Below are positions 1-64,000 of a DNA stretch of 64,000 nucleotides, piece by piece. The position numbers and the translations under genes are program-made. Within the stretch, counting starts at the first letter, position 1, and the number at the start of each line of letters is the position of its first letter. This DNA comes from Motilibacter peucedani (lineage in GTDB: Bacteria > Actinomycetota > Actinomycetes > Motilibacterales > Motilibacteraceae). Below the pieces are notes generated by a model. That model was not told the DNA's origin, did not search any database, and saw only the letters and a list, made by a program, of their open reading frames with translations. The stretch covers positions 372,001 through 436,000 of the forward strand of contig NZ_RBWV01000010.1 of the NCBI RefSeq assembly GCF_003634695.1. The letters are read 5' to 3'.

Positions 1-996
1 CTGCCCGTGCAGCGCGAGCTCAAGGCGGCGGTCGTCCGCGAGCAGCTGGCCCGCCTCGCCGGTCTCGACCTGCCGGTCACGGTCGAAGCGGTGCCGGGCG
101 ACACCGACGGGCTCGGCTGGCGCACCCGCGTGCGGTTCGCCGTCGACGCAGAGGCGCGGCTCGCGCTGCGCAAGCACCGCTCCCACGAGCTGGTCGCCGT
201 CGACCGCTGCCGCATCGCCGCGCCGGGCGTCGACGAGGTGCACGCGACCGAGGCGCGCTGGCCCGGGGCCGGCGAGGTCGAGGTCGTCGCGTCCGCCGGC
301 GGCGACCGCACGGTGCTGGTGAGCCCGGCGCAGGGCGCCCACGTCAAGCTGCCCAAGGTGCCGGCGGCCAGCTCGGTGCTGCTCGAGGGCGCCGAGCGGC
401 CGGTGCGCGGCCGGGCCTGGGTCCGCGAGCAGGTCGCGGGCGCCGACTGGCGCGTGGCGGCGGCCGGCTTCTGGCAGGTGCACCCCGGCGCGGTCGACGC
501 GCTGGTGGCCGCGGTGCTCGAGGGCGCGCAGCCCGCGCCGGGGGAGACCGCCCTCGACCTCTACGCCGGCGCCGGCGTCTTCGCCGGCGTGCTCGCCGAG
601 CGGGTCGGGGTCACCGGCACGGTCGTGGCGGTGGAGGGCGACCGGCGGGCGGCGTCCGACGCCCGCCGAAACCTGCACGGGTACTCCCACGTACGCATCG
701 AGACCGGTCCCGTCGACCGCGTGCTCCGCGCGGGCGTCGGCGTCGAGCGCGCCGACGTCGTGGTGCTCGACCCGCCGCGCGACGGAGCGGGCCCGCAGGT
801 GGTCGTGGGCATCGCCGCCCTTGCGCCGCGAGTCGTCGCCTACGTCGCCTGCGACCCGGCGCCCCTGGCGCGCGACCTGCGCCACTTCGCGGCGGCCGGC
901 TACGCCGTGCGCACCCTGCGCGCCTTCGACCTGTTCCCGATGACCCAGCACGTCGAGTGCGTCGCGGTCCTCGACCGGGTCGAGCAGCCGGCCTGA
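1..996 (+). CDS. TrmA/RumA-family 23S rRNA or tRNA (uracil-C5)-methyltransferase, 5' partial
   Basis: SAM-dependent RNA uracil-5-methyltransferase family. The frame is open to the left edge, so the true start and any N-terminal TRAM domain lie outside the window. Visible are the SAM-binding loop DLYAGAGVFAG, the VVLDPPRDGAG motif, a YVACDP motif carrying the likely catalytic cysteine (usually YVSCNP), and the C-terminal FDLFPMTQHVECV typical of the family. By family knowledge the enzyme methylates uridine in rRNA or tRNA in the cytoplasm; which RNA cannot be told here. It ends about 150 bp before aconitase, whose operator lies between them, so the two are probably transcribed separately. Confidence 0.88.
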   Translation: MPVQRELKAAVVREQLARLAGLDLPVTVEAVPGDTDGLGWRTRVRFAVDAEARLALRKHRSHELVAVDRCRIAAPGVDEVHATEARWPGAGEVEVVASAGGDRTVLVSPAQGAHVKLPKVPAASSVLLEGAERPVRGRAWVREQVAGADWRVAAAGFWQVHPGAVDALVAAVLEGAQPAPGETALDLYAGAGVFAGVLAERVGVTGTVVAVEGDRRAASDARRNLHGYSHVRIETGPVDRVLRAGVGVERADVVVLDPPRDGAGPQVVVGIAALAPRVVAYVACDPAPLARDLRHFAAAGYAVRTLRAFDLFPMTQHVECVAVLDRVEQPA

Positions 997-1032
997 CGCG
1001 CGCCCCCGGGCGCGTCTCGTGGTGAGGTGAGA

Positions 1033-1050
1033 TATCTTGATGTCGAGATA
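1033..1050. promoter_or_regulatory. Palindromic operator overlapping the acnA promoter
   Basis: TATCTTGATGTCGAGATA is an imperfect 18-bp inverted repeat (7 of 9 pairs match). It abuts a possible -10 hexamer TACTTT at 1049-1054, so a bound repressor would block the promoter. From memory, MarR-family regulators of the TamR type control aconitase genes in Streptomyces through similar TTGA/TCGA palindromes. Assignment to TamR is inference; no such regulator gene is in the window. Confidence 0.5.
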
Positions 1051-1145
1051 CTTTCCCGCAGGCAAGGCGACCCTCACTGGATCGGGCGGGCCGGCCGCGG
1101 GGCAGGATTGCGGGCAGCAGTGCAGTGGCACGGGAGGAGACCCCA

Positions 1146-3935
<2,790 letters not shown>

Positions 3936-3957
3936 CGTCGGCCACACTGCGTCGGAA

Positions 3958-4368
3958 GTGAGCAGCGCCGTGGCTGAGCGGCCGGTGCGGGGCGGCGGCC
4001 GGGAAGGCCATGCCCCGCCCGGCTGGCCTGCAGAGGTACGCCCGCCGGGGGCTCCCGACTGGGAGCGCACGGCGGTCGGCTGGCTGCTCGACCTGTGCCC
4101 GCCGGACTACCGGGCCTACGAGGTCCTGCGCCGCCACCCCGCCGTTCTCGCGCGCTTCGCCGCCGTGCACGTCGAGGCGGCGGTGGAGGGCGCCCGGCGC
4201 GGGCTCGCCCACGCGCGCGAGGACCTGCGCGACGTGGTGCCGCCCGAGGCCCTCGAGGCGGCGGTGCAGGCCTACGAGCGCGAGGGTGCGCGGCTGCTCG
4301 CCACAGGGCGCGCGGTGCTGCTCGTGGAGCAGGCGCTGCGGGGTGGCCGGTTCGTGCCCAGACTGTGA
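3958..4368 (+). CDS. Small conserved actinobacterial protein of unknown function
   Basis: About 136 residues. After a Pro/Gly-rich, probably disordered N-terminus of 35 residues, it is predicted mostly helical: WERTAVGWLLDLCPPDYRAY followed by VLRRHPAVLARFAA and a long amphipathic stretch rich in Ala, Arg and Glu. It has no signal peptide or membrane segment and no domain I can name. It starts only 22 bp after acnA on the same strand, so it may be read from the aconitase transcript. The start is uncertain: GTG 3958 or GTG 3970, neither with a strong ribosome-binding site. Confidence 0.7.
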   Translation: MSSAVAERPVRGGGREGHAPPGWPAEVRPPGAPDWERTAVGWLLDLCPPDYRAYEVLRRHPAVLARFAAVHVEAAVEGARRGLAHAREDLRDVVPPEALEAAVQAYEREGARLLATGRAVLLVEQALRGGRFVPRL

Positions 4369-4611
4369 TCGTTTCGTGACGTGTCGCGCCCCGGGAGCGC
4401 CGCGTTCTTTCGCAGGATGGCAGCGCGGGTCACACGTTGGTCACATTCTTGCTCAGGCGGTGAACAAACCCGGGTGCGGCGTACTAGCCTCCCGGGTGTC
4501 CGCTTCGCTCGAGCCCAGCGCGCCCACTCGGCGCCGGAGCTCTTGCGCAGCTGCGTGACACGGCACGTCCCACTTGCGGTACGCGTCAAGAACCATGTCG
4601 TCAGGCGTGAA

Positions 4612-4631
4612 GCCCGCCGTCCCCGGCGGGC
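4612..4631 (+). promoter_or_regulatory. Hairpin just upstream of the xylF ribosome-binding site
   Basis: GCCCGCCG-TCCC-CGGCGGGC is a perfect 8-bp stem with a 4-nt loop. It ends 4 nt before the AGGGAG ribosome-binding site of the binding-protein gene. It could stabilise the 5' end of the mRNA or tune initiation. It is not positioned as a terminator unless it acts as an attenuator. The rest of 4369-4647 holds no gene that I can support. Confidence 0.35.
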
Positions 4632-4647
4632 AGACAGGGAGTCATAC

Positions 4648-5814
4648 ATGAAGAAGTCCGTCGAGCGCGTCGCCATCCTCGGCGTCGCGGGCGCGTTCGC
4701 GCTGGCCGCCTGCGGCGGCAGCAGCAGCCCCTCCGACAACAGCGGCGCCGCTCCGGCGACCTCCTCCGGCTCCGGCAGCTCGGCTCCGGCGCCCGCGGCC
4801 TCGGGCTCCACGAGCTCCGGCGGCGGCGGCGGTGCGGGCACCAAGGTCGGCGTGCTGCTCCCCGACACCCAGTCCTCGGCCCGGTGGGAGTCCTTCGACC
4901 GCCCGCTGCTGACCAAGGCGATGCAGGACGCCGGCCTCGTGGCCGACGTGCAGAACGCGCAGGGCGACACCACCAAGCAGGAGACCATCGCCCAGGCGAT
5001 GATCACCTCGGGCGACAAGGTCATCATCCTCGCCGCCATCAACTTCACCGTGGGCGCGCAGATCGAGGCCCAGGCCAAGCAGGCCGGCGTGCAGGTCATC
5101 GACTACGACCGCCTGAACCTGGGCGGCTCGGCCGACTACTACGTGTCGTTCGACAACGTGAAGGTCGGCGAGGAGCAGGGCACCGCGCTGGTCGACTGCG
5201 TGGGCGACAAGGCCGACGCGCGCATCATCGAGGTCAACGGCGACCCCGGCGACTACAACGCGACGCTGTTCAAGCAGGGCTACGACAGCGTGCTCGACAA
5301 GAAGTACGCCGCTGGCTGGAAGAAGGTCGGCGACCAGTCGATCCCGAAGTGGGACAACGCGGTCGGCGGCACCACCTTCGAGCAGCTGCTCACCAAGGCC
5401 GGCAACAAGGTCGACGGCGTCGTCGCCGCCAACGACGGCCTCGGCAACGCGGTCATCACCGTCCTGAAGAAGGCCGGCATCAAGGCTCCGGTCACGGGCC
5501 AGGACGGCACCGTCCAGGGCATCCAGAACATCCTCGCCGGTGACCAGTGCGTGTCGGTCTACAAGCCGGTCCAGGCCGAGGCCGCTGCGGCTGCCAAGCT
5601 CGCCATCGCCCTGGCCAAGGGCGAGGACCCGGGCGTGACCCAGACCCTCAACGACCCCCAGGGCAAGCGCGACGTCAAGTCGGTCCTGCTCGAGTCGTTC
5701 CCGGTCACGCTGAAGAGCAACCTCACCAAGCCCTTCGACGACGGCGCCCTCAAGGCCGCCGACGTCTGCAAGGGCTCGTACGCGGCGCTCTGCACCAAGT
5801 ACGGCATCAAGTAG
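4648..5814 (+). CDS. xylF: Xylose/ribose-type sugar ABC transporter, substrate-binding lipoprotein
   Basis: Periplasmic-binding-protein-like lipoprotein (388 aa) that captures a monosaccharide outside the membrane. The start ATG 4648 follows AGGGAG at 4636-4641. A lipoprotein signal MKKSVERVAILGVAGAFALA ends in the lipobox LAAC, followed by a Ser/Ala/Gly-rich linker to about residue 65. The mature part is a type I fold with KVGVLLPDTQSSARWESFDR at its start and VVAANDGLGNAV and VTGQDGT in the second lobe, closest to XylF/ChvE. A permease and an ATPase follow. D-xylose is the likely but unproven ligand. Confidence 0.88.
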   Translation: MKKSVERVAILGVAGAFALAACGGSSSPSDNSGAAPATSSGSGSSAPAPAASGSTSSGGGGGAGTKVGVLLPDTQSSARWESFDRPLLTKAMQDAGLVADVQNAQGDTTKQETIAQAMITSGDKVIILAAINFTVGAQIEAQAKQAGVQVIDYDRLNLGGSADYYVSFDNVKVGEEQGTALVDCVGDKADARIIEVNGDPGDYNATLFKQGYDSVLDKKYAAGWKKVGDQSIPKWDNAVGGTTFEQLLTKAGNKVDGVVAANDGLGNAVITVLKKAGIKAPVTGQDGTVQGIQNILAGDQCVSVYKPVQAEAAAAAKLAIALAKGEDPGVTQTLNDPQGKRDVKSVLLESFPVTLKSNLTKPFDDGALKAADVCKGSYAALCTKYGIK

Positions 5815-5829
5815 CACTCCCGTCACCGT

Positions 5830-5867
5830 CCGCCGCTCCTCCAGCCCTCGGGCAGGAGGGGCGGCGG
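5830..5867 (+). terminator. Intra-operon hairpin between xylF and xylG
   Basis: CCGCCGCTCCTCC at 5830-5842 pairs with GGAGGGGCGGCGG at 5855-5867 (13 bp with one G-U pair, 12-nt loop), 15 nt after the xylF stop. No T-tract follows. It would protect or partly terminate the xylF mRNA, giving more binding protein than ATPase and permease, a common arrangement in such operons. Confidence 0.6.
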
Positions 5868-5920
5868 AGGTGCGTCACGGGTGGGTCGCGTGTCCACCGC
5901 TCGACCGGGCCATCTGGTCC

Positions 5921-5926
5921 TATCCT
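5921..5926 (+). promoter_or_regulatory. Possible -10 element of an internal promoter for xylGH
   Basis: TATCCT lies 97 bp before the xylG start and downstream of the xylF hairpin, in the 200-bp xylF-xylG gap. It fits the actinobacterial TANNNT -10 pattern. No convincing -35 was seen. Confidence 0.3.
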
Positions 5927-5961
5927 CGGCTTGCGCCGCGTCTCCACGCGGCTCTGCCGCT

Positions 5962-6001
5962 GCATCAACCGCGGCAACGCCGCATCAACCGCGGCAACGC
6001 C
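5962..6001 (+). repeat. Perfect 20-bp tandem duplication in the xylG leader
   Basis: GCATCAACCGCGGCAACGCC occurs twice head to tail (5962-5981 and 5982-6001), ending 5 nt before the GGGAGG ribosome-binding site of xylG at 6007-6012. A perfect duplication in a leader could alter mRNA structure or bind a regulator, or be a recent replication slip. Confidence 0.85.
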
Positions 6002-6017
6002 GCACTGGGAGGTCTTC

Positions 6018-6800
6018 GTGGCTGAGCAGCCGATCCTCGAGCTCCGAGGGATCAACAAGAGTTTCGGACCGGTCCACGTGCTCCATGACGTGGACTTCGC
6101 GGTCTACCCGGGCCAGGTGACCGCGCTGGTCGGTGACAACGGCGCGGGCAAGTCCACGCTGGTCAAGTGCCTGGCCGGCATCTACCACATCGACACGGGC
6201 CAGGTCTTCTTCGAGGGCAACGAGGTCCACATCACCGGGCCGCGCGACACCGCCGCCCTCGGCGTGGAGATCGTCTACCAGGACCTCGCCCTGGCCGACA
6301 ACCTCGACATCGTGCAGAACATGTTCCTCGGCCGCGAGATGAAGAAGGGCGCCGTCCTCGACGAGGCGAGCATGGAGCGCAAGGCGCGCGACACCCTCGC
6401 CAGCCTCTCGGTCCGCACGGTGAAGTCCGTGCGCCAGCTGGTCTCCAGCCTGTCCGGCGGCCAGCGCCAGACGGTCGCGATCGCGAAGTCCGTGCTGTGG
6501 AACAGCAAGGTCGTGCTCCTCGACGAGCCGACCGCCGCCCTCGGCGTCGCCCAGACCCGCCAGGTCCTCGACCTCGTGCGCCGCCTGGCCGACCAGGGCC
6601 TCGGCGTGGTCCTGATCTCGCACAACATGAACGACGTGCTCGAGGTCTCCGACAACGTCTCGGCCCTCTACCTGGGCCGGCTCGCGGCGACCGTGAAGGC
6701 CAAGGACGTCAACCGCAGCCAGATCGTCGAGCTCATCACCTCCGGGCGTTCCGGTTCCATCGGGCTGTCGGCCGCCGAGGCCACCAGCACGACGATCTGA
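6018..6800 (+). CDS. Sugar ABC transporter ATP-binding protein, single-domain XylG-like
   Basis: Cytoplasmic ATPase that powers the xylose-type importer. The 260-residue product contains one complete ABC domain: Walker A GDNGAGKST near residue 40, signature LSGGQRQ, Walker B VVLLDEPTAAL and switch His in LISHN. The start GTG 6018 follows GGGAGG at 6007-6012. The classical E. coli XylG is about 510 residues with two ATPase domains, so this is a half-length form that presumably dimerises. The permease gene begins 11 bp later. The 20-bp tandem repeat lies directly upstream. Confidence 0.9.
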   Translation: MAEQPILELRGINKSFGPVHVLHDVDFAVYPGQVTALVGDNGAGKSTLVKCLAGIYHIDTGQVFFEGNEVHITGPRDTAALGVEIVYQDLALADNLDIVQNMFLGREMKKGAVLDEASMERKARDTLASLSVRTVKSVRQLVSSLSGGQRQTVAIAKSVLWNSKVVLLDEPTAALGVAQTRQVLDLVRRLADQGLGVVLISHNMNDVLEVSDNVSALYLGRLAATVKAKDVNRSQIVELITSGRSGSIGLSAAEATSTTI

Positions 6801-6811
6801 GGAAGAGAGAC

Positions 6812-8296
6812 ATGTCCACCAACATCCCCGGGTCGCAGACCCCGGCACCGAACACCTCTCCCACCGCGGCCGGCGCCGGCGCCCCCGCGGGCACCGCGGT
6901 CAACGAGGGCGTCGCCCAGAGCGACTTCGCCCGCGACAGCGGCGTCGGCTCGCTGACCGAGTTCGTCGGCGACTACTTCCGCCGCGTACGCGGTGGCGAG
7001 GTCGGCGCGCTGCCGGCCCTCGCCGGCCTCATCGTCCTGGTCCTCGTCTTCGCCCTGAAGTCCGACGTCTTCCTCTCCAAGGGCAACCTGGCGAACCTCA
7101 CCACGCAGGCCGCCGGCACGGCCCTGATCGGCATGGGCCTGGTCTTCGTCCTGCTGCTCGGCGAGATCGACCTGTCGGCGGGCACCGCCTCCGGCGTGTG
7201 CGCCGTGACGATGGCCATCGTCGTCAACAACGGCGGCAGCCTGCAGCACACGGTCCACACCGGCACCTACATCGCGGTCGTGGCGCTGCTCATCGCGGCG
7301 ATCGTCCTGGCGGCGCTGAGCAAGCTGTGGCCGGCTGCGGTGATCATCGGGCTGGGCCTGATCGCGATCGTGGCCAAGCTCGGCGACAACGCGGTCATCT
7401 CGGTCTACATCGCCATCGCGATGGGCGTCGCGATCGGCGTGCTCACCGGCTTCCTCGTCGCCCGCGTCGGCATCCCGTCCTTCGTCGTGACCCTGGCGCT
7501 GTTCCTCGCGTGGCAGGGCGTGCTGCTGCAGTTCATCGGCAACGGCGCGACCGTCGACACGCGCAACATCGACTTCATCAACGGGTTCGCCAACAAGAAC
7601 GTCAGCCCGACGCTGGGCTGGCTGCTGTTCGTGGTCGTGCTGGGCATCTACACCGCCTACACGATCTTCCGGTCGGTGCGGCGCTCGGCCGCCGGCCTCG
7701 CCGCCGAGCCGCTGACCGCGGTCGTCGCGCGCGCGGCCGCCCTGATCGTGCTCGGCGCCATCATCGTCGGGTTCCTCAACCAGGAGCGCTCGCCGAACCC
7801 GAAGGTCACCTCGATCCAGGGCATGCCCTACGTCGTCCCGCTGATCCTGTTCATCATGATCTTCTGGACCTTCGTGCTCACCCGCACGTCGTTCGGCCGG
7901 CACATCTACGCGACCGGCGGCAACGCCGAGGCCGCGCGCCGCGCCGGCATCGACGTGCAGCGCATGAAGACCGCCGTGTTCGCGATCTCGTCGGGCATGG
8001 CGGGTCTCGGTGGCGTGCTGCTCGCGTCCAAGACCGGTGGTGTCCCGTCCGACGCCGGTGGCGGCAACACGCTGCTCTACGCCGTCGGTGCCGCGGTCAT
8101 CGGTGGCACGTCGCTGTTCGGCGGCCGCGGCCGCGTCCGTGACGCGGTCCTCGGCGCCGTCGTGATCAACCTGATCCCGAACGGACTGGGCCTGCTGAAC
8201 CTCTCGGCGTCCTACAACTTCATGATCACCGGCCTGGTCCTGCTGATGGCCGCCTCCGTCGACGCGATCTCGCGCCGCCGGACCGCCGTCAGCTAG
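6812..8296 (+). CDS. xylH: Xylose-type sugar ABC transporter permease
   Basis: Integral membrane permease of the ribose/xylose (CUT2) class, 494 residues. An N-terminal cytoplasmic extension of about 60 residues, rich in Pro, Ala and Thr, precedes roughly ten or more membrane segments (for example [13 protein letters not shown] and [18 protein letters not shown]). [14 protein letters not shown] is the family signature. [23 protein letters not shown] and the late [12 protein letters not shown] loop match XylH. ATG 6812 has the purine-rich GGAAGAGAGA ahead of it. The length is somewhat above the usual 390 residues because of the N-terminal tail and an extended middle loop. Confidence 0.9.
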
Positions 8297-8319
8297 CGCT
8301 CCCGGCTCCGCCGTCCACT

Positions 8320-8351
8320 GCGGCCGGCACCCTCTCGGGGGTGCCGGCCGC
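8320..8351 (+). terminator. Strong GC hairpin after the xylFGH operon
   Basis: GCGGCCGGCACCC at 8320-8332 pairs perfectly with GGGTGCCGGCCGC at 8339-8351 around a 6-nt loop, 24 nt after the xylH stop. There is no T-tract. In high-GC actinobacteria such U-poor hairpins are plausible terminators. Confidence 0.7.
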
Positions 8352-8469
8352 GGTGCGTCCGGGGGAGCGCGGCGGTGCGTGGCGTGCCAACGGCGGGCAG
8401 GCTGCGTACGATCGGTGGGCTGGACAGCGGTGCGCAGGAGTGCACCGACGGACGAGGGAGGCGCACCGC

Positions 8470-10368
8470 GTGGGGTTGCTCGAGACGATCGGCGGCCCTG
8501 CCGACCTGCGCAGGCTCGACCGCTCGCAGCTCGACGCGCTGGCCGCCGAGATCCGCACCTTCCTGGTGCGCTCGGTCGCCAGGACCGGCGGGCACCTCGG
8601 GCCGAACCTCGGCGTGGTCGAGCTGACGCTCGCGCTGCACCGGGTGTTCGACTCGCCGAGCGACGTGCTGCTCTTCGACACGGGCCACCAGTCCTACGTC
8701 CACAAGCTGGTGACCGGCCGGCGCGAGGGCTTCGAGACGCTGCGGCAGAAGGGCGGGCTCTCGGGCTACCCGAGCCGGGCCGAGTCGCCGCACGACGTCA
8801 TCGAGAACAGCCACGCCTCGACCTCGCTGTCCTACGCCGACGGCATGGCGAAGGCGTTCCAGCTGCAGGGCCGCAGCGACCGCCGCGTCGTCGCGGTCAT
8901 CGGTGACGGTGCCCTGACCGGCGGGATGGCGTGGGAGGCGATCAACAACATCGCCGCCGGCGACCGCCCGGTCGTCATCGTGGTCAACGACAACGAGCGC
9001 TCCTACGCCCCGACGATCGGCGGGCTCGCGCGCCACCTCGCGACGCTGCGCACGACCCGCGGCTACGAGCGCTTCCTCGACTGGGGCAAGGCCACGCTGG
9101 CACGCACCCCGGTCGTCGGCCAGCCCATCTTCGAGACCCTGCACGGGATGAAGAAGGGCATCAAGGACATCGTCGCCCCGCAGGGCATGTTCGAGGACCT
9201 CGGCCTGAAGTACGTCGGGCCGGTCGACGGCCACGACATCGACGCGCTCGAGCACGCGCTGCGCCAGGCCAAGGCCTTCGGCGGGCCGGTCATCGTGCAC
9301 GCCATCACGCGCAAGGGCAACGGCTACCAGCCGGCCGAGAGCTTCGAGGCCGACCTCTTCCACGCGGTCGGCGTCATCGACCCCGAGACCGGTGAGCCGC
9401 TCGCCTCCAGCGGCACGTCGTGGACCAGCGTGTTCGCCGACGAGATGGTCACGATCGGCGCTTCGCGCCCCGACGTCGTCGGCATCACCGCCGCCATGTG
9501 CATCCCGGTCGGGCTCGACTCCTTCGCCCGCGCCTACCCTGGCCGCGTCTTCGACGTCGGCATCGCCGAGCAGCACGCGACCACCAGCGCCGCTGGCATG
9601 GCCACGGCCGGCATGCACCCTGTCGTCGCCGTCTACGCGACGTTCCTCAACCGGGCCTTCGACCAGGTGCTGCTCGACGTCGCGCTCCACAAGTGCGGCG
9701 TCACGTTCGTGCTCGACCGCGCCGGCGTCACCGGCGACGACGGGGCCAGCCACAACGGCATGTGGGACCTCTCGATCCTGCAGGTCGTGCCGGGCCTGCG
9801 GCTGGCCGCGCCGCGCGACGCCGAGACGCTGCGCCAGGAGCTGCGCGAGGCGGTCGCCGTCGACGACGCGCCCACCGTCGTGCGCTTCCCGAAGGGCAAG
9901 GTGCCGGCCGCGATCCCTGCGGTGGGCACCGTGGGCGGGTGCGACGTGCTGCGCCGCGAGGGCGACGAGGACGTGCTCATCGTCTCGGTCGGCGCCATGG
10001 CCGGGCTCTGCCTCGAGGTCGCCGACCGCTTGACCGCCCAGGGCGTCGGCGTGACCGTGGTCGACCCGCGCTGGGTCAAGCCGGTGGACCCGGCCCTCGT
10101 GCCGCTCGCCGCCCGCCACGACCTCGTCGTGACGGTCGAGGACGGCGTACGCCGCGGTGGCGTCGGCGGGGCGGTCGCCCAGGCGCTGCGCGACGCCGGC
10201 GTGCTCACCCCGCTGCGCGACTTCGGCATCCCGGAGCAGTTCCTCGACCACGGCAAGGTCGCAGAGGTCAACGCCGAGATCGGCCTGACCGCCCAGGAGG
10301 TCAGCCGCCAGGTCGTCGAGGCGGTCGCCAAGCTGTCGGCGAGCTACGGCTCCGCGACCTTCTCCTAG
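8470..10368 (+). CDS. dxs: 1-deoxy-D-xylulose-5-phosphate synthase
   Basis: First enzyme of the MEP isoprenoid pathway: condenses pyruvate and glyceraldehyde 3-phosphate using thiamine diphosphate, in the cytoplasm. The 632-residue length is normal. Motifs in order are [13 protein letters not shown], the ThDP/Mg motif [26 protein letters not shown], then in the pyrimidine domain [10 protein letters not shown] with the catalytic Glu, and [23 protein letters not shown] 8470 has GGGAGG at 8456-8461. A TACGAT at 8407-8412 could be its -10. The gene is followed after 8 bp by a convergent gene. Confidence 0.96.
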
Positions 10369-10376
10369 CGGGCCGC

Positions 10377-11243
10377 TCAGCGCTGGGTCGGCAGGCCCGG
10401 GTGCGTCACCGGGTCGCGCAGGTCGATCTCAGCTGGGCGGCCACCACTGCGTACCTCGCTCACCTCCTCGGCGGTCACGAGCAGCGGGCGCTCGAACGCC
10501 CGGTCGTCGGGGTCGCTCAGCTCGTAGGCGACCGAGGCGAGAGCCGGGTCGAGCCGACGGGGGTCGAGCCAGCCGCGCCGCCGTGAGGCGACGACCGCGC
10601 CGCGCATGCCCAACGGGTCCTCGGCGGCCAGCGCACGCCGGAAGCTCGCGCTGGCGAGCAGCGTGGGGACGTCGCTGTCGCCGACCGGCGCGAGCTGCTG
10701 GGGGAGCCGGGCGAGCCGGGCCCCGGCCAGCGTCCCCATCGCCTCGAGGTGCTCCTCGAGCACGGCGAGCTCCTGCTCTGCGCCCGGCACTCCGACCCGC
10801 CCGGCCGCGCACACCAGTCCGGCCGCGGCGAGGGTCACCGACGGCACGGCGACGACAGGCAGTGCATCGCTGCGCTCGAGCGCCAGGCCGAGCCCGACCG
10901 CGAGGGCGCCGCCCGCGACGCGGTGCAGCGGCCAGCCGCCGTCGGGCACGCGCGCCGAGGGGAGCGCGAGGAGCCGCAGCCGGGTGCGGGCGAGCTCCGG
11001 CTCGGCGACGACCTCGTCGAGGGCCCCGCGCAGCCGCAGGTGCCGGGCGACGCCGGCGCGCGCCGCATCGACCTGGTCGGGCTGCGGGCCGGCGGCCCAC
11101 GCCAGCTCGTCCCAGCCGACGAGCAGCGGGCGGGCACCGGGCAGCAGCACGCCGTCGTCGCGCGGCTCGAGGTCGACGTCGTCGAGCACCGCGACCGCCA
11201 GCACGGCGCGCCGCACGGCACGCCAGGAGTCTGCTACGGGCAC
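10377..11243 (-). CDS. Conserved actinobacterial protein of unknown function
   Basis: A 288-residue soluble protein beginning at a GTG (VPVADSWRAVRRAVL). It is rich in Ala, Leu and Arg with a helix-heavy middle (WDELAWAAGPQPDQVDAARA) and a mixed C-terminal part. I see no signal peptide, membrane segment or catalytic motif. It converges on dxs and is transcribed away from the acetyltransferase gene, sharing a 150-bp divergent promoter region with it. It could be a regulator or scaffold, but nothing in the sequence shows this. Start choice is by codon statistics only. Confidence 0.6.
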   Translation of the reverse strand: MPVADSWRAVRRAVLAVAVLDDVDLEPRDDGVLLPGARPLLVGWDELAWAAGPQPDQVDAARAGVARHLRLRGALDEVVAEPELARTRLRLLALPSARVPDGGWPLHRVAGGALAVGLGLALERSDALPVVAVPSVTLAAAGLVCAAGRVGVPGAEQELAVLEEHLEAMGTLAGARLARLPQQLAPVGDSDVPTLLASASFRRALAAEDPLGMRGAVVASRRRGWLDPRRLDPALASVAYELSDPDDRAFERPLLVTAEEVSEVRSGGRPAEIDLRDPVTHPGLPTQR

Positions 11244-11393
11244 CCGGGCACCGTACGCCGTGGACGCCCCCGCGCCACGCGCTGGGAGAGCGCCCCGCCC
11301 GAACGAGCGAGGCCCTACCAGCCGATCGAGCGACACGCCCGTCCTGTGGTGGCCCCTCCCGCCGGGGCGGACGACGCACCAGAATGGCCGACC

Positions 11394-12593
11394 GTGACCC
11401 TCCCCCGCGCGCGCCGACTCGACCCCTCCCACGACGACGCGGTCCGCGAGCTCGGCCGGGTCGCGTTCGGCGGGGTGAGCTCCGACCCGCCCGAGCCGGT
11501 GTCGTGGACGGCTGTCACCCGGTGGGGCGTCGAGGACGCGCGGGGTCGGCTGGTGGCCAACGCGACCGAGCGCGACCAGCAGCAGTGGTTCGGCGGTCGC
11601 GCGGTGCGGTGCAGCGGAATCGCGAGCGTCGCCGTGGCGGCCGAGGCCCGCGGTGGCGGCGTGGCGCGGGCGGTGATGCAGGCGGCCCTCGGGGAAGCGC
11701 GTGAGCGCGGCGCGGTCGTCTCGACGCTGTTCCGCACCGCGCCGGCGCTCTACCGCTCGCTGGGCTACGAGCAGACGGGGCTGCTGTGCACCTGGGCGGT
11801 GCCGACCGAGGCGCTGTCGTCGGTGCGTGTCCCCGAGGGCATCACCCTGCGGGCAGCGGACCCTCACGACCCGGGCGACATAGACGCCGTGCGGCGGGTC
11901 TACCGCGAGGTCGCGCGCGCCGGCAACGGCTACCTCGAGCGCGAGGGCCCGCTGTTCGACTGGCCGCGGATCCTCGCCCGCCACTCCGGCACGACGCTCG
12001 CGGTGGACGGTGACGGCGTGGTGCAGGGCTACTGCGCCTGGCAGCGGGGCGCCGGCTACGACGAGAAGTCCCGGCTGGAGGCGCGCGACCTGCTGGCGCT
12101 CACCGGCCCGGCGGGCCGGGGGCTGCTCGCCATGCTGGGCAGCTGGGCGTCGGTCACCGGCACGATCGTGCTCCGCGTCCCCGCGCACGACCCGGTGCAC
12201 TTCGAGCTGCCCCGGGCCGGCATCCGACCCGAAGCAGCGGTGCCCTGGATGCTCGCGGTGATCGACGGTCCCGGTGCCGTGGCGGCGCGGGGCTGGCCGC
12301 CGCACGTTCGCGGGACGGTCGACCTGGACTTCGTGGGCGACCGGGTCCTCGGCGCGTTCGCCGGATCGCCGACCTGGCGCCTCGTGCTGGAGGGCGGCGA
12401 GGCCCGGCTGGAGCCCGGCGGCTCGGGCGCGACGCGGCTGCACGTACGCGGCCTGTCTGTGCTGTACGCCGGTGGCGCCGACCCGGCGCTGCTGCGGCGG
12501 GCCGGGTTGCTGGAGGGCGGCAGCGAGGCCGACGACGCGCTGCTCGCGGCGGCCTTCGCGGGGCCGGCGCCGGCGACCAACGACTACTTCTAG
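11394..12593 (+). CDS. Eis-like GNAT N-acetyltransferase
   Basis: Acetyl-CoA-dependent amine acetyltransferase, 399 residues, the length of the Eis family: an N-terminal GNAT domain, a second degenerate GNAT domain and a C-terminal sterol-carrier-like domain. The acetyl-CoA loop is seen in VAVAAEARGGGVARAVM. LYRSLGYEQTG contains the tyrosine equivalent to the Eis general acid. The protein ends in NDYF; in Eis the C-terminal carboxylate of a terminal Phe is the catalytic base, so the complete C-terminus supports activity. Substrates of relatives include aminoglycosides and polyamines; the native one here is unknown. GTG 11394 is the chosen start. Confidence 0.82.
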   Translation: MTLPRARRLDPSHDDAVRELGRVAFGGVSSDPPEPVSWTAVTRWGVEDARGRLVANATERDQQQWFGGRAVRCSGIASVAVAAEARGGGVARAVMQAALGEARERGAVVSTLFRTAPALYRSLGYEQTGLLCTWAVPTEALSSVRVPEGITLRAADPHDPGDIDAVRRVYREVARAGNGYLEREGPLFDWPRILARHSGTTLAVDGDGVVQGYCAWQRGAGYDEKSRLEARDLLALTGPAGRGLLAMLGSWASVTGTIVLRVPAHDPVHFELPRAGIRPEAAVPWMLAVIDGPGAVAARGWPPHVRGTVDLDFVGDRVLGAFAGSPTWRLVLEGGEARLEPGGSGATRLHVRGLSVLYAGGADPALLRRAGLLEGGSEADDALLAAAFAGPAPATNDYF

Positions 12594-12629
12594 GCGACGT
12601 CCCGGCGTGCGAGCGGCCGCGGGCAGGGG

Positions 12630-12635
12630 TAGACC
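12630..12635 (+). promoter_or_regulatory. -10 element for a leaderless small gene
   Basis: TAGACC(T) ends 6 to 7 nt before ATG 12642, the spacing expected when transcription starts at or near the start codon. Confidence 0.45.
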
Positions 12636-12641
12636 TGGGAC

Positions 12642-12851
12642 ATGGCTGACGAACTGCACAAGGGCGACAAGGTGACCTGGAACTCCCACGGCGGTCAGGC
12701 CGAGGGCACGGTCGAGAAGAAGATCACCTCCGACACGCACGCCGCGAAGCGCGACGTGAAGGCGAGCAAGGACGACCCGCAGTACCTCGTCAAGAGCGAG
12801 AAGTCCGGCGGCGAGGCCGTGCACAAGCCGGGCGCCCTGCACAAGGAGTAG
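12642..12851 (+). CDS. DUF2945 (hypervirulence-associated Tudor-like) small protein
   Basis: A 69-residue basic, soluble protein. It begins with HKGDKVTWNSHGGQAEGTV and contains a SKDDPQYLVKSEKSGGEAVHKP stretch spread over its second half, the pattern of DUF2945/HVA1 proteins, which adopt a small Tudor/SH3-like barrel. The biochemical role of the family is not settled. The gene appears to be leaderless, with a -10 just upstream, and ends 6 bp before the convergent RNase D gene. Confidence 0.8.
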   Translation: MADELHKGDKVTWNSHGGQAEGTVEKKITSDTHAAKRDVKASKDDPQYLVKSEKSGGEAVHKPGALHKE

Positions 12852-12857
12852 CCGGGC

Positions 12858-14114
12858 TCAGTCCTCGGGGACCCTGCCCAGCGCGTCGGCCCTGCTGAGC
12901 GCGTCGGTCAGGGCCGCCGCGGTCAGCCCGACCTGCCACTCCCGGGCGCCGTGGGCGCGCGCGAACTCGGCGACTGCCTCGACCGTCAGCGGCACGGGCG
13001 GGTCCCACGCCAGCCGGCGCACGGTGTCGGGGGTGAGCAGGTTCTCCACCGGCATCGAGTGCTCGGCGGCGATCGCCCCCATCGCCGTGCGGGCGAAGGT
13101 CAGCCGGTCGGCGGCGGCCGGGTCGCGGTCGGCCCAGGCACGCGCGGGGGGCGGGCCGTCGAGGGGCGCGCCCGCGCTGGGCAGGGCGTCCTCGTCGAGA
13201 GCGAGCGCGCGGCGGACAGCACCGGCCCACTGGCCGGCCCGTCGACGCGTGCCCCGGCCTCCGAACAGCGGCAGGGCGACGAGCTCCTCGACCGAGCGGG
13301 GCGAGGCGAGCGCGGCCTCGACGATGGCGGCGTCGGGCAGCACCCGGCCCGGCGCGATGTCGCGGTCGCGCGCGACCTCGTCGCGGGTGGTCCAGAGCTC
13401 GCGCACCACGGCGAGCTGGCGGCGCTTGCGCACGCGGTGGAGGCCGGACGTACGCCGCCAGGGCTCTGCGCGCACCAGCGGCGCGCGCGGGGTGGCGAGC
13501 GCCGCGAACTCCTCGCGCGCCCACTCGAGCTTGCCGGCGTCGGCGAGCCGCTGCTCGAGCGCGTCGCGCAGCTCGACCAGCACCTCGACGTCGAGCGCGG
13601 CGTAGCGCAGCCACGGCTCGGGCAGCGGGCGCGTCGACCAGTCGGCCGCGGAGTAGCCCTTCTCGAGGTGGTAGCCGAGCAGGTCGAGCACCATGGCCTG
13701 GAGGCCGACGCGCGGCATGCCCAGCAGGCGGCCGGCGAGCTCGGTGTCGAACAGCGTGCCGGGGTGCATGCCCTCCTCGGCCAGGCACGGCAGGTCCTGG
13801 CTCGCGGCGTGCAAGACCCACTCGGCGTCCTGCAGCGCCTCGCCCAGCGCCGCCATGCCGCCCAGGCCGATCGGGTCGACGAGGACGGTGCCGGCGCCCG
13901 CGCGGCGCAGCTGGACGAGGTAGGCCCGGGCGGAGTAGCGGTAGCCCGACGCCCGCTCGGCGTCGATGGCGACGGGTCCGGTGCCCGCCGCCAGCCGCGC
14001 CACGGCGTCCTCGAACGCGGCGCGGGTGGCGACCGGCTCGGGCACCGGCTCGCGCGTCTCGAGCACGGGCGCCGGCGGACCGGTCTCCGGCTCGACGACG
14101 GGCTCCTCGCTCAT
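12858..14114 (-). CDS. Ribonuclease D-like 3'-5' exonuclease with HRDC domain
   Basis: Cytoplasmic RNA 3' processing exonuclease of the DEDDy superfamily, 418 residues. The N-terminal exonuclease domain (residues about 25-210) starts with PVAIDAERASGYRYS, giving the first D-x-E pair, and includes VLHAASQDLPCL and YAALDVEVLVEL with the last acidic residue. An HRDC nucleic-acid-binding domain follows around 215-300 (RVLPDAAIVEAA). ATG 14114 is the start. The gene lies next to an orphan LuxR-type regulator and near hemE, an order common in actinobacteria. Confidence 0.9.
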   Translation of the reverse strand: MSEEPVVEPETGPPAPVLETREPVPEPVATRAAFEDAVARLAAGTGPVAIDAERASGYRYSARAYLVQLRRAGAGTVLVDPIGLGGMAALGEALQDAEWVLHAASQDLPCLAEEGMHPGTLFDTELAGRLLGMPRVGLQAMVLDLLGYHLEKGYSAADWSTRPLPEPWLRYAALDVEVLVELRDALEQRLADAGKLEWAREEFAALATPRAPLVRAEPWRRTSGLHRVRKRRQLAVVRELWTTRDEVARDRDIAPGRVLPDAAIVEAALASPRSVEELVALPLFGGRGTRRRAGQWAGAVRRALALDEDALPSAGAPLDGPPPARAWADRDPAAADRLTFARTAMGAIAAEHSMPVENLLTPDTVRRLAWDPPVPLTVEAVAEFARAHGAREWQVGLTAAALTDALSRADALGRVPED

Positions 14115-14140
14115 GGGCTAGAACCTAAGGCCTCGTGCGC

Positions 14141-14773
14141 TCAGTCGATGACTCCGGCACGCAGGGCGACGACGACCATCTCGGCGCGGTCGCCGGTGCC
14201 GAGCTTGCGGGCGATGCGGGCGAGGTGGCTCTTGACGGTGAGGGCGGACAGGCCGAGCGCCTCGCCGACCTCCTTGTTGGAGCGGCCGTCGGCGACCAGC
14301 GCCAGCACCTCGATCTCGCGGGCGGACAGGCTCGCGGTCAGGCCGCGCGGCGAGTAGCGCGCGGCGCCCGTCGGAACCGGGGCGGGGCTCGCCGGGGTCG
14401 GCTCGCTGCCGATCACGACGTAGCTGCGGGCGCCGGCCGCCAGCGCGGCGCGCACCGCGAACGGGTCGTCGGTGGCGGCGAGCACCAGGGCGCGGTTCCA
14501 GCCCAGGGCGCGCAGCTCGGCGACCAGGCTGACGCCCGAGCCGTCCGGCAGGCCGGAGGCGACGACCGCGAGCTCGCGGGTGGTGTGCGACGCGGCGCGG
14601 GCGCGGGCCTCGGCGGCGCTGCCGGCCTCGAGGACGTCGCGGGCGCCGATCGAGCGCAGGGTGCGCGCGAGGGTCTCGCGGGCGAACGGGTTGGCCACCG
14701 CCACGAGGGCGGTGAAGCGGGGGGCGCGCTGGGCGGGGACCGCGCCATGGGTGCGGTCGGCGAGGGTGGTCAC
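14141..14773 (-). CDS. Orphan LuxR/NarL-type regulator with a degenerate receiver domain
   Basis: A 210-residue DNA-binding regulator. The C-terminal LuxR helix-turn-helix is clear: SLSAREIEVLALVADGRSNK, then LGLSALTVKSHLARIARKLG. The N-terminal domain has receiver shape but lacks the chemistry: the position of the phosphoryl-accepting Asp is Ala72 in LAVVASGLPDGSG, and the usual DD acidic pair is replaced by VAN at residues 25-27. It probably works without phosphorylation or binds a ligand. No histidine kinase is nearby. GTG 14773 has GGAGG 6 nt upstream. Confidence 0.88.
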   Translation of the reverse strand: MTTLADRTHGAVPAQRAPRFTALVAVANPFARETLARTLRSIGARDVLEAGSAAEARARAASHTTRELAVVASGLPDGSGVSLVAELRALGWNRALVLAATDDPFAVRAALAAGARSYVVIGSEPTPASPAPVPTGAARYSPRGLTASLSAREIEVLALVADGRSNKEVGEALGLSALTVKSHLARIARKLGTGDRAEMVVVALRAGVID

Positions 14774-14986
14774 CGGGATCCTCCGTGATGTGTCCGGTCT
14801 AGCTCACCTGGCGTCCTGCCTGGTGTGCCGTACTCATCGACGCAGCAGCGGTGTGCTGAGGGATCTCCCGGCGCGCGGGCACTGGTTCCCACCAAGGAGT
14901 GACACGGCGCGCCCACGGATGGCGGAATGCCGGCCCTCCGTGCGCCCGAGCGGGTGACGCGCCTCGGAGGAGCAGCCCGGACACGA

Positions 14987-15024
14987 CCGAGCCGCCCCGG
15001 GCTCAGGGCACCGGGACGGCTCGG
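14987..15024 (-). terminator. Hairpin ending the sugar-binding-protein/permease operon
   Basis: CCGAGCCG (14987-14994) pairs with CGGCTCGG (15017-15024), with a further 5 inner pairs after one mismatch and a 10-nt loop. It lies 19 nt beyond the stop of the permease at 15043 on the minus strand. The remainder of the 269-bp gap 14774-15042 shows nothing else I can name. Confidence 0.65.
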
Positions 15025-15042
15025 ACGGGACGGGGCGGGGTG

Positions 15043-15939
15043 CTACTTGCTGAACCCCGCGGTGAGGCCGCTGAGGAGCTGGCGGCGGCCGACGACGTAC
15101 AGCACCAGGATCGGCAGGGTGCTGAGCACGACCGACGCGGCGATGGCGGGGACGTTGACGCCGTACTGCCCCTGGAATGTCCACAGCGCCAGCGGCAGGG
15201 TGCGCTTGCTGGGACTGGTGAGCATGATCAGGGGGAGCAGGAAGCCGTTCCAGACCTGCAGCCCGTTGTAGATCGCCACGGTGACGAGCGCCGGGCGGGT
15301 CAGCGGGAAGGCCAGGCGCCACAGCATGGCCCACTCGCTGGCGCCGTCGACGCGCATGGACTCGAAGAGCTCCTTCGGCACGTCCCGGATGAAGTTCGAG
15401 AGCACGAGCACCGAGAGCGGGATCGCGAAGGCGATCGACGGCAGGATCAGCGCGAGCAGGGTGTCGTAGAGGTGGAGCTTGATGATGATCAGGTAGACCG
15501 GGATGATCGTCGCCTGCAGCGGGATCGCGAGCCCCATGAGGAACAGCGAGTTGGTGCTCTTGAGGAAGAGCCCCTCGCCGCGCACGATCGCGTAGGCCGC
15601 CATGAACGAGATCAGCACGGCGGGGATGAGCGTGCCGGCGGCCACGACGACGCTGTTGACGAAGTACGACGCGAAGTCGTTGTCCAGCACCATCTTGTAG
15701 TTGCTGAAGTCGAGGTCGGTCGGCGGCTTGAGCGGGTTGCTGCCGAAGTAGTTGGCCTGCAGCTTGAAGCTGGTGATGACCAGCCAGTAGATCGGGATGA
15801 TGACGATCGCCAGCCACACCCAGCCCAGCAGGCCGCCGAGCCAGTTGGGGCGCTCGCCGCCGCGACGGCGACGACGCGTCGGCCCGCCGGCGGAGCTGCT
15901 GAGCTTCTCGGTGCCGGTCGTCGGCAGGGTGGTCGCCAC
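15043..15939 (-). CDS. Carbohydrate ABC transporter permease (MalG/LacG type)
   Basis: Inner-membrane permease of the CUT1 class, 298 residues and about six membrane segments, starting with WLAIVIIPIYWLVITSF after an Arg-rich cytoplasmic N-terminus. The coupling EAA loop reads ESMRVDGASEWAMLWRLAFP. It pairs with the upstream permease (1 bp gap) and the binding protein to import an oligosaccharide. No ATPase gene is present in this operon, so a shared MsiK-type ATPase encoded elsewhere is likely. GTG 15939 is the start. Confidence 0.92.
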   Translation of the reverse strand: MATTLPTTGTEKLSSSAGGPTRRRRRGGERPNWLGGLLGWVWLAIVIIPIYWLVITSFKLQANYFGSNPLKPPTDLDFSNYKMVLDNDFASYFVNSVVVAAGTLIPAVLISFMAAYAIVRGEGLFLKSTNSLFLMGLAIPLQATIIPVYLIIIKLHLYDTLLALILPSIAFAIPLSVLVLSNFIRDVPKELFESMRVDGASEWAMLWRLAFPLTRPALVTVAIYNGLQVWNGFLLPLIMLTSPSKRTLPLALWTFQGQYGVNVPAIAASVVLSTLPILVLYVVGRRQLLSGLTAGFSK

Positions 15940-15940
15940 C

Positions 15941-16858
15941 TCAGACTCCCTCGAGCTGGCTGCCGGTGCCGCCGATCCGGCGCAGGAGCAGCGCCAGTCC
16001 GAGGCCGAGCAGGACGATGATGACCGCGATCGCGCTGGCAGGTCCCATGAGGTTCGCCTGGAACCCCTGCTGGTACATGTCGAGCGCGAGCACCCGGGTG
16101 GAGTCGCCCGGGCCTCCGGCCGTCAGGACGTAGATCAGGTCGAAGAAGGTCAGCGAGCCGACGACCATCAGCGTGGACGACGTCAGGATCGTGTACTTCA
16201 GCTGCGGCACGGTGATCGAGAAGAACTGGCGCACCCGGCCGGCGCCGTCGAGGGCCGCCGCTTCGTACATCGAGGCCGGGATCTGGCGCACTCCGCCTTG
16301 GTAGATGAGGGCGTGGAACGGGATGAACTGCCACGACACCACGAAGATGATGACGCCCATGGCGAGCCCGCCCTTGCCCAGCCAGTCGCGGGTCAGCAGG
16401 CTGAAGTGCAGTCCGGGCCCGAGGCCGAAGTTGGGGTCCAGCAGGGCCTTGTAGGTGACGGCGAGGGCGGCCGACGACAGCAGCAGCGGGATGAAGTAGA
16501 GCACCGCGAGCAGCTCGCGGTAGCGCTGGTTGCCGGCGAGGAACACCCCGATGATCAGGCTCAGCGGGGTCTGCACGGCCCACGACAGGATCATGACCTC
16601 GAAGGTCACCCAGATCGCGTGCGGCAGGCCAGGGTCGCTGAGCACGGCGTGCCACGAGTCGAAGCCCGCCGGGTGGATGTCGCCGATGCCGTCCCACTGG
16701 CAGAAGCTGAGCACCAGCACGCCGAGCAGCGGGACGACGCCGAAGGCGATGAAGAAGATCAGCGCGGGGAGAGCCATCCAGGAGACGGACCCGCTCCGCC
16801 CGGCGTGCGGGGTCCGATGGACGGTGGCCCGCGCGGCGGGCGGAGCGGCGGTGCTCAC
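15941..16858 (-). CDS. Carbohydrate ABC transporter permease (MalF/LacF type)
   Basis: CUT1 inner-membrane permease, 305 residues, with about six membrane segments beginning at WMALPALIFFIAFGVVPLLG. The EAA loop is EAAALDGAGRVRQFFSITVP. The GTG start at 16858 overlaps the stop of the binding-protein gene by 4 nt (GTGA), so translation is coupled. Its product should form a heterodimer with the following permease. A DSTRVLALDMYQQGF stretch near the C-terminus also fits this subfamily. Confidence 0.92.
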   Translation of the reverse strand: MSTAAPPAARATVHRTPHAGRSGSVSWMALPALIFFIAFGVVPLLGVLVLSFCQWDGIGDIHPAGFDSWHAVLSDPGLPHAIWVTFEVMILSWAVQTPLSLIIGVFLAGNQRYRELLAVLYFIPLLLSSAALAVTYKALLDPNFGLGPGLHFSLLTRDWLGKGGLAMGVIIFVVSWQFIPFHALIYQGGVRQIPASMYEAAALDGAGRVRQFFSITVPQLKYTILTSSTLMVVGSLTFFDLIYVLTAGGPGDSTRVLALDMYQQGFQANLMGPASAIAVIIVLLGLGLALLLRRIGGTGSQLEGV

Positions 16859-18273
16859 TTCCCGATGACCGCGTTCATGTTGGCGATCCACTTGTCGGGG
16901 GTCACCTGGAGCTGGAACAGCTTGGCGATGTTGTCGAGGAGGACCTCGGCCTGGGTGGGGGGCAGCGCCTGGTCCCACGACTGCTGGAAGACCTTGGCCT
17001 TGCTCGCGATGTCGTAGTTGAAGGTCAGCCAGTCGGAGTCGCCCTTGTCGGGCTGGGCCGCGAGCTGGTCGCGGGTGCCCTGCACGACCGGGACGGCGCC
17101 GGTGGCCACCCAGTCCTTGATCGAGGCGTCGTCGAGGGTGTTGTCCAGCAGGAACTGCTTGGCGACGGCCTGCTCCTCGGCCGAGGCCTTCGAGGAGATC
17201 GAGAGGTACTGGCCGGGGTTGCCCGTGGTGTCGCTCGGGTCGCCCTTGCCGCCGTCGACGGCCGGGAAGTTCATGTAGCCGAGCTTGCCGTCCTTGACGA
17301 AGCTGCCGCCCTGGGACTTCATCGTGCCGTAGGTCCAGGCGCCGTGGACCATCATCGCGGCCTTGCCGCTGTAGAAGACGGCGAGGTCGGCGTTGGAGTC
17401 GGCGGTGATCGAGGAGAAGCCCTTGATGAAGCCGTTGGCCTTCACGAGGTCCTGGACCTTGGTGAGCATGTCCTTGACGGCCGGGTCGGACCAGGCGTCC
17501 TTCTGCCCGTTGAAGACGTTGAGGAAGACCTCGCTGCCGCCGATGCGGTCGAGCAGGAACTCGAGCCACATCATGTTGGTCCAGCGCGACTGGCCGCCGA
17601 GCGAGAACGGCGCGATGCCCTTGGCGTTGAACTTGGGCACGAGGTCCATGATGTCGCCCCACGTCTGCGGGGGCTCGGCGCCGATCTTCGCGAAGGCGTC
17701 CTTGTTGTAGTAGAAGATGATCGGCGTGACGGTCTCGACCGGCAGCGCGTAGACCTTGTCGTTGACCGTCGCGGCACCGAAGGCGCTCGGGAAGATCTTG
17801 CTCTTGAGTGCGGAGGCCGGGCCGTTGACGAAGTCGGTCAGGTCGAGGACCTGGTTCGCGTCGACGTAGCTCTTGAGGCCGCCGCCGCCCCAGCCCCAGA
17901 TCAGGGTGGGGGCCTGGCCGGCGCCGATGGCCGTCTTGATCTTCTGCTTGTAGGCGTCGTTCTGGAACTCGGTCGGCTTCAGCGTCGCGCCGGGGTGCGA
18001 GGAGTTGAAGCGCTTGACCTGGTTCTCGCGCACGCCCTGCTGCGGCTGGCCGTTGAGGAACCAGTACGACGCGTTGCCCTTGACGGCGGCCGGTGCCGCC
18101 GCGCCGCCGCTGGCGGCACCGCTCGCGGCCGGGGCGGCGCTGGTGCCGCCGCCGCTGGCACCCGTGGAGCCGCCGCTGGGGCCCGAGCTGCCGCACGCGG
18201 CGAGGCCGGCGCCGGCCGTGCCCGCCAGTGCGACGCGAAGGAAGTTCCGACGTGACGTCGTCATGGGATCCAC
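16855..18273 (-). CDS. Extracellular sugar-binding lipoprotein with Tat signal
   Basis: Family 1 solute-binding protein (472 aa) that delivers a glycoside to the two permeases downstream. The N-terminus has a twin-arginine motif SRRNFLRVALAG followed by the lipobox LAAC and a Gly/Ser/Ala-rich linker to about residue 65. Later motifs include AAMMVHGAWTYGTMK, typical of cluster 1 binding proteins. I kept GTG 18273 because GGAG lies 6 nt before it; ATG 18264 is an alternative. The gene diverges from the GH3 glycosidase, suggesting the ligand is its substrate (a beta-glucoside or xylo-oligosaccharide). Confidence 0.9.
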   Translation of the reverse strand: MDPMTTSRRNFLRVALAGTAGAGLAACGSSGPSGGSTGASGGGTSAAPAASGAASGGAAAPAAVKGNASYWFLNGQPQQGVRENQVKRFNSSHPGATLKPTEFQNDAYKQKIKTAIGAGQAPTLIWGWGGGGLKSYVDANQVLDLTDFVNGPASALKSKIFPSAFGAATVNDKVYALPVETVTPIIFYYNKDAFAKIGAEPPQTWGDIMDLVPKFNAKGIAPFSLGGQSRWTNMMWLEFLLDRIGGSEVFLNVFNGQKDAWSDPAVKDMLTKVQDLVKANGFIKGFSSITADSNADLAVFYSGKAAMMVHGAWTYGTMKSQGGSFVKDGKLGYMNFPAVDGGKGDPSDTTGNPGQYLSISSKASAEEQAVAKQFLLDNTLDDASIKDWVATGAVPVVQGTRDQLAAQPDKGDSDWLTFNYDIASKAKVFQQSWDQALPPTQAEVLLDNIAKLFQLQVTPDKWIANMNAVIGK

Positions 18274-18493
18274 TCTGATCTCCGTACTCGAGAGCCGAGG
18301 GCTGGCCGCGGCGGGTTCGGTCGTGTGGCGCGGTCACCGTCGCCCGCGCCTGAGCTGCGCGCGGAGCCGGACTCGTACCGCAACTGGCAACGTAGGTTTC
18401 GGAAATGGAGGTGTCAAGCACCTTGCAGGTTTCGGTCGCAAGGTTCATTGTGAGACCCGGTCGAAGCGCTGCCACACAGGCAAATCGCGCTCT

Positions 18494-18530
18494 CGGCGAG
18501 GTCTCGGAGAGGTCACGGCGAGGTCTCGGA
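18494..18530 (+). repeat. Direct repeat, 15 bp with 22-bp period
   Basis: CGGCGAGGTCTCGGA occurs at 18494-18508 and 18516-18530. The 22-bp period is about two helical turns, so both copies would face the same side of the DNA. Confidence 0.7.
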
Positions 18531-18536
18531 AGCGCA

Positions 18537-18551
18537 TCGAAACAGTTTCGA
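18537..18551. promoter_or_regulatory. Perfect palindrome, probable LacI-family operator
   Basis: TCGAAAC-A-GTTTCGA is a perfect 7+1+7 inverted repeat 63 bp before the GH3 start. Half-sites with the same GTTTCG core recur upstream. The LacI-family gene immediately after the GH3 gene is the natural candidate to bind it; this is inference. Confidence 0.55.
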
Positions 18552-18614
18552 ACCTGACGGTCCTGGCTGCCGCCGCCAGTCGAGGTTCCCCGGTCCACGA
18601 GGAGTTCCGCGCCC

Positions 18615-21083
18615 ATGACAGCCCCGCCCTCGTCCCCGTCGCCGCACGGGGACCTGCGTCCGTGGCAGGACTCCTCTCGACCGGTCGCCGAGCGCGTGCA
18701 GCTGCTGCTCGACGCCATGACGCTGGAGGAGAAGGTCGCCCAGCTCGGCAGCCGCTGGGTCGGCAACGACATGCACGCGGACGACGCCGCACCCGGTGCA
18801 GAAGCGGTCGAACCACCGCAGACCACTGACCACGAGCTCATCGTCGCGCCGATGCAGGACGTCTTCGCCGCCTCCGGCACCGTGCCCCTCGAGGAGGCGA
18901 GCCGCCACGGCCTCGGCCAGCTGACCCGCGTGTTCGGCAGCGTGCCGCTGACGGTCGCCGAGGGCGTCGCCGAGCTGGTGCGCCAGCACCGGGTGGTGCT
19001 CGAGGGCTCGCGGCTCGGCGTGCCGGCACTGGTCCACGAGGAGTGCCTCACGGGCTTCACGGCCTTCGGCGCCACCGTCTACCCCGCCGCCATCGCCTGG
19101 GGTGCGACCTTCGACCCCGGGCTCGTCGAGCGCATGGCCGCGGCGATCGGTCGCGACATGGCCGCCGTCGGCGTGCACCAGGGGCTCTCGCCCGTGCTCG
19201 ACGTCGTGCGCGACTACCGCTGGGGCCGCGTCGAGGAGACGATGGGGGAGGACCCGTACCTCGTCTCCGTGCTCGGCGCCGCCTACGTCCGAGGCCTCGA
19301 GAGCGCCGGCGTCGTCGCGACCCTCAAGCACTTCGCGGGCTACTCCGCCTCGCGCGCGGCCCGCAACCACGGCCCCGTCTCGATGGGCCGCCGCGAGCTG
19401 CTCGACGTCGTCCTGCCGAGCTTCGAGGCGGCCGTCGCGCTCGGCGGCGCCCGCTCGGTCATGAACTCCTACTCCGACGTCGACGGCGTGCCCGCCGGTG
19501 CCGACGCGTGGCTGCTCACCGAGGTGCTGCGCGAGGAGTGGGGCTTCGAGGGGACCGTCGTTTCCGACTACTGGGCCGTGCCGTTCCTGGCCTCGATGCA
19601 CCACGTCGCGGCGGACGACGCGGAGGCGGGGGTGCTGGCGCTGCGCGCCGGCATCGACGTCGAGCTCCCCGACACCCTCGGCTTCGGTGCGGGCCTCGTC
19701 AGACGCGTACGCAGCGGCGAGCTCCCCGAGGACCTCGTCGACCGCGCCGCCCGCCGCCACCTCACCCACAAGGCCCAGCTGGGCCTGCTCGACGCGGGAT
19801 GGACCCCCGAGGGCTCCGTGCGCGACGCCGCGGTCGAGCTCGACTCGGCCGAGAACCGGGCGCTGGCGCGCGAGGTGGCCGAGCGCTCGGTGGTGCTGCT
19901 CGACGCGGGCACCGCCCTGCCGCTGGCCGGCGAGGGGCGACCGGTGCTGGGGCGGGTGGCGGTCGTCGGCCCGTGCGCCGACGACCCGCGCACCTTCATG
20001 GGCTGCTACGCCTTCCCCAACCACGTGCTGCCGCGCTACCCCGAGCTCGGGCTGGGGCTCGAGGTGCCCACGGCCGTCGACGCGCTGCGGGCCGAGCTGC
20101 CGGGCGTCGAGGTCGTGCACGAGCGCGGCTGCACCGTGCTGGGCGAGGACCGCTCCGGGTTCGCGGCCGCCGTCGAGGCAGCGCGCGGGGCCGACCTCTG
20201 CGTCGCGCTCGTCGGCGACCTCGCCGGCCTGTTCGGCAACGGCAGCTCGGGCGAGGGCTGCGACGCACCCGACCTGCGGCTGCCCGGTGTCCAGGCCGAC
20301 CTGCTGCAGGAGCTGCTCGCGACCGGTACGCCGGTCGTCGTCGTCGTCGTGTCCGGCCGGCCCTACGCGCTGGGCGAGGTCCACGGCGCGGCGGCGGGGC
20401 TCGTGCAGGCGTTCATGCCGGGCGAGGAGGGCGGCGCCGCGATCGCCGGCGTCCTCTCGGGCCGGCTCAACCCCGCCGGGCGCCTGCCGGTGCAGGTGCC
20501 CCGCACCCCCGGTGGGCAGCCCAGCACCTACCTCCAGCCCGCCCTCGGCTCGGCCGGGAGCGCCGGCATCAGCACGCTCGACGCGACGCCGCTGTTCGCC
20601 TTCGGCCACGGCCGGTCCTACACGAGCTTCGAGCTCGGCGACCTGCAGCTGAGCAGCCGGACGATGGGCACCGACGGCGAGCTGAGCGTGCAGGTGACGG
20701 TCCGCAACACCGGCGAGCGCGCCGGCGAGGAGGTCGTGCAGCTCTACCTCAACGACGTCGTGGCTCAGGTCGCCCGCCCGCTCCAGGCGCTGACCGGCTT
20801 CGCCCGCGTCGCGCTCGAGCCCGGGGCGGCGAGCGACGTGCGCTTCACCGTGCACGCCGACCGCACGGCCTACACCGCGCCCGACCTGCGCCGCATCGTC
20901 GAGCCCGGCGACGTGCAGGTGCTGGTGGGCACGTCGGCGGCCGAGCTGCCGCTGCGGGCGACCGTGCGGGTCACCGGGCCGGTGCGCACCGTCGGTCACG
21001 ACCGGGTGCTGACCACCCCGGTCGAGCTGGTCCCACGAGAGGCGGACGAGGATGCGCGCGTCGTCGCGGGCAGCGTCGCCTAG
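18615..21083 (+). CDS. Glycoside hydrolase family 3 (beta-glucosidase/beta-xylosidase)
   Basis: Retaining exo-acting glycosidase, 822 residues. The N-terminal barrel spans roughly 30-340 with LVHEECLTGF, TLKHFAGYSASR and the nucleophile Asp in VVSDYWAV. A second alpha/beta domain follows (VAVVGPCADDPRTFMGCYAF), then GHGRSYTSFELG and a fibronectin-III-like C-terminal domain (VTVRNTGERAGEEVVQLYL). There is no signal peptide, so it acts inside the cell on imported oligosaccharides. ATG 18615 follows GAGGAG at 18599-18604. It lies divergent to the ABC operon and overlaps the LacI gene. Confidence 0.93.
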   Translation: MTAPPSSPSPHGDLRPWQDSSRPVAERVQLLLDAMTLEEKVAQLGSRWVGNDMHADDAAPGAEAVEPPQTTDHELIVAPMQDVFAASGTVPLEEASRHGLGQLTRVFGSVPLTVAEGVAELVRQHRVVLEGSRLGVPALVHEECLTGFTAFGATVYPAAIAWGATFDPGLVERMAAAIGRDMAAVGVHQGLSPVLDVVRDYRWGRVEETMGEDPYLVSVLGAAYVRGLESAGVVATLKHFAGYSASRAARNHGPVSMGRRELLDVVLPSFEAAVALGGARSVMNSYSDVDGVPAGADAWLLTEVLREEWGFEGTVVSDYWAVPFLASMHHVAADDAEAGVLALRAGIDVELPDTLGFGAGLVRRVRSGELPEDLVDRAARRHLTHKAQLGLLDAGWTPEGSVRDAAVELDSAENRALAREVAERSVVLLDAGTALPLAGEGRPVLGRVAVVGPCADDPRTFMGCYAFPNHVLPRYPELGLGLEVPTAVDALRAELPGVEVVHERGCTVLGEDRSGFAAAVEAARGADLCVALVGDLAGLFGNGSSGEGCDAPDLRLPGVQADLLQELLATGTPVVVVVVSGRPYALGEVHGAAAGLVQAFMPGEEGGAAIAGVLSGRLNPAGRLPVQVPRTPGGQPSTYLQPALGSAGSAGISTLDATPLFAFGHGRSYTSFELGDLQLSSRTMGTDGELSVQVTVRNTGERAGEEVVQLYLNDVVAQVARPLQALTGFARVALEPGAASDVRFTVHADRTAYTAPDLRRIVEPGDVQVLVGTSAAELPLRATVRVTGPVRTVGHDRVLTTPVELVPREADEDARVVAGSVA

Positions 21084-22113
21084 CACCGCCGTGACGAGCG
21101 CCCCGACCGGCCGGGCCACGCTCGCCGACGTCGCGGCGTCGGCCGGCGTCTCGGTCGCCACGGTCTCGAAGGTGCTCAACGGGCGCAGCGACGTCTCCGC
21201 CTCGACCCGCGCACGGGTGCTCGAGCTGCTCAACCGGCACGACTACGTCGGTCGGCGCCCCGACCCGGTCGAGGCGCCGACCGTCGAGCTGTTCTTCCAG
21301 GGCGAGCTGACGAGCTACTCGACCGAGGTCATCCAGGGGGTGCTCGACGAGGCGTCCGAGCTCGACGTCTCGGTGGTCCTCAGCGTGCGCGCCGCCGGGA
21401 GCAGCGGCTCCGCACCCGCGTCCTGGGCGCGGGAGGCGGCCGCGGCCGGACGGCGGGCCGTCATCGGCGTGACGAACGAGATGACCGAGCGCGACCTCGC
21501 GGCGCTCAACCGCGTGCGCCTGCCGATGGTCGTCATCGACCCGCTCAACACGCCGCAGGCGCGCATGGCCAGCGTCGGGTCGACCAACTTCGCGGGTGGC
21601 ATCGCTGCCACCCAGCACCTGCTCTCGCTCGGCCACCGCCGCATCGCCTACCTCGGCGGACCGGCGCAGGCAGGGTGCAACCAGGCGCGGATGCTCGGCT
21701 TCCGCGGGGCGATGGAGGCCGCCGGCGCGGAGGTGCCCGCCGGCTACGTGCGCACCGGACCGTTCCGCTACGAGGAGGGCGTCAGGGGCGGGTACGCGGT
21801 GTTCGACCTCCCGACGCCGCCGACCGCCGTCTTCGCCGGCAACGACGAGCTCGCCCTGGGCGTCATCGAGGCCGCCCGGTCGCGCGGGCTGCGGGTGCCC
21901 GAGGACCTCAGCGTCGTGGGCTTCGACGACACCCAGGTCGCCCGCCTGTCGTCCCCGCCGCTGACGACGGTGCGCCAGCCGCTGCGCGAGATGGGCGCCG
22001 TGGCGCTGCGGACGGCGCTGCGCCTGGCCTCGGGCGGCAAGGTCGACTCCCACCACGTCGAGCTCGCCACCGAGCTCGTGGTGCGCCGCTCGACCTGCCC
22101 CCTGCGCGACTGA
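21052..22113 (+). CDS. LacI-family transcriptional regulator
   Basis: Sugar-responsive repressor of about 353 residues. The N-terminal helix-turn-helix with hinge reads TLADVAASAGVSVATVSKVL and continues STRARVLELLNRHDYVG. The C-terminal domain is a periplasmic-binding-protein fold with GHRRIAYLGG and VFAGNDELALGVIEAA. ATG 21052 overlaps the GH3 gene by 32 bp; GTG 21091 is an alternative that would start close to the HTH. Its position after the GH3 gene and the palindromes upstream of that gene suggest it represses the whole glycoside regulon. Confidence 0.92.
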   Translation: MRASSRAASPSTAVTSAPTGRATLADVAASAGVSVATVSKVLNGRSDVSASTRARVLELLNRHDYVGRRPDPVEAPTVELFFQGELTSYSTEVIQGVLDEASELDVSVVLSVRAAGSSGSAPASWAREAAAAGRRAVIGVTNEMTERDLAALNRVRLPMVVIDPLNTPQARMASVGSTNFAGGIAATQHLLSLGHRRIAYLGGPAQAGCNQARMLGFRGAMEAAGAEVPAGYVRTGPFRYEEGVRGGYAVFDLPTPPTAVFAGNDELALGVIEAARSRGLRVPEDLSVVGFDDTQVARLSSPPLTTVRQPLREMGAVALRTALRLASGGKVDSHHVELATELVVRRSTCPLRD

Positions 22114-22146
22114 CGCTGCTGCTCGGCCCAGCGGCCCAACAGTCGG

Positions 22147-22170
22147 CGGCTCAGCGGCTCAGCGGCTCAG
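22147..22170 (+). repeat. Triple 8-bp tandem repeat at the DUF3000 3' end
   Basis: CGGCTCAG is repeated three times head to tail; the last copy contains the stop codon of the minus-strand DUF3000 gene. It is a simple slippage-prone repeat. Confidence 0.7.
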
Positions 22171-22850
22171 CGGGTGGCGCCGAGGACCGCGACGCCGGGC
22201 GGCAGCGGCGGCAGGCCGGCCGCCTGGCAGAGCAGGGTGCCGAAGGCGGCGCTGTGGTCGACCAGCCGCGCCGGGTCGTCGAGGACCGGGGTCCACGACG
22301 CGCGCAGCTCGACCTGGGCGCTGGTGCGCTCCGACATCGTGCCGAAGCCCTCGCTGACCACGCGGGTGATGGTGCCGCTGGCCTCGACGTGCTCGGCGCC
22401 GCAGTCGGCGAGCGACTCGAGCAGCCAGCCCCACGCGACCTGGGCCAGCAGCGGGTCGCCCGCCATGTCGGCCTCGAGGTCGGCCTTGAGGTAGGCCACC
22501 AGGCGGGTGTCGCCCTGCCAGGCGTCGTGTCCGGCGGGGTCGTGGAGCAGGACCAGCCGGCCGGTCGCGAGCTCCTCGTCGTCGACGACGAGGTCGGCCG
22601 TGACGGCGGCGGTGTGGGGGGCCAGCCGGGCCGGCCCGGGCGCGAGGTCGACCTCGAGCTCGGGGCGCACGCGGACCCCCGGGAGGCCGGCGGCCATGGC
22701 CTCCCAGCGGGCGAGCGGGTCCTCGGTCACCGGCCGGCGCGGCACGAGCGGGGCGGAGCGCACGACGCCGAGCGCCGTGACGGCCGCCGCGGGGCGCGCG
22801 GGGTCGATTGAGCGGGCGGGGAGGGCCGAGCGCTCGACAGCGTCGACCAC
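22167..22850 (-). CDS. DUF3000 family protein
   Basis: Conserved actinobacterial protein of unknown function, 227 residues, soluble, with no signal peptide. Recognisable family stretches are LVAYLKADLEADMAGDPLLA, WGWLLESLADCGAEH and the Ser/Thr-rich ASGTITRVVSEGFGTM near residue 160. It is regularly found next to hemE or RNase D in actinobacteria, as here, with hemE diverging on the other side of the small zinc-ribbon gene. It is read from GTG 22850, one base after the stop of that upstream gene, so the two form one operon. Confidence 0.85.
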   Translation of the reverse strand: MVDAVERSALPARSIDPARPAAAVTALGVVRSAPLVPRRPVTEDPLARWEAMAAGLPGVRVRPELEVDLAPGPARLAPHTAAVTADLVVDDEELATGRLVLLHDPAGHDAWQGDTRLVAYLKADLEADMAGDPLLAQVAWGWLLESLADCGAEHVEASGTITRVVSEGFGTMSERTSAQVELRASWTPVLDDPARLVDHSAAFGTLLCQAAGLPPLPPGVAVLGATR

Positions 22851-22851
22851 C

Positions 22852-23079
22852 TCAGGCCGTGCGCGCGGAGGACCACGAGCGTGCGGCGGCAGCGCCCGGG
22901 GCGCCCACGCCGTAGGCCAGGTCGGCGTCGAGCAGGCTGCCGAGCAGGACCGCGGTGCCGCACTCGATGCACGCGAGCTCGGGGCACTCGACGTGGTCCT
23001 CGCAGTGCGGGGTCTCGAAGGCCCGCACCTCGCGGCAGTCGGCGCACCAGTGCAGGACCAGGGCGCTGCGACCCGTCAT
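22852..23079 (-). CDS. Small zinc-ribbon-like protein
   Basis: A 75-residue cytoplasmic protein with paired cysteines: WCADCREV near residue 12 and LACIECGTAV near 40, plus CEDHVEC between them. The spacing fits a zinc ribbon. The C-terminal half is Ala/Gly-rich. ATG 23079 has AGGAGAG 6 nt upstream. It is the first gene of a two-gene operon with DUF3000 and diverges from hemE. No function is known to me. Confidence 0.65.
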   Translation of the reverse strand: MTGRSALVLHWCADCREVRAFETPHCEDHVECPELACIECGTAVLLGSLLDADLAYGVGAPGAAAARSWSSARTA

Positions 23080-23246
23080 GACGATCTCTCCTCGCTCGCT
23101 CCGACGCGCTCCGAGCTCGAGCGCGCTGCCGGCCCTCGGGGACCAGCACGCCCACGGTCGCACGCACCACTGACAGAGTCACGGACCCGGCCCCGCCCGG
23201 AGCCGGCGTGTCGCGGGGCCCCCGCCGGTCTGGGACCATCGACGCT

Positions 23247-24302
23247 GTGACGAGCACCGCGACAGACACTGCCAGCCGCCCCCTCGCGGGCTCGCCGTTC
23301 CTCGAGGCCTGCGCCGGGCGCCGGGGCAGCCGCACCCCGGTGTGGTTCATGCGCCAGGCCGGTCGCGCGCTGCCGGAGTACCGCGCGCTGCGCGAGGGCG
23401 TGCCGATGCTCGAGTCCTGCGCCCGGCCCGACATGGTCGTCGAGATCACGATGCAGCCGGTCCGCCGCTACGCCGTCGACGCGGCGATCTTCTACAGCGA
23501 CATCGTGGTGCCGCTCAAGGCGATCGGCGTCGACCTCGACATCGTGCCCGGCGTCGGGCCGGTCATCGCCCACCCCGTGCGCAGCGCCGCCGACCTCGCC
23601 CAGCTGCGCCCGCTCGAGCCCGACGACGTCTCCTACGTCACCGAGGCGGTCCGCGCGCTGGTCGCCGAGCTGGGGCCGACCCCCCTGATCGGCTTCGCCG
23701 GTGCGCCGTTCACCCTCGCCACCTACCTGGTCGAGGGCGGTCCGTCGAAGGAGCACGCGCGTACCAAGGCCCTCATGCTCGGCGAGCCCGAGCTGTGGTC
23801 GGCCCTGATGGGCCGGCTCGCCGCGATCAGCGCCGCGTTCCTCGAGGTGCAGGTCGAGGCCGGCGCCTCGGCGGTGCAGCTGTTCGACTCGTGGGCGGGC
23901 GTGCTGCCGCGCCGGCACTACGACGCCCACGTGGCGCCGTGGTCGGCGCAGGTGCTCGGGCGCTTCGCCGGCCGGGTGCCGCGGATCCACTTCGGCGTCG
24001 GCACCGGCGAACTGCTCGGCTCGATGGCCGACGCCGGCGCCGACGTGCTCGGCGTCGACTTCCGGGTGCCCCTGGACGAGGCGGCCCGCCGCGTGCCCGG
24101 CCGGGTGCTGCAGGGCAACCTCGACCCCGCCGTCACCCTGGCGCCATGGGACGTCGTCGAGCGGGAGGCGCTCGGCGTGCTCGACGCGGCGGAGGGGCTG
24201 CCGGCCCACGTCTTCAACCTCGGCCACGGCGTGCTGCCCGCCACGGACCCGGGCGTGCTGCAGCGGGTGGTCGAGCTGGTGCACGAGCGCACCGCCCGCT
24301 GA
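23247..24302 (+). CDS. hemE: Uroporphyrinogen decarboxylase
   Basis: Cytoplasmic heme-pathway enzyme that decarboxylates the four acetate side chains of uroporphyrinogen III to give coproporphyrinogen III. The 351-residue protein has the N-terminal signature [15 protein letters not shown] (binding Arg residues), [38 protein letters not shown] and the late [14 protein letters not shown] start at GTG 23247, which leaves the usual N-terminal length; an upstream frame to 23208 lacks a ribosome-binding site. The downstream heme enzymes hemY and hemQ are encoded 10 kb away. Confidence 0.96.
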
Positions 24303-24337
24303 CCTCCGCCGCGCTGTTGGCCGGCAGCCCGGCTGGG

Positions 24338-24343
24338 TATGGC
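24338..24343 (+). promoter_or_regulatory. -10 element for a leaderless gene
   Basis: TATGGC(T) lies 6 nt before ATG 24350. No ribosome-binding site is present, which fits a leaderless transcript for the four-gene small-protein block. Confidence 0.45.
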
Positions 24344-24349
24344 TGGGTC

Positions 24350-24706
24350 ATGATCGACGAGAGAGCCCTCGAGACCGGGCACGTGTTCGACAGCCGAGGC
24401 AAGACGGTGGGCGCCGTCCTGGCGGTCTACCGCCGGGCCGGCGGCGAGTCGCCGGACTGGGTGGCGGTCGGCTTCGACGACGGCCCCCGCTTCGTGCCGC
24501 TGCGCACCGCCGAGCAGGTGCCGGACGGCGTACGCGTGCCCTTCACGACCGACACCATCGTCCAGGCGCCGGTGCTCGACCCCGACGCCGGCAACCTCAG
24601 CGCCGAGGACGAGGCCGAGCTCTACGAGCACTACGGTCTCGACCACCCGCTGCCCTTCGAGCCCACCGAGGGCGGCCCCGCCGACGCGTCAGGAGCAGTG
24701 CTGTGA
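24350..24706 (+). CDS. PRC-barrel-like small protein
   Basis: A 118-residue acidic protein. The first 75 residues (GHVFDSRGKTVGAVLAVYR, then WVAVGFDDGPRFVPLRTAE) look like a PRC-barrel beta fold, a domain used for protein or RNA binding in ribosome maturation and photosynthetic reaction centers. The tail is rich in Glu and Asp (LSAEDEAELYEHYGL). It is the first of four overlapping small genes; its stop overlaps the next GTG start by 4 nt. Confidence 0.7.
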   Translation: MIDERALETGHVFDSRGKTVGAVLAVYRRAGGESPDWVAVGFDDGPRFVPLRTAEQVPDGVRVPFTTDTIVQAPVLDPDAGNLSAEDEAELYEHYGLDHPLPFEPTEGGPADASGAVL

Positions 24707-25023
24707 CCGAGCAGGACCAGACCGCGAGCACGCCCGCCGACAGCCTGCTGGCGCCGCAGGCGGTGCGCGACTGGGAGGGTGCGGCCCCCGACGAGGGCGA
24801 CTACGCGGGCGAGCCCGCGACGGGCGGGCACCTGCCGGCCTCCGACGCGGTGGCGCCGGGGGAGACCTACCACGGCGACAGCGTCCGCAACGAGATCCAG
24901 GAGATCACCGACATCGAGCTCAGCGGTGAGACGCTGACCGACGAGCAGCGTGCGGTCCGGCGCCACGGCGAGGAGCACGTCATCGACATGGAAGTCCGGC
25001 CCGACGATCGGAGCGCGCGATGA
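24703..25023 (+). CDS. Small acidic protein of unknown function
   Basis: A 106-residue, strongly acidic, probably disordered protein with no domain I recognise. It contains a possible helix ITDIELSGETLTDEQRAVRR in the C-terminal third. The GTG start is embedded in the stop of the preceding gene (GTGA) and its own stop overlaps the next ATG (ATGA), so translation is coupled on both sides. The block looks like one transcript with the PRC-barrel gene. Confidence 0.6.
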   Translation: MTEQDQTASTPADSLLAPQAVRDWEGAAPDEGDYAGEPATGGHLPASDAVAPGETYHGDSVRNEIQEITDIELSGETLTDEQRAVRRHGEEHVIDMEVRPDDRSAR

Positions 25024-25307
25024 GCAAGGAGCACGTGGACTCGACCGGCAACACCGGGGGCGAGCCGTCGTTCGGCACGGGTCCCCTGGGCAGCCGCATG
25101 GGGGGCGCCAGCCTCAACTCCGCTGCGGGCACCGCCTCGCTGCGCGAGCGGCCGACCGACGCCGGCGACGAGACCGACGCCCTGCACGACAGCGACCTCT
25201 ACGTCGTCACCGACGCGGGGCAGCACCTCGCGGTGCGCCCCGACGCCACGGGCCGCTGGACGGTGGAGGACCGCCCCGACCCCCAGGCCGGGGGAAGCGA
25301 GGAGTGA
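25020..25307 (+). CDS. Small protein, possible DUF2188-like C-terminus
   Basis: A 95-residue soluble protein. The N-terminal 45 residues are Gly/Ser-rich and probably unstructured. The end, DLYVVTDAGQHLAVRPDATG followed by RWTVEDRP, resembles the short DUF2188 motif in which a protein reads V-x-P-x-x-x-G-x-W-x-V. This likeness is weak. The ATG overlaps the stop of the upstream gene, and its own stop overlaps the start of the next gene by 4 nt. Confidence 0.55.
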   Translation: MSKEHVDSTGNTGGEPSFGTGPLGSRMGGASLNSAAGTASLRERPTDAGDETDALHDSDLYVVTDAGQHLAVRPDATGRWTVEDRPDPQAGGSEE

Positions 25308-25474
25308 GCGCTCGCGGCGAGGGACCTCCGCGGAGCTGGCTGCGCCGCAAGCTCATGAAGGTCTTCGGCCCGGCCGACCTCGGTCCCGAGCACCAGGGCA
25401 ACCCGCTGGTCGGCACGAAGTACGACCCGGCCCTGAAGAAGGCCCGCCGGGAGGCGCGCAGGCGCTCCTCCTAG
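25304..25474 (+). CDS. Small basic protein, last gene of the coupled block
   Basis: A 56-residue Arg/Lys-rich protein: PPRSWLRRKLMKVFGPADLG, then GNPLVGTKYDPALKKARREA. It has no membrane segment. Such charge suggests nucleic-acid or ribosome contact, but this is inference only. The GTG start overlaps the previous stop (GTGA). Its stop TAG shares the tetranucleotide CTAG with the stop of the convergent kinase gene. Confidence 0.55.
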   Translation: MSARGEGPPRSWLRRKLMKVFGPADLGPEHQGNPLVGTKYDPALKKARREARRRSS

Positions 25475-26478
25475 CCGGCCGCTGGTGCACGTCCTCGCCC
25501 GAGCGCCATGCGCAGAGACTGCTCGGCGGTGCGTCGCTCGTCGTCGGCCAGCAGGCCGCGGCTGACGAGCAGGTCGAGCCCGAGCAGTGCCGCGCCCAGC
25601 ACGGGCGGCGCGTCGACGACGTGCGGCACCGCCCAGGGCGCGGTGCGGGCGAGCCGCTCGGCGATGCCGTCGACGAGCAGCGGCTCGCGGGCCGCCAGGA
25701 CCCCGCCGCCGAGCACCACCGGCGCAGGCGCGTCGAGCATGCCCAGCCGGGTCAGGGCGATCGTCGAGAGCAGCGCGATCTCCTCGGCCTGGCGGGCGAC
25801 GATCTCGAGGGCCACCGCGTCGCCCTCGCGGGCGGCCGCGAACAGCACCGGCACCAGCTCGTGCAGCCGCCCGGCGTCGATGCGCCGCAGGTGCACGGCC
25901 TCGGCCACCGCCACTGCGGTGGGCAGCCCGAAGTGGGCGGCCGCGCGCTCGGCGAGGAGCGTGCGGCGGCCGCGCCCGTCCTCGCAGCGGGCGGCGGCCC
26001 ACATCAGCTCGCTCGCGAGGCCCATGCCGCCGCCCCAGTCGCCGGTCAGCATGCCGAGAGCGGGGAAGCGGGCCGACCGGCCGTCTGGCAGCAGCCCGAC
26101 GCAGTTGATGCCCGCCCCGCACACCACGGCGACGCCGCGCGGCTCGTCGGTGCCGCTGCGCAGCACGGCGAAGGTGTCGTTGGCGACCACCGTCTCGGCT
26201 CCCCAGCCCGCCTTCTCCAGCCGGGCCAGCACCTCGACCTCCTCGGCGGGCAGGTCGACGTTGGCCAGGCACGCCGACACGTGGTCGACCCGGGCGACGC
26301 CGGCCTCGGCGAGCACCTGCTCGACGCAGGGCGCCAGCCGGGCGACCGCCTCCTCGGCACCGACCGAGTGGGGGTGGAAGCCTCCGGTGCGCCCGGTGGC
26401 CAGTACCTCGCCCGCGTCGGTGAGCAGCACGACGTCGGTCTTGCTGTTGCCCCCGTCGACGGCCAGCAGGTGGGTCAC
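25471..26478 (-). CDS. BadF/BadG/BcrA/BcrD-family ATPase (N-acetylglucosamine-kinase-like)
   Basis: A 335-residue ASKHA-fold sugar kinase. The phosphate-1 motif is LLAVDGGNSKTDVVL at the N-terminus; GVAVVCGAGINCVGL and LTGDWGGGMGLASELM are the phosphate-2 and sugar-binding regions; PVVLGGGVLAAREP is the adenosine motif. Relatives phosphorylate N-acetylglucosamine and similar sugars at C6. The GTG start overlaps the GH4 stop by 4 nt, so kinase and glycosidase are translated together. It probably phosphorylates either the imported glycoside or the released sugar. Confidence 0.85.
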   Translation of the reverse strand: MTHLLAVDGGNSKTDVVLLTDAGEVLATGRTGGFHPHSVGAEEAVARLAPCVEQVLAEAGVARVDHVSACLANVDLPAEEVEVLARLEKAGWGAETVVANDTFAVLRSGTDEPRGVAVVCGAGINCVGLLPDGRSARFPALGMLTGDWGGGMGLASELMWAAARCEDGRGRRTLLAERAAAHFGLPTAVAVAEAVHLRRIDAGRLHELVPVLFAAAREGDAVALEIVARQAEEIALLSTIALTRLGMLDAPAPVVLGGGVLAAREPLLVDGIAERLARTAPWAVPHVVDAPPVLGAALLGLDLLVSRGLLADDERRTAEQSLRMALGRGRAPAAG

Positions 26479-27752
26479 GCCGTCGCCCAGGGCAGGTGCT
26501 CGCGGTTGTTGGCCAGCAGCAGGTCGGTCAGCCGCTCCGCGGTGTCCCACTGCCCGACCAGCGGGTGGGCGAGCAGGGCGTTCGAGACCCGGTCGCGCCC
26601 GCCGTGGAGCGCCGCGTCCAGCGCCAGGTGCTCGTAGGCCGTGACGCCGGCGACCAGCCCGGCGTAGATCGGCTCGAGCGGAGCCACGGGCAGCGGGTGG
26701 GCCCCCGACGCGTCGACGCGCGCCGGCACCTCGACCACCGCGTCCTCGGGCAGGAACGGCAGGGTCGAGCCGTTGCGCACGTTGACCACCTGGACGTCGC
26801 CCCCGTCGAGCAGCAGCGAGCGCACCAGCGCCACCGCCGCCTCGGAGTAGTAGGCGCCGCCGCGCTTCTCGAGCAGCGCGGGCTTGGTGTCGAGGGCGGG
26901 GTCTGCGTACATCTCCAGCAGCTCGGCCTCCATGCGGGCGACGGTAGCCGCCCGGCTCTCCTCGTGGCGCAGCTCCTCCACCACCGCGTCGTGCTGGTAG
27001 AAGTAGCGCAGGTAGTAGGACGGCACGGTGCCCAGGCGGCGCAGCAGGGGCTCAGGCAGGTGCATGTGCCCGGCGATCTCGGTGCCGAAGCGCTCGAACA
27101 GCTCGGGCAGCACGTCCCGCTCGCCGGTGCCGTCGGCGTCGACGAGGCGCACGCCGCGCTCCCAGGTCAGGTGGTTGAGGCCCACGTGGTCGAGCCGGAT
27201 GCGCGCGGGCTCGACCTCCAGCAGGCTCGCGAACCAGCGCTCGAGCCCGATCGCCACGTTGCACAGGCCCACTGCGCGGTGGCCCGCCTGCAGCAGGGAG
27301 CGTGTCACGATGCCGACGGGGTTCGTGAAGTCGACGATCCACGCCTCGGGTGCGCGCTTCGCGACCTGCTCAGCGATGTCGAGGACGACGGGTACGGTGC
27401 GCAGCGCCTTCGCGAGGCCTCCGGCGCCAGTGGTCTCCTGGCCGACGCACCCGCACTCGAGCGGCCAGGTCTCGTCACGCTGGCGGGCCGCCTGCCCGCC
27501 GACGCGCAGCTGGAGGAGCACGGCGTCGGCGCCCTCCACCGCCTCCTCGACGCTGGTGGTCGTGGTGACGCGTCCGGGGTGTCCCTGCTTGGCGAAGATG
27601 CGCGAGGCCAGCCCTCCGACTCGCTCGAGGCGCTGCTCGGAGGGGTCCATGAGCACCAGCTCGTCGGCGGGCAGCTCGGCCTGCAGCCGGGCGAAGCCGT
27701 CGACGAGCTCGGGGGTGTAGGTGGACCCTCCACCGATGACGGCCAGCTTCAT
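26475..27752 (-). CDS. Glycoside hydrolase family 4 (6-phospho-beta-glucosidase-like)
   Basis: NAD+ and metal-dependent glycosidase acting by oxidation-elimination in the cytoplasm, 425 residues, normal length. The Rossmann loop is MKLAVIGGGSTYTPELVDG. DFTNPVGIVTRSLL, the metal-binding Cys in GLCNVAIG and the His in VGLNHLTWERG are all present. The CNVAIG motif fits the beta-glucoside rather than alpha-glucoside branch. Its ATG overlaps the permease stop (ATGA) and its stop overlaps the kinase start. Family members usually act on 6-phosphoglycosides, which is notable beside an ABC importer. Confidence 0.92.
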   Translation of the reverse strand: MKLAVIGGGSTYTPELVDGFARLQAELPADELVLMDPSEQRLERVGGLASRIFAKQGHPGRVTTTTSVEEAVEGADAVLLQLRVGGQAARQRDETWPLECGCVGQETTGAGGLAKALRTVPVVLDIAEQVAKRAPEAWIVDFTNPVGIVTRSLLQAGHRAVGLCNVAIGLERWFASLLEVEPARIRLDHVGLNHLTWERGVRLVDADGTGERDVLPELFERFGTEIAGHMHLPEPLLRRLGTVPSYYLRYFYQHDAVVEELRHEESRAATVARMEAELLEMYADPALDTKPALLEKRGGAYYSEAAVALVRSLLLDGGDVQVVNVRNGSTLPFLPEDAVVEVPARVDASGAHPLPVAPLEPIYAGLVAGVTAYEHLALDAALHGGRDRVSNALLAHPLVGQWDTAERLTDLLLANNREHLPWATA

Positions 27753-28648
27753 CCCTTGACTCCTGTCAGTGTGACGCCCTCGACGAAGGCCTTCTGCGCG
27801 AAGAAGAACAGCACGACCACTGGGGCCATGACCAGCAGCGTGGCGGCCATGGTGAGGTTCCAGTTGGCGTGGTGGGCACCCTTGAACGACTCGAGGCCGT
27901 AGGACAGCGTCCATGCCCCCGGGTTCTCGGACGCGTAGACCTGCGGGCCGAAGTAGTCGTTCCAGCAGTAGAAGAACTGAAACAGCCCGACGGCGACGAT
28001 CGCGGGCTTCGCCATCGGCAGGACGACCCGGAGCAGCGTACGCAGCTCACCGCACCCGTCGACGCGCGCAGCGTCGAGGTACTCCTGCGGGATCGTGAGC
28101 AGGAACTGGCGCAGCAGGAAGATCGAGTAGGCGTCGCCGAACGCCATCGGGATGATCAGCGGCCACAGCGTCCCGTTGAGGTGGAACTGCTTGGCCCACA
28201 CGAGGTACATCGGGATGATCACCACTTGCGGCGGCAGCATCATCGTCGCCACCACGACCATGAGCGCGAGCCGCCGCATCCGGAAGCGGAAGCGGGCGAG
28301 CGCGTAGGCCACCGGGATGCTCGACAGCAGCGTCAGCAGGGTGCCGAGCACGGCGTACTCCAACGAGTTCTTCCACCAGGTGAGGAACCCCGAGGCGTGG
28401 AAGACGTCGACGTAGTTGGCGAAGCGCCAGTGCCGCGGCCACAGGTCGGTGGTGAGCGCCTGCCGGTCGGTCATCAGCGAGGTCAGCAGCAGGAAGACGA
28501 AGGGCAGGACGAACAGCAGCGCGAGCCCGACGGCCAGGCTGTGCAGCGCCACCCACTGGAGCGTCTGCTGACGGCTGCGGGGCCGCCGCCGCACCGCGGG
28601 TGCAGCGGGAGCCGGAACGGTACGCAGTGGTGCCGTGGTCGATGCCAC
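27749..28648 (-). CDS. Carbohydrate ABC transporter permease (MalG type)
   Basis: CUT1-class inner-membrane permease, 299 residues, with a basic cytoplasmic N-terminus and six predicted membrane segments starting at LAVGLALLFVLPFVFLLLTS. The EAA loop is DAARVDGCGELRTLLRVVLP. It is translated from a GTG one base after the stop of the partner permease, and its stop overlaps the GH4 start. It works with the other permease and the binding protein of this operon; the ATPase must come from elsewhere. Confidence 0.92.
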   Translation of the reverse strand: MASTTAPLRTVPAPAAPAVRRRPRSRQQTLQWVALHSLAVGLALLFVLPFVFLLLTSLMTDRQALTTDLWPRHWRFANYVDVFHASGFLTWWKNSLEYAVLGTLLTLLSSIPVAYALARFRFRMRRLALMVVVATMMLPPQVVIIPMYLVWAKQFHLNGTLWPLIIPMAFGDAYSIFLLRQFLLTIPQEYLDAARVDGCGELRTLLRVVLPMAKPAIVAVGLFQFFYCWNDYFGPQVYASENPGAWTLSYGLESFKGAHHANWNLTMAATLLVMAPVVVLFFFAQKAFVEGVTLTGVKG

Positions 28649-28649
28649 C

Positions 28650-29615
28650 TCAGTCCTCCTCGCCGAGAAGCCCGGAGCCGCGGCGCATCAGCAGCGCGGT
28701 GAACGCCATCGCCAGGGCGAACAGCACGAGGGCGACGACGCAGGCCGAGCCGGTGTCGAAGTGCTGGAAGCCGAGGCTGTAGACGAGCTGCGGCAGGGTC
28801 AGCGTCGAGCCGTGGGGGTAGCCCGGCTCGAACGACGTGCCGGGGGAGTCGACGACGCCGCTGGCGACCTTGCCGGCGATGATCGCCTGCGTGTAGTACT
28901 GCATCGTCTGCACGATGCCGGTGACGACCGCGAACAGGATGATCGGCCGGATCGTCGGGAGCGTGACGTAGCGGAACCTCTGCAGCGCGTGCGCCCCGTC
29001 GAGCGAGGCGGCTTCGTACTGCTCGCGCGACACGTCGAGCAGGGCGGCCATGAAGATCACCATCAGGTCGCCGATGCCCCACAGGGCCAGGGCGGTGAGG
29101 CCGGGCTTGGCCCAGTGCTCGTCGGTGAACCAGCCAGGCTGCCCGAGGTGCAGGTGCCCGAGCAGGGTGTTGACCGCGCCGTTGCCGGGGTTGAGCAGGA
29201 ACGCGAAGGCGATGGTCGCTGCCACCGGTGGAGCGAGGAACGGCAGGTAGAACACAGTGCGGAAGAGCTTGCTGCCGGTCTTGAGGTTGGTGACGAGCAG
29301 TCCGATGCCCAGGCCGAAGACGACCCGCAGCGAGACCATGACCACCACGAGCCACAAGGTGTTGCGCATCGCGGGCCAGAAGCCGGCGTACTCGGTGAAG
29401 ACGTAGCTCCAGTTGCGCAGGCCGACCCACGTGGGCGGGTTGATCTGGTCGTAGTGCTCGAAGGAGAAGTAGACCGTCGAGGCGAGCGGGTAGAGGAACA
29501 GCAGTCCGGTGCCGAGCAGCCACGGCGACAGGAACGCGAGGATCGTCAGGCGCTGCTTGCGCCGCCTCCGCCGCAGCCCGGGCGAGACCGCGGCGGACAG
29601 GTCGAGGGTCGCCAC
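28650..29615 (-). CDS. Carbohydrate ABC transporter permease (MalF type)
   Basis: CUT1-class permease, 321 residues. An Arg-rich cytoplasmic start (LRRRRRKQRL) leads into LTILAFLSPWLLGTGLLFLY, the first of about six membrane segments. The EAA loop is EAASLDGAHALQRFRYVTLP. It begins 3 bp after the binding-protein stop. The long extracytoplasmic loop before the last segments (TSFEPGYPHGSTLTL) is a feature of this subfamily. Confidence 0.92.
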   Translation of the reverse strand: MATLDLSAAVSPGLRRRRRKQRLTILAFLSPWLLGTGLLFLYPLASTVYFSFEHYDQINPPTWVGLRNWSYVFTEYAGFWPAMRNTLWLVVVMVSLRVVFGLGIGLLVTNLKTGSKLFRTVFYLPFLAPPVAATIAFAFLLNPGNGAVNTLLGHLHLGQPGWFTDEHWAKPGLTALALWGIGDLMVIFMAALLDVSREQYEAASLDGAHALQRFRYVTLPTIRPIILFAVVTGIVQTMQYYTQAIIAGKVASGVVDSPGTSFEPGYPHGSTLTLPQLVYSLGFQHFDTGSACVVALVLFALAMAFTALLMRRGSGLLGEED

Positions 29616-29618
29616 GGG

Positions 29619-30965
29619 TCAGCCGGCCGTCTGGGCGTTGGCCTTGTCGATCTGCTTGTCGACCTTCTCGAGGCCGGCGGCGAGGTCGGAGACCTTGCCC
29701 GACTCGTAGTCGTAGGCGAAGTTCTGGAAGAGCACCTGGTACTCACCGCCGTTGGGGCTCGCTGGGGTGGTGGTGGTGTTCGGGTTGCCCGCGACCTTGA
29801 TGAAGGTCTGGAACTCCGGGTCCTTCGAGAGGTCGGGGGAGGCGAGCCCGGCGGGCGTCGAGGGGACGTTGTTGATGGTGTTGGCGAAGTTGACCAGCGA
29901 CTGCGTGTCGGTGGTGAGGAACTTGGTGAACTCCCAGGCCGCGGCCTGCTGCTTGCTCGTCTTCGAGATGCCGACGATGGTGCCGCCGATGTAGCCGCGG
30001 CCGTAGGTGTCGGCGAGCTCGTCGGGCACCGGCACCGGCGCGGTGGCGTAGTCGACCTTGGAGGCGTCGGCCTTGATGGAGGCGACCCGCCACTCGCCGT
30101 CGATGGCCATCGCCACCTTGCCCGCCTCGAACGGGTTCTGCGCGGAGAACTCCTCGCCGAAGGTCGCGCGGTACTTCTCGAGCTTCGCCGCGCCGCCGAG
30201 CGAGTCGACGAGGTCCTTCTGGTACTTCAGGAACTCCGTGACCTTGGGGTCGGAGGCGAGGGCCGACTTGCCCGAGCTGTCGAGCCAGGTGATGCCGTAC
30301 TGCGACATCCAGTGCGCGGGCGCGTTCTCGTACATGTGGAACAGCGGCATGAAGCCGAGCTGGGAGTAGCCGGTCGACGTCTGCTTCGTGAGCTTGAGCG
30401 CGTCGGCCTTCAGCTCGGAGAACGTCTTCGGCGGGGCGGTGATGCCGGCGGCCGCGAACATCGCCTTGTTGTAGTAGAGCCCGTAGGCGTCGCCGAGGAG
30501 CGGGAGCGCGCACTGCACGCCCTTGAAGGAGGTGTACTGGACCATCGTCTTGACGTAGGTCGTGTCCTTGTCGATGCCCGAGGCCTTCAGCAGCGGGTCG
30601 AGGTTGACCAGCGCCCCGTTGCAGAACGCGCCGACGTTGTCGGTCGTGAACGAGGACACGACGTCGGGACCGTTGCCCGAGCGGATGCCCTGCAGGATCT
30701 TGTCGTCGGTGATGTTGCCGGTCGACTTCACCGTGATGTTGGGGTGCGCCTTCTCGAACGACGCGATCGTCGCGTTGATCGCCTTGAGCTCGTGCGGCTG
30801 GCTCCAGCCGTGCCAGAACGTGATGGTCACCGGCTTCGCGGCGTCGACGGAGGTCGCGACGCTGGGGGAGCCGGCGGAGGTGCCCCCGCTCGTGCCCCCG
30901 GTGCAGGCCGAGAGCGCGAGCGGGATGCTCGCCGCGAGGGCGAGGGTGGCGAGACTGCGCTTCAT
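29619..30965 (-). CDS. Sugar-binding lipoprotein of the ROK/GH4 operon
   Basis: Family 1 extracellular solute-binding protein, 448 residues, anchored by a lipid. MKRSLATLALAASIPLALSA precedes the lipobox Cys (LSAC). The mature domain begins VTITFWHGWSQPHELKAINA, the usual cluster-1 start, and has KVAMAIDGEWRVASIKAD. ATG 30965 is preferred because GGAGG lies 9 nt upstream; a TTG at 30974 is also open. It follows the ROK gene by 50 bp and feeds the two permeases downstream. Confidence 0.92.
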   Translation of the reverse strand: MKRSLATLALAASIPLALSACTGGTSGGTSAGSPSVATSVDAAKPVTITFWHGWSQPHELKAINATIASFEKAHPNITVKSTGNITDDKILQGIRSGNGPDVVSSFTTDNVGAFCNGALVNLDPLLKASGIDKDTTYVKTMVQYTSFKGVQCALPLLGDAYGLYYNKAMFAAAGITAPPKTFSELKADALKLTKQTSTGYSQLGFMPLFHMYENAPAHWMSQYGITWLDSSGKSALASDPKVTEFLKYQKDLVDSLGGAAKLEKYRATFGEEFSAQNPFEAGKVAMAIDGEWRVASIKADASKVDYATAPVPVPDELADTYGRGYIGGTIVGISKTSKQQAAAWEFTKFLTTDTQSLVNFANTINNVPSTPAGLASPDLSKDPEFQTFIKVAGNPNTTTTPASPNGGEYQVLFQNFAYDYESGKVSDLAAGLEKVDKQIDKANAQTAG

Positions 30966-31015
30966 CGGGGTCAACCTCCGGGACGGCGTGCGTGGTGTGG
31001 GTGGTGTGCTGTGGA

Positions 31016-32230
31016 CTAGCGGGCCGCGGCGAAGGCCGCGTCACGAGCGGTGTCGAGCGCCGCGTGCAGGGCTCCGGCGAGGATGGGGGTGCGCAGAGCG
31101 CCCAGGCGCACCGCGGGGACGGTCATGGCGAGCTCGCCGAGCTGGCGCTCGACGCGGCTGCGCAGCGGCTCGCCGCCCGCCTGCAGGACGCTGCCCGAGA
31201 GGACGACGGCCTGCGGGTCGAGCACGGCGACGACGGCCGCGAGGCCGAGGGCGTAGCGCTCGGCCAGCTCGTCGAGCAGCTCGCCGGCGCCCTCGGCGGC
31301 CGAGCTCGCTGCCCGGCGCACGACGGTGACGGCACTGCGCCCGGGCACGCCGAACTCCTCGCCGAGCTCGAGGATCGCCGGCAGGCCGGCCAGCTTGACG
31401 AAGCCGCCGCTGTTGGCGCGGATGACGTGGCGGACGACGGGTGCGCCGGGCACCGGCAGGTAGCCGAGCTCCCCGGCGCCTCCGGTCGCGCCGCGGTGCA
31501 GCCGGCCGTCGACGACGATGGCGGCGCCGAAGCCGTCGTCGTCGTGCCACATCAGGCAGAAGTCCGACGCGTCGACGGCCGCGCCGTCGCGCTGCTCGGC
31601 GAGCGCGATCAGGTTGACGTCGTTCTCGACGTCGAGCTGGACGCCGACCTCGCGGCGCAGGCGGCCGAGGAGCCCGGGCTCCTGCCAGCCGGTGAGGTGC
31701 CGGGCGTAGCGCAGGTCGCCGGTCTCGGGGTCGAACGACCCGGGCGTCGAGATGACGACCGAGGCGAGGCCGGCGGGGTCCATGCCGGCGGCCGCGCTCG
31801 CGCCGGCCAGCCCTGCGGTGACGTCCTCCACGGCGTCGGCGGGCTGCTTGCGGGTCGCGCGGACCTCCGCCTCTCCCACGACGGTGCCGCGCAGGTCGCT
31901 GACGACGGCGACCAGGCGGCCGGGACGCACGTCGAGCGCCGCTGCGTAGGCCGCGGTGGGGTCGAGCTCGTAGACCTGGGCCGCCGGGCCGGGGCCGCCG
32001 CTGCTCGTGCCGACGCTGCGGACCAGGCCCGCCTCGACGAGCCGCACGAGCAACTGGCCTGCAGTGGGCTTCGAGAGTCCGGTCAGCGAGCTCACCTGCG
32101 TGCGGGTGAGCTGGCCGTGCTCGAGGAACAGTGCGAGCGCCGCGCGGTCGTTGATCGCGCGCAGCAGGCTCGGCGTCGCCGGCTGCTGGGTCGCGGCAGG
32201 TGACGTGCGCGTGACTCGGCCGATCGGCAC
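31016..32230 (-). CDS. ROK-family transcriptional repressor
   Basis: Sugar-responsive regulator (NagC/XylR type), 404 residues. An N-terminal winged helix-turn-helix (LTRTQVSSLTGLSKPTAGQL) is followed by a ROK sugar-kinase-like domain with GFGAAIVVDGRLHRGATGGAGELGY broken over the glucokinase signature region. The usual CxCGxxGC zinc site is not seen: the matching region reads VVRHVIRANSGG, so the zinc center appears lost. It heads the operon that encodes the binding protein, permeases, GH4 and kinase, and a palindrome lies 18 bp upstream of its start. Confidence 0.88.
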   Translation of the reverse strand: MPIGRVTRTSPAATQQPATPSLLRAINDRAALALFLEHGQLTRTQVSSLTGLSKPTAGQLLVRLVEAGLVRSVGTSSGGPGPAAQVYELDPTAAYAAALDVRPGRLVAVVSDLRGTVVGEAEVRATRKQPADAVEDVTAGLAGASAAAGMDPAGLASVVISTPGSFDPETGDLRYARHLTGWQEPGLLGRLRREVGVQLDVENDVNLIALAEQRDGAAVDASDFCLMWHDDDGFGAAIVVDGRLHRGATGGAGELGYLPVPGAPVVRHVIRANSGGFVKLAGLPAILELGEEFGVPGRSAVTVVRRAASSAAEGAGELLDELAERYALGLAAVVAVLDPQAVVLSGSVLQAGGEPLRSRVERQLGELAMTVPAVRLGALRTPILAGALHAALDTARDAAFAAAR

Positions 32231-32247
32231 CGGGCGGCTCCATCCGG

Positions 32248-32262
32248 TAGGAAGGTTTCCTA
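32248..32262. promoter_or_regulatory. Palindromic operator upstream of the ROK gene
   Basis: TAGGAA-GGT-TTCCTA is a perfect 6-bp inverted repeat with 3-bp spacer, 18 bp before the ROK start codon. A further TAGGAAG half-site lies at 32277-32283. AGGAAA/TTTCCT palindromes are typical of ROK-repressor sites in actinobacteria. It should give autoregulation and control of the whole downstream operon. Confidence 0.65.
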
Positions 32263-32313
32263 TTGGTCGAGGACCATAGGAAGCCGCCGGCCATTCGTCA
32301 ACACCCTTCCTCG

Positions 32314-32330
32314 AACGACTCCGAGTCGTT
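32314..32330. repeat. 17-bp perfect palindrome between divergent transcripts
   Basis: AACGACTC-C-GAGTCGTT lies 17 nt beyond the stop of the spermidine-synthase-like gene and 84 bp upstream of the ROK start. It could be a short terminator hairpin (7 bp, 3-nt loop) or a second operator. Confidence 0.5.
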
Positions 32331-32347
32331 ACACACCCGCAACGCGC

Positions 32348-33004
32348 TCAGCGCGGCGAGCGGGCCACCCACACGACGTCGGGCTCGCCGCGCGCCACCT
32401 CGGTCTCGTGCCGCGCGACGGTGGCGAAGCCGGCGCGCAGCCGCTGCTCGTAGGCCGCCGACCGCCCCGCGCTCCAGACCCCGAGTGCGCCGCCGGGCGC
32501 CAGCGCGCGCGCCGCCAGCGCGATGCCGTCGGCGTCGTAGAGCGCGGAGTTCGTGCTGCGGACGAGCCAGTCCGGGCCGTTGTCGGTGTCGAGGCAGATG
32601 GCGTCGAAGCCGCCGGCCGAGGCGGCGAGCAGGTCGCGGACGTCACCGAGCACGACGCGTACGCGTGCGTCCTCCACCGCGCCTCGCGTGATCTCGCGCA
32701 GCGGGCCGTCGGTGTGCCAGCGCACGACCTGCGGCTCCAGCTCGCTAACCACGACCTCGCCGACGTCCGGGAGCGACAGTGCCTCCAGCAGGCTGAAGCC
32801 GACACCGAGCCCGCCGACCAGCACGCGGGCGGGGGCGGCCGCCGAGGCGGCGACCGTCTCGCGCACCAGCAGCCGCTCGGAGCGCCCGTCGCGGGTGTCC
32901 ATGAGGAAGACCCCGTCGGAGATCACCTGGAGCACGTCGCCCTCGCGCCGCAGGACCAGCTCGCCCGCGACGCCACGGACCCGCTGCAGGACCTCTGCGC
33001 TCAC
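32348..33004 (-). CDS. Spermidine-synthase-like methyltransferase-fold protein
   Basis: A 218-residue protein with the Rossmann fold of spermidine synthases. RVLVGGLGVGFSLLEALSLP is the nucleotide-binding loop, VVVSELEPQVVRWH carries the acidic ribose-binding residue, and FDAICLDTDNGPDWLV corresponds to the catalytic D-x-x-D/P region. It lacks the N-terminal beta domain of true SpeE, as do many short homologs, so polyamine synthesis is not certain. GTG 33004 overlaps the DUF4349 stop by 4 nt; the two are translationally coupled. Confidence 0.78.
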   Translation of the reverse strand: MSAEVLQRVRGVAGELVLRREGDVLQVISDGVFLMDTRDGRSERLLVRETVAASAAAPARVLVGGLGVGFSLLEALSLPDVGEVVVSELEPQVVRWHTDGPLREITRGAVEDARVRVVLGDVRDLLAASAGGFDAICLDTDNGPDWLVRSTNSALYDADGIALAARALAPGGALGVWSAGRSAAYEQRLRAGFATVARHETEVARGEPDVVWVARSPR

Positions 33005-33912
33005 GTCGCCATTCTCGACCGCCGCCGTGCCGAGCGCACCAGCCACCAGCCGAGCATGCCCACCACCAGCGCCAGAGGTACGAAGGGCAGCACTGCACCC
33101 AGTGCCGTGAGCACGACCGTCACGCTCGCCGCGAAGGCGTCGGCGCCGGAGTGCAGGCCCGCGGTGAAGCCGGTGCGGTGCACCGGCACCACGGCCGAGC
33201 GGCCGACGAAGGTGACCGTCACGGTGGCGAGGGTCGTCGAGTCGCTGAGCGTCGCGTGCTGCGCCTCGAGCGACTCGAGGTCGGCGACCCGGCGCGACAG
33301 CTCGCCCTCCATGAGCACGACGTCCTTCACGTCCTTCGCCCGCGCGTAGAACTGGCGCACCCGGGCGACGCTGGCCCGGGCGTTGGCCAGCCGGGCGTCG
33401 ACGTCCTGCACCTGCTGGGTCACGTCGAGGTCCTTGCGGGTGCGCACGAGCACGTCGCCGTAGCCCTCGACACCGGAGACCAGCGCGTCCACGCGGGCCG
33501 GCGGGACCCGGAGGACCACCTGCTCGCGCGCCGCCGCGCGGTCCTCGGGGTCGTCCCGGCCGTCCTCGCCCTCGACGTGCCCGCCGAGCCGCTGGGCCAG
33601 GGCGCTCGCTCCGGCGACGGCCTTCGCGACGTCGCGCACGCGCACGGTGCGGCCCACCGTCACCACCAGGGCCTGCGGGTGGAGGGCCGTCCGAGCGGCC
33701 GTGCCCCCGGCTGACGACCCCTCGGCGGCTGCCCCGCTCGACGCGGCGGGAGCCGCCATCGGCGCGCTGGCCGGCGCGGGCGCGGCGCCTACGTCCGCCG
33801 AGGCGGACGAGCCGGCCGAGCCGCTCGCCCCGCCAGCGCTGCACCCGCCGAGGGCGAGCCCCGCCGCGACCAGCCCCGCCACCAGTCCGGACACCACAGT
33901 CGTACGCCGCAC
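33001..33912 (-). CDS. DUF4349 lipoprotein with C-terminal membrane anchor
   Basis: A 303-residue envelope protein. A lipoprotein signal (VVSGLVAGLVAAGLALGGC) is followed by an Ala/Ser-rich linker to about residue 75, then the DUF4349 domain (VRVRDVAKAVAGASALAQRL, then LGGHVEG), a coiled coil near VQDVDARLANARASVARVRQ and a final membrane helix VLPFVPLALVVGMLGWWLV with an Arg-rich tail. GTG 33912 has AGGAGG 5 nt upstream. The function of DUF4349 is not known; the topology suggests a protein spanning from outer face to cytoplasm. Confidence 0.85.
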   Translation of the reverse strand: MRRTTVVSGLVAGLVAAGLALGGCSAGGASGSAGSSASADVGAAPAPASAPMAAPAASSGAAAEGSSAGGTAARTALHPQALVVTVGRTVRVRDVAKAVAGASALAQRLGGHVEGEDGRDDPEDRAAAREQVVLRVPPARVDALVSGVEGYGDVLVRTRKDLDVTQQVQDVDARLANARASVARVRQFYARAKDVKDVVLMEGELSRRVADLESLEAQHATLSDSTTLATVTVTFVGRSAVVPVHRTGFTAGLHSGADAFAASVTVVLTALGAVLPFVPLALVVGMLGWWLVRSARRRSRMAT

Positions 33913-34038
33913 GGCCGCCTCCTCGTCCCGCCGGCTCTGCGCCGGACGCAGGTGCGACGCGGCGGCCGGCGGACCCGTTCCACCGCCCGAGGGCACGGTT
34001 TGGTCACGGCGGATCATCGGCATGTCACTGTGGTGGGC

Positions 34039-35448
34039 ATGCACGTAGTGGTCATCGGCGGCGGGATCGCCGGGCTGGCTGCCGCGCTCGAGCTCGCGCG
34101 CTCGCCGGAGCAGCCGACCGTGACGCTGCTCGAGGCGGGCAGCCGGCTGGGCGGCGCGCTGCGCGTCTCGGACGTCGGCGGCGTGCCCGTCGACGAGGGC
34201 GCCGAGTCCCTGCTGGCGCGGCGCACGGAGGCGGTCGAGCTCGCACGGTCGGTCGGACTCGGCCCGAGCCTGGTCAACCCCGCGCGCACCGACGCGGCCG
34301 TGTGGACGAGGGGGCGGCCGCGGCGGCTGCCCGCCGGCTCGGTGATGGGCGTGCCCGGCTCTGTGCGCTCGGTGCTGGGTGCCGACGCGCTGAGCGTCCC
34401 GGAGCGGGTGCGGGCGGCGGTGGGGCTCGTCTCGGGGGAGCGCTACCCCGTCGGCGACGTCGCCGTCGGGCCCTACCTGCGCCGCCGGCTCGGCGGCGGG
34501 GTGGTCGACCGCCTGGTCGAGCCGCTGCTCGGCGGCGTCTACGCGGGCCAGGTCGACGAGCTCTCGCTCCAGGCGACGGTCCCCGCTCTCGCCGGCTCGC
34601 TGTCCCGCCGGCGCACGCTGCTGGCCGCCACCTCGCGCGCGCGGCGGATGGCCGCGCTGCGTACCGGTCCGGTGTTCACCGCGCCCGTGGGCGGCGTCGG
34701 CCGCCTGCCCGAGGCTGTCGCCGCCGAGCTGCGGCGGCGTGAGGTCACGATCGCCCTCGACGCCCCTGTGACCATGCTGACCGGCAGCCGGCGGGGGTGG
34801 CAGGTCGTCTACGGCCACCCGCGCGGCTCGCAGGCGGTCCACGCCGACGGCGTGGTGGTCGCCGTGCCGGCACCGGCGGCGGCGCACCTGCTGTGCAACG
34901 ACGTACCCGCCGCCAGCCGCGAGCTGGCGAGCGTGCAGTACGCCAGCGTGGGCATCGTCACGATGGCGTTCGACGAGCGCGACGGTGCCTGGGCCCCGCC
35001 CGGCAGCGGGCTGCTCGTGCCCGCGGTCGAGGGCCGGCTGGTCAAGGCGGTCACGCTGAGCTCGCGCAAGTGGGGGTGGTACGCCGAGGCCGCCCCCGGC
35101 CGGCTGCTGCTCCGGGCGTCGGTCGGCCGCTTCCGCGACGACGAGGCGCTCGGGCTCGACGACGACGCGCTGGTCAAGGCGGTGCGCGACGACCTCGTCG
35201 ACCTGGTGCGCATCGCCGCCGAGCCGACGGACGTGCGCGTCACGCGCTGGGTCGACGCACTGCCGCAGTACGCGGTGGGCCATCCCCAGCGCGTGCGCCG
35301 GGTGCGCGACGCGGTCGCCGAGCGCCCTGGGCTCGCCGTCTGCGGAGCGGCCTACGACGGCGTGGGCATCCCGGCGGTCATCGCCTCGGCCCGCGAGGCC
35401 GCCCGCGCCGTGCTGGCCGGCGCCGGTCGCGCGACAATGGAGCCATGA
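34039..35448 (+). CDS. hemY: Protoporphyrinogen/coproporphyrinogen III oxidase
   Basis: FAD-dependent oxidase of the HemY/HemG type, 469 residues. In actinobacteria using HemQ it normally oxidises coproporphyrinogen III to coproporphyrin III. The FAD fold [20 protein letters not shown] opens the protein, with [12 protein letters not shown] after it and the C-terminal [22 protein letters not shown]-binding segment. ATG 34039 is used; in-frame GTGs at 34030 and 34033 are possible. The stop overlaps the hemQ start (ATGA), so oxidase and decarboxylase are made together. Confidence 0.93.
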
Positions 35449-36158
35449 CCGACGAGACGACTGCACGACCGAAGGCCCGCGAGCTCAACAACGTCATCCG
35501 CTACACCATGTGGTCGGTGTTCAGGGCCAGCGGGCCGCTCGGCGACCCGGGTGCCCGCGCCGGGCTCGCCGACGAGGTCGAGGCCGTCTTCGCCGAGATG
35601 TCGCAGAAGCACGACGTCACGGTGCGCGGCACCTACGACGTGGCCGGCCTGCGCGCCGACGCCGACCTGATGCTGTGGGCGCACGCCCCGACCAGCGACG
35701 CGCTGCAGGAGACCTACTCGAAGCTCCGCCAGACGGCGCTCGGTCGCGCCCTGACGCCGGTGTGGTCGCAGATGGCGCTGCACCGCCCGGCGGAGTTCAA
35801 CAAGGGCCACATCCCCGCGTTCCTCGCCGACGAGACGCCGCGGTCCTACATCAGCGTCTACCCGTTCGTCCGGTCCTACGAGTGGTACCTCCTGCCCGAC
35901 GCCGAGCGCCGGGCGATGCTCGCCGAGCACGGGCAGATGGCGCGCGACTACCCCGACGTGCGGGCCAACACGGTCGCGTCGTTCTCGCTGGGCGACTACG
36001 AGTGGGTCCTCGCGTTCGAGGCTGACGAGCTGCACCGCATCGTCGACCTGATGCGCCACCTGCGCGGCTCGACCGCCCGTCGGCACGTGCGCGAGGAGGT
36101 GCCGTTCTACACCGGTCGGCGTCTCCCGCTCGCCGACCTCGTGGCGACCCTGCCCTAG
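35445..36158 (+). CDS. hemQ: Coproheme decarboxylase HemQ (chlorite dismutase family)
   Basis: Converts coproheme III to heme b in the terminal step of the coproporphyrin-dependent pathway. The 237-residue protein has the HemQ motif [19 protein letters not shown], which includes the catalytic tyrosine, and the conserved block [20 protein letters not shown] followed by [15 protein letters not shown]. Chlorite dismutases proper carry a distal Arg not evident here. It is coupled to hemY by a 4-nt overlap. The ferrochelatase of the pathway is not in this window. Confidence 0.95.
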
Positions 36159-36161
36159 GGC

Positions 36162-36575
36162 TCAGGCGGGGTCGAGCCGCAGCGCGACGGAGTTGATGCA
36201 GTAGCGCTGGTCGGTCGGGGTGGGGTAGCCCTCGCCCTCGAACACGTGGCCCAAGTGGGAGCCGCAGCTCGCGCAGCGGACCTCGGTGCGCACCATGCCG
36301 AGCGACCGGTCGCTGATCAGCTGGACGTTCTCTGCCTTGCTCGGGTCGTAGAACGAGGGCCACCCGCAGTGCGACTCGAACTTCGTGTCGCTGCGGAAGA
36401 GCTCGGTGCCGCACGCGCGGCACGAGTAGACGCCCTCGCGGGTCTCGTCGGTGTACTCGCCCGTGAAGGGCCGCTCGGTCGCGGCCTGGCGCAGCACCGC
36501 GTACTCCTCGGGGGAGAGCTGGGCGCGCCACTGCTCGTCGGTGCGCTGGACCGGGTACGTCTGTGCATCGCTCAT
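36162..36575 (-). CDS. msrB: Peptide-methionine (R)-S-oxide reductase
   Basis: Repairs R-sulfoxides of methionine in oxidised proteins using thioredoxin. The 137-residue protein has two CxxC zinc pairs (SCRACG and RCASCGS), the substrate loop HCGWPSFY and the catalytic Cys126 in RYCINSVAL. It has no signal peptide. Its end meets hemQ with a 3-bp gap on the opposite strand, and it diverges from a small CxxC protein. Confidence 0.96.
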   Translation of the reverse strand: MSDAQTYPVQRTDEQWRAQLSPEEYAVLRQAATERPFTGEYTDETREGVYSCRACGTELFRSDTKFESHCGWPSFYDPSKAENVQLISDRSLGMVRTEVRCASCGSHLGHVFEGEGYPTPTDQRYCINSVALRLDPA

Positions 36576-36615
36576 GCATCGACCGTACGTGTGGTGCGCG
36601 GCGTCCGCGCGGCCG

Positions 36616-36641
36616 GGAAGATGGTTGCTCCTGCTAACGTT
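36616..36641 (+). promoter_or_regulatory. Possible ECF-sigma (sigma-R/E-like) promoter
   Basis: GGAAG, then exactly 18 bp, then GTT; the sigma-R consensus is GGAAT-N18-GTT, so one base differs. The same stretch also contains TGCTAACGT, readable as an extended -10 for the housekeeping sigma. It would serve the small CxxC gene at 36756. Confidence 0.3.
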
Positions 36642-36755
36642 CTACTGCTCGATGTCACGGCTCCCGCAACGGCGAGGGACCCGGCGCCCCGTGCGCGCCC
36701 GGCACCGCCAGGTGGCACCGCGAGAAGAGACCGCGTCACTCCGAGGAGCACAGCC

Positions 36756-36926
36756 ATGTCCGTCGCCACCACCCAGCGCCCCGCCTCGCGCGGGCTGTCC
36801 CGGCACGCCACCTGCGTGCACGACGGCGAGTGGGTCTACCGGGTCACCCTGACCGGCACCCACTGGTACCGCTGCACCGGCTGCGACGTCGAGGCGCCCG
36901 AGTCGGCGCTGCGCGGCGCCGCCTGA
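36756..36926 (+). CDS. Small CxxC-containing protein
   Basis: A 56-residue soluble protein. It has a His and a Cys in SRHATCVHDGEW and a CxxC pair in WYRCTGCDVEAP, enough for a small zinc-binding fold. ATG 36756 has GAGGAG 7 nt upstream, a strong ribosome-binding site, so it is well translated. No domain name is known to me. It is transcribed away from msrB through a 180-bp gap that contains an ECF-like promoter; thiol-stress expression is possible but unproven. Confidence 0.65.
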   Translation: MSVATTQRPASRGLSRHATCVHDGEWVYRVTLTGTHWYRCTGCDVEAPESALRGAA

Positions 36927-36981
36927 CCGACCGTCCGGTAGGTCCCTCGGCGGGGTGATCGGGGCGGCGCTGCCCGCTCGC

Positions 36982-36987
36982 TATCCT
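36982..36987 (+). promoter_or_regulatory. Possible -10 element of the phosphofructokinase gene
   Basis: TATCCT lies 38 bp before the ATG at 37025, fitting a TANNNT -10 with a short leader. No clear -35 is visible. Confidence 0.35.
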
Positions 36988-37024
36988 GGCGGCTCGTGCC
37001 CAGGACAGTGGAAGGCCTTCCTCG

Positions 37025-38263
37025 ATGACCGTACGCCGTGTCGCCCTGCTCACCGCCGGAGGGCTGGCGCCCTGCCTGTCCTCCGCCGTCGGGGGCCTCA
37101 TCGAGCGCTACACCGAGATCGCGCCCGAGGTGGAGATCATGCTCTACCCCGACGGCTACGCCGGCCTGCTCGAGGGCCGCGGCACGCTGGTGACCCCCGA
37201 GGGGCGCGCGCAGGCGGGCAACCTGCACCGCTTCGGCGGCAGCCCGATCGGCAACAGCCGGGTCAAGCTCACCAACGTCAAGAACCTGGTCGAGCGCGGG
37301 CTGGTCGCCGAGGGCGCGAACCCGCTGCAGGTCGCCGCCGAGCAGCTGCAGAGCGACGGCGTCGACGTCCTGCACACCATCGGCGGGGACGACACCAACA
37401 CCACGGCCGCCGACCTGGCCGCCTACCTCGCCGAGCACGACTACGCGCTCACGGTGGTGGGCCTGCCGAAGACCGTCGACAACGACGTGATCCCGATCCG
37501 GCAGAGCCTCGGCGCCTGGACGGCCGCGGAGCAGGGCGCGCTGTTCGCCCGCAACATCCTCAACGAGACGACCTCGAACCCGCGGATGCTCATCGTGCAC
37601 GAGGTCATGGGCCGCCACTGCGGCTGGCTCACCGCCGCCACGGCCAAGGCCTACCGCGACGCGCTGGTCGCTGACGAGCGCGCCGGCCGCTTCGCCCCGG
37701 CGCTCGGCCTCGACGCCCGGCGCCTCGACGTCCACGGCGTCTACCTGCCCGAGCTCGAGTTCGACATCGAGGCCGAGGCGACCCGCCTCCAGGCGCTCAT
37801 GGACGAGCTGGGCGGGGTCAACCTGTTCGTCAGCGAGGGCGCCGGCGTCTCGACGATCATCGCCGAGCTCGAGGCACGCGGCGAGGAGGTCCAGCGCGAC
37901 CCCTTCGGCCACGTCAAGATCGACACGATCAACCCGGGTGCCTGGTTCGCCAAGCAGATGGCCGCCAAGGTCGGCGCCGAGAAGACGATGGTGCAGAAGT
38001 CGGGCTACTTCAGCCGGTCCGCGGCCGCCAACGCCGAGGACCTGCGCCTGATCAAGAGCTGCACCGACCTCGCGGTCGACGCGGCCCTCAAGGGCGAGCG
38101 CGGCGTCGTGGGCCACGACGAGGAGCGCGGCGGCGTGCTGCGGGCGATCGAGTTCGAGCGCATCAAGGGCGGCAAGGCGTTCGACACGACCACGCCGTGG
38201 TTCGTCGAGCTCATGGCGACGATCGGCCAGCCGGTCGGTGCGCCGGTCGCCGCCGACCACTGA
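37025..38263 (+). CDS. pfp: Pyrophosphate-dependent 6-phosphofructokinase
   Basis: Glycolytic phosphofructokinase, 412 residues. The signature loop is IGGDDTNTTAADL near residue 119; the second Asp in GGDD (Gly in ATP-dependent enzymes) and the Lys in GLPKTVDND mark the PPi-using class. The TVDND motif supplies the catalytic Asp, and VMGRHCGWL binds the sugar phosphate. It can run reversibly between fructose 6-phosphate and fructose 1,6-bisphosphate. ATG 37025 is the start; a possible -10 lies 38 bp upstream. The next gene is a diguanylate cyclase 36 bp further on. Confidence 0.94.
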   Translation: MTVRRVALLTAGGLAPCLSSAVGGLIERYTEIAPEVEIMLYPDGYAGLLEGRGTLVTPEGRAQAGNLHRFGGSPIGNSRVKLTNVKNLVERGLVAEGANPLQVAAEQLQSDGVDVLHTIGGDDTNTTAADLAAYLAEHDYALTVVGLPKTVDNDVIPIRQSLGAWTAAEQGALFARNILNETTSNPRMLIVHEVMGRHCGWLTAATAKAYRDALVADERAGRFAPALGLDARRLDVHGVYLPELEFDIEAEATRLQALMDELGGVNLFVSEGAGVSTIIAELEARGEEVQRDPFGHVKIDTINPGAWFAKQMAAKVGAEKTMVQKSGYFSRSAAANAEDLRLIKSCTDLAVDAALKGERGVVGHDEERGGVLRAIEFERIKGGKAFDTTTPWFVELMATIGQPVGAPVAADH

Positions 38264-38299
38264 GCCGGTGCCCGCGCTGAGGCGCGCCTGACGGAACGG

Positions 38300-39895
38300 A
38301 TGACGACCACGGAGCGCACTCCTGCGGAGCTCGCCTCGGCTCTCGACGAGCTGGAGCGCCGGCGCGGTCTCGGCGTCGACGCGACGCTGGCCGAGGCCGT
38401 GCAGGCCCAGGAGCAGGCTGCGGCGCTCGAGGAGCCCGTCCTCGAGCGCCGGGCCGTGCTCGTGCAGTCCGACATGCTGGGCCGCAAGGGCGACCTCGCC
38501 GCCAGCGCGCAGCGGGTGTGGAGCGTGCACCAGTGGGCGATGGCCCACGAGAACCGCCCGCTGCTCGCGCGCAGCCACCGGCTCCTGACGCGTACGTTCC
38601 ACAACCTCGGCGACGACTCCGCGAGCCTCGAGCACGCGGTGCTCGCCATGGAGGCGGCCGACGACGACACGGCGCCGGTGCTGCGCACCAGCCTGCTGTC
38701 CAACCTGGCCGACGCGCTGGGCAACAACGGCTCGTACCAAGCGGCCTACGAGCGCTACGCCGAGGCCGAGCGGCTGCTGGTGGCGCTCGACGCCCCTGAG
38801 GACCTGATCAACGTCCTCAACAACCACGCCTTCACGAGGTTCGAGGCCGGTGACCTGGCGACCGCCCAGCGCCTGGCCGGGCGGATGCTCGAGGTGTCGG
38901 AGTCGCGCGGGCTGGCTCTCAACCCCGGCATGCTCGACACCCTCGCGGCAGTCCGCCTCGCCGCCGGCGACTACGCGGCGGCCGAGCAGAGCGCGCTCGA
39001 CGCGGTCGAGTTCATCAAGAGCGGGCGCTACCACCAGGTCGAGCTGCTCGCCCAGCACCTCGTGACCCTCGCGCGGGCGCGCCGGCTGCGCGGCGACCTC
39101 GAGAGCGCCGAGCGCGCGGTGCAGGAGGCGCTGAGCCGCTGCGAGGACTCGGACCTGCGCGGCTTCCGCGTACGCGCCCTGGCCGAGGCGGCCGCCGTGG
39201 CCGCCTCGACGGGGCAGTGGCAGCGTGCCTACGAGCTGCACGTCGCCTTCCACGACGAGGGCGAGGTGCTCACGTCGGCGCAGCGCGAGGCGGCCGCCCG
39301 CACCCGCCAGGCCATCTTCGAGACCGACGAGGCGCGCGCGGCGGCCGAGCGCTTCCGCGAGCAGGCGCTGCGCGACTCGTTGACCGGCCTGCGCAACCGG
39401 CGCTACTTCGACGAGGAGCTCGAGTCGATGCTCCAGGGCGCCGCGCCTGAGCAGCTCGTGCTCGCGCTGGTCGACCTCGACCACTTCAAGCACGTCAACG
39501 ACACCTACTCCCACGAGGTGGGTGACAGCGTCCTGCGCGCGACGGCCGAGCTGCTCGAGGCCTGCCTGCGCGAGCGCAGCCCGGGCGACGGATGCTTCGC
39601 CGCCCGCATCGGCGGGGAGGAGTTCGGCATCGTCCTCCCCGGCGTCGCGCTCGACGACGCCACCTCGTTCGCCGAGCTGCTGCGCGTCCGGATGCGCAGC
39701 CACGACTGGAGCCCGCTGCTCCACGACGACGTCCAGACCATCAGCGTCGGGCTGGCCGTCGGAGCGGTCGGCCAGGGCGCTGCGAGCATCCTGCGCGAGG
39801 CCGACGCCAACCTCTACGCCGCCAAGGCGAGCGGGCGCGACCAGGTCGCGTGGACGCCCGCCGACGACGCGGCGGACCGGCGGCTCTACCGCTGA
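38300..39895 (+). CDS. TPR-repeat diguanylate cyclase (GGDEF domain)
   Basis: A 531-residue cytoplasmic signalling enzyme. Residues about 40-340 are tetratricopeptide-like helical repeats (VLRTSLLSNLADALGNNGSY, LNNHAFTRFEAGDLATAQRL). The C-terminal GGDEF domain has DSLTGLRNRRYFDEEL, VDLDHFKHVNDTYSH and the active-site GGEEF near residue 437, all intact, so it should make cyclic di-GMP. The RxxD inhibitory site five residues before GGEEF is absent (GDGC is found there). There is no membrane segment; the TPR part probably senses a protein partner. Confidence 0.9.
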   Translation: MTTTERTPAELASALDELERRRGLGVDATLAEAVQAQEQAAALEEPVLERRAVLVQSDMLGRKGDLAASAQRVWSVHQWAMAHENRPLLARSHRLLTRTFHNLGDDSASLEHAVLAMEAADDDTAPVLRTSLLSNLADALGNNGSYQAAYERYAEAERLLVALDAPEDLINVLNNHAFTRFEAGDLATAQRLAGRMLEVSESRGLALNPGMLDTLAAVRLAAGDYAAAEQSALDAVEFIKSGRYHQVELLAQHLVTLARARRLRGDLESAERAVQEALSRCEDSDLRGFRVRALAEAAAVAASTGQWQRAYELHVAFHDEGEVLTSAQREAAARTRQAIFETDEARAAAERFREQALRDSLTGLRNRRYFDEELESMLQGAAPEQLVLALVDLDHFKHVNDTYSHEVGDSVLRATAELLEACLRERSPGDGCFAARIGGEEFGIVLPGVALDDATSFAELLRVRMRSHDWSPLLHDDVQTISVGLAVGAVGQGAASILREADANLYAAKASGRDQVAWTPADDAADRRLYR

Positions 39896-39981
39896 GGGCT
39901 CCGGACCTCGCTGTCCGTCGCGTTGAAGGTCCTCAACGCTGGGCAGCAGTGCTTGTCGCGCGCGTCGCCTGCCGGTAGGGT

Positions 39982-39997
39982 TCGAACACACGTTCGA
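39982..39997. promoter_or_regulatory. LexA-binding SOS box
   Basis: TCGAAC-ACAC-GTTCGA is a perfect inverted repeat matching the actinobacterial LexA consensus TCGAAC-N4-GTTCGA. It lies 18 bp before the start codon of the DUF222-HNH gene, where LexA would block transcription until DNA damage. Confidence 0.85.
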
Positions 39998-40015
39998 ACG
40001 ACGGGAGGTGGTCTC

Positions 40016-41689
40016 GTGCGACCTGCAGGTCAGGTGCCTGTGGTGGGCTACGAGCCGCCGCCGGCGGACGCCACGTGGTCGGGCGAGCTGGTCGACCCCG
40101 AGGAGCTCGAGGACTGGGTCGACTGGTCCGACACGCAGTGGTCGGACGCGCAGTGGGCGGACGCGCACGGGATCGATGTCAGCCGGGCGGCGGGCGGTGA
40201 CGAGTGGGGGCTGCTCGCGCGCCCGGGGCAGCTCTCCGGTGAGGTGCTGGCGGGGACGGCGCCCTCGACGGCGTTGGTGGCGGCGTTGTGCGCGGTCGCG
40301 GACCCGCGCGAGGCGGGCGCGTCGAGCTGGTGGGTGGACCCGGCCGGCCCGCGGCAGGAGTCGCGGGCGTTGGACGAGGCCGAGCTGATGGTCGGTGTCG
40401 CACAGGCCTGGGACCGGGTCGCCTCATGGGCTTGCGCGCGGCGGGAGACTGCGGTGCAGCAGGCCCGGACGCTGATGGTGGCGATGCCGGCTCCGGACCC
40501 GGTGGGGGTGCCGCGCTGGTCCGGGGCGGAGGCCGCCGCCGCCGAGCTGGCTGCGGCGCTGCGGATCTCCCCGCGGTCGATCGACGCCCGCCTGGAGCGC
40601 GGGGCCCGCCTGCACACCGCGCACCCGGGCGCGCTGTGGCTGCTGGAGCAGGGCCTGCTCAGCTGGGCGCACGCCGGAGCTGTGGTGGACGCGTGCGCGC
40701 CCCTGGCGGATCCGGCGCTGGTGGCGGCGGTGGAGGCGCGGGTGCTGCGCGCCGCGCCTGAGCAGACCCCCGCCCAGCTTCGGCGCTCGCTGGCGCGGGC
40801 GGTGGCCCGGGTCGACCCGGCCGGGCACGCCGCCCGCCACGAGCAGGCTGCGAGCGAGTCGGTCGGGGTGCGGATGGTGGCGCTGCCCGACGCCCTCGTC
40901 ATGATCACTGCGGTGCTGCCCGCGCCGGCCGGGCGGAGCGTGCTCGGCGCCCTGGACACCCTCGCGACCGCGATGCGCGCCACCACCAGCACCACCGAGG
41001 ACGACGCCACCACCAGCCGGGACGGCGACACCGCCGGCGGCACCGACGGCGGTGTCGGAGCGGGCGCGGGTCGGTCGGGGTCACGCAGGCGGGTGGGTGC
41101 GGCTGAGCGCGCGGACGCGTTGGTCGCGCTCGCCGCCGCGCTCGCCGCCCACCCCGAGCTGGTCCCCGGGCTGCTCGACGCCGAGCCCGCCCGCCCACTG
41201 GTCCGGGTCACGATCAGCGCCGCGACCCTGCTCGGACTCGCCGACGAGCCGGGTGAGCTCGCCGGCTACGGCCCGATCCCAGCCGGCATGGCCCGCGCGC
41301 TGGCCGCGGACGGCGTCTGGGCCCGGTTCGTCACCGACCCGGCCACCGGGCAGCTGCTCGAGGCCAGCCCGTACCGCTACACCCCCAGCGCCCGGACCCG
41401 CGCCTTCGTCCTGGCCCGCGACCAGACCTGCCGGCACCCCGGCTGCGCCACCCGCGCCGAGGCCACTGACCTCGACCACGTCGCACCGTTCGACCACGCA
41501 GACCCGCCCCGCGGCGGACCCACCACCCCCGCCAACCTGGCACCCCGCTGCCGGCGCCACCACAACCTCAAGACCTGGTACGGCTGGCGCACGCGCACCA
41601 CACCCGACGGTGCCGTAGTCCACCGCACACCACTCGGGCGCACCTACACCGTGCCCGTCCCACCCCAACCCACCACCGAGCCGTGGTGA
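40016..41689 (+). CDS. DUF222-HNH endonuclease-domain protein (13E12-like)
   Basis: A 557-residue protein. The DUF222 region covers roughly residues 130-330; a Thr/Gly/Asp-rich linker follows. The C-terminal HNH module has CRHPGC near 471, LDHVAPFDHADP near 486 and CRRHHNLKTWYG near 512, with the His and Cys residues for metal and DNA cleavage intact. GTG 40016 follows GGGAGG at 40003-40008. Homologs (the 13E12 repeat family of mycobacteria) are multicopy and of unknown role. The SOS box upstream suggests induction by DNA damage. Confidence 0.9.
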   Translation: MRPAGQVPVVGYEPPPADATWSGELVDPEELEDWVDWSDTQWSDAQWADAHGIDVSRAAGGDEWGLLARPGQLSGEVLAGTAPSTALVAALCAVADPREAGASSWWVDPAGPRQESRALDEAELMVGVAQAWDRVASWACARRETAVQQARTLMVAMPAPDPVGVPRWSGAEAAAAELAAALRISPRSIDARLERGARLHTAHPGALWLLEQGLLSWAHAGAVVDACAPLADPALVAAVEARVLRAAPEQTPAQLRRSLARAVARVDPAGHAARHEQAASESVGVRMVALPDALVMITAVLPAPAGRSVLGALDTLATAMRATTSTTEDDATTSRDGDTAGGTDGGVGAGAGRSGSRRRVGAAERADALVALAAALAAHPELVPGLLDAEPARPLVRVTISAATLLGLADEPGELAGYGPIPAGMARALAADGVWARFVTDPATGQLLEASPYRYTPSARTRAFVLARDQTCRHPGCATRAEATDLDHVAPFDHADPPRGGPTTPANLAPRCRRHHNLKTWYGWRTRTTPDGAVVHRTPLGRTYTVPVPPQPTTEPW

Positions 41690-41749
41690 CGGGTCGAGGT
41701 GTGCCGCGCTGAGGTGATCCCACCGGGTCGTGCTCGGCCGAGAGGGCAG

Positions 41750-42526
41750 TTAGTCGCCGACGTAGTCGGGGTCGGTGAACTCGCCGCCCTGGAGCGCGGG
41801 GTGCTCCGCTCCGGGCCATCGCTCGGCCCAGGCCTCCGCGTCGTCCTGGGGGTGGTAGCCGAGCACGTCCCAGCCCTCGGTGGAGAAGAACGAGCGCGTG
41901 TTGGCCGAGACGCCGTAGCACGTGAGCGGCGAGCGGACCGGCGCCGTCAGCGCAGCCGTCACCAGCCGGACGGTGTCGCCGTGGCTGAGCCAGCCCCAGA
42001 GGTACCCGGGTGCCACCGGCTCGGCGCCGAAGCCGATGATCCGCAGGTTCACGACCTCGAGGCCGTAGCGGTCGGCGTACATCGAGCCGAGGTGCTCGCC
42101 CCAGAGCTTGCTCAACGCGTAGAACGTGTCGGGGCGCGACGGCGCACCTGGAGCGACGGTCTCGCCCCACGGGTAGAAGCCCGAGACGTGGATGCTGCTC
42201 GCGAAGACGACTCGCCGCACGCCCTGCCTACGGGCCGCCTCGTAGACCGACCAGGTGGTGCGTACGTTGCTGTCCTGGATCTGGTCGAAGCTCGCCTCGT
42301 GCGCGCGGGCGGCGAGGTGCACCACCGCGTCGACGCCGGCCAGTGCGTCTTCCGTCGCCGCGAGGTCGCGCAGGTCGACCGTCCGGACGTCCTCACCAGG
42401 GTGGCGGCGCTCTGTGGGGACGATGTCGAGCAGTCGCAGCGTGAACAGCGCAGGATCCAGCCCGGTGCGCAGCGCCGAGCCGATGCCGCCGGCGGCACCC
42501 GTGACTGCGACCGTCAGTGGACTCAT
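41750..42526 (-). CDS. NAD-dependent epimerase/dehydratase, uronate-dehydrogenase-like
   Basis: Extended short-chain dehydrogenase of 258 residues. The nucleotide loop is VAVTGAAGGIGSALR, with DAVVHLAARAH after it. FASSIHVSGFYP supplies the active-site Ser and the loop seen in uronate dehydrogenases, and YALSK is the Tyr-x-x-x-Lys pair. The likely reaction is NAD-linked oxidation of a uronic acid to an aldaric lactone, but other sugar substrates are possible. ATG 42526 has GAGAGGA upstream; frames further upstream lack a ribosome-binding site. It converges on the HNH gene. Confidence 0.82.
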   Translation of the reverse strand: MSPLTVAVTGAAGGIGSALRTGLDPALFTLRLLDIVPTERRHPGEDVRTVDLRDLAATEDALAGVDAVVHLAARAHEASFDQIQDSNVRTTWSVYEAARRQGVRRVVFASSIHVSGFYPWGETVAPGAPSRPDTFYALSKLWGEHLGSMYADRYGLEVVNLRIIGFGAEPVAPGYLWGWLSHGDTVRLVTAALTAPVRSPLTCYGVSANTRSFFSTEGWDVLGYHPQDDAEAWAERWPGAEHPALQGGEFTDPDYVGD

Positions 42527-42683
42527 CGGCCGTCCTCTCGCTACAGCTCCGCTCGGCACAGCATGATGCACGTGCGCCTGCGCACCCCTGCGAGACGGAC
42601 CGCTACGGCCACGTGTGGCGGGTCGAGCGCCCGGTCGCGCCGCGCGTGCCGGTCAAGGCGAGGTAGGCGCCAGGGCGAGGTAG

Positions 42684-42689
42684 TAGCGT
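42684..42689 (+). promoter_or_regulatory. -10 element for leaderless ligD-polymerase gene
   Basis: TAGCGT ends 6 nt before ATG 42696, and no ribosome-binding site precedes the ATG, which fits a leaderless mRNA. Confidence 0.45.
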
Positions 42690-42695
42690 CGCGCC

Positions 42696-43718
42696 ATGGC
42701 CTCACCGTTCACCGAGGTCGAGGTCGGTGACCGTGTCGTCAAGGTGACCAACCCCGACCGCGTCTACTTCAGCGCCCGTGGCGAGACGAAGCTCGACCTC
42801 GTCAACTACTACCTCGCGGTGGGCGACGGGATCGTGCGCGCGCTGCGCGAGCGGCCATGCATGCTGCAGCGGTTCCCCGAGGGCGCCGAGGGCGAGAAGA
42901 TCTACCAGAAGCGGGTGCCGACCTCGCACCCCGACTGGCTGCAGACCGTACGCGTCAAGTTCCCCAGCGGTCGGCACGCCGACGAGCTGTGCGTCACCCA
43001 CCTCGCCGACGTGGTGTGGTGCGTGCAGATGTCGACGGTCGAGTTCCACCCGTGGCACTCCCGGCGCGCCGACACCGAGCGCCCGGACGAGATGCGCATC
43101 GACCTCGACCCGCAGCCGGGCACCGACTTCGACGACGCGCGCCGCGTGGCGCTCGAGGTCATCAAGCCGATGCTCGACGAGCTCGGCTGGGTGGGCTGGC
43201 CCAAGACCAGCGGCAACCGCGGCATGCACATCTACGTGCGCATCGAGCCGACCTACGAGTTCACCGACGTGCGCCGCGCTGCCCTGGCCTTTGCGCGCGA
43301 GGCCGAGCGGCGGGCGCCCGACCTCATCACCACCAAGTGGTGGAAGGAGGAGCGCGGCGAGCAGATCTTCGTCGACTACAACCAGAACGCGCGCGACCGC
43401 ACGATCCGCTCGGCCTACTCCGTGCGGGCCTCGCCCGACGCCCGCGTCTCGACACCGCTGACATGGGGCGAGCTGGCGCACGTCGACCCGACGTCGTTCA
43501 CCATCGCCACCGTGCCTGCGCGCTTCGCCGAGCTCGGCGACGTGCACGCCGGCATCGACGACGTGGCGGTGGGCATCGACCCGCTGCTCGAGTGGGCCGA
43601 GAAGGACGCGGTCGACCGCAAGCTCGAGGACGCGCCCTACCCGCCCAACTTCCCGAAGATGCCGGGTGAGCCGTCACGCGTGCAGCCGAGCCGCGCGAGG
43701 AAGCCCGCGAGCGACTAG
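42696..43718 (+). CDS. LigD-type DNA polymerase/primase domain protein
   Basis: Stand-alone polymerase of the archaeo-eukaryotic primase fold used in bacterial non-homologous end joining, 340 residues. It opens with KVTNPDRVYFSARGETKLDLVNYY broken over the family start. The metal-binding pair is Asp136 and Asp138 in MRIDLDPQPG, and GNRGMHIYVRI holds the His-containing nucleotide site. It adds nucleotides, preferring ribonucleotides, at broken ends. A separate LigD-like ligase is encoded 1.7 kb away; no Ku gene is present in the window. Its stop shares CTAG with the convergent YihY gene. Confidence 0.92.
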   Translation: MASPFTEVEVGDRVVKVTNPDRVYFSARGETKLDLVNYYLAVGDGIVRALRERPCMLQRFPEGAEGEKIYQKRVPTSHPDWLQTVRVKFPSGRHADELCVTHLADVVWCVQMSTVEFHPWHSRRADTERPDEMRIDLDPQPGTDFDDARRVALEVIKPMLDELGWVGWPKTSGNRGMHIYVRIEPTYEFTDVRRAALAFAREAERRAPDLITTKWWKEERGEQIFVDYNQNARDRTIRSAYSVRASPDARVSTPLTWGELAHVDPTSFTIATVPARFAELGDVHAGIDDVAVGIDPLLEWAEKDAVDRKLEDAPYPPNFPKMPGEPSRVQPSRARKPASD

Positions 43719-44710
43719 TCCTGCTTGTCGAACGTCACGTCGACCTGCTCGAAGCCCTTGCTGCGAGCGGCTTTCGCGGTGCCGGTGTAGGTCTTCTCGT
43801 CGCCCGGGGTCAGGTCCACGTCGTCGGTGAACGGCGTGAGCAGCGCCCGCGGCCACAGGCGGTCGACGCGCACGACGTTGATCTCGGCGCACAGCACGGT
43901 GGCGGCCGACGCGAGGTAGAGGAACGCGAGCAGGCCCAGCACGACCGCGAACAGGCTGTTGACGGCGCTGGCGCTGCGCACGACGTGCGAGACGTAGGTG
44001 GCGCCGAAGCTCTGCAGCAGCTGGTAGACCACGGCCGCGCACACCGCCCCGGGGATGACCTGCCGGATGGTCAGCGACCGGGTCGTCGCGTGCCGGAAGG
44101 CGAGGACGAAGACGCCGGTGTTGACCACGACCGAGCCGGCCACGAAGCCCGCGCGCACGACGAGCTGCCACCACGTACCGTGCCCCTCGGTCAACGCGCC
44201 GGCGCCGGCCGCCAGCGACGAGAGCACCGCGGTCAGCGCCACTGCGACCCCTGCGGTCGCGAGCAGCGCCAGTCCGCGGAGGCGGGCGAGGAGCGGGTTC
44301 GGCCGGTTGTTGCGCGGCACCTGCCACACGGTGTTCATGGCGTTCTGCACGGCCTGGCCGATGCCGAGCCCGCCGTACAGCGCGCCGAGCAGTCCGATGA
44401 CCAGACCGGTCGGGCCGCCGCCGATGCCGGCGGGGTTCTCGTCCAGCTGCTGGCGGGCGATCGGGAACTGGTGCAGCGCCGAGCCGACCACGGCGTCACG
44501 TGCCGACGCGTCGCCGGCGAGGACGAAGCCGGTCACGGTCGAGAGCAGCAGGAGCAGCGGGAACAGGGAGATGAAGCCGTAGTAGGTGATCAGCGCGGCG
44601 AGGTAGGGGCCCTGGTCGTCGGCGTACTTGTAGACCACAGCGATGGGCAGGCCCAGCGCGGGGCGGCGCTGCTGCAGCCGGTCGAGGCGGGCGGAGAGCG
44701 GCACGGGCAC
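43715..44710 (-). CDS. YihY/virulence factor BrkB-family membrane protein
   Basis: An integral membrane protein of 331 residues with about six helices. The family core is seen in YKYADDQGPYLAALITYYGF and SLFPLLLLLSTVTGFVLAG, then GALYGGLGIGQAVQNAMNTV in the middle and LLAFLYLASAATVLCAEINV near the end. The transport substrate of the family is not established. I start at GTG 44710, with GGAG 7 nt upstream, where family members normally begin; GTG 44746 would add 12 residues. The tail is charged. Confidence 0.88.
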   Translation of the reverse strand: MPVPLSARLDRLQQRRPALGLPIAVVYKYADDQGPYLAALITYYGFISLFPLLLLLSTVTGFVLAGDASARDAVVGSALHQFPIARQQLDENPAGIGGGPTGLVIGLLGALYGGLGIGQAVQNAMNTVWQVPRNNRPNPLLARLRGLALLATAGVAVALTAVLSSLAAGAGALTEGHGTWWQLVVRAGFVAGSVVVNTGVFVLAFRHATTRSLTIRQVIPGAVCAAVVYQLLQSFGATYVSHVVRSASAVNSLFAVVLGLLAFLYLASAATVLCAEINVVRVDRLWPRALLTPFTDDVDLTPGDEKTYTGTAKAARSKGFEQVDVTFDKQD

Positions 44711-44767
44711 CTTCCCACTCCGGTCACGTCGTGTGACAAAGGGCACGGTTCCCCACCGGCGCCGCGT

Positions 44768-44793
44768 GGAATCACACTGTCAGTAGCGCTGTT
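44768..44793 (+). promoter_or_regulatory. Sigma-R/SigH-type promoter for the micropeptide unit
   Basis: GGAAT at 44768-44772, exactly 18 bp, then GTT at 44791-44793. This matches the Streptomyces sigma-R (disulfide stress) consensus GGAAT-N18-GTT. Transcription would begin near 44800, about 30 nt before the micropeptide start. Confidence 0.6.
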
Positions 44794-44830
44794 GAGCATC
44801 ACAGACGCCGCAACACGAAGGGGGAGTGCC

Positions 44831-44911
44831 ATGATCGACACCGTGGAGATGCACGAGGCCGGCTCCGAGGAGATCGTGCTCGTCGCCAACCCGAAGCGCA
44901 TCCGCCTCTAG
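44831..44911 (+). CDS. 26-residue micropeptide with its own promoter and terminator
   Basis: A short reading frame (starts MIDTVEMHEAGSEEIV, ends NPKRIRL) preceded by the purine-rich AAGGGGGAG, a strong ribosome-binding site 4 to 5 nt before the ATG. The first half is acidic and the last seven residues are basic; there is no signal peptide, cysteine or membrane segment. A sigma-R-like promoter lies 38 bp upstream of the ATG and a perfect terminator 17 nt after the stop, so it is a complete tiny transcription unit. I know of no homolog; the function is unknown. Confidence 0.6.
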   Translation: MIDTVEMHEAGSEEIVLVANPKRIRL

Positions 44912-44927
44912 CTCGTCCTCCGCTCCC

Positions 44928-44960
44928 AGAGCCCCGCAGCCACGACGGCTGCGGGGCTCT
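44928..44960. terminator. Strong bidirectional terminator hairpin
   Basis: AGAGCCCCGCAGCC (44928-44941) pairs perfectly with GGCTGCGGGGCTCT (44947-44960) around ACGAC, followed by TCT. It lies 17 nt after the micropeptide stop, and 28 nt beyond the stop of the minus-strand Usp-like gene, so it may end both transcripts. Confidence 0.85.
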
Positions 44961-44988
44961 TCTGCGTCCGCGTCCTGTGCAAGACGCT

Positions 44989-45447
44989 CTAGGACACGAC
45001 GCGGTCGGTGCCCGCCACGACGTGGAGCACCGGCTTGCCCGTCGCCTCGCGCACCCGGGAGGCCCAGTCGCGGCGCAGCGCCTCCTCGACCAGGTGCGGC
45101 GCGGTGACGACGATGACCTCGTCGGCGCGGGTGGCGGCCGTCACGGCATCGCCCACGGGGTCGTCGCCGGCCAGCTCGCCGCCGGCCTGCACGCCGACCT
45201 CCGACAGAGCGGCGAGCGAGGCGTCGAGGGCGGTCTGCGCGTAGCCGCTCGGGTCGCTGCGCAGCTCGGTACGCGGCACCAGCCGCCCGAGGGCCACCTC
45301 GTCGAGCGTGTCGACCAGGGTCGGGGCGTGCGTCTCGACCGGCACCAGCACGTGGGCCTGCACGGGCTCGTCGCCGTGGAGGGCGGCGATGCGGGCGACG
45401 TCGTGCGCCGTCAGCGCATCCTCGGTGAGGACCAGGATCGTGTACAC
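44989..45447 (-). CDS. Universal-stress-protein-like small protein
   Basis: A 152-residue soluble alpha/beta protein. It opens with a beta strand VYTILVLTEDALTAHDVARI, has ALHGDEPVQAHVLVPV, and near the end ADEVIVVTAPHLVEEALRRD, then GKPVLHVVAG. The pattern resembles the universal stress protein fold, but the ATP-binding G-x2-G-x9-G-S/T motif is not evident. It starts at GTG 45447, 16 bp after the ligase stop on the same strand, so it may be co-transcribed with the DNA ligase. Confidence 0.65.
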   Translation of the reverse strand: MYTILVLTEDALTAHDVARIAALHGDEPVQAHVLVPVETHAPTLVDTLDEVALGRLVPRTELRSDPSGYAQTALDASLAALSEVGVQAGGELAGDDPVGDAVTAATRADEVIVVTAPHLVEEALRRDWASRVREATGKPVLHVVAGTDRVVS

Positions 45448-45463
45448 GCGCTCACCGTACCGG

Positions 45464-46546
45464 TCAGGCTCCCGACAGCACCTCGCCGAGGTCGTAGCTC
45501 ACCGGCACCTCGAGCTGGGCGTAGGTGCAGCTCTCGGGCGTGCGGTCCGGTCGCCAGCGGTTGAACTGCGCGGTGTGCCGGAAGCGGGTGCCTTCCATGT
45601 GGTCGTAGCGCACCTCCACCACGCGCTCCGGGCGCAGCGCCACCCACGAGAGGTCCTTGCCGGCGTTCCACCGCGACTGGGCGCCCGGCAGGCGGCCCTC
45701 GGCGTGCGCCTCTGCCTCGGCCCACTGCTGCCACGGGTGGCCGGTGGGGTCGTCCATGCGCAGCGGCGCGAGCTCCTCGACCAGCTCGGCGCGCCGCTTC
45801 ATCGGGAACGAGGCGGAGACGCCGACGTGCTGCAGCGCTCCGTCGGCCGCGTAGAGCCCCAGCAGCAGCGAGCCGACGACGTCGCCGCTCTTGTGCCACC
45901 GGAAGCCGGCGACGACGCAGTCGGCGGTGCGCTCGTGCTTGATCTTGAGCATCGCCCGGACGTCGGGCTGGTAGGCGGTCGCCGTCGGCTTCGCGACCAC
46001 GCCGTCGAGCCCGGCGCCCTCGAACGACTCGAACCAGCCCCGGGCCACCGACACGTCGTCGGTGGCCGAGGTGACGAATACCGGGGCCCGGGCTGCGCTG
46101 AGAGCCTGCGTGAGGCGAGCACGGCGCTCGGCGAAGGGCAGCGGCACCAGGTCGTCGTCGCCCAGGGCCAGCAGGTCGAACGCGACGAAGGAGGCGGGCG
46201 TCTCGGCGGCGAGCCGGTCGACGCGCGACTTGGCCGGGTGGATGCGCTGCAGCAGCGCCTCGAAGTCGAGGGTGTCGCCCGTCGCGCTCGGCACGATGAC
46301 CTCGCCGTCGACGACGCAGCGCTCGGGCAGCTGCTCGAGGACGGCCGCGACCACCTCGGGGAAGTAGCGCGTCAGCGGCCGCTCGTTGCGCGACCCGAGC
46401 TCCACCTCGTCGCCGTCGCGGAAGACGATGCAGCGGAAGCCGTCCCACTTGGGCTCGTAGAGGTAGTCCCCGGTCGGGATGTCCTTGACGGCCTTCGCGA
46501 GCATCGGCGCCACGGGCGGCATCACGGGCAGCTGCATGTCCGGCAT
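45464..46546 (-). CDS. ATP-dependent DNA ligase (LigC/LigD ligase-domain type)
   Basis: End-joining DNA ligase of 360 residues. The adenylated lysine is Lys33 in YEPKWDGFRCIVF; GSRNERPLTRYFPE, VVDGEVIVPS and GLDGVVAKPTATAY are the following nucleotidyltransferase motifs; KIKHERTADCVVAGF is the last. The OB-fold completes the C-terminus. It lacks the polymerase and nuclease parts of full LigD; the polymerase is encoded at 42696-43718. It probably repairs double-strand or nick ends. An in-frame ATG at 46537 is an alternative start. Confidence 0.92.
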   Translation of the reverse strand: MPDMQLPVMPPVAPMLAKAVKDIPTGDYLYEPKWDGFRCIVFRDGDEVELGSRNERPLTRYFPEVVAAVLEQLPERCVVDGEVIVPSATGDTLDFEALLQRIHPAKSRVDRLAAETPASFVAFDLLALGDDDLVPLPFAERRARLTQALSAARAPVFVTSATDDVSVARGWFESFEGAGLDGVVAKPTATAYQPDVRAMLKIKHERTADCVVAGFRWHKSGDVVGSLLLGLYAADGALQHVGVSASFPMKRRAELVEELAPLRMDDPTGHPWQQWAEAEAHAEGRLPGAQSRWNAGKDLSWVALRPERVVEVRYDHMEGTRFRHTAQFNRWRPDRTPESCTYAQLEVPVSYDLGEVLSGA

Positions 46547-46580
46547 CCTGGCACGCCGGACCGACAGGGATGCTGGTCAC

Positions 46581-46946
46581 GTGCACCGACTCGCACCAGG
46601 CCGGCGGACGCTGGCGTCGCTCCTCGCCACCTCGGGCGCGCTCCACTTCGCCCATCCCGAGCCGTTCGTGCGCATCGTGCCGCCGATGATCGGCCACCAG
46701 CGGACGTGGGTGTACGTGAGCGGTGCGGCGGAGCTCGGATGCGCGGCGGGTCTGCTCGCCCGCGGTCGCGTCCGCCGGGCGGCCGCTCTGTCCACGGCGG
46801 CCCTGCTCGTGGCGGTGTTCCCCGCCAACGTGTGGATGGCGTGGTCGGCGTGGCGCGACCGCCGGTCCGTGGCCTACCTGCTCGCCACGCTCGTACGCCT
46901 GCCGCTGCAGGTGCCGCTGGTCGCGGCCGCGCTCAGCGTCCGGTGA
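46581..46946 (+). CDS. Small four-helix membrane protein (DoxX-like)
   Basis: A 121-residue integral membrane protein with about four helices: LASLLATSGALHFAHPE, WVYVSGAAELGCAAGLLARG, AALSTAALLVAVFPANVWMA and LLATLVRLPLQVPLVAAALS. The Pro-containing H-F-x-x-P-E-P-F and WMAWSAWRD patterns match DoxX-like uncharacterised proteins. The GTG start lacks a clear ribosome-binding site. Its 3' end overlaps the convergent DinB-fold gene by 14 bp. Function is unknown. Confidence 0.72.
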   Translation: MHRLAPGRRTLASLLATSGALHFAHPEPFVRIVPPMIGHQRTWVYVSGAAELGCAAGLLARGRVRRAAALSTAALLVAVFPANVWMAWSAWRDRRSVAYLLATLVRLPLQVPLVAAALSVR

Positions 46947-47427
46947 CCCCGTCGACCATCTCGCGCAGGATGTCGGCGTGCCCCGCGTGACGGGCGGTCT
47001 CGCCGGTCATGTGGGCGAGCACCCACCGCAGCGGCAGCTGACGGCCGTCCACCGCTCGCGCCATGGGCGCTGCCGGGTCGTCGATCTCCCGGATGCGCTG
47101 GTCGCTCTCGGCGATGGCGGTGCGGTAGGCCTCGAGGACCTGCGCCACGCTCGCCGACCTGGGCGCCTCCATGGCCATGTCGGCCGACTCCTCGGGCACG
47201 TCAAGGCGGAGGTGGTAGCCGAACCAGTAGCGCTCGCAGCCGGTGAGGTGGTGGACCAGACCGAGCAGGGACGTGCCGCTGGGCACGCCGGGACGGCGCA
47301 GCTGCTGCTCGTCGAGCCCGGAGGTCTTCTTCAGCACGCTGGAGCGCACGAAGCCCAGGAACGCCAGCGCCACCTCCAGCTCGCTGCCGTCGGGGCGGGG
47401 GACCGGCTCGCGCTGCGACTCCGTCAC
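46933..47427 (-). CDS. DinB-fold (DUF664) metal-binding protein
   Basis: A 164-residue four-helix-bundle protein of the DinB/YfiT superfamily. A His pair lies in LVHHLTGCERYWFG and a third set in AHMTGETARHAGHADILRE, the three-histidine metal site of the family. Relatives are thiol-dependent S-transferases in actinobacteria (mycothiol or bacillithiol users) or of unknown role. It starts at GTG 47427 and follows the reductase gene on the same strand with a 9-bp gap. Confidence 0.85.
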   Translation of the reverse strand: MTESQREPVPRPDGSELEVALAFLGFVRSSVLKKTSGLDEQQLRRPGVPSGTSLLGLVHHLTGCERYWFGYHLRLDVPEESADMAMEAPRSASVAQVLEAYRTAIAESDQRIREIDDPAAPMARAVDGRQLPLRWVLAHMTGETARHAGHADILREMVDGVTGR

Positions 47428-47436
47428 CGCTCGAAC

Positions 47437-48168
47437 CTACGCCCCTCCGCGGCCGTAGCGGAGGAACAGCGAGCCGTCCTCCTCCAGCACGCCGGTCAGT
47501 GCGAGGCCGGCGAACAGCGACGGCCCGTGCAGCACCCGGGGCGCGTCGCCGGCGCGCAGCTGCGGCGAGACGGTGAGGCAGAGCTCGTCGAGCCGGTCCG
47601 CCGCGACGACGTCGCGCAGCAGGCCCGGGCCGCCCTCGCACAGCACGCGCTCGAGACCCCGCTCGGCGAGCTGGTCCACCGCGGACGCGAGGTCGACCTC
47701 GTGCTCGCCGGCGACCACCACGTCGGCCACCTCGGCGAGCGCCGCGACGCGGGCGGGGTCGGCGGCCTCGCTGGTCACGACGAGGGTGCGGGCGCCGCCG
47801 GTGAACAGGGCCGAGCCGAGGTCGAGGTCGAGCGCCCGCGAGACCACGGCGATGGCCGCCGTGGGCGGCTGTCCGGCCGCCGCCCGGCGCTCGGGGAACG
47901 TCTCCTTGGGCAGCACCGCTGCGTACCCCTCGGCGCGTACGGTGCCCGCCCCCACCAGCACCACGTCCGCCAGCGCGCGCAGTACGCGGAAGACCCGGCG
48001 GTCGGCGGCGGAGGACAGGCCGCGGCTGCGGCCGTCGGCGGTGGCAGCGCCGTCCACGGAGGCGACCATGTTGCCGCGCACCCACGGGCGGTCGACGGGG
48101 TACGCGTACGCCTCGAACAGCGCGTCGTCGTCGAGCGGTCCGGCGGGGGAGGGGAGCAGTCGCTGCAC
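47437..48168 (-). CDS. RibD C-terminal-like pyrimidine reductase family protein
   Basis: NADPH-dependent dihydrofolate-reductase-like fold, 243 residues. WVRGNMVASVDGAATADGRS is the family N-terminus, followed by VFRVLRALADVVLVGAGTVR and VLCEGGPGLLRDVVAADRLD, the nucleotide-binding GGP loop. In riboflavin synthesis this domain reduces the ribosyl side chain of the pyrimidine intermediate; a deaminase domain is missing, so a dedicated flavin role is not sure. ATG 48168 diverges from zapE. Confidence 0.85.
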   Translation of the reverse strand: MQRLLPSPAGPLDDDALFEAYAYPVDRPWVRGNMVASVDGAATADGRSRGLSSAADRRVFRVLRALADVVLVGAGTVRAEGYAAVLPKETFPERRAAAGQPPTAAIAVVSRALDLDLGSALFTGGARTLVVTSEAADPARVAALAEVADVVVAGEHEVDLASAVDQLAERGLERVLCEGGPGLLRDVVAADRLDELCLTVSPQLRAGDAPRVLHGPSLFAGLALTGVLEEDGSLFLRYGRGGA

Positions 48169-48191
48169 CCGGCGCAGTCTGGCAGGCCACG

Positions 48192-48197
48192 TAGAGT
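48192..48197 (+). promoter_or_regulatory. -10 element for leaderless zapE
   Basis: TAGAGT ends 8 nt before GTG 48206, placing the transcription start at the start codon. Confidence 0.5.
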
Positions 48198-48205
48198 CGT
48201 GCGCC

Positions 48206-49216
48206 GTGACCGCAGCCGAGCTCCGCGACGTCGACCGGCTCTCCGACAGGGCGCCGCGCGTGTCGCCGGAGCGGCTGGTCGCCGAGCTGGTGCCGCCGCC
48301 GCACTTCGCCGAGGCACGTTTCGAGACCTACGTGCCCGACCCCGCGCAGCCGACGCAGGCGGCTGCCGTCGCGGCGCTGTCGGGCTTCGCCGCAGAGCTG
48401 TCGTCCCCGCCGAAGAAGGGGCTGTTCCGGCGGGCTGCGCCGACCGGGCCGGGCGGGGTCTACCTCGACGGCGGCTTCGGCGTGGGCAAGACGCACCTGC
48501 TGGCCTCGCTGTGGTTCGCCGCGCCCGGGCCCAAGGCGTTCGGCACCTTCGTCGAGTTCACCAACCTGGTCGGCGCGCTCGGCTTCGCCCGGACCGTCGA
48601 CGCGCTGGGGCAGCACCGCCTGGTCTGCATCGACGAGTTCGAGCTCGACGACCCGGGTGACACGGTGCTTGTCTCCTCGCTGCTCTCGAGGCTGTCCGAG
48701 CGCGGGGTGCGCCTGGCGGCGACCAGCAACACGCTGCCCGGCGCCCTGGGCGAGGGCCGCTTCGCCACGCAGGACTTCCTGCGCGAGATCCAGGGCTTGT
48801 CGGAGCGGTTCGCCTCCGTGCGCATCGACGGCGAGGACTACCGGCACCGCGGCCTGCCGTTGGCACCGCAGCCGCTGTCGGACGACGAGGTGCGCGCCGC
48901 AGCAGGGGCGCGCGACGGCGCCACGCTCGACGAGTTCGCCGTGCTGCTCGCGCACCTCGCGTCCGTGCACCCCAGCCGCTACGGCGCGCTGCTCGACGGG
49001 GTGGCCGCGGTGCACCTGCTCGGCGTCACGCCGGTGGCCGACCAGAACGCGGCGCTGCGGCTCGTGGTGCTGGCCGACCGGATGTACGACCGTGACATCG
49101 TCGTGCGCGCCAGCGGCGTGCCGCTCGACCAGCTGTTCCCCGACGAGCTGCTGCGCGGCGGCTACCGCAAGAAGTACCTCCGCGCGCTCTCCAGGCTCAC
49201 CGCCCTGGCGCGCTGA
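48206..49216 (+). CDS. zapE: Cell-division ATPase ZapE (AFG1-like)
   Basis: AAA+ type ATPase of the AFG1/ZapE family, 336 residues. Walker A is GGFGVGKTHLL at residues 89-99, Walker B is LVCIDEFELDDPGD, and TSNTLPGALGEGRF is the sensor region. In E. coli ZapE acts on the Z-ring under stress; in mitochondria AFG1 supports quality control. The start GTG 48206 is leaderless, with TAGAGT upstream. It diverges from the RibD-like reductase, a neighbor pair common in actinobacteria. Confidence 0.92.
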   Translation: MTAAELRDVDRLSDRAPRVSPERLVAELVPPPHFAEARFETYVPDPAQPTQAAAVAALSGFAAELSSPPKKGLFRRAAPTGPGGVYLDGGFGVGKTHLLASLWFAAPGPKAFGTFVEFTNLVGALGFARTVDALGQHRLVCIDEFELDDPGDTVLVSSLLSRLSERGVRLAATSNTLPGALGEGRFATQDFLREIQGLSERFASVRIDGEDYRHRGLPLAPQPLSDDEVRAAAGARDGATLDEFAVLLAHLASVHPSRYGALLDGVAAVHLLGVTPVADQNAALRLVVLADRMYDRDIVVRASGVPLDQLFPDELLRGGYRKKYLRALSRLTALAR

Positions 49217-49222
49217 CCGGGT

Positions 49223-50216
49223 TCACCAGCCGTGGCGGTCCAGCACCTGCACCGACGGGCCTGACGGTCCAGGCACCTCGACGGCCACGCGCTCCTTCGC
49301 GCTGATCCCCACCACCCGCGAGCCGCGCGGGAGGGGCAGGTCCTTCGCGGCGTGGCCGTGGCGCCAGACGACCGGCCGGCACGGCGGCGGCCCGGCGCAC
49401 GCGGCGACGTCGCCGTCGTAGCCGATCACCCCGCTCACGACGTCCACGCCGCCGGGCGCGACGAGGGCACGGCCGCGACCGTCGGGCTCCCAGAGCGCCA
49501 GGCCGCCCGTGCCCTGCCGCGCGACGTAGCTGCCCAGGACGTGGCCGTCCTGCGCCAGCGTGTGCGAGAGGTAGCCCGCGGGTGCCACGTCAGCGCCCCG
49601 CGGAGGCTGCAGCTGCGTCGTGCCGCCCGGGCCGCGCACGCTCGGGCGCACCCAGTGGGCGCCCTCCTCGTCGTAGCGGTAGTTCCAGCCCAGCAGCCGG
49701 CGACCGGGGGCGATGCCGAACGCCCCGTCCGGGACCGGCTGCCGGGTCCGCGTCGCAGGGTCCCAGATGGAGAACCCGGCGTAGATGAGCATGGCGTCGT
49801 CGTCGGCGATGCCGACGAAGTCGCCCTGGACCGGGTCGTTGACGGGGTACTGCTCCTCGGGCTGGGCGTCGGGACCGCGCCAGACGACCTGGTGGTCCTC
49901 CTCGCTCGAGTAGCCCTCCTCGTCCCATTCGTGGGTGAAGATCCGGCCGACGATCAGGTCGTGGCGGTTGACGGCGAAGACCTCCGAACGGTTCCCGAGC
50001 CCGGCCGTCTCCAGCACGTGCAGCGTGCCGTTCCGGTCGCTGGCGACCGCCTGCTCGTGGCCGGGGGGCCCGTTGGTGCCGACGACCAGGTCGTCGGTGA
50101 TGCCGGCGTAGTTCCTCGACACCGGTCGGCGCGAGCGGCGGCCCCTCGGCAGCCGACGCGGGCGCGGCCAGGACGGTGGAGAGGAGCAGGACCACGGCGA
50201 CGCGTACGGTGCGCAC
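49223..50216 (-). CDS. Secreted repeat-containing protein, apparent frameshift near the N-terminus
   Basis: The N-terminus and body are in different frames. From GTG 50216 a textbook signal peptide is read, MRTVRVAVVLLLSTVLAAPA, with cleavage at APASA/AEG. The body, beginning NYAGITDDLVVGTNGPPGHE around 50114 and running to 49223, is in the frame one base on and contains repeated WDPATRTRQPVPDG and GLALWEPDGRGRAL type strands suggesting a beta-propeller. One extra base (or two missing) between about 50165 and 50110 would explain it. An unbroken frame to 50242 gives an implausible Arg/Pro-rich start. It may be a pseudogene or a sequence error. Confidence 0.6.
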
Positions 50217-50255
50217 GCGCCGACCGTAGCCCTCCGGCTCACCCGACGGAAGGGC

Positions 50256-51983
50256 TCAGGCGTCGAGCTCCACGACGGCGACCGAGTCGGCCGGCAGGGT
50301 GAGTGCGGAGCCGGACAGGCGTACGCCGTCCTCGCTCGCCAGCAGCACCTCGCCGGTGACGGCGTGCTGCGCCTGCTCGGTCCCGAGGTTGGCGACCATC
50401 TGCACCACGCCGCGGCCGAGCACGACCACGGAGCCCTCGACCGAGAGCGTCACCTCGCTGAGCCGGGGGTCGGTGAGCTCAGGGCGCGTGCGCCGCAGCG
50501 CGATGAGCGAGCGGTACCACGCGAGCAGCCCGCGCTCGTCGCGCGCGCGCTCGTCCCAGTCGAGCACCGAGCGGTCGCGGGTCGCGGGGTCCTGCGGGTC
50601 GGGCACGTCCTCGGCGTCCCAGCCGTGGCCCGCGAACTCCTTGCGCCGCCCCTGCCGGATGGCCTCGGCCAGCTCGGGCTCCTGGTGGTCGGTGAAGTAC
50701 TGCCAGGGCGTCGCCGCCGCGTACTCCTCGCCCATGAACAGCATCGGCGTGAACGGCGAGGCGAGCACGAGGGCGGCCGCGACCTTGAGCCGGCCGTCGG
50801 ACAGCGTCGCGGCCAGGCGGTCGCCGGTCGCGCGGTTGCCGACCTGGTCGTGGGTCTGGGTGTAGGCGACGAAGCGGTACGCAGGGGTGAGCTCCCGGTC
50901 GACGGGCGCGCCGTGGTGCCTGCCGCGGAACGAGGACCAGGTGCCGGCGTGGAAGAACGCGCCGGTCATCGCGCGGGTCAGGGCGAGGTAGGGGTCCTCG
51001 GCGAAGTCGCTGTAGTAGCCCTGTCCCTCGCCGGTGACCAGCGCGTGGAGCGCGTGGTGCACGTCGTCGTCCCACTGCGCCGTCAGTCCGTAGCCCCCGG
51101 CCTCGCGCGGGCGCACGAAGCTCGCGTCGTTGCGGTCGCTCTCGGCGATCAACGACAGGGGTCGCCGCATCGCGGTAGACAAGCGGTCGACCTCGGCCGC
51201 GAGCTCGGCCAGCAGGTGGGTGGCGCGCTCGTCGACGAGCGCGTGGACCGCGTCGAGGCGCAGCCCGTCGATGTGAAACTCGCCGAGCCACTGCGTCGCG
51301 TTGTCGATGACCCAGCGGCGCACCTCGTCCGAGCCGGTGTCGTCGAGGTTGACGGCCTGGCCCCACGGGGTCGAGTGAAGGTCGGTGAAGTAGGGGCCGA
51401 AGCGCCCGAGGTAGTTGCCGCTCGGGCCCAGGTGGTTGTAGACGACGTCGAGCACGACGCCGAGACCTCGCGCGTGGCACGCGTCGACGAACCGCTTGAG
51501 CCCGTCGGGGCCGCCGTAGGGCTCGTGCACCGCGTAGAGGTGGACGCCGTCGTAGCCCCAGCCGTGGGTGCCGGGGAAGGCGGCCACCGGCATGACCTCC
51601 ACCAGGTCGACACCGAGCTCGACGAGCGCGTCGAGGCGGCCGATCGCAGCGTCGAAGGTGCCCTCGGAGGTGAAGGTCCCGATGTGCAGCTCGTAGACCA
51701 CCGAGCCCGCGAGCTGGCGACCGGTCCAGGCCGCGTCGGTCCACTCGAAGCGGTCCTCGTAGACGCGGCTCGCGGCGTGGACGCCCTCGGGCTGCCAGCG
51801 CGTGCGGGGGTCGGGGGTCGGGTCGCCGCCGTCGACGACGTAGGCGTAGTCGGTGCCGTGCTGGGCCTCCGGGACGTCGACCCCCCACCACCCCTGCGCC
51901 TGCGCGGACAGGGGCACGCGGCGCCCGCCGGTCTCGACCTCTACGGACTCGGCGTCAGGCGCCCACACTCGGAAGTACGTCAC
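50256..51983 (-). CDS. treZ: Malto-oligosyltrehalose trehalohydrolase
   Basis: GH13 enzyme that releases trehalose from maltooligosyl-trehalose made by TreY, in the cytoplasm; 575 residues, normal length. An N-terminal CBM48-like domain begins FRVWAPDAESVEVETGGRRV. The catalytic residues are Asp in GLRLDAVHAL, Glu in LIAESDRND and Asp in TQTHDQVGNRATGD. VYELHIGTFTSEGTFDAA is the family entry motif. It is separated from treY-glgX by 3.9 kb containing an amidase pair and others. GTG/ATG start at 51983 is clear. Confidence 0.95.
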   Translation of the reverse strand: MTYFRVWAPDAESVEVETGGRRVPLSAQAQGWWGVDVPEAQHGTDYAYVVDGGDPTPDPRTRWQPEGVHAASRVYEDRFEWTDAAWTGRQLAGSVVYELHIGTFTSEGTFDAAIGRLDALVELGVDLVEVMPVAAFPGTHGWGYDGVHLYAVHEPYGGPDGLKRFVDACHARGLGVVLDVVYNHLGPSGNYLGRFGPYFTDLHSTPWGQAVNLDDTGSDEVRRWVIDNATQWLGEFHIDGLRLDAVHALVDERATHLLAELAAEVDRLSTAMRRPLSLIAESDRNDASFVRPREAGGYGLTAQWDDDVHHALHALVTGEGQGYYSDFAEDPYLALTRAMTGAFFHAGTWSSFRGRHHGAPVDRELTPAYRFVAYTQTHDQVGNRATGDRLAATLSDGRLKVAAALVLASPFTPMLFMGEEYAAATPWQYFTDHQEPELAEAIRQGRRKEFAGHGWDAEDVPDPQDPATRDRSVLDWDERARDERGLLAWYRSLIALRRTRPELTDPRLSEVTLSVEGSVVVLGRGVVQMVANLGTEQAQHAVTGEVLLASEDGVRLSGSALTLPADSVAVVELDA

Positions 51984-52129
51984 GGGTCGGAGCCTCCCAC
52001 CGCGAGCGCCTCCCTAAGCCACCGGGAACCCGGAGCAACGACACGCGAACGTCACATCGCAGGAGCAGTCGCGAAACACGGCTCGGCGAGTGTGCTCCTC
52101 GCGGGGACGACGACCACGAGGGAGACTCT

Positions 52130-52414
52130 GTGACACCGACAGATGCGGACCTGGATGCCTACATCCGGACCCGTCTCGCCCTGCTGGGCATCGACATCAG
52201 CGTGCTCGCGCCGACCGGGCCCGCCGACCCCGCGACGGGCTCGCCCTCCCAGGAGGGGCTGCTGGCCAGCGTGCGCGGGCTGCTGACGGGCACGGTCCCG
52301 CAGATCTCGCCCTGGTTGCCGGCCGCCACGTCACCGGAGTACGCGCAGCAGCAGGCCGTTCCGGCCCTCTACCCCTCGATCCTCCAGGCCTGGAGCGGGA
52401 AGGTGCACGACTGA
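52130..52414 (+). CDS. Small protein translationally coupled to an amidase
   Basis: A 94-residue protein of unknown function with no signal peptide. A helix DADLDAYIRTRLALLGIDIS is followed by a Pro/Ala/Ser-rich loop and PALYPSILQAWSGKVHD at the end. GTG 52130 follows GAGGGAG. Its stop and the amidase start share one base (TGATG), so the two are translated together. It may be an accessory or small subunit; nothing in the sequence proves this. Confidence 0.65.
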   Translation: MTPTDADLDAYIRTRLALLGIDISVLAPTGPADPATGSPSQEGLLASVRGLLTGTVPQISPWLPAATSPEYAQQQAVPALYPSILQAWSGKVHD

Positions 52415-54072
52415 TGAGGGACACACCGCTCGACGACACCGCCGCGCCGCTCGACAAGGGCATGGCCCGGCGCAGCTTCCTCGCCCGCACGCTCGCCGTG
52501 AGCGCGGCCGCGGCGGCCGGCGGCGCGACCCTCGCCCCGGGCCAGGCTCTCGCAGCCACGGGCGAGAAGCACTCCGACCCGAAGCCGGCGCCCACCCCGA
52601 CGTTCTCGCCCGAGGCGTGGGTGAAGCCGCGGGCGGCCGCGGTCGCGGACATCACCGAGCTGACGGTGGCCGAGGCGGCCTACCAGATCCGCAGCGGAGC
52701 GGTGAAGCCCGCGGAGCTGGCCGCCGCGTACCTCGCGCGCATCGCCGAGCTCGACGGCACCTACAAGGCCTACAACGCGGTACGCAGCAGTGCCGTCGCC
52801 GCGGAGGCGAAGGCCGCGGGCCGGGGCGACGGCCGATCGCCGCTGCACGGCGTGCCGCTGTGCATCAAGGACAACTACTTCACCAAGGGCACCGAGACCA
52901 CCGCCAACTCGACGATCTTCGAGGGCTTCGTGCCCGACTACGACGCGACGGCGGTGGCGCGGCTGAAGGCGGTCGGCGCGCTCGTCATCGGCAAGGGCCA
53001 GATGGGCCCGCTCGCGACGACCCGTGCCACCAAGCCCAACGGTGAGGTCACGACGGTCAACGCGTGGACGCCGACGGACCCCAGCTACGACCCCGGCGGC
53101 TCCTCGAGCGGCCCGGCGACCTCCACGGCGGCCCGTCTCGCGGCGTCGAGCATCGGCACGCAGACGGGTGGCTCGATCATCCTGCCCTCGGCGCAGCAGG
53201 GCCTGACCGGCCTCAAGCCGACGATGGGTCGTGTCTCGATCCACGGCGTCATCCCGCTCAGCTTCACCCGCGACCACTCCGGACCACTGGCTCGCACAGC
53301 GATGGACGCGGCCATCATGCTGACCGCCATGGCGGGCGCCGACCCGGCCGACCCGCGCACCCTGGGCCTGCCCAAGCCGGCCGACTACGTCAAGGCCGCT
53401 GCTCCCGTGGTCACCGGTGGCAAGCCCTCGATCCGCTGGCGCACGAAGATCGGCGTTCCGCCGGGCTACGTCAGCGGGCCGCAGGCGGCGCAGCGCAAGG
53501 CCTACCTCGACACCCTCGAGTCGATCCACAAGGTCGACCTGGTCGACGTGGCCCTGCCCGACGAGTGGGCGCTGCTGACCGGCGCCTTCAACGCCGTGCG
53601 GCTGCCCGAGCGCACCGAGCCGTTCCTGCCGTTCCTGCGAGAGGACGTGCGGCTGTTCGGCGTCTCGCTCGGCTCGTGGATCCAGGGGCTCTTCCTCTCC
53701 GGTGACGAGTTCATCACCGGCCAGCGGGCCAAGGCCGAGCTGCTCGACCGGGTCTACGCGACCTTCTTCGAGCACTGCGACGTCGTGCTGCAGACCGACG
53801 TGGTCCCCTTCGACATCCTCGGCCTGCCGGAGATCACCATGCCGATCGGCTTCACCACCTCACCCAACGGCGCGACGGTGCCGGTCGGCGCGATCCTCGG
53901 TGCGTCGGCCTACGCGGAGGACCGGCTGCTCGCGGTCGCCGCGGCCTACCAGCAGGTGACCGACTGGCACCTGCGTCGGCCGGCCGACCCGCCGAAGGCT
54001 GCGGCTCACCGCCTCTCGCTCTCCGCGCCGCTGCGGCTGTCGTTCGAGGAGGCCACCGCCCAGACGGCCTGA
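52414..54072 (+). CDS. Tat-exported amidase (amidase signature family)
   Basis: Hydrolase of the amidase signature family, 552 residues. A twin-arginine signal ARRSFLARTLAVSAAAAAGG and an Ala-rich cleavage region precede the mature enzyme. The catalytic Lys is in GVPLCIKDNYFTKG and the Ser-cisSer pair in YDPGGSSSGPATSTAARLAA, then SIGTQTGGSIILPSAQQG; all are present. The substrate may be a secreted amide or peptide. The start overlaps the small partner gene by one base. The 3' end overlaps the convergent DUF6518 gene by 67 bp. Confidence 0.9.
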   Translation: MRDTPLDDTAAPLDKGMARRSFLARTLAVSAAAAAGGATLAPGQALAATGEKHSDPKPAPTPTFSPEAWVKPRAAAVADITELTVAEAAYQIRSGAVKPAELAAAYLARIAELDGTYKAYNAVRSSAVAAEAKAAGRGDGRSPLHGVPLCIKDNYFTKGTETTANSTIFEGFVPDYDATAVARLKAVGALVIGKGQMGPLATTRATKPNGEVTTVNAWTPTDPSYDPGGSSSGPATSTAARLAASSIGTQTGGSIILPSAQQGLTGLKPTMGRVSIHGVIPLSFTRDHSGPLARTAMDAAIMLTAMAGADPADPRTLGLPKPADYVKAAAPVVTGGKPSIRWRTKIGVPPGYVSGPQAAQRKAYLDTLESIHKVDLVDVALPDEWALLTGAFNAVRLPERTEPFLPFLREDVRLFGVSLGSWIQGLFLSGDEFITGQRAKAELLDRVYATFFEHCDVVLQTDVVPFDILGLPEITMPIGFTTSPNGATVPVGAILGASAYAEDRLLAVAAAYQQVTDWHLRRPADPPKAAAHRLSLSAPLRLSFEEATAQTA

Positions 54073-54539
54073 CCCGCAACCGCGGCGAGGACGGCGAACA
54101 GCGCCGCCTCGCCGCGGTAGTGGAGGACCACTGCGTACCTCGCTGCCTCGGCGAGCAGGATCGCGGGTACGGCTGCGGCCCCCACCGCACGCCACCCGAC
54201 GCTCGGGCCCTGCCTGCAGAGCCAGCCCGCGCCGGCGAACACCGGGCCGGCGACCAGACCCAGGACCGCCCAGGTGCTGACGTGGGCGCCCACCGGGAAG
54301 CCACGTGCTCCCGCTGTGAGGTAGTAGCCCGCGACCTCGGCCACGCACAGCAGCGCTCCTGCGGGGAGCGCCAGCGCCAGGGTGGGGGCCAGCACCCCGA
54401 CGACGAAGGCCGGCGCCACCCAGGGCGAGGCTGCGTTCGCGAGCGCGGACCACGGCCCGTGGAGGACGGTCTGGGCCCACGACGTGGCGGCGCCGACCAC
54501 CAGGCCGACGACGGCAGCGCGGAGCAGGGTGGGAGTCAT
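54006..54539 (-). CDS. DUF6518 integral membrane protein
   Basis: A 177-residue membrane protein with about five helices: LLRAAVVGLVVGAATSWAQT, VAPAFVVGVLAPTLALALPA, VSTWAVLGLVAGPVFAGAGW and AAAVPAILLAEAARYAVVLH among them. The family pattern GYYLTAGARGFPVG is present. Function is unknown. It starts at ATG 54539. Its C-terminal 22 codons overlap the end of the amidase gene on the other strand, a long overlap that suggests an extended C-terminus in one of the two genes. Confidence 0.75.
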   Translation of the reverse strand: MTPTLLRAAVVGLVVGAATSWAQTVLHGPWSALANAASPWVAPAFVVGVLAPTLALALPAGALLCVAEVAGYYLTAGARGFPVGAHVSTWAVLGLVAGPVFAGAGWLCRQGPSVGWRAVGAAAVPAILLAEAARYAVVLHYRGEAALFAVLAAVAGQAVWAVASSNDSRSGAESERR

Positions 54540-54613
54540 GGTCCTGACCGTAGGCACTCCCGCGTGGCCAGGCCTCCGCCTCGGGTGCCGGTCGGCGGTA
54601 CTCCAGGACCGGT

Positions 54614-55888
54614 CTAGCGCAGCCGCAGGCGCACCACGCGGAGACCGCCCGGTACTCGCAGGTCGCCTTCGACGCGGGCGGGATCGCAGTCGAGCGTGAC
54701 CGGCTCGCTGGCGTCGACCACCGCGAAGAGCTCGTCGCCGCGGCGGGTCCAGCGCACCCACGGCTCGTCGGACGGGCGGGCGAGCGACGGGTCCACCGGC
54801 GTCACGGCGTTCACCACGTCGGCATTGACCGCCATCCAGTCGGCGAGGCCCTCGAGGCACCGGCGCTGCAGCTCAGGCACGCGGCCTGCGGCGTCCGGGC
54901 CGACGTTGAGGAGCAGGGTGCCGCCGCGCGACACCACGTCGACGAGGAGCTTGACCGCAGCAGGGCCGTCGAGGTGGTGGCTGGCGTCCTCCACCGAGTT
55001 GTAGCCGAACGACAGTCCGATGCCCCGGGTGTTCTGCCAGGGGCCGGTGCCCTCGACGGAGGTGCCGAGCTGGTACTCACTGGTCCGGAAGTCCCAGTGC
55101 GTCAGCCCCCGCCGGTCGTTGACGACACCCTCCGGCGCTGCGGCGTAGAAGCGGTCGAAGACGTCGGCGATGCTGAAGTCGCTCTCGGGCTTGCCGGCGT
55201 CGGGGTACTCGATGTCGCCCCACAGCAGGTCGGGGCGGTAACGCTCGACCAGGTCGACCAGGTGCGCGTGGGCGTAGCGGGCGTAGGTCTCGTCGTTGGG
55301 CCGGTGCTCCGAGAAGTCGTCGGTCGTCAGCGGCGGGAACGGCGCCGCGTGCCAGTCAAGACCACCGGAGTAGTAGACCCCGAAGCGCATGCCGGCCGCC
55401 CTCGTCGCGTCGGCGAAGGCGGCCACCAGGTCGCGACGGGGCCCGCGGTGCACGGTGTTGCGCGTGCCCGTGCCGGGCGCGTCCCACAGGGCGATGCCGT
55501 CGTGGTGCTTGGTGACCGGGACCAGGTAGGACGCGCCGGCCCTGCGGAAGAGCTCGACCATGCCGGCCGGGTCGAACTCCTCCGCATGCCACTGGTCGAG
55601 GAAGTCGTCGTACGGTGCGCCGCCGTGCACCTGCTGGTGGTGCAGCTGCGCCGGCGACGCGTCGATGCGGATGGTGTTCGCGTACCACTCGGCGTAGGGG
55701 TTGTGGACGAACCAGTACGCCGGGTCCACCGCCCCCAGCTCGCCCGTCGGCTCCGCCCACGCGGGCACCGAGTAGGCACCCCAGTGGACGAAGATCCCGA
55801 GCCCGGCCTCCGCGAACCAGCGGGGCACCGGGCGCACGAAGCGCTCGTAGGCCGCGGGGCGTACGGGTTCGTCAGCGAACATCGACAC
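54614..55888 (-). CDS. Glycoside hydrolase family 29 (alpha-L-fucosidase)
   Basis: Retaining exo-alpha-L-fucosidase, 424 residues, without a signal peptide and so cytoplasmic. LGIFVHWGAYSVPAWAEPTG is the family start; TKHHDGIALWDAPGTGTRN the next block; the nucleophile Asp is in LLWGDIEYPDAGK. The C-terminal region is short, with WVRWTRRGDELFAVVDAS. It starts 6 bp after the treY stop and is probably the last gene of the glgX-treY transcript, an unexpected partner for glycogen/trehalose genes. GTG 55888 is the start; ATG 55882 is possible. Confidence 0.9.
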   Translation of the reverse strand: MSMFADEPVRPAAYERFVRPVPRWFAEAGLGIFVHWGAYSVPAWAEPTGELGAVDPAYWFVHNPYAEWYANTIRIDASPAQLHHQQVHGGAPYDDFLDQWHAEEFDPAGMVELFRRAGASYLVPVTKHHDGIALWDAPGTGTRNTVHRGPRRDLVAAFADATRAAGMRFGVYYSGGLDWHAAPFPPLTTDDFSEHRPNDETYARYAHAHLVDLVERYRPDLLWGDIEYPDAGKPESDFSIADVFDRFYAAAPEGVVNDRRGLTHWDFRTSEYQLGTSVEGTGPWQNTRGIGLSFGYNSVEDASHHLDGPAAVKLLVDVVSRGGTLLLNVGPDAAGRVPELQRRCLEGLADWMAVNADVVNAVTPVDPSLARPSDEPWVRWTRRGDELFAVVDASEPVTLDCDPARVEGDLRVPGGLRVVRLRLR

Positions 55889-55894
55889 CGCAGG

Positions 55895-58311
55895 TCACCT
55901 CGTCAGCAGCGCCACCGGCAGCGTCCCGAGGAGGTCGGCGAGACGTACGTCGCCGCCGCTCCTCGTGCCGCCACCGAGCCGGTCGGTCCACGTGCCCTCG
56001 GGCAGCGCGACCGTCGCGTCGCCCCAGCCGCCGCTGCGCGCCAGCCCTTCGGGCAGCCGCGTGACGACGACCGCCACGTCGTCGCCGCGCAGGAAGGCCA
56101 CGGCGTGGGGCGAGCTGGAGGCCAGCGGGGTGTAGCCGGCGGCCGCGTCGAAGGACCCCGGCCGCTCGGCGCGCAGCCGCATGGCACGGCTGGTGACGAG
56201 CAGCTTCTCGGCGTCCACGCCGTCGGCCGCGGCGCCCCCGTCGAGCGACTGGAGGAGGTCGCGTCGGCGGTCGTAGTCGACCGGCCGGCGGTTGTCGGGG
56301 TCGACGAGGGACAGGTCGACGAGCTCGGTGCCCTGGTAGACGTCGGGCACGCCGGGCATCGTCAGCTGCACGAGCTTCTGGCCCAGCAGGTTGGCGCGGG
56401 CGGCGGGAGCGAGGCGCTCGACGAACCTCGACACAGCGGCGACGACCTCGTCGTCGGCGAGCACCGACTCGGCGAAGCCCTTGACCGCCGCGTCGTAGGC
56501 CTCGTCGGGGGAGGTCCACGTGGTGTGCACCTTCGCCTCGCGCGTGGCCTTCTCGAGGTAGCCGGTGAGCCGCTCGGCGTCGATCGGCCAGGCTCCGACG
56601 ACCGTCTGCCACACGAGGTGCTCGGTGGACGGGTCGGGCCAGCCCTCGCTGCTGCGGTGCTTGGCGGTGAGGGCGCGCCACTCGGTCACCGCGGTGGCCC
56701 ACTCGGCGGCGATCTCGCTGAGGACGGCGAGCCGGGCCCGCACGTCCTCGGAGCGCTTGGTGTCGTGCGTCGACAGGCTGGTCATCGCCAGCGGCCAGCG
56801 CTCCTGCTGCCCGGCGGCCCACTCGTGGAACTCGTCGGCCGAGACGCCGAAGCGCGTCGGGTCGCCGCCGACCTCGTTGAGCGCGACCAGCGGGTGCCAG
56901 CGGTAGAACGCGGTGTCCTCGACGCCCTTGGCCATCACCGGCCCGCAGGTCTGCTGGAAGCGGGTGAGGAACTCGTCGCGCTTCGGCCCTCGGCCCAGGC
57001 GGCCGAGGACCAGCTCGCGCACCAGGTCGAGGGTGTCGTGCCGCTCCTCGGGCAGGTGCGCGCGCGCGACCTCGGTCGCCTCGTCGACGACCCGCACGGC
57101 CTCGGCCGACGGCTCCTCGCCGGGGACGACGTAGGCGCGGTAGACCGGGAAGGCGACCAGCAGCTCGACGATGGCCTCGCGCAGGCCGCGACGGGTGTGG
57201 TCGCGGTGGTGCACGTCGTCGGAGGCGACCGCGGCCGCCACCTCGACCAGCCGGGCGACCTCGGCGTAGAGCGCGTGCTCCACGACCCAGCGCTTGGACT
57301 CCTCGACGACGGCGGCGAAGTCGGTCCCGAGCCCGGTCAGGGAGTCGTAGAAGGTGGTCAGCGGCTCCTGCCCGGCGGGGTCGACGAACAGCCCGCAGAC
57401 GCGCAGCATCGCGTCGTAGCCGGTGGTGCCGGCGCACGGCCAGTCCTCCGGCAGCTGCTCGTGCCCCTCGAGGATCTTCTCGACGACGACCCACGCGCCG
57501 CCCGTGGCCGCGTCGAGGCGGCGCAGGTAGCCGCGCGGGTCGGCGAGGCCGTCGGGGTGGTCGATGCGCAGGCCGTCGATGCCGCCCTCTCGCAGCAGCG
57601 CGAGCAGCACGGCGTGGGTCTCGGCGAAGACCGCCTCGTCCTCGACCCGCAGCCCGGCCAGGGTGTCGATGTCGAAGAAGCGGCGGTAGTTGAGCTCCTC
57701 GTCGGCGACCCGCCAGTAGGCCAGGCGGTACCACTGCCGGTCGACGAGCTGCGGCATCGGCAGCGACTCCGTGCCCGGGCGCACCGGGAACACGTGGTCG
57801 TAGTAGCGCAGCAGCGGCTCGTCGCCCTTGAGGTCGAGGGTGAGCTCGCCGCCGTCGAGCACCTCGCCGATGCGCGAGCCGAGCACCGGCATCAGCAGCG
57901 CGTGCGACTCGACCGACCAGTCCACGTCGAACCACCGGGCGTAGGGCGAGCCCGGCCCGTCGCGCAGCACCGACCAGAGGGCGCCGTTCAGCGTCTCCGG
58001 TGTCGGCACGGCCATGTGGTTGGGCACCACGTCGACGACGGCGCCGAGCCCGGCCGCGCCCAGGCGCTCGCGCAGCTGCGCGAACGCCTGAGCGCCACCG
58101 AGGTCGTCGCTGAGCCGGGTGTGGTCGACCACGTCGTAGCCGTGGGTGCTGCCCGGCGCGGCCTGCAGCACCGGCGAGAGGTAGACGTGCGAGACCCCCA
58201 GGTCACGCAGGTAGTCGACCTGCTGCGCGAGGTCGGCGAAGCCCCACTCCGGCCGCAGCTGCAGCCGGTAGGTGCCGGTCGGCACCGGCCGGCCGCTCGG
58301 TGTGCTGGGCA

Positions 58312-58312
<1 letters not shown>
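55895..58312 (-). CDS. treY: Malto-oligosyltrehalose synthase
   Basis: GH13 enzyme that turns the reducing end of maltodextrins into a trehalose unit; 805 residues, normal length. It begins with GTYRLQLRPEWGFADLAQQV and VYLSPVLQAAPGSTHGYDVV. The acidic residues are Asp in GLRIDHPDGLADP, Glu in WVVVEKILEGHEQLPEDW and Asp in TSLSTHDTKRSEDVRARL. ATG 58312 shares a base with the glgX stop (TGATG), so the two are coupled. TreZ, which completes the pathway, is encoded at 50256-51983. Confidence 0.95.
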
Positions 58313-60423
<2,111 letters not shown>

Positions 60424-60454
60424 GCTCTCCCTCACGTCGTTCGTTCGTGTCCAG

Positions 60455-60472
60455 GGCGCGCGAGAGCGCGCC
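60455..60472. terminator. Tetraloop hairpin between glgX and cysG
   Basis: GGCGCGC-GAGA-GCGCGCC is a perfect 7-bp stem, with a second GCGCCC/GGGCGC pair at 60479-60501. Both lie within 60 nt downstream of the cysG stop on the minus strand and may end that transcript, or lie in the glgX leader. Confidence 0.4.
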
Positions 60473-60507
60473 TGTTCGGCGCCCACCCTCTCATCGGGCG
60501 CGGCGCG

Positions 60508-61761
60508 CTACCCCAGCCTGCCCCGGGGTGGCTCACTCCATGCGGCGACCGCCCCGACGACGACGACGGCGGGGGCGCGTACGCCGCGCTGCGTCGCGAC
60601 CTCGGCCACCGTCCCGAGGGTGGCCCGGGTGAGCCGCTGCTGGGCGGTGTAGCCGGACTCGACGACCGCCACGGGCAGCGCCGCGTCGGCGCCGGCGTCG
60701 CGCAGCGCCTCCGACACCGCACCGAGGTGCGTCACCCCCATGAGCAGCACGAGCGTCCCGCCGGAGCCGAGCAGCGCAGCGAGACCTCCGGCGACGCCAG
60801 GCTCGAGCAGGTCGTGCCCCGAGGAGACGGTGAAGGAGCGGGCCAACCCGCGGCTGGTGACCGGGATGCCCTCGGCGGCGGGGACGGCGACCGCGCTGGT
60901 GACGCCGGGCACGACCTCGACCGGCACGCCGGCCGCGCGGCAGGCGGCGAGCTCCTCGGGGCCGCGGCCGAACACGTAGGGGTCGCCGCCCTTGAGCCGC
61001 ACCACCCGCCGCCCGGCGCGCGCGTGCTCGACGAGCAGCCGCTCGATGTCGCGCTGGGGCACGGGGTGGTTGCCGGGCTGCTTGCCGACGTCGACCACGA
61101 CGACGTCGTCGTCGAGCTCGTCGAGCAGCGCGAGCGGGGCCAGCCGGTCGGTGACCACGACGTCGGCCTCCGCGAGCAGCCGCCGGCCCCGCGTCGTGAG
61201 CAGCCCGGGGTCGCCGGGCCCTCCGCCGACGAGGGCCACCGAGCCCATGCCGTCGGCGGGCGGGCGGTGCCTGCGCAGGGGGAGCGAGCCGGTGTCGAGA
61301 GCCAGGGCCACGGCGTCCCGCAGCGCGCGGGCGCGGCGGGGGTCGCGCCCGCCGGAGACCGCGACCACGACGTCGCCGCGCCGGGACACTGCGGGCGTCC
61401 ACGCGGTGGAGGCGGCTGCGTCGTCGGCGCGCACGCACCAGACGCGCGCCCGCTCGGCGTCCGCGGCGACCGCGGAGTCGACCGCGGGGGAGCCCGTGGC
61501 CGTCTGCACGAGCCAGGCGCCGGCGAGGTCGGCCGGCTCGTAGTCGCCCCGCCGCCAGGTGACGGCGCCCGACTCGGCGAGCGTGCGGAGGTCGCCGATG
61601 ACGTCGGGCGCGACGACCAGGACGTCGGCGCGGGCGTCGAGCAGACCGCGTACGCGTCGCAGCGCCACCGGGCCCCCGCCCACGACGAGCGCCCGGCGCC
61701 CGGCGAGCCCCAGCAGCAGCGGGTAGCCGGGGTCGGGCGAGGGCTCGGGGGAGTCGCTCAT
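60508..61761 (-). CDS. cysG: Siroheme synthase (fused dehydrogenase/ferrochelatase and uroporphyrinogen-III methyltransferase)
   Basis: Cytoplasmic fused enzyme of siroheme synthesis, 417 residues. The N-terminal SirC-like domain (residues 15-165) has RALVVGGGPVALRRVRGLLD and, unusually, a poor match to the second NAD-binding half. The C-terminal SUMT domain begins GSVALVGGGPGDPGLLTTRG and has VRLKGGDPYVFGRGPEELAA and VVPGVTSAVAVPAAEGIPVT. Siroheme serves sulfite and nitrite reductases. ATG 61761 is the start. It stands alone between the glgX operon and a small unknown gene. Confidence 0.93.
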   Translation of the reverse strand: MSDSPEPSPDPGYPLLLGLAGRRALVVGGGPVALRRVRGLLDARADVLVVAPDVIGDLRTLAESGAVTWRRGDYEPADLAGAWLVQTATGSPAVDSAVAADAERARVWCVRADDAAASTAWTPAVSRRGDVVVAVSGGRDPRRARALRDAVALALDTGSLPLRRHRPPADGMGSVALVGGGPGDPGLLTTRGRRLLAEADVVVTDRLAPLALLDELDDDVVVVDVGKQPGNHPVPQRDIERLLVEHARAGRRVVRLKGGDPYVFGRGPEELAACRAAGVPVEVVPGVTSAVAVPAAEGIPVTSRGLARSFTVSSGHDLLEPGVAGGLAALLGSGGTLVLLMGVTHLGAVSEALRDAGADAALPVAVVESGYTAQQRLTRATLGTVAEVATQRGVRAPAVVVVGAVAAWSEPPRGRLG

Positions 61762-61859
61762 GTCGGGCGGCAGCCTACCGAGACCCGTGCCGACCCAGGT
61801 GCATCACGCGGCTGCGGAGCTGCTCAGCACAGGTGGGACGGCACGGAGGGGGAGCCATC

Positions 61860-62135
61860 ATGCAGACGGTGCACGCGCAGCTGCGCCTGGAGCGCGACGA
61901 GCGCAGTGGCGCCCGGCGCTGGCAGGCGGTCGTCGCCGAGCCGAGCTCGGCGCTCGACGGGCTCTGCGCCTACGGGCACACCTTCGGCAGCGCCCGCGAC
62001 GCGCTGCTCGGCCAGCTCGCGGCCGTGCTGCCCGGCGACCAGATGCCCGCCGGGCTCGTGCTCGACGCGAGCGTCCAGGCCGACGGGGCTACTCGGCTGA
62101 GCGCAGCGACTCGTGCGACCAGCGCAGCGAGCTGA
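61860..62135 (+). CDS. Small protein of unknown function
   Basis: A 91-residue soluble protein. Beta-rich N-terminus VHAQLRLERDERSGARRWQA, then GHTFGSARDALLGQLAAVLP, a loose likeness to the HicB antitoxin fold that I cannot confirm; no toxin gene is next to it. ATG 61860 has the strong GGAGGGGGAG upstream. Its 3' end overlaps the convergent EAL-HDOD gene by 47 bp. Function unknown. Confidence 0.55.
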   Translation: MQTVHAQLRLERDERSGARRWQAVVAEPSSALDGLCAYGHTFGSARDALLGQLAAVLPGDQMPAGLVLDASVQADGATRLSAATRATSAAS

Positions 62136-63348
62136 GGTAGGCCGAGGAGAGCTCGCCCACGTCGATGCCGTGGGAGCGGGCCGCGCCGAGGTCGTGGCGC
62201 TCGTGGCCGAGCACCACCTCGAGCACGGCGCGCTCGGGCGTGGGCTCGCCGCGCAGGCCGTCGGCGAGGGACCCCTCGAGCGGGATCTGGGTGAGCAGGT
62301 CGGCGCCGCTCATCCCCAGCAGGCCGGCGACGCCCTCGAGGATCCCGAGCGTGAACGCGGTGTCGGGGCTCGCCCGCGGCACGCGGTCGGCGAGCAGCTG
62401 GCAGGCGCGGGCCCGCGCGGTCACGGCCTCGATGTCGGAGCCGCCCGAGCCGGCCGCGACCGTCGAGACGCTCAGCAGCATCACCCAGGCACGGAGCTGC
62501 GCCAGGCCCACCCGCACCATCGCCTCGCGCAGCGAGCCGATGCTGCGGTTGGCCGCCGAGCCGGCCGAGTTGGCGACCCGCAGCAGCTTCCAGGTGAGGG
62601 CGGGGTCCTGGGCGACCAGGCGCTCGACGGCGTCGAACTCGACGGCCGGGTCGGCCAGCGCCGCGAGCAGCTGCACGGCGGCGAGCTGGGCCGGCGCGAG
62701 AGTCTGGGTCGTCATGGTCTGCGGGCGGCCGAGGTGGTAGCCCTGGAACAGCTCGAAGCCGAGCGCCCGGCAGCGCTCGAGCATCGCGGCGTCCTCGATC
62801 TTCTCGGCGAGGAGGACGGCGCCGTGGCCCGCCGACACGCCGGCGACGCGGACGACCTCGTCCCACGTGGTCTCGAGCACGTCGACCTTCACGTAGTCGG
62901 CGAAGGGCAGCAGCGGCTCGGTCTCGGCGCAGAGCACGAAGTCGTCGAGCGCGATGCGGTAGCCGGCCGCCTTGAGCCGCTCGACACCGGCGAGCAGCTC
63001 GTCGTCGACGACCAGGGACTCGAGGATCTCGAGCACCGCCACGTCGGGGGAGAACGGCACGGGCAGCTCGCCGACCGCAAAGGCGCGGCTGAGGTTCACG
63101 AACCCCCGGCGGCCGCCCAGCAGCAGCGAGGCGTCGAAGTCGGCGAAGGCGGCGACGATGACGGCCGTGGTCGCCCGGTCGGCGTCGGCCGTGGCCACCT
63201 GCGCGGCCGAGGCGTCGGTCGCCGAGCGGAAGAGCAGCTCGTATGCCTGCAGGGTGCCGTCGGCGTCGTAGATGCCCTGGCGCCCGACGTGCACGGGTAC
63301 GCCGGTGGCAGTCTCGCTGGTGGCTGCCCGGGCGCTCTTCTGTGCCAT
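62089..63348 (-). CDS. EAL-HDOD protein with degenerate EAL domain
   Basis: A 419-residue YuxH-type signalling protein. The N-terminal EAL-like domain (residues about 15-210) has VGRQGIYDADGTLQAYELLF and GYRIALDDFVLCAETEPLLP, where the catalytic DDFGTG loop is lost, so cyclic di-GMP hydrolysis is unlikely. The C-terminal HDOD domain has WKLLRVANSAGSAANRSIGS, typical of the family, and no phosphohydrolase HD pair. It likely senses or scaffolds. ATG 63348 is preferred. Confidence 0.88.
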   Translation of the reverse strand: MAQKSARAATSETATGVPVHVGRQGIYDADGTLQAYELLFRSATDASAAQVATADADRATTAVIVAAFADFDASLLLGGRRGFVNLSRAFAVGELPVPFSPDVAVLEILESLVVDDELLAGVERLKAAGYRIALDDFVLCAETEPLLPFADYVKVDVLETTWDEVVRVAGVSAGHGAVLLAEKIEDAAMLERCRALGFELFQGYHLGRPQTMTTQTLAPAQLAAVQLLAALADPAVEFDAVERLVAQDPALTWKLLRVANSAGSAANRSIGSLREAMVRVGLAQLRAWVMLLSVSTVAAGSGGSDIEAVTARARACQLLADRVPRASPDTAFTLGILEGVAGLLGMSGADLLTQIPLEGSLADGLRGEPTPERAVLEVVLGHERHDLGAARSHGIDVGELSSAYLSSLRWSHESLRSAE

Positions 63349-63398
63349 GGGCCTCACGTCGGCCGCGAGGGCGCGCTCCTGAGGAGAACGCTGCCGGA

Positions 63399-64000
63399 TC
63401 AGCGCGCCTGCAGCAGCCCGCGGCGGCGCAGCACGAGCCGCTCGACCGGGGCGAAGATCGCCAGCTCGACGACGATGCCGACCACGAGGATGCAGAGCAC
63501 GCCGGAGAAGACCCACGGCAGGTCGTTGAGGTCGCGCCCGTTGTTGAGGAACGAGCCGAGGCCGAGCTTGATGTCGCTCGTGCGCACGATGAGCTCGGCG
63601 GCCATGAGCGAGCGCCACGAGAACGCCCAGCCCTGCTTGAGCCCGGCCATGTAGCCCGGCAGCGCCGCGGGGAGCACCACGTGCCAGACCGCGCGCAGGC
63701 CGCGGGCGCCCAGCACCCGGCCGACCCGCAGGTAGAGCGGGGGCACCTGGTCGACGCCGGCGAGCAGGCCGTTGGCGATCGAGGGCACCGCGCCGAGCAG
63801 GACGACGGTGAGCATCGCCTTCTCGGTCAGGCCGAACCAGATGACGGCCACCGGCACCCAGGCGACCGAGGGCAGCACCTGCAGGCCGGTGAGCAGCGGG
63901 CCGAAGCCGGCGCGGACGAACCTCACCTGCGCGAGCAGGACGCCGAGGACGGTGCCGACCAGCAGCGCGAGCAGGAAGCCGACCAGCGCGCGCTCGAGGC
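63399..64000 (-). CDS. SsuC/TauC-like ABC transporter permease, 5' partial
   Basis: Inner-membrane permease for sulfonates, nitrate or related anions. The frame runs off the right edge of the window (upstream residues read LERALVGFLLALLVGTVLGV), so the N-terminus lies outside it. Visible are LQVLPSVAWVPVAVIWFGLT and the EAA-like loop LRVGRVLGARGLRAVWHVVL. At least three more membrane helices follow. The substrate is not shown by the sequence. The short charged tail ends in RRRGLLQAR. Confidence 0.85.
   Translation of the reverse strand, partial: LERALVGFLLALLVGTVLGVLLAQVRFVRAGFGPLLTGLQVLPSVAWVPVAVIWFGLTEKAMLTVVLLGAVPSIANGLLAGVDQVPPLYLRVGRVLGARGLRAVWHVVLPAALPGYMAGLKQGWAFSWRSLMAAELIVRTSDIKLGLGSFLNNGRDLNDLPWVFSGVLCILVVGIVVELAIFAPVERLVLRRRGLLQAR

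Follow-up and report, generated by a model that had tools for sequence, protein, structure and literature searches.

A csnREFGHK-type operon in Motilibacter peucedani with a GH4 enzyme of the 6-phosphoglycosidase type and a putative oligosaccharide kinase

Introduction

The primary papers on the csn operon are those of Dubeau in 2011 and Viens in 2015, cited here through later articles. The operon, csnREFGHK, is described in Streptomyces and reported to be widely conserved in actinobacteria (PMC6097792, PMC5635096). According to the same two articles, CsnR acts via a box to repress both its own operon and csnA, which encodes a chitosanase, and its binding is disturbed most effectively by (GlcN)2. 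They assign the binding and transport of chitosan oligosaccharides to CsnEFG and place CsnH in GH4, and CsnK already bears the name 'putative oligosaccharide kinase'. The uptake of some monomeric GlcN is also placed under the csn operon (PMC6520443). The consensus of the CsnR-box is given as AGGAAANTTTCCT, with positions 5 and 9 the most important (PMC6097792).

A second system for comparison is chbBCARFG of E. coli, which also contains a GH4 enzyme, ChbF, and has a glucosamine-type substrate. There, the sugar is imported and phosphorylated by a PTS and a deacetylase, ChbG, is encoded, whereas the locus described here has an ABC importer and an ATP-dependent kinase. ChbF is reported to cleave GlcN6P-GlcNAc but to leave its doubly acetylated counterpart intact (PMC13197890, citing Walter 2021). 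In Salmonella ChbF, the −1 subsite for glucose-6-phosphate is formed by R96, E112, T113, N150, C172, N173, H203, Y258, and R282 (PMC13197890).

The locus lies in a window of 64 kb (the whole stretch of DNA analyzed) from the M. peucedani genome. A sequence-only reading had presented it as a combination of an ABC importer, a GH4 enzyme, and a BadF-type kinase, in which the kinase stands in for a PTS or the GH4 enzyme takes an unphosphorylated or different substrate, with cellobiose and chitobiose as candidate sugars.

Results

Layout and identity of the operon

All parts named in that reading are present on the minus strand, where a ROK regulator, a solute-binding protein, two ABC permeases, a GH4 enzyme, and a BadF-type kinase follow one another head-to-tail from 32230 to 25471. 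The outer limits that it gave, 25471–32262, match the operon plus an operator. The features are as follows.

32249–32261, palindrome, no strand assigned: CsnR-box operator, AGGAAACCTTCCT in minus-strand orientation, 18 bp ahead of the csnR start
31016–32230, minus strand: csnR, ROK-family regulator with an N-terminal winged helix; 404 aa, GTG start; PF00480, 91 bits
29619–30965, minus strand: csnE, ABC solute-binding lipoprotein; 448 aa, lipobox LSAC; SBP_bac_1, 125 bits
28650–29615, minus strand: csnF, ABC permease 1; 321 aa, GTG start; BPD_transp_1, 39 bits
27749–28648, minus strand: csnG, ABC permease 2; 299 aa, GTG start; BPD_transp_1, 73 bits
27749–27752, minus strand: ATGA overlap of the csnG stop and the csnH start
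26475–27752, minus strand: csnH, GH4 glycosidase, predicted NAD-dependent 6-phospho-β-glycosidase type; 425 aa; PF02056, 160 bits; PF11975, 167 bits
26475–26478, minus strand: GTGA overlap of the csnH stop and the csnK start
25471–26478, minus strand: csnK, BadF/BadG-type sugar kinase (BcrAD_BadFG); 335 aa, GTG start; PF01869, 97 bits

The genes had been described as tied together by ATGA and GTGA overlaps. This holds for permease 2/GH4 and for GH4/kinase, respectively, but not for every gene pair, as the importer junctions have gaps of 3 bases (binding protein/permease) and 1 base (permease/permease).

The gene order on one strand, ROK regulator–SBP–permease–permease–GH4–kinase, is the published csnREFGHK order. 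Because of this order, the protein families, and the operator 18 bp before the regulator, the operon is almost certainly csnREFGHK, the chitosan-oligosaccharide operon; the arrangement is thus one already in print for Streptomyces (PMC6097792, PMC5635096). It shares with the operons of Streptomyces lividans/coelicolor and Kitasatospora setae the six genes, their order and families, and the CsnR-box before csnR, and differs in that its operator carries one mismatch, its genome lacks a detected GH46 chitosanase, and another operator precedes a GH9–GH18 gene. Compared with the named csnREFGHK relatives, the GH4 enzyme is 70–74% and the kinase 51–66% identical.

Eighty named loci were found with the CsnH alignment by fetching the best matches, which are mostly from Streptomyces, so that Streptomycetaceae are over-represented. 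The GH4–kinase pair (H-K) is present in every one of them: 64 have R-E-F-G-H-K, nine R-H-K, three E-F-G-H-K, three H-K, and one G-H-K. Some of the 16 loci with fewer than six genes lie on short contigs. The csnR homologues in the named loci are 46–54% identical to the one described here, and a box within one mismatch stands upstream of 68 of the 73 csnR genes. The operon is real, well conserved, and of the published kind.

The genome around the window has 4.19 Mb and an estimated completeness of 100%. It has GH4 genes at four places; the C11 and C13 proteins appear more similar to the α-galactosidase/α-glucuronidase type.

The CsnR-box and the genes behind it

The box at 32249–32261 has one mismatch to the published consensus and, in the minus-strand reading, agrees with it at positions 5 and 9. 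It is the sole match in the 64-kb window at up to two mismatches, where shuffled sequences gave an expectation of 0.08. In the whole genome, AGGAAANNTTCCT has three matches: one ahead of csnR, one within a transposase-like gene, and one ahead of a GH9–GH18 gene on C16. The relaxed box pattern is weak on its own, because a reversed control pattern also gave two matches, and the site inside the transposase-like gene (C10:316882) was taken as chance. The C16 box is identical to the csnR operator and ends 17 bp before the ATG of a signal-peptide-like sequence.

A search of this genome for GH46 found no such chitosanase. In an operon-bearing relative (G073), a perfect operator stands ahead of a GH46 chitosanase gene. 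Up to 8 kb to either side of the 80 named loci, GH46, GH5, and GH9 genes were each found at none; in this set, therefore, the link to chitosanases rests on operators and not on neighbors.

Of 30 genomes chosen from the 59 that carry the kinase (see below), 10 encode a GH9 protein of the C16 type. Four of the 10 genes directly follow a box with no more than one mismatch and three lie inside a csn-type operon; of the remaining three, one has a two-mismatch box, one has no box, and one is truncated by a contig end. Thirteen of these genomes were scanned with the strict box, which occurred at 36 places in nine of them and at none in the reversed control; the two genomes from the same genus as the window had no strict match. 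The scanned genes after strict boxes include those for GH46, GH5, two GH18, a GH16 enzyme that carries a lectin domain, and CBM2-fn3 proteins. GH9 glucosaminidases are described in a 2018 review as not documented in actinomycetes (PMC6097792). PDB sequence searches with three GH9 proteins came without the Vibrionaceae exo-GH9 entries of PMC6096475, the nearest PDB GH9 entries being other enzymes, and a role of the GH9 protein as a proven exo-glucosaminidase was set aside.

CsnH is of the 6-phosphoglycosidase type in sequence and predicted fold

Searched against PDB sequences, CsnH is closest to 5c3m (310 bits), followed by 1s6y (303 bits) and BglT (1up4–1up7, 211 bits). 6wbt and the 6-phospho-α-glucosidases come next at 131–158 bits, and LplD, TM0752 and its relatives, and AglA at 58–80 bits. 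The AlphaFold model of CsnH (pLDDT 92) gives the same grouping: Z is 50.7–52.4 to the phospho-β-glucosidases (52 to both 1s6y and 5c3m), 46.1–48.4 to the phospho-α-glucosidases, and 31.8–38.8 to seven other GH4 entries (LplD, TM0752, a Thermotoga neapolitana relative, and AglA). Thus, all ten phosphoglycosidase entries (Z 46–52) rank above the seven others (Z 32–39).

The residues point in the same direction. In an alignment with E. coli ChbF, to which CsnH is 35% identical, the nine residues of the ChbF subsite correspond to R90, E106, T107, N144, C164, N165, H194, Y247, and R267 and are the same in both. The CsnH alignment drew on 51 of 52 locus matches that were long enough, with L085 and L086 (38% identity) kept apart; its 50 rows hold 42 distinct sequences, in all of which the nine residues are unchanged, R90 and R267 among them. 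We infer that the equivalents of these two arginines in ChbF, R96 and R282, contact the phosphate directly. The position of R90 is an arginine in 1up4, 1up6, 1s6y, 5c3m, 1u8x, 6dux, and 6wbt, the phosphoglycosidase structures whose alignments were read; it is a threonine in MelA, a methionine in LplD, a leucine in AglA, and threonine and tryptophan in the GH4 proteins on C11 and C13 of this genome. The residues, the sequence matches, and the model ranking led us to reject a GH4 enzyme of the unphosphorylated α-galactosidase or α-glucuronidase type. Judged by sequence and predicted model, CsnH is a GH4 enzyme of the 6-phosphoglycosidase type, as the sequence-only reading had supposed for the family.

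CsnH shares with Thermotoga maritima BglT and the Geobacillus 6-phospho-β-glucosidases (1up6, 1s6y, 5c3m) the fold (Z 51–52), the NAD-binding motif, the metal-binding Cys and His, and the arginines. It differs from them in the CN(I/V)P motif of 6-phospho-β-glucosidases: those enzymes have CNVP and glucose as the sugar, whereas CsnH reads CNVA at 164–167 and its sugar is predicted to be glucosamine. The last letter of the motif is alanine in 41 of the 42 distinct sequences and glycine in one. Another GH4 protein of the same genome, on C17, has the same two arginines, with no PTS and no adjacent kinase; because of it, the conserved arginines alone are no proof of a phosphorylated substrate.

The kinase and its linkage to GH4

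The model of CsnK (pLDDT 93) is nearest to MurK (8zo3; Z 33.6, rmsd 2.3 over 302 residues, 24% identity), followed by an archaeal hexokinase and human NAGK (2ch5; Z 29.2, 18% identity). Its best NCBIfam match, NagK_SO3507, scores 58 bits, far under the cut-off of 370. CsnK has its fold in common with MurK and the N-acetylglucosamine kinases of the BadF family, from which it differs by its low identity and whose known substrates are single sugars. With a pocket open on the O1 side, it could still accept a dimer by its non-reducing end. In the open-access literature searched, we found no biochemical assay of CsnH or CsnK.

Among 296 genomes of the class, the kinase was found in 59 and a CsnH-type GH4 gene (at least 55% identity) at 57 places. 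The kinase lies directly 3′ on the same strand in 55 of the 57, with 3–390 bases between the aligned ends, and the other two are at contig ends; the pairing is therefore far beyond chance. (The adjacency table comprises the 57 matches minus the C-terminal fragment of a split gene in G224, plus seven lower matches, the other lower ones being left out.) Six of 61 kinases (at least 40% identity) do not stand behind such a GH4 gene: G259 has one that is isolated, G090 has two, and G258, G274, and G055 have one apiece. In the last three genomes, this paralogous kinase belongs to an E-F-G-K-GH9 operon with a csnR homologue, and a GH4–kinase pair is present elsewhere. Genes in these operons and after the strict boxes were called with a custom gene caller.

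The GH4–kinase pair is kept even where the importer is a different one. Peptide-type binding proteins (SBP_bac_5) lie beside the pair in G288 and G054 (L095 and L107), and in L096, L098, and L099 the pair comes after four transporter-like genes, of which one permease each from L096 and L099 was checked with Pfam. In L107 and L108, the kinase is followed by a SIS protein with NagB-II as the best model (173 and 213 bits; cut-off 430), which fits glucosamine-6-phosphate as the product. NagB is present in the window's genome, on C15.

Absence of a detected sugar PTS

A PTS elsewhere in the genome could in principle supply the phosphate. A search with PF02378, the one EIIC family searched, gave no matches, and the genome has one EI and one HPr, which are parts of the same 787-aa fusion; this protein also contains an EIIA-man domain and scores above the threshold of the DhaM domain model. 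DhaM-type proteins phosphorylate dihydroxyacetone kinase and are not known to phosphorylate sugars during uptake. With no PF02378 match and this fusion as the sole carrier of EI and HPr, such a PTS was rejected as the phosphate source, in agreement with the earlier assumption that the GH4 enzyme has no PTS of its own.

Discussion

The pathway that we favor would begin outside the cell, where a secreted enzyme would cut chitosan. CsnR would keep the operon off via the operator at 32249–32261 until glucosamine oligomers arrive, and CsnEFG, presumably with an ATPase subunit encoded elsewhere, would take them in; this transport and this control are taken from the Streptomyces literature. CsnK would use ATP to phosphorylate the non-reducing glucosamine, presumably at O6. 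CsnH would then release the phosphorylated residue as glucosamine-6-phosphate by the NAD-dependent GH4 mechanism, and NagB would convert it to fructose-6-phosphate. CsnK would in effect replace the phosphorylating step of a chb-type PTS, an idea already implied by its published name. ChbF requires its substrate to carry GlcN6P as the non-reducing residue (PMC13197890) and is a precedent for a GH4 enzyme acting at a glucosamine-6-phosphate end. The genes, their order, the operator, the linkage, the GH4 type, and the lack of a detected sugar PTS were observed in this work. Taken as a whole, the explanation (csnREFGHK, glucosamine oligomers, kinase first and GH4 second) appears probable to us, and for the order of the two enzymes by itself we would say fairly probable. 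Of the two options offered by the sequence-only reading, the kinase as the phosphate supplier is favored, because no PTS was found and the GH4 enzyme is a 6-phosphoglycosidase by sequence and fold; the adjacency of GH4 and kinase at 55 of 57 places also speaks for the kinase-first order.

The opposite order, in which CsnH would cut unphosphorylated glucosamine oligomers and CsnK would be a glucosamine kinase acting on the released single sugar, is doubtful but keeps a substantial minority share of our belief, because of the kinase relatives and the arginines of the C17 GH4 protein, which has no obvious source of a phosphorylated sugar. The structures nearest to CsnK (MurK and human NAGK) are amino-sugar monosaccharide kinases, and its best family match, though far below the cut-off, is a NagK. 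CsnH lacks the proline of the CNxP motif, and the csn operon governs some monomeric GlcN uptake (PMC6520443). The pairing of the paralogous kinase with GH9 instead of GH4 in three genomes fits a single-sugar kinase as well, although the same genomes also carry the GH4–kinase pair. These points are set against the full glucose-6-phosphate subsite in all 42 distinct CsnH-type sequences, the grouping of CsnH with phosphoglycosidases by both sequence and fold, and the lack of the R90 arginine in the GH4 enzymes of other substrates in the set.

It is very improbable that the operon serves another β-linked disaccharide such as cellobiose or N,N'-diacetylchitobiose. The closest solved GH4 enzymes are annotated as 6-phospho-β-glucosidases and CsnE is weakly similar to NgcE (47 bits; cut-off 400), but the gene order and the operator tie the operon to the chitosan regulon, like operators stand ahead of GH46, GH5, GH18, and GH9 genes in relatives, and in two relatives the kinase gene is followed by a NagB-II-like one. 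ChbF-type GH4 is also reported to be inactive on the doubly acetylated sugar (PMC13197890). The cellobiose or N-acetylated chitobiose proposed earlier thus gives way to glucosamine oligomers, (GlcN)2-n, as the most likely imported sugar, a substrate that for this organism is predicted from the order and the operator, the identical operator ahead of the GH9–GH18 gene, and the NagB and NagB-II-like genes.

With the identity of the operon settled, the unusual pathway is reduced to one biochemical question, whether the kinase acts before or after GH4. If CsnK acts first, as we favor, actinomycetes spend ATP on imported oligomers where enteric bacteria use a PTS. A broader proposal seems to us evenly poised: CsnK would be a BadF-family oligosaccharide kinase that forms with CsnH a portable, PTS-free module served by different ABC importers (CUT1-type or peptide-type), and a GH9 subfamily would be the secreted enzyme of the regulon in several non-Streptomyces actinomycetes. 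The operator survey offers a testable lead in this GH9 subfamily as a chitosan degrader in actinomycetes.

One annotation in the comparison set deserves mention. PMC13197890, from which only the ChbF residue list and the account of ChbF activity were used here, names PDB 7CTM a 6-phospho-β-glucosidase; the sequence of 7CTM in the PDB is that of the TM0752 entries, which are called α-glucosidase or α-glucuronidase.

GH9 enzymes associated with the csn regulon

Contig C16 of the M. peucedani genome encodes a GH9-GH18 enzyme whose N-terminus resembles a signal peptide. Its gene is preceded by a CsnR-box, the palindromic operator of the ROK regulator CsnR:

L084 (C16), ~7268 down to 4386, minus strand: GH9-GH18 enzyme gene
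L084 (C16), 7286-7298: CsnR-box, 17 bp ahead of the gene start

Further examples of this GH9 type, with CsnR-boxes or within csn-type operons, occur in other actinomycetes. Three genomes (G258, G274, and G055; loci L072, L073, and L074, respectively) carry paralogous csnE-csnF-csnG-csnK-GH9 operons that include a csnR homologue and have a secreted-type GH9 where the GH4 would stand; the GH4-kinase pair is also present in these genomes, separate from the GH9 operon.

Related operons with additional enzymes

Three further loci combine a GH4-kinase pair with other enzymes:

L085, 1925-10293: SBP, two permeases, ROK regulator, GH4 (CNVP), BadF kinase, GH84
L086, 2085-10394: same gene order, GH4 likewise CNVP
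L100 (genome G123), 1189-10095: GH4-kinase pair with extra enzymes

The L085 and L086 operons, at 44-47% GC in small genomes of 1.4-1.5 Mb, are related to the csn operon and include an extra β-N-acetylglucosaminidase (GH84). At L100, genes for an SDR, a SelA-like PLP enzyme, and an amidohydrolase stand ahead of the pair, and after it come an additional BadF kinase gene and one for an IclR regulator; another product is read as a putative enolase-superfamily protein. This gene set may represent an oxidative glucosaminate branch.

Another GH4 and a PTS-type fusion protein

Two other genes of the M. peucedani genome are a further GH4 and a PTS-type fusion:

L081 (C17), 6917-8425: further GH4 gene, phosphoglycosidase arginines kept, motif CDS
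L082 (C9), 6179-8542: EIIA-man/HPr/EI fusion, DhaM type, single copy

No BadF kinase match adjoins this GH4, and a search for EIIC (PF02378) found no sugar PTS in the genome; the DhaM-type fusion supplies the sole EI and HPr found there.

PDB 7CTM is given as T. maritima 6-phospho-β-glucosidase in PMC13197890, the source of the ChbF subsite residues. Contrary to that label, the 7CTM sequence is listed in sequence and structure comparisons with the PDB as TM0752, an α-glucuronidase.

Genomic neighbourhood

The csn operon lies inside a haem-synthesis neighbourhood, flanked (window 22167-24302 and 34030-36158) by hemE with a DUF3000 gene and by protoporphyrinogen-oxidase-like and chlorite-dismutase-family genes, the latter two having haem roles as well.

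Follow-up and report, generated by a model that had tools for sequence, protein, structure and literature searches.

A 64-kb stretch of Motilibacter peucedani DNA (the window, that is, the whole stretch analysed) carries at 44768-44960 what we read as a free-standing, one-gene unit of the SigR regulon (the response to thiol-oxidative stress), encoding a 26-residue cytoplasmic micropeptide that would dock in trans through its C-terminal tail; we put the probability of this reading at about 0.55. Its promoter, its open reading frame (ORF), the conservation of the tail and the free-standing state of the gene rest on comparison among genomes, and peptides sharing this tail probably constitute a new family of stress micropeptides.

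The ORF is unannotated in the window. An earlier note on this DNA had described a GGAAT-N18-GTT promoter, a strong ribosome-binding site (SD) and a 26-codon frame with an acidic front and a basic end; promoter and SD can be read directly (Table 1), and residue counts agree with the frame as described (five D/E among residues 1-14; K22, R23 and R25 near the end). The perfect 14-bp terminator of that note stands as a hairpin (-32.5 kcal/mol, z -6.5 on folding) but not as a canonical terminator, as the terminator scan did not call it because a U-run is absent on its 3' side. Likewise, the upstream neighbour is indeed yihY/BrkB (PF03631), whereas the 'Usp-like' label of the 152-aa gene on the other side finds no Pfam or NCBIfam match.

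Table 1 Features of the micropeptide unit in the window and of related loci
Feature	Position	Strand	Basis or remark
SigR-type promoter GGAAT-N18-GTT	44768..44793	+	GGAAT 44768-44772, N18, GTT 44791-44793; exact match to S. coelicolor SigR motif
Predicted 5' leader, about 30 nt	44800..44830	+	Start point predicted from sequence
SD AAGGGGGAG	44818-44826	+	Read in sequence; inside predicted leader
26-codon micropeptide ORF MIDTVEMHEAGSEEIVLVANPKRIRL, ATG 44831, stop TAG	44831..44911	+	ORF translation, syntenic homologues, tail-sharing ORFs elsewhere
Conserved C-terminal tail ANPKRIRL	44885..44908	+	Comparison with syntenic orthologues
Putative terminator hairpin, 14 bp perfect, loop ACGAC, no U tail	44928..44960	+	Folding
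Convergent neighbour, 152 aa	44989..45447	-	Syntenic anchor; outside the unit
Second tail-bearing tiny ORF	L119 around 4181-4300	-	Motilibacter-genus genome
Second tail-bearing tiny ORF	L120 around 3940-4037	+	Motilibacter-genus genome
ORF with frozen synonymous sites, G002 and G004	L103:3500-3790 and L104:3205-3500		

SigR-type promoter and regulon

GGAATN18GTT is the motif of S. coelicolor SigR (PMC2375139), and that of its M. tuberculosis orthologue SigH is GGAAYR-N17-18-GTT (PMC4803200). In all five genomes of the family (that is, G000, which contains the window, and the relatives G001-G004, of which G004 is Motilibacter deserti E257), profile searches place SigR (TIGR02947) beside RsrA (TIGR03988), both over the curated cut-offs. 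The site in the window is the only one there (0.15 expected), the G000 genome holds 22 against 2 for a reversed control pattern (an approximately tenfold enrichment), and the five genomes together hold 90 against 5 control sites. G003 has only 5 exact sites, whereas each relative has about 21; the consensus of the promoter may have shifted in that genome. Behind the G000 sites lie msrA, a trxB-like flavoprotein gene, dnaK, genes for two Clp ATPases (clpB/clpC-like) and thioredoxin, rpmE (ribosomal protein L31), rbpA, and genes for a glyoxalase and a DEAD helicase, which together read as a SigR regulon.

The -35 element of the micropeptide promoter reads GGAATC in G000, which calls for some caution in assigning it to SigR; the same C follows GGAAT at the msrA, dnaK and rbpA sites of this genome. 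At the syntenic loci, window included, the promoter is exact in three of four (G002 and G004 besides the window), and G001 departs from it by one mismatch (GGCAT-N18-GTT). With sigR and rsrA encoded, the motif enriched, recognizable target genes downstream of it and the promoter kept in relatives, the sigma-R promoter proposed in the earlier note is well supported at the level of sequence. The unit thereby resembles members of the S. coelicolor SigR and M. tuberculosis SigH regulons in its promoter and sigR-rsrA pair and in the genome-wide target set around it (msrA, trxB-like, dnaK, clpB/clpC-like, trx, rpmE and rbpA); a difference is that a 26-residue NP[K/R]R[V/I]RL peptide was not found as a reported target in the literature searched.

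Conservation of the C-terminal end

A tblastn search with the whole peptide gave no match even in the same genus because conservation is confined to the tail; relatives were instead sought through gene order and through a tail pattern translated back into nucleotides. Orthologues were located by their position beyond the 3' end of the 152-aa gene, that is, independently of the peptide motif; the yihY neighbourhood was rejected as an anchor, given that no unit lies there in relatives and that yihY is a local insertion. In four of the five family genomes the syntenic place holds an ORF of 26-31 residues, convergent with the 152-aa gene and accompanied by an SD and a hairpin (G001, MGTRHDESDVRVCEQETSLANPKRVRL; G002, MEDAVRDAVLDLTTSEEPTTTGVANPKRVRL; G004, MEDAVRDAVLDLTTSEEPTTSGVANPKRVRL), whereas the unit is missing next to the anchor gene in G003, which may have a copy elsewhere that uses other codons. 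An AGGGGG-type SD stands at equal distance in G001, G002 and G004. All four orthologues end in ANPKR[V/I]RL as their last eight residues, their N-terminal halves being variable and acidic to the extent that the fronts of the three relatives hardly resemble that of the window peptide. Compared pairwise, G000, G001 and G002 show 2-4 synonymous changes in the codons of the tail; because the sole change at the protein level is I/V, the comparison indicates that selection acts on the C-terminal end of the micropeptide.

The short-ORF homology proposed as a check by the earlier note is thus present in the family, and the pattern it had named as speaking against a translated micropeptide (a hairpin kept in relatives, frame and ribosome-binding site not) is the opposite of that observed, in which frame and SD are kept. 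The micropeptide is, by comparison, well supported as real. The same observations bear on the reading that the ORF is there by chance and that the SigR promoter drives a transcript amounting to antisense or 3'-end noise for the convergent gene: the ORF does face the 152-aa gene in four family genomes, but a tail maintained at the amino-acid level through synonymous change, a retained SD and independent copies at unrelated places leave this reading disfavoured and, in our judgement, extremely improbable.

Tail-sharing ORFs in other genomes

When the back-translated tail-plus-stop pattern was scanned over 394 genomes of the class together with a reversed control, only the family of Motilibacter matched (0 of 389 genomes of other families; 0 control matches). 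G002 and G004 each carry a second tiny ORF, divergent from a MarR gene, that ends in LANPRRVRL; the G002 copy at this second locus has LLANP three times in tandem before RRVRL. Five matches came from 85,000 species genomes scanned by pattern. Two are real tiny ORFs, one in Motilibacter deserti and one in Sanguibacter suaedae (MNETDDQGRGIETGRDELRSVSNPKRVRL, preceded by an SD and followed by a hairpin); matches in Simkaniaceae and Lysobacterales were rejected, as their frames read through TGG with no stop, and one in Solobacterium lies at the edge of its stretch. An order-wide scan added the actinomycete G486 (MDDKSTPESSDVVIDVRSIDLTTVANPRRVRL), with SD, hairpin and GGATT-N18-GTT.

ORFs of fewer than 40 codons with an SD and a terminal NP[K/R]R[V/I]RL-stop thus occur in G000, G001, G002 (two), G004 (two), Sanguibacter suaedae and G486. 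The additional members recovered by motif searches end in [A/S]NP[K/R]RVRL-stop and were picked by this tail, so the tails they carry cannot count as separate support for conservation; independent evidence lies in their being short SD-led ORFs, mostly with hairpins. Because no convincing SigR site was found at the Sanguibacter copy or at the G002 and G004 paralogues, the link between tail and SigR is not exclusive. Searches for the micropeptide gave no match in viral contigs, plasmids or Pfam, none in the PDB at E up to 10, a best match at E 4 alone in phages and a single weak match for one member in NCBIfam (E 0.07); the literature searched held nothing relevant on NPKRVRL.

Genomic setting

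A LigD-type primase-polymerase gene (window 42696-43718) and an ATP-dependent ligase gene of the NHEJ type (45464-46546) flank the locus, and the placement of the micropeptide between polymerase and ligase genes is kept in G001, G002 and G004. In G000 only, yihY/BrkB (43715-44746) separates the polymerase gene from the micropeptide; in the relatives it lies elsewhere. A mycothiol-S-transferase-like gene (DinB fold, 46933-47427) is also close by, mycothiol being the thiol buffer of SigR-bearing bacteria. As the LigD-type polymerase, the LigC-like ligase and the 152-aa protein are common to the family of Motilibacter only, they make poor candidates for a general partner of the peptide.

At seven of the eight loci (G000, G001, G002, G004, G486 and the two paralogue loci) the gene that follows is convergent, and a strong hairpin lies 3' of the ORF in G001, G002, G004, Sanguibacter and G486. 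A short ORF followed by a terminator-like hairpin would suit a leader peptide or attenuator acting in cis on a downstream gene; however, as those seven loci have no co-directional gene downstream, and as the co-directional gene of Sanguibacter starts about 215 nt farther on, cis attenuation is extremely unlikely.

Ribosome arrest is a related alternative, in which a K/R-R-x-R-L-stop end would stall the terminating ribosome and so sense antibiotics or translation stress. Such peptides usually regulate, in cis, a gene that lies downstream. As in TnaC and the Erm leaders, conservation here is restricted to the eight codons that immediately precede the stop, and the tail has an R-x-R motif that resembles the macrolide-dependent +x+ arrest motif. 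Antibiotics that inhibit translation are also reported to induce SigR (PMC4921905), which we count in favour of arrest. Against it stand the strong hairpin 3' of the ORF and, at seven of the eight loci, the convergent next gene, which make this a free-standing unit with a terminator and no downstream gene to regulate, and we regard arrest as quite improbable.

Possible constraint on the RNA

The main rival to a peptide acting in trans is a dual-function or plain regulatory RNA: a SigR-induced transcript would work chiefly through its structure or by pairing with other RNA, and the ORF would be secondary. The micropeptide transcripts are highly structured, and between G002 and G004 none of the 21 four-fold sites of the ORF differs, as against 35% in three neighbouring genes (P about 1e-4), with identity continuing through the first bases past the stop codon. 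Because these sites are frozen and the bases past the stop identical, the comparison points to an additional constraint in the genus Motilibacter, one that bears on the RNA; this evidence is suggestive only, because some 31-codon windows of neighbouring genes are as quiet (the quietest in LigC has 2 differences).

Across genera, by contrast, the coding of the tail alone is conserved at the nucleotide level, leader lengths vary from about 30 to 150 nt and the hairpins (compared in G001, G004 and Sanguibacter) are unrelated in sequence. No Rfam family exceeded its gathering score over the unit, and F6 sRNA was rejected as a hairpin resemblance below threshold (E 3.1). Stress-induced small proteins and dual-function RNAs are exemplified by SgrS/SgrT and SR1/SR1P, which likewise are short monocistronic stress transcripts with a small ORF and a terminator, yet their sequences are unrelated and the conserved part here is the C-terminal tail of the peptide. 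We consider a mainly RNA-level role unlikely, even as the leading alternative.

Proposed mode of action

Because the front is acidic and variable and the basic, fixed tail ends at the carboxylate, a docking peptide that acts in trans is the simplest reading. Signalling peptides that are modified or secreted (RiPPs or pheromones) could likewise have as precursor a tiny ORF with a variable front and a fixed C-terminal motif. The peptides lack both a signal peptide-like segment and a core rich in Cys, Ser or Thr, the loci share no linked maturase or transporter, and typical RiPP precursors conserve the leader and not the end, all of which argues against this option and renders it very improbable.

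For the trans-acting peptide, we infer the steps from transcription and translation to docking, and the kind of partner, as follows. RNA polymerase carrying SigR would start near 44800, the ORF would be translated from its strong SD and transcription would end at the hairpin. The peptide would most likely act in trans. Its acidic front, which varies, would be a spacer or keep the peptide soluble, while the basic NP[K/R]R[V/I]RL tail, invariant and with its carboxylate free, would dock on a conserved stress-response partner (a protease/chaperone, or a component of RNA polymerase or the ribosome), which the docked peptide would then adjust during thiol stress.

More broadly, and tentatively, we propose that these ORFs may represent an unrecognised family of actinomycete stress micropeptides with a free NP[K/R]R[V/I]RL tail, mostly under SigR control, that would dock on one conserved machine and tune it in disulfide stress, the mRNA perhaps also being a regulatory RNA in the genus Motilibacter. 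Gene callers and domain libraries miss proteins of this size. The eight-residue fixed tail is a short, synthesizable bait, and a pull-down of its target could reveal a new step in the response to disulfide stress.
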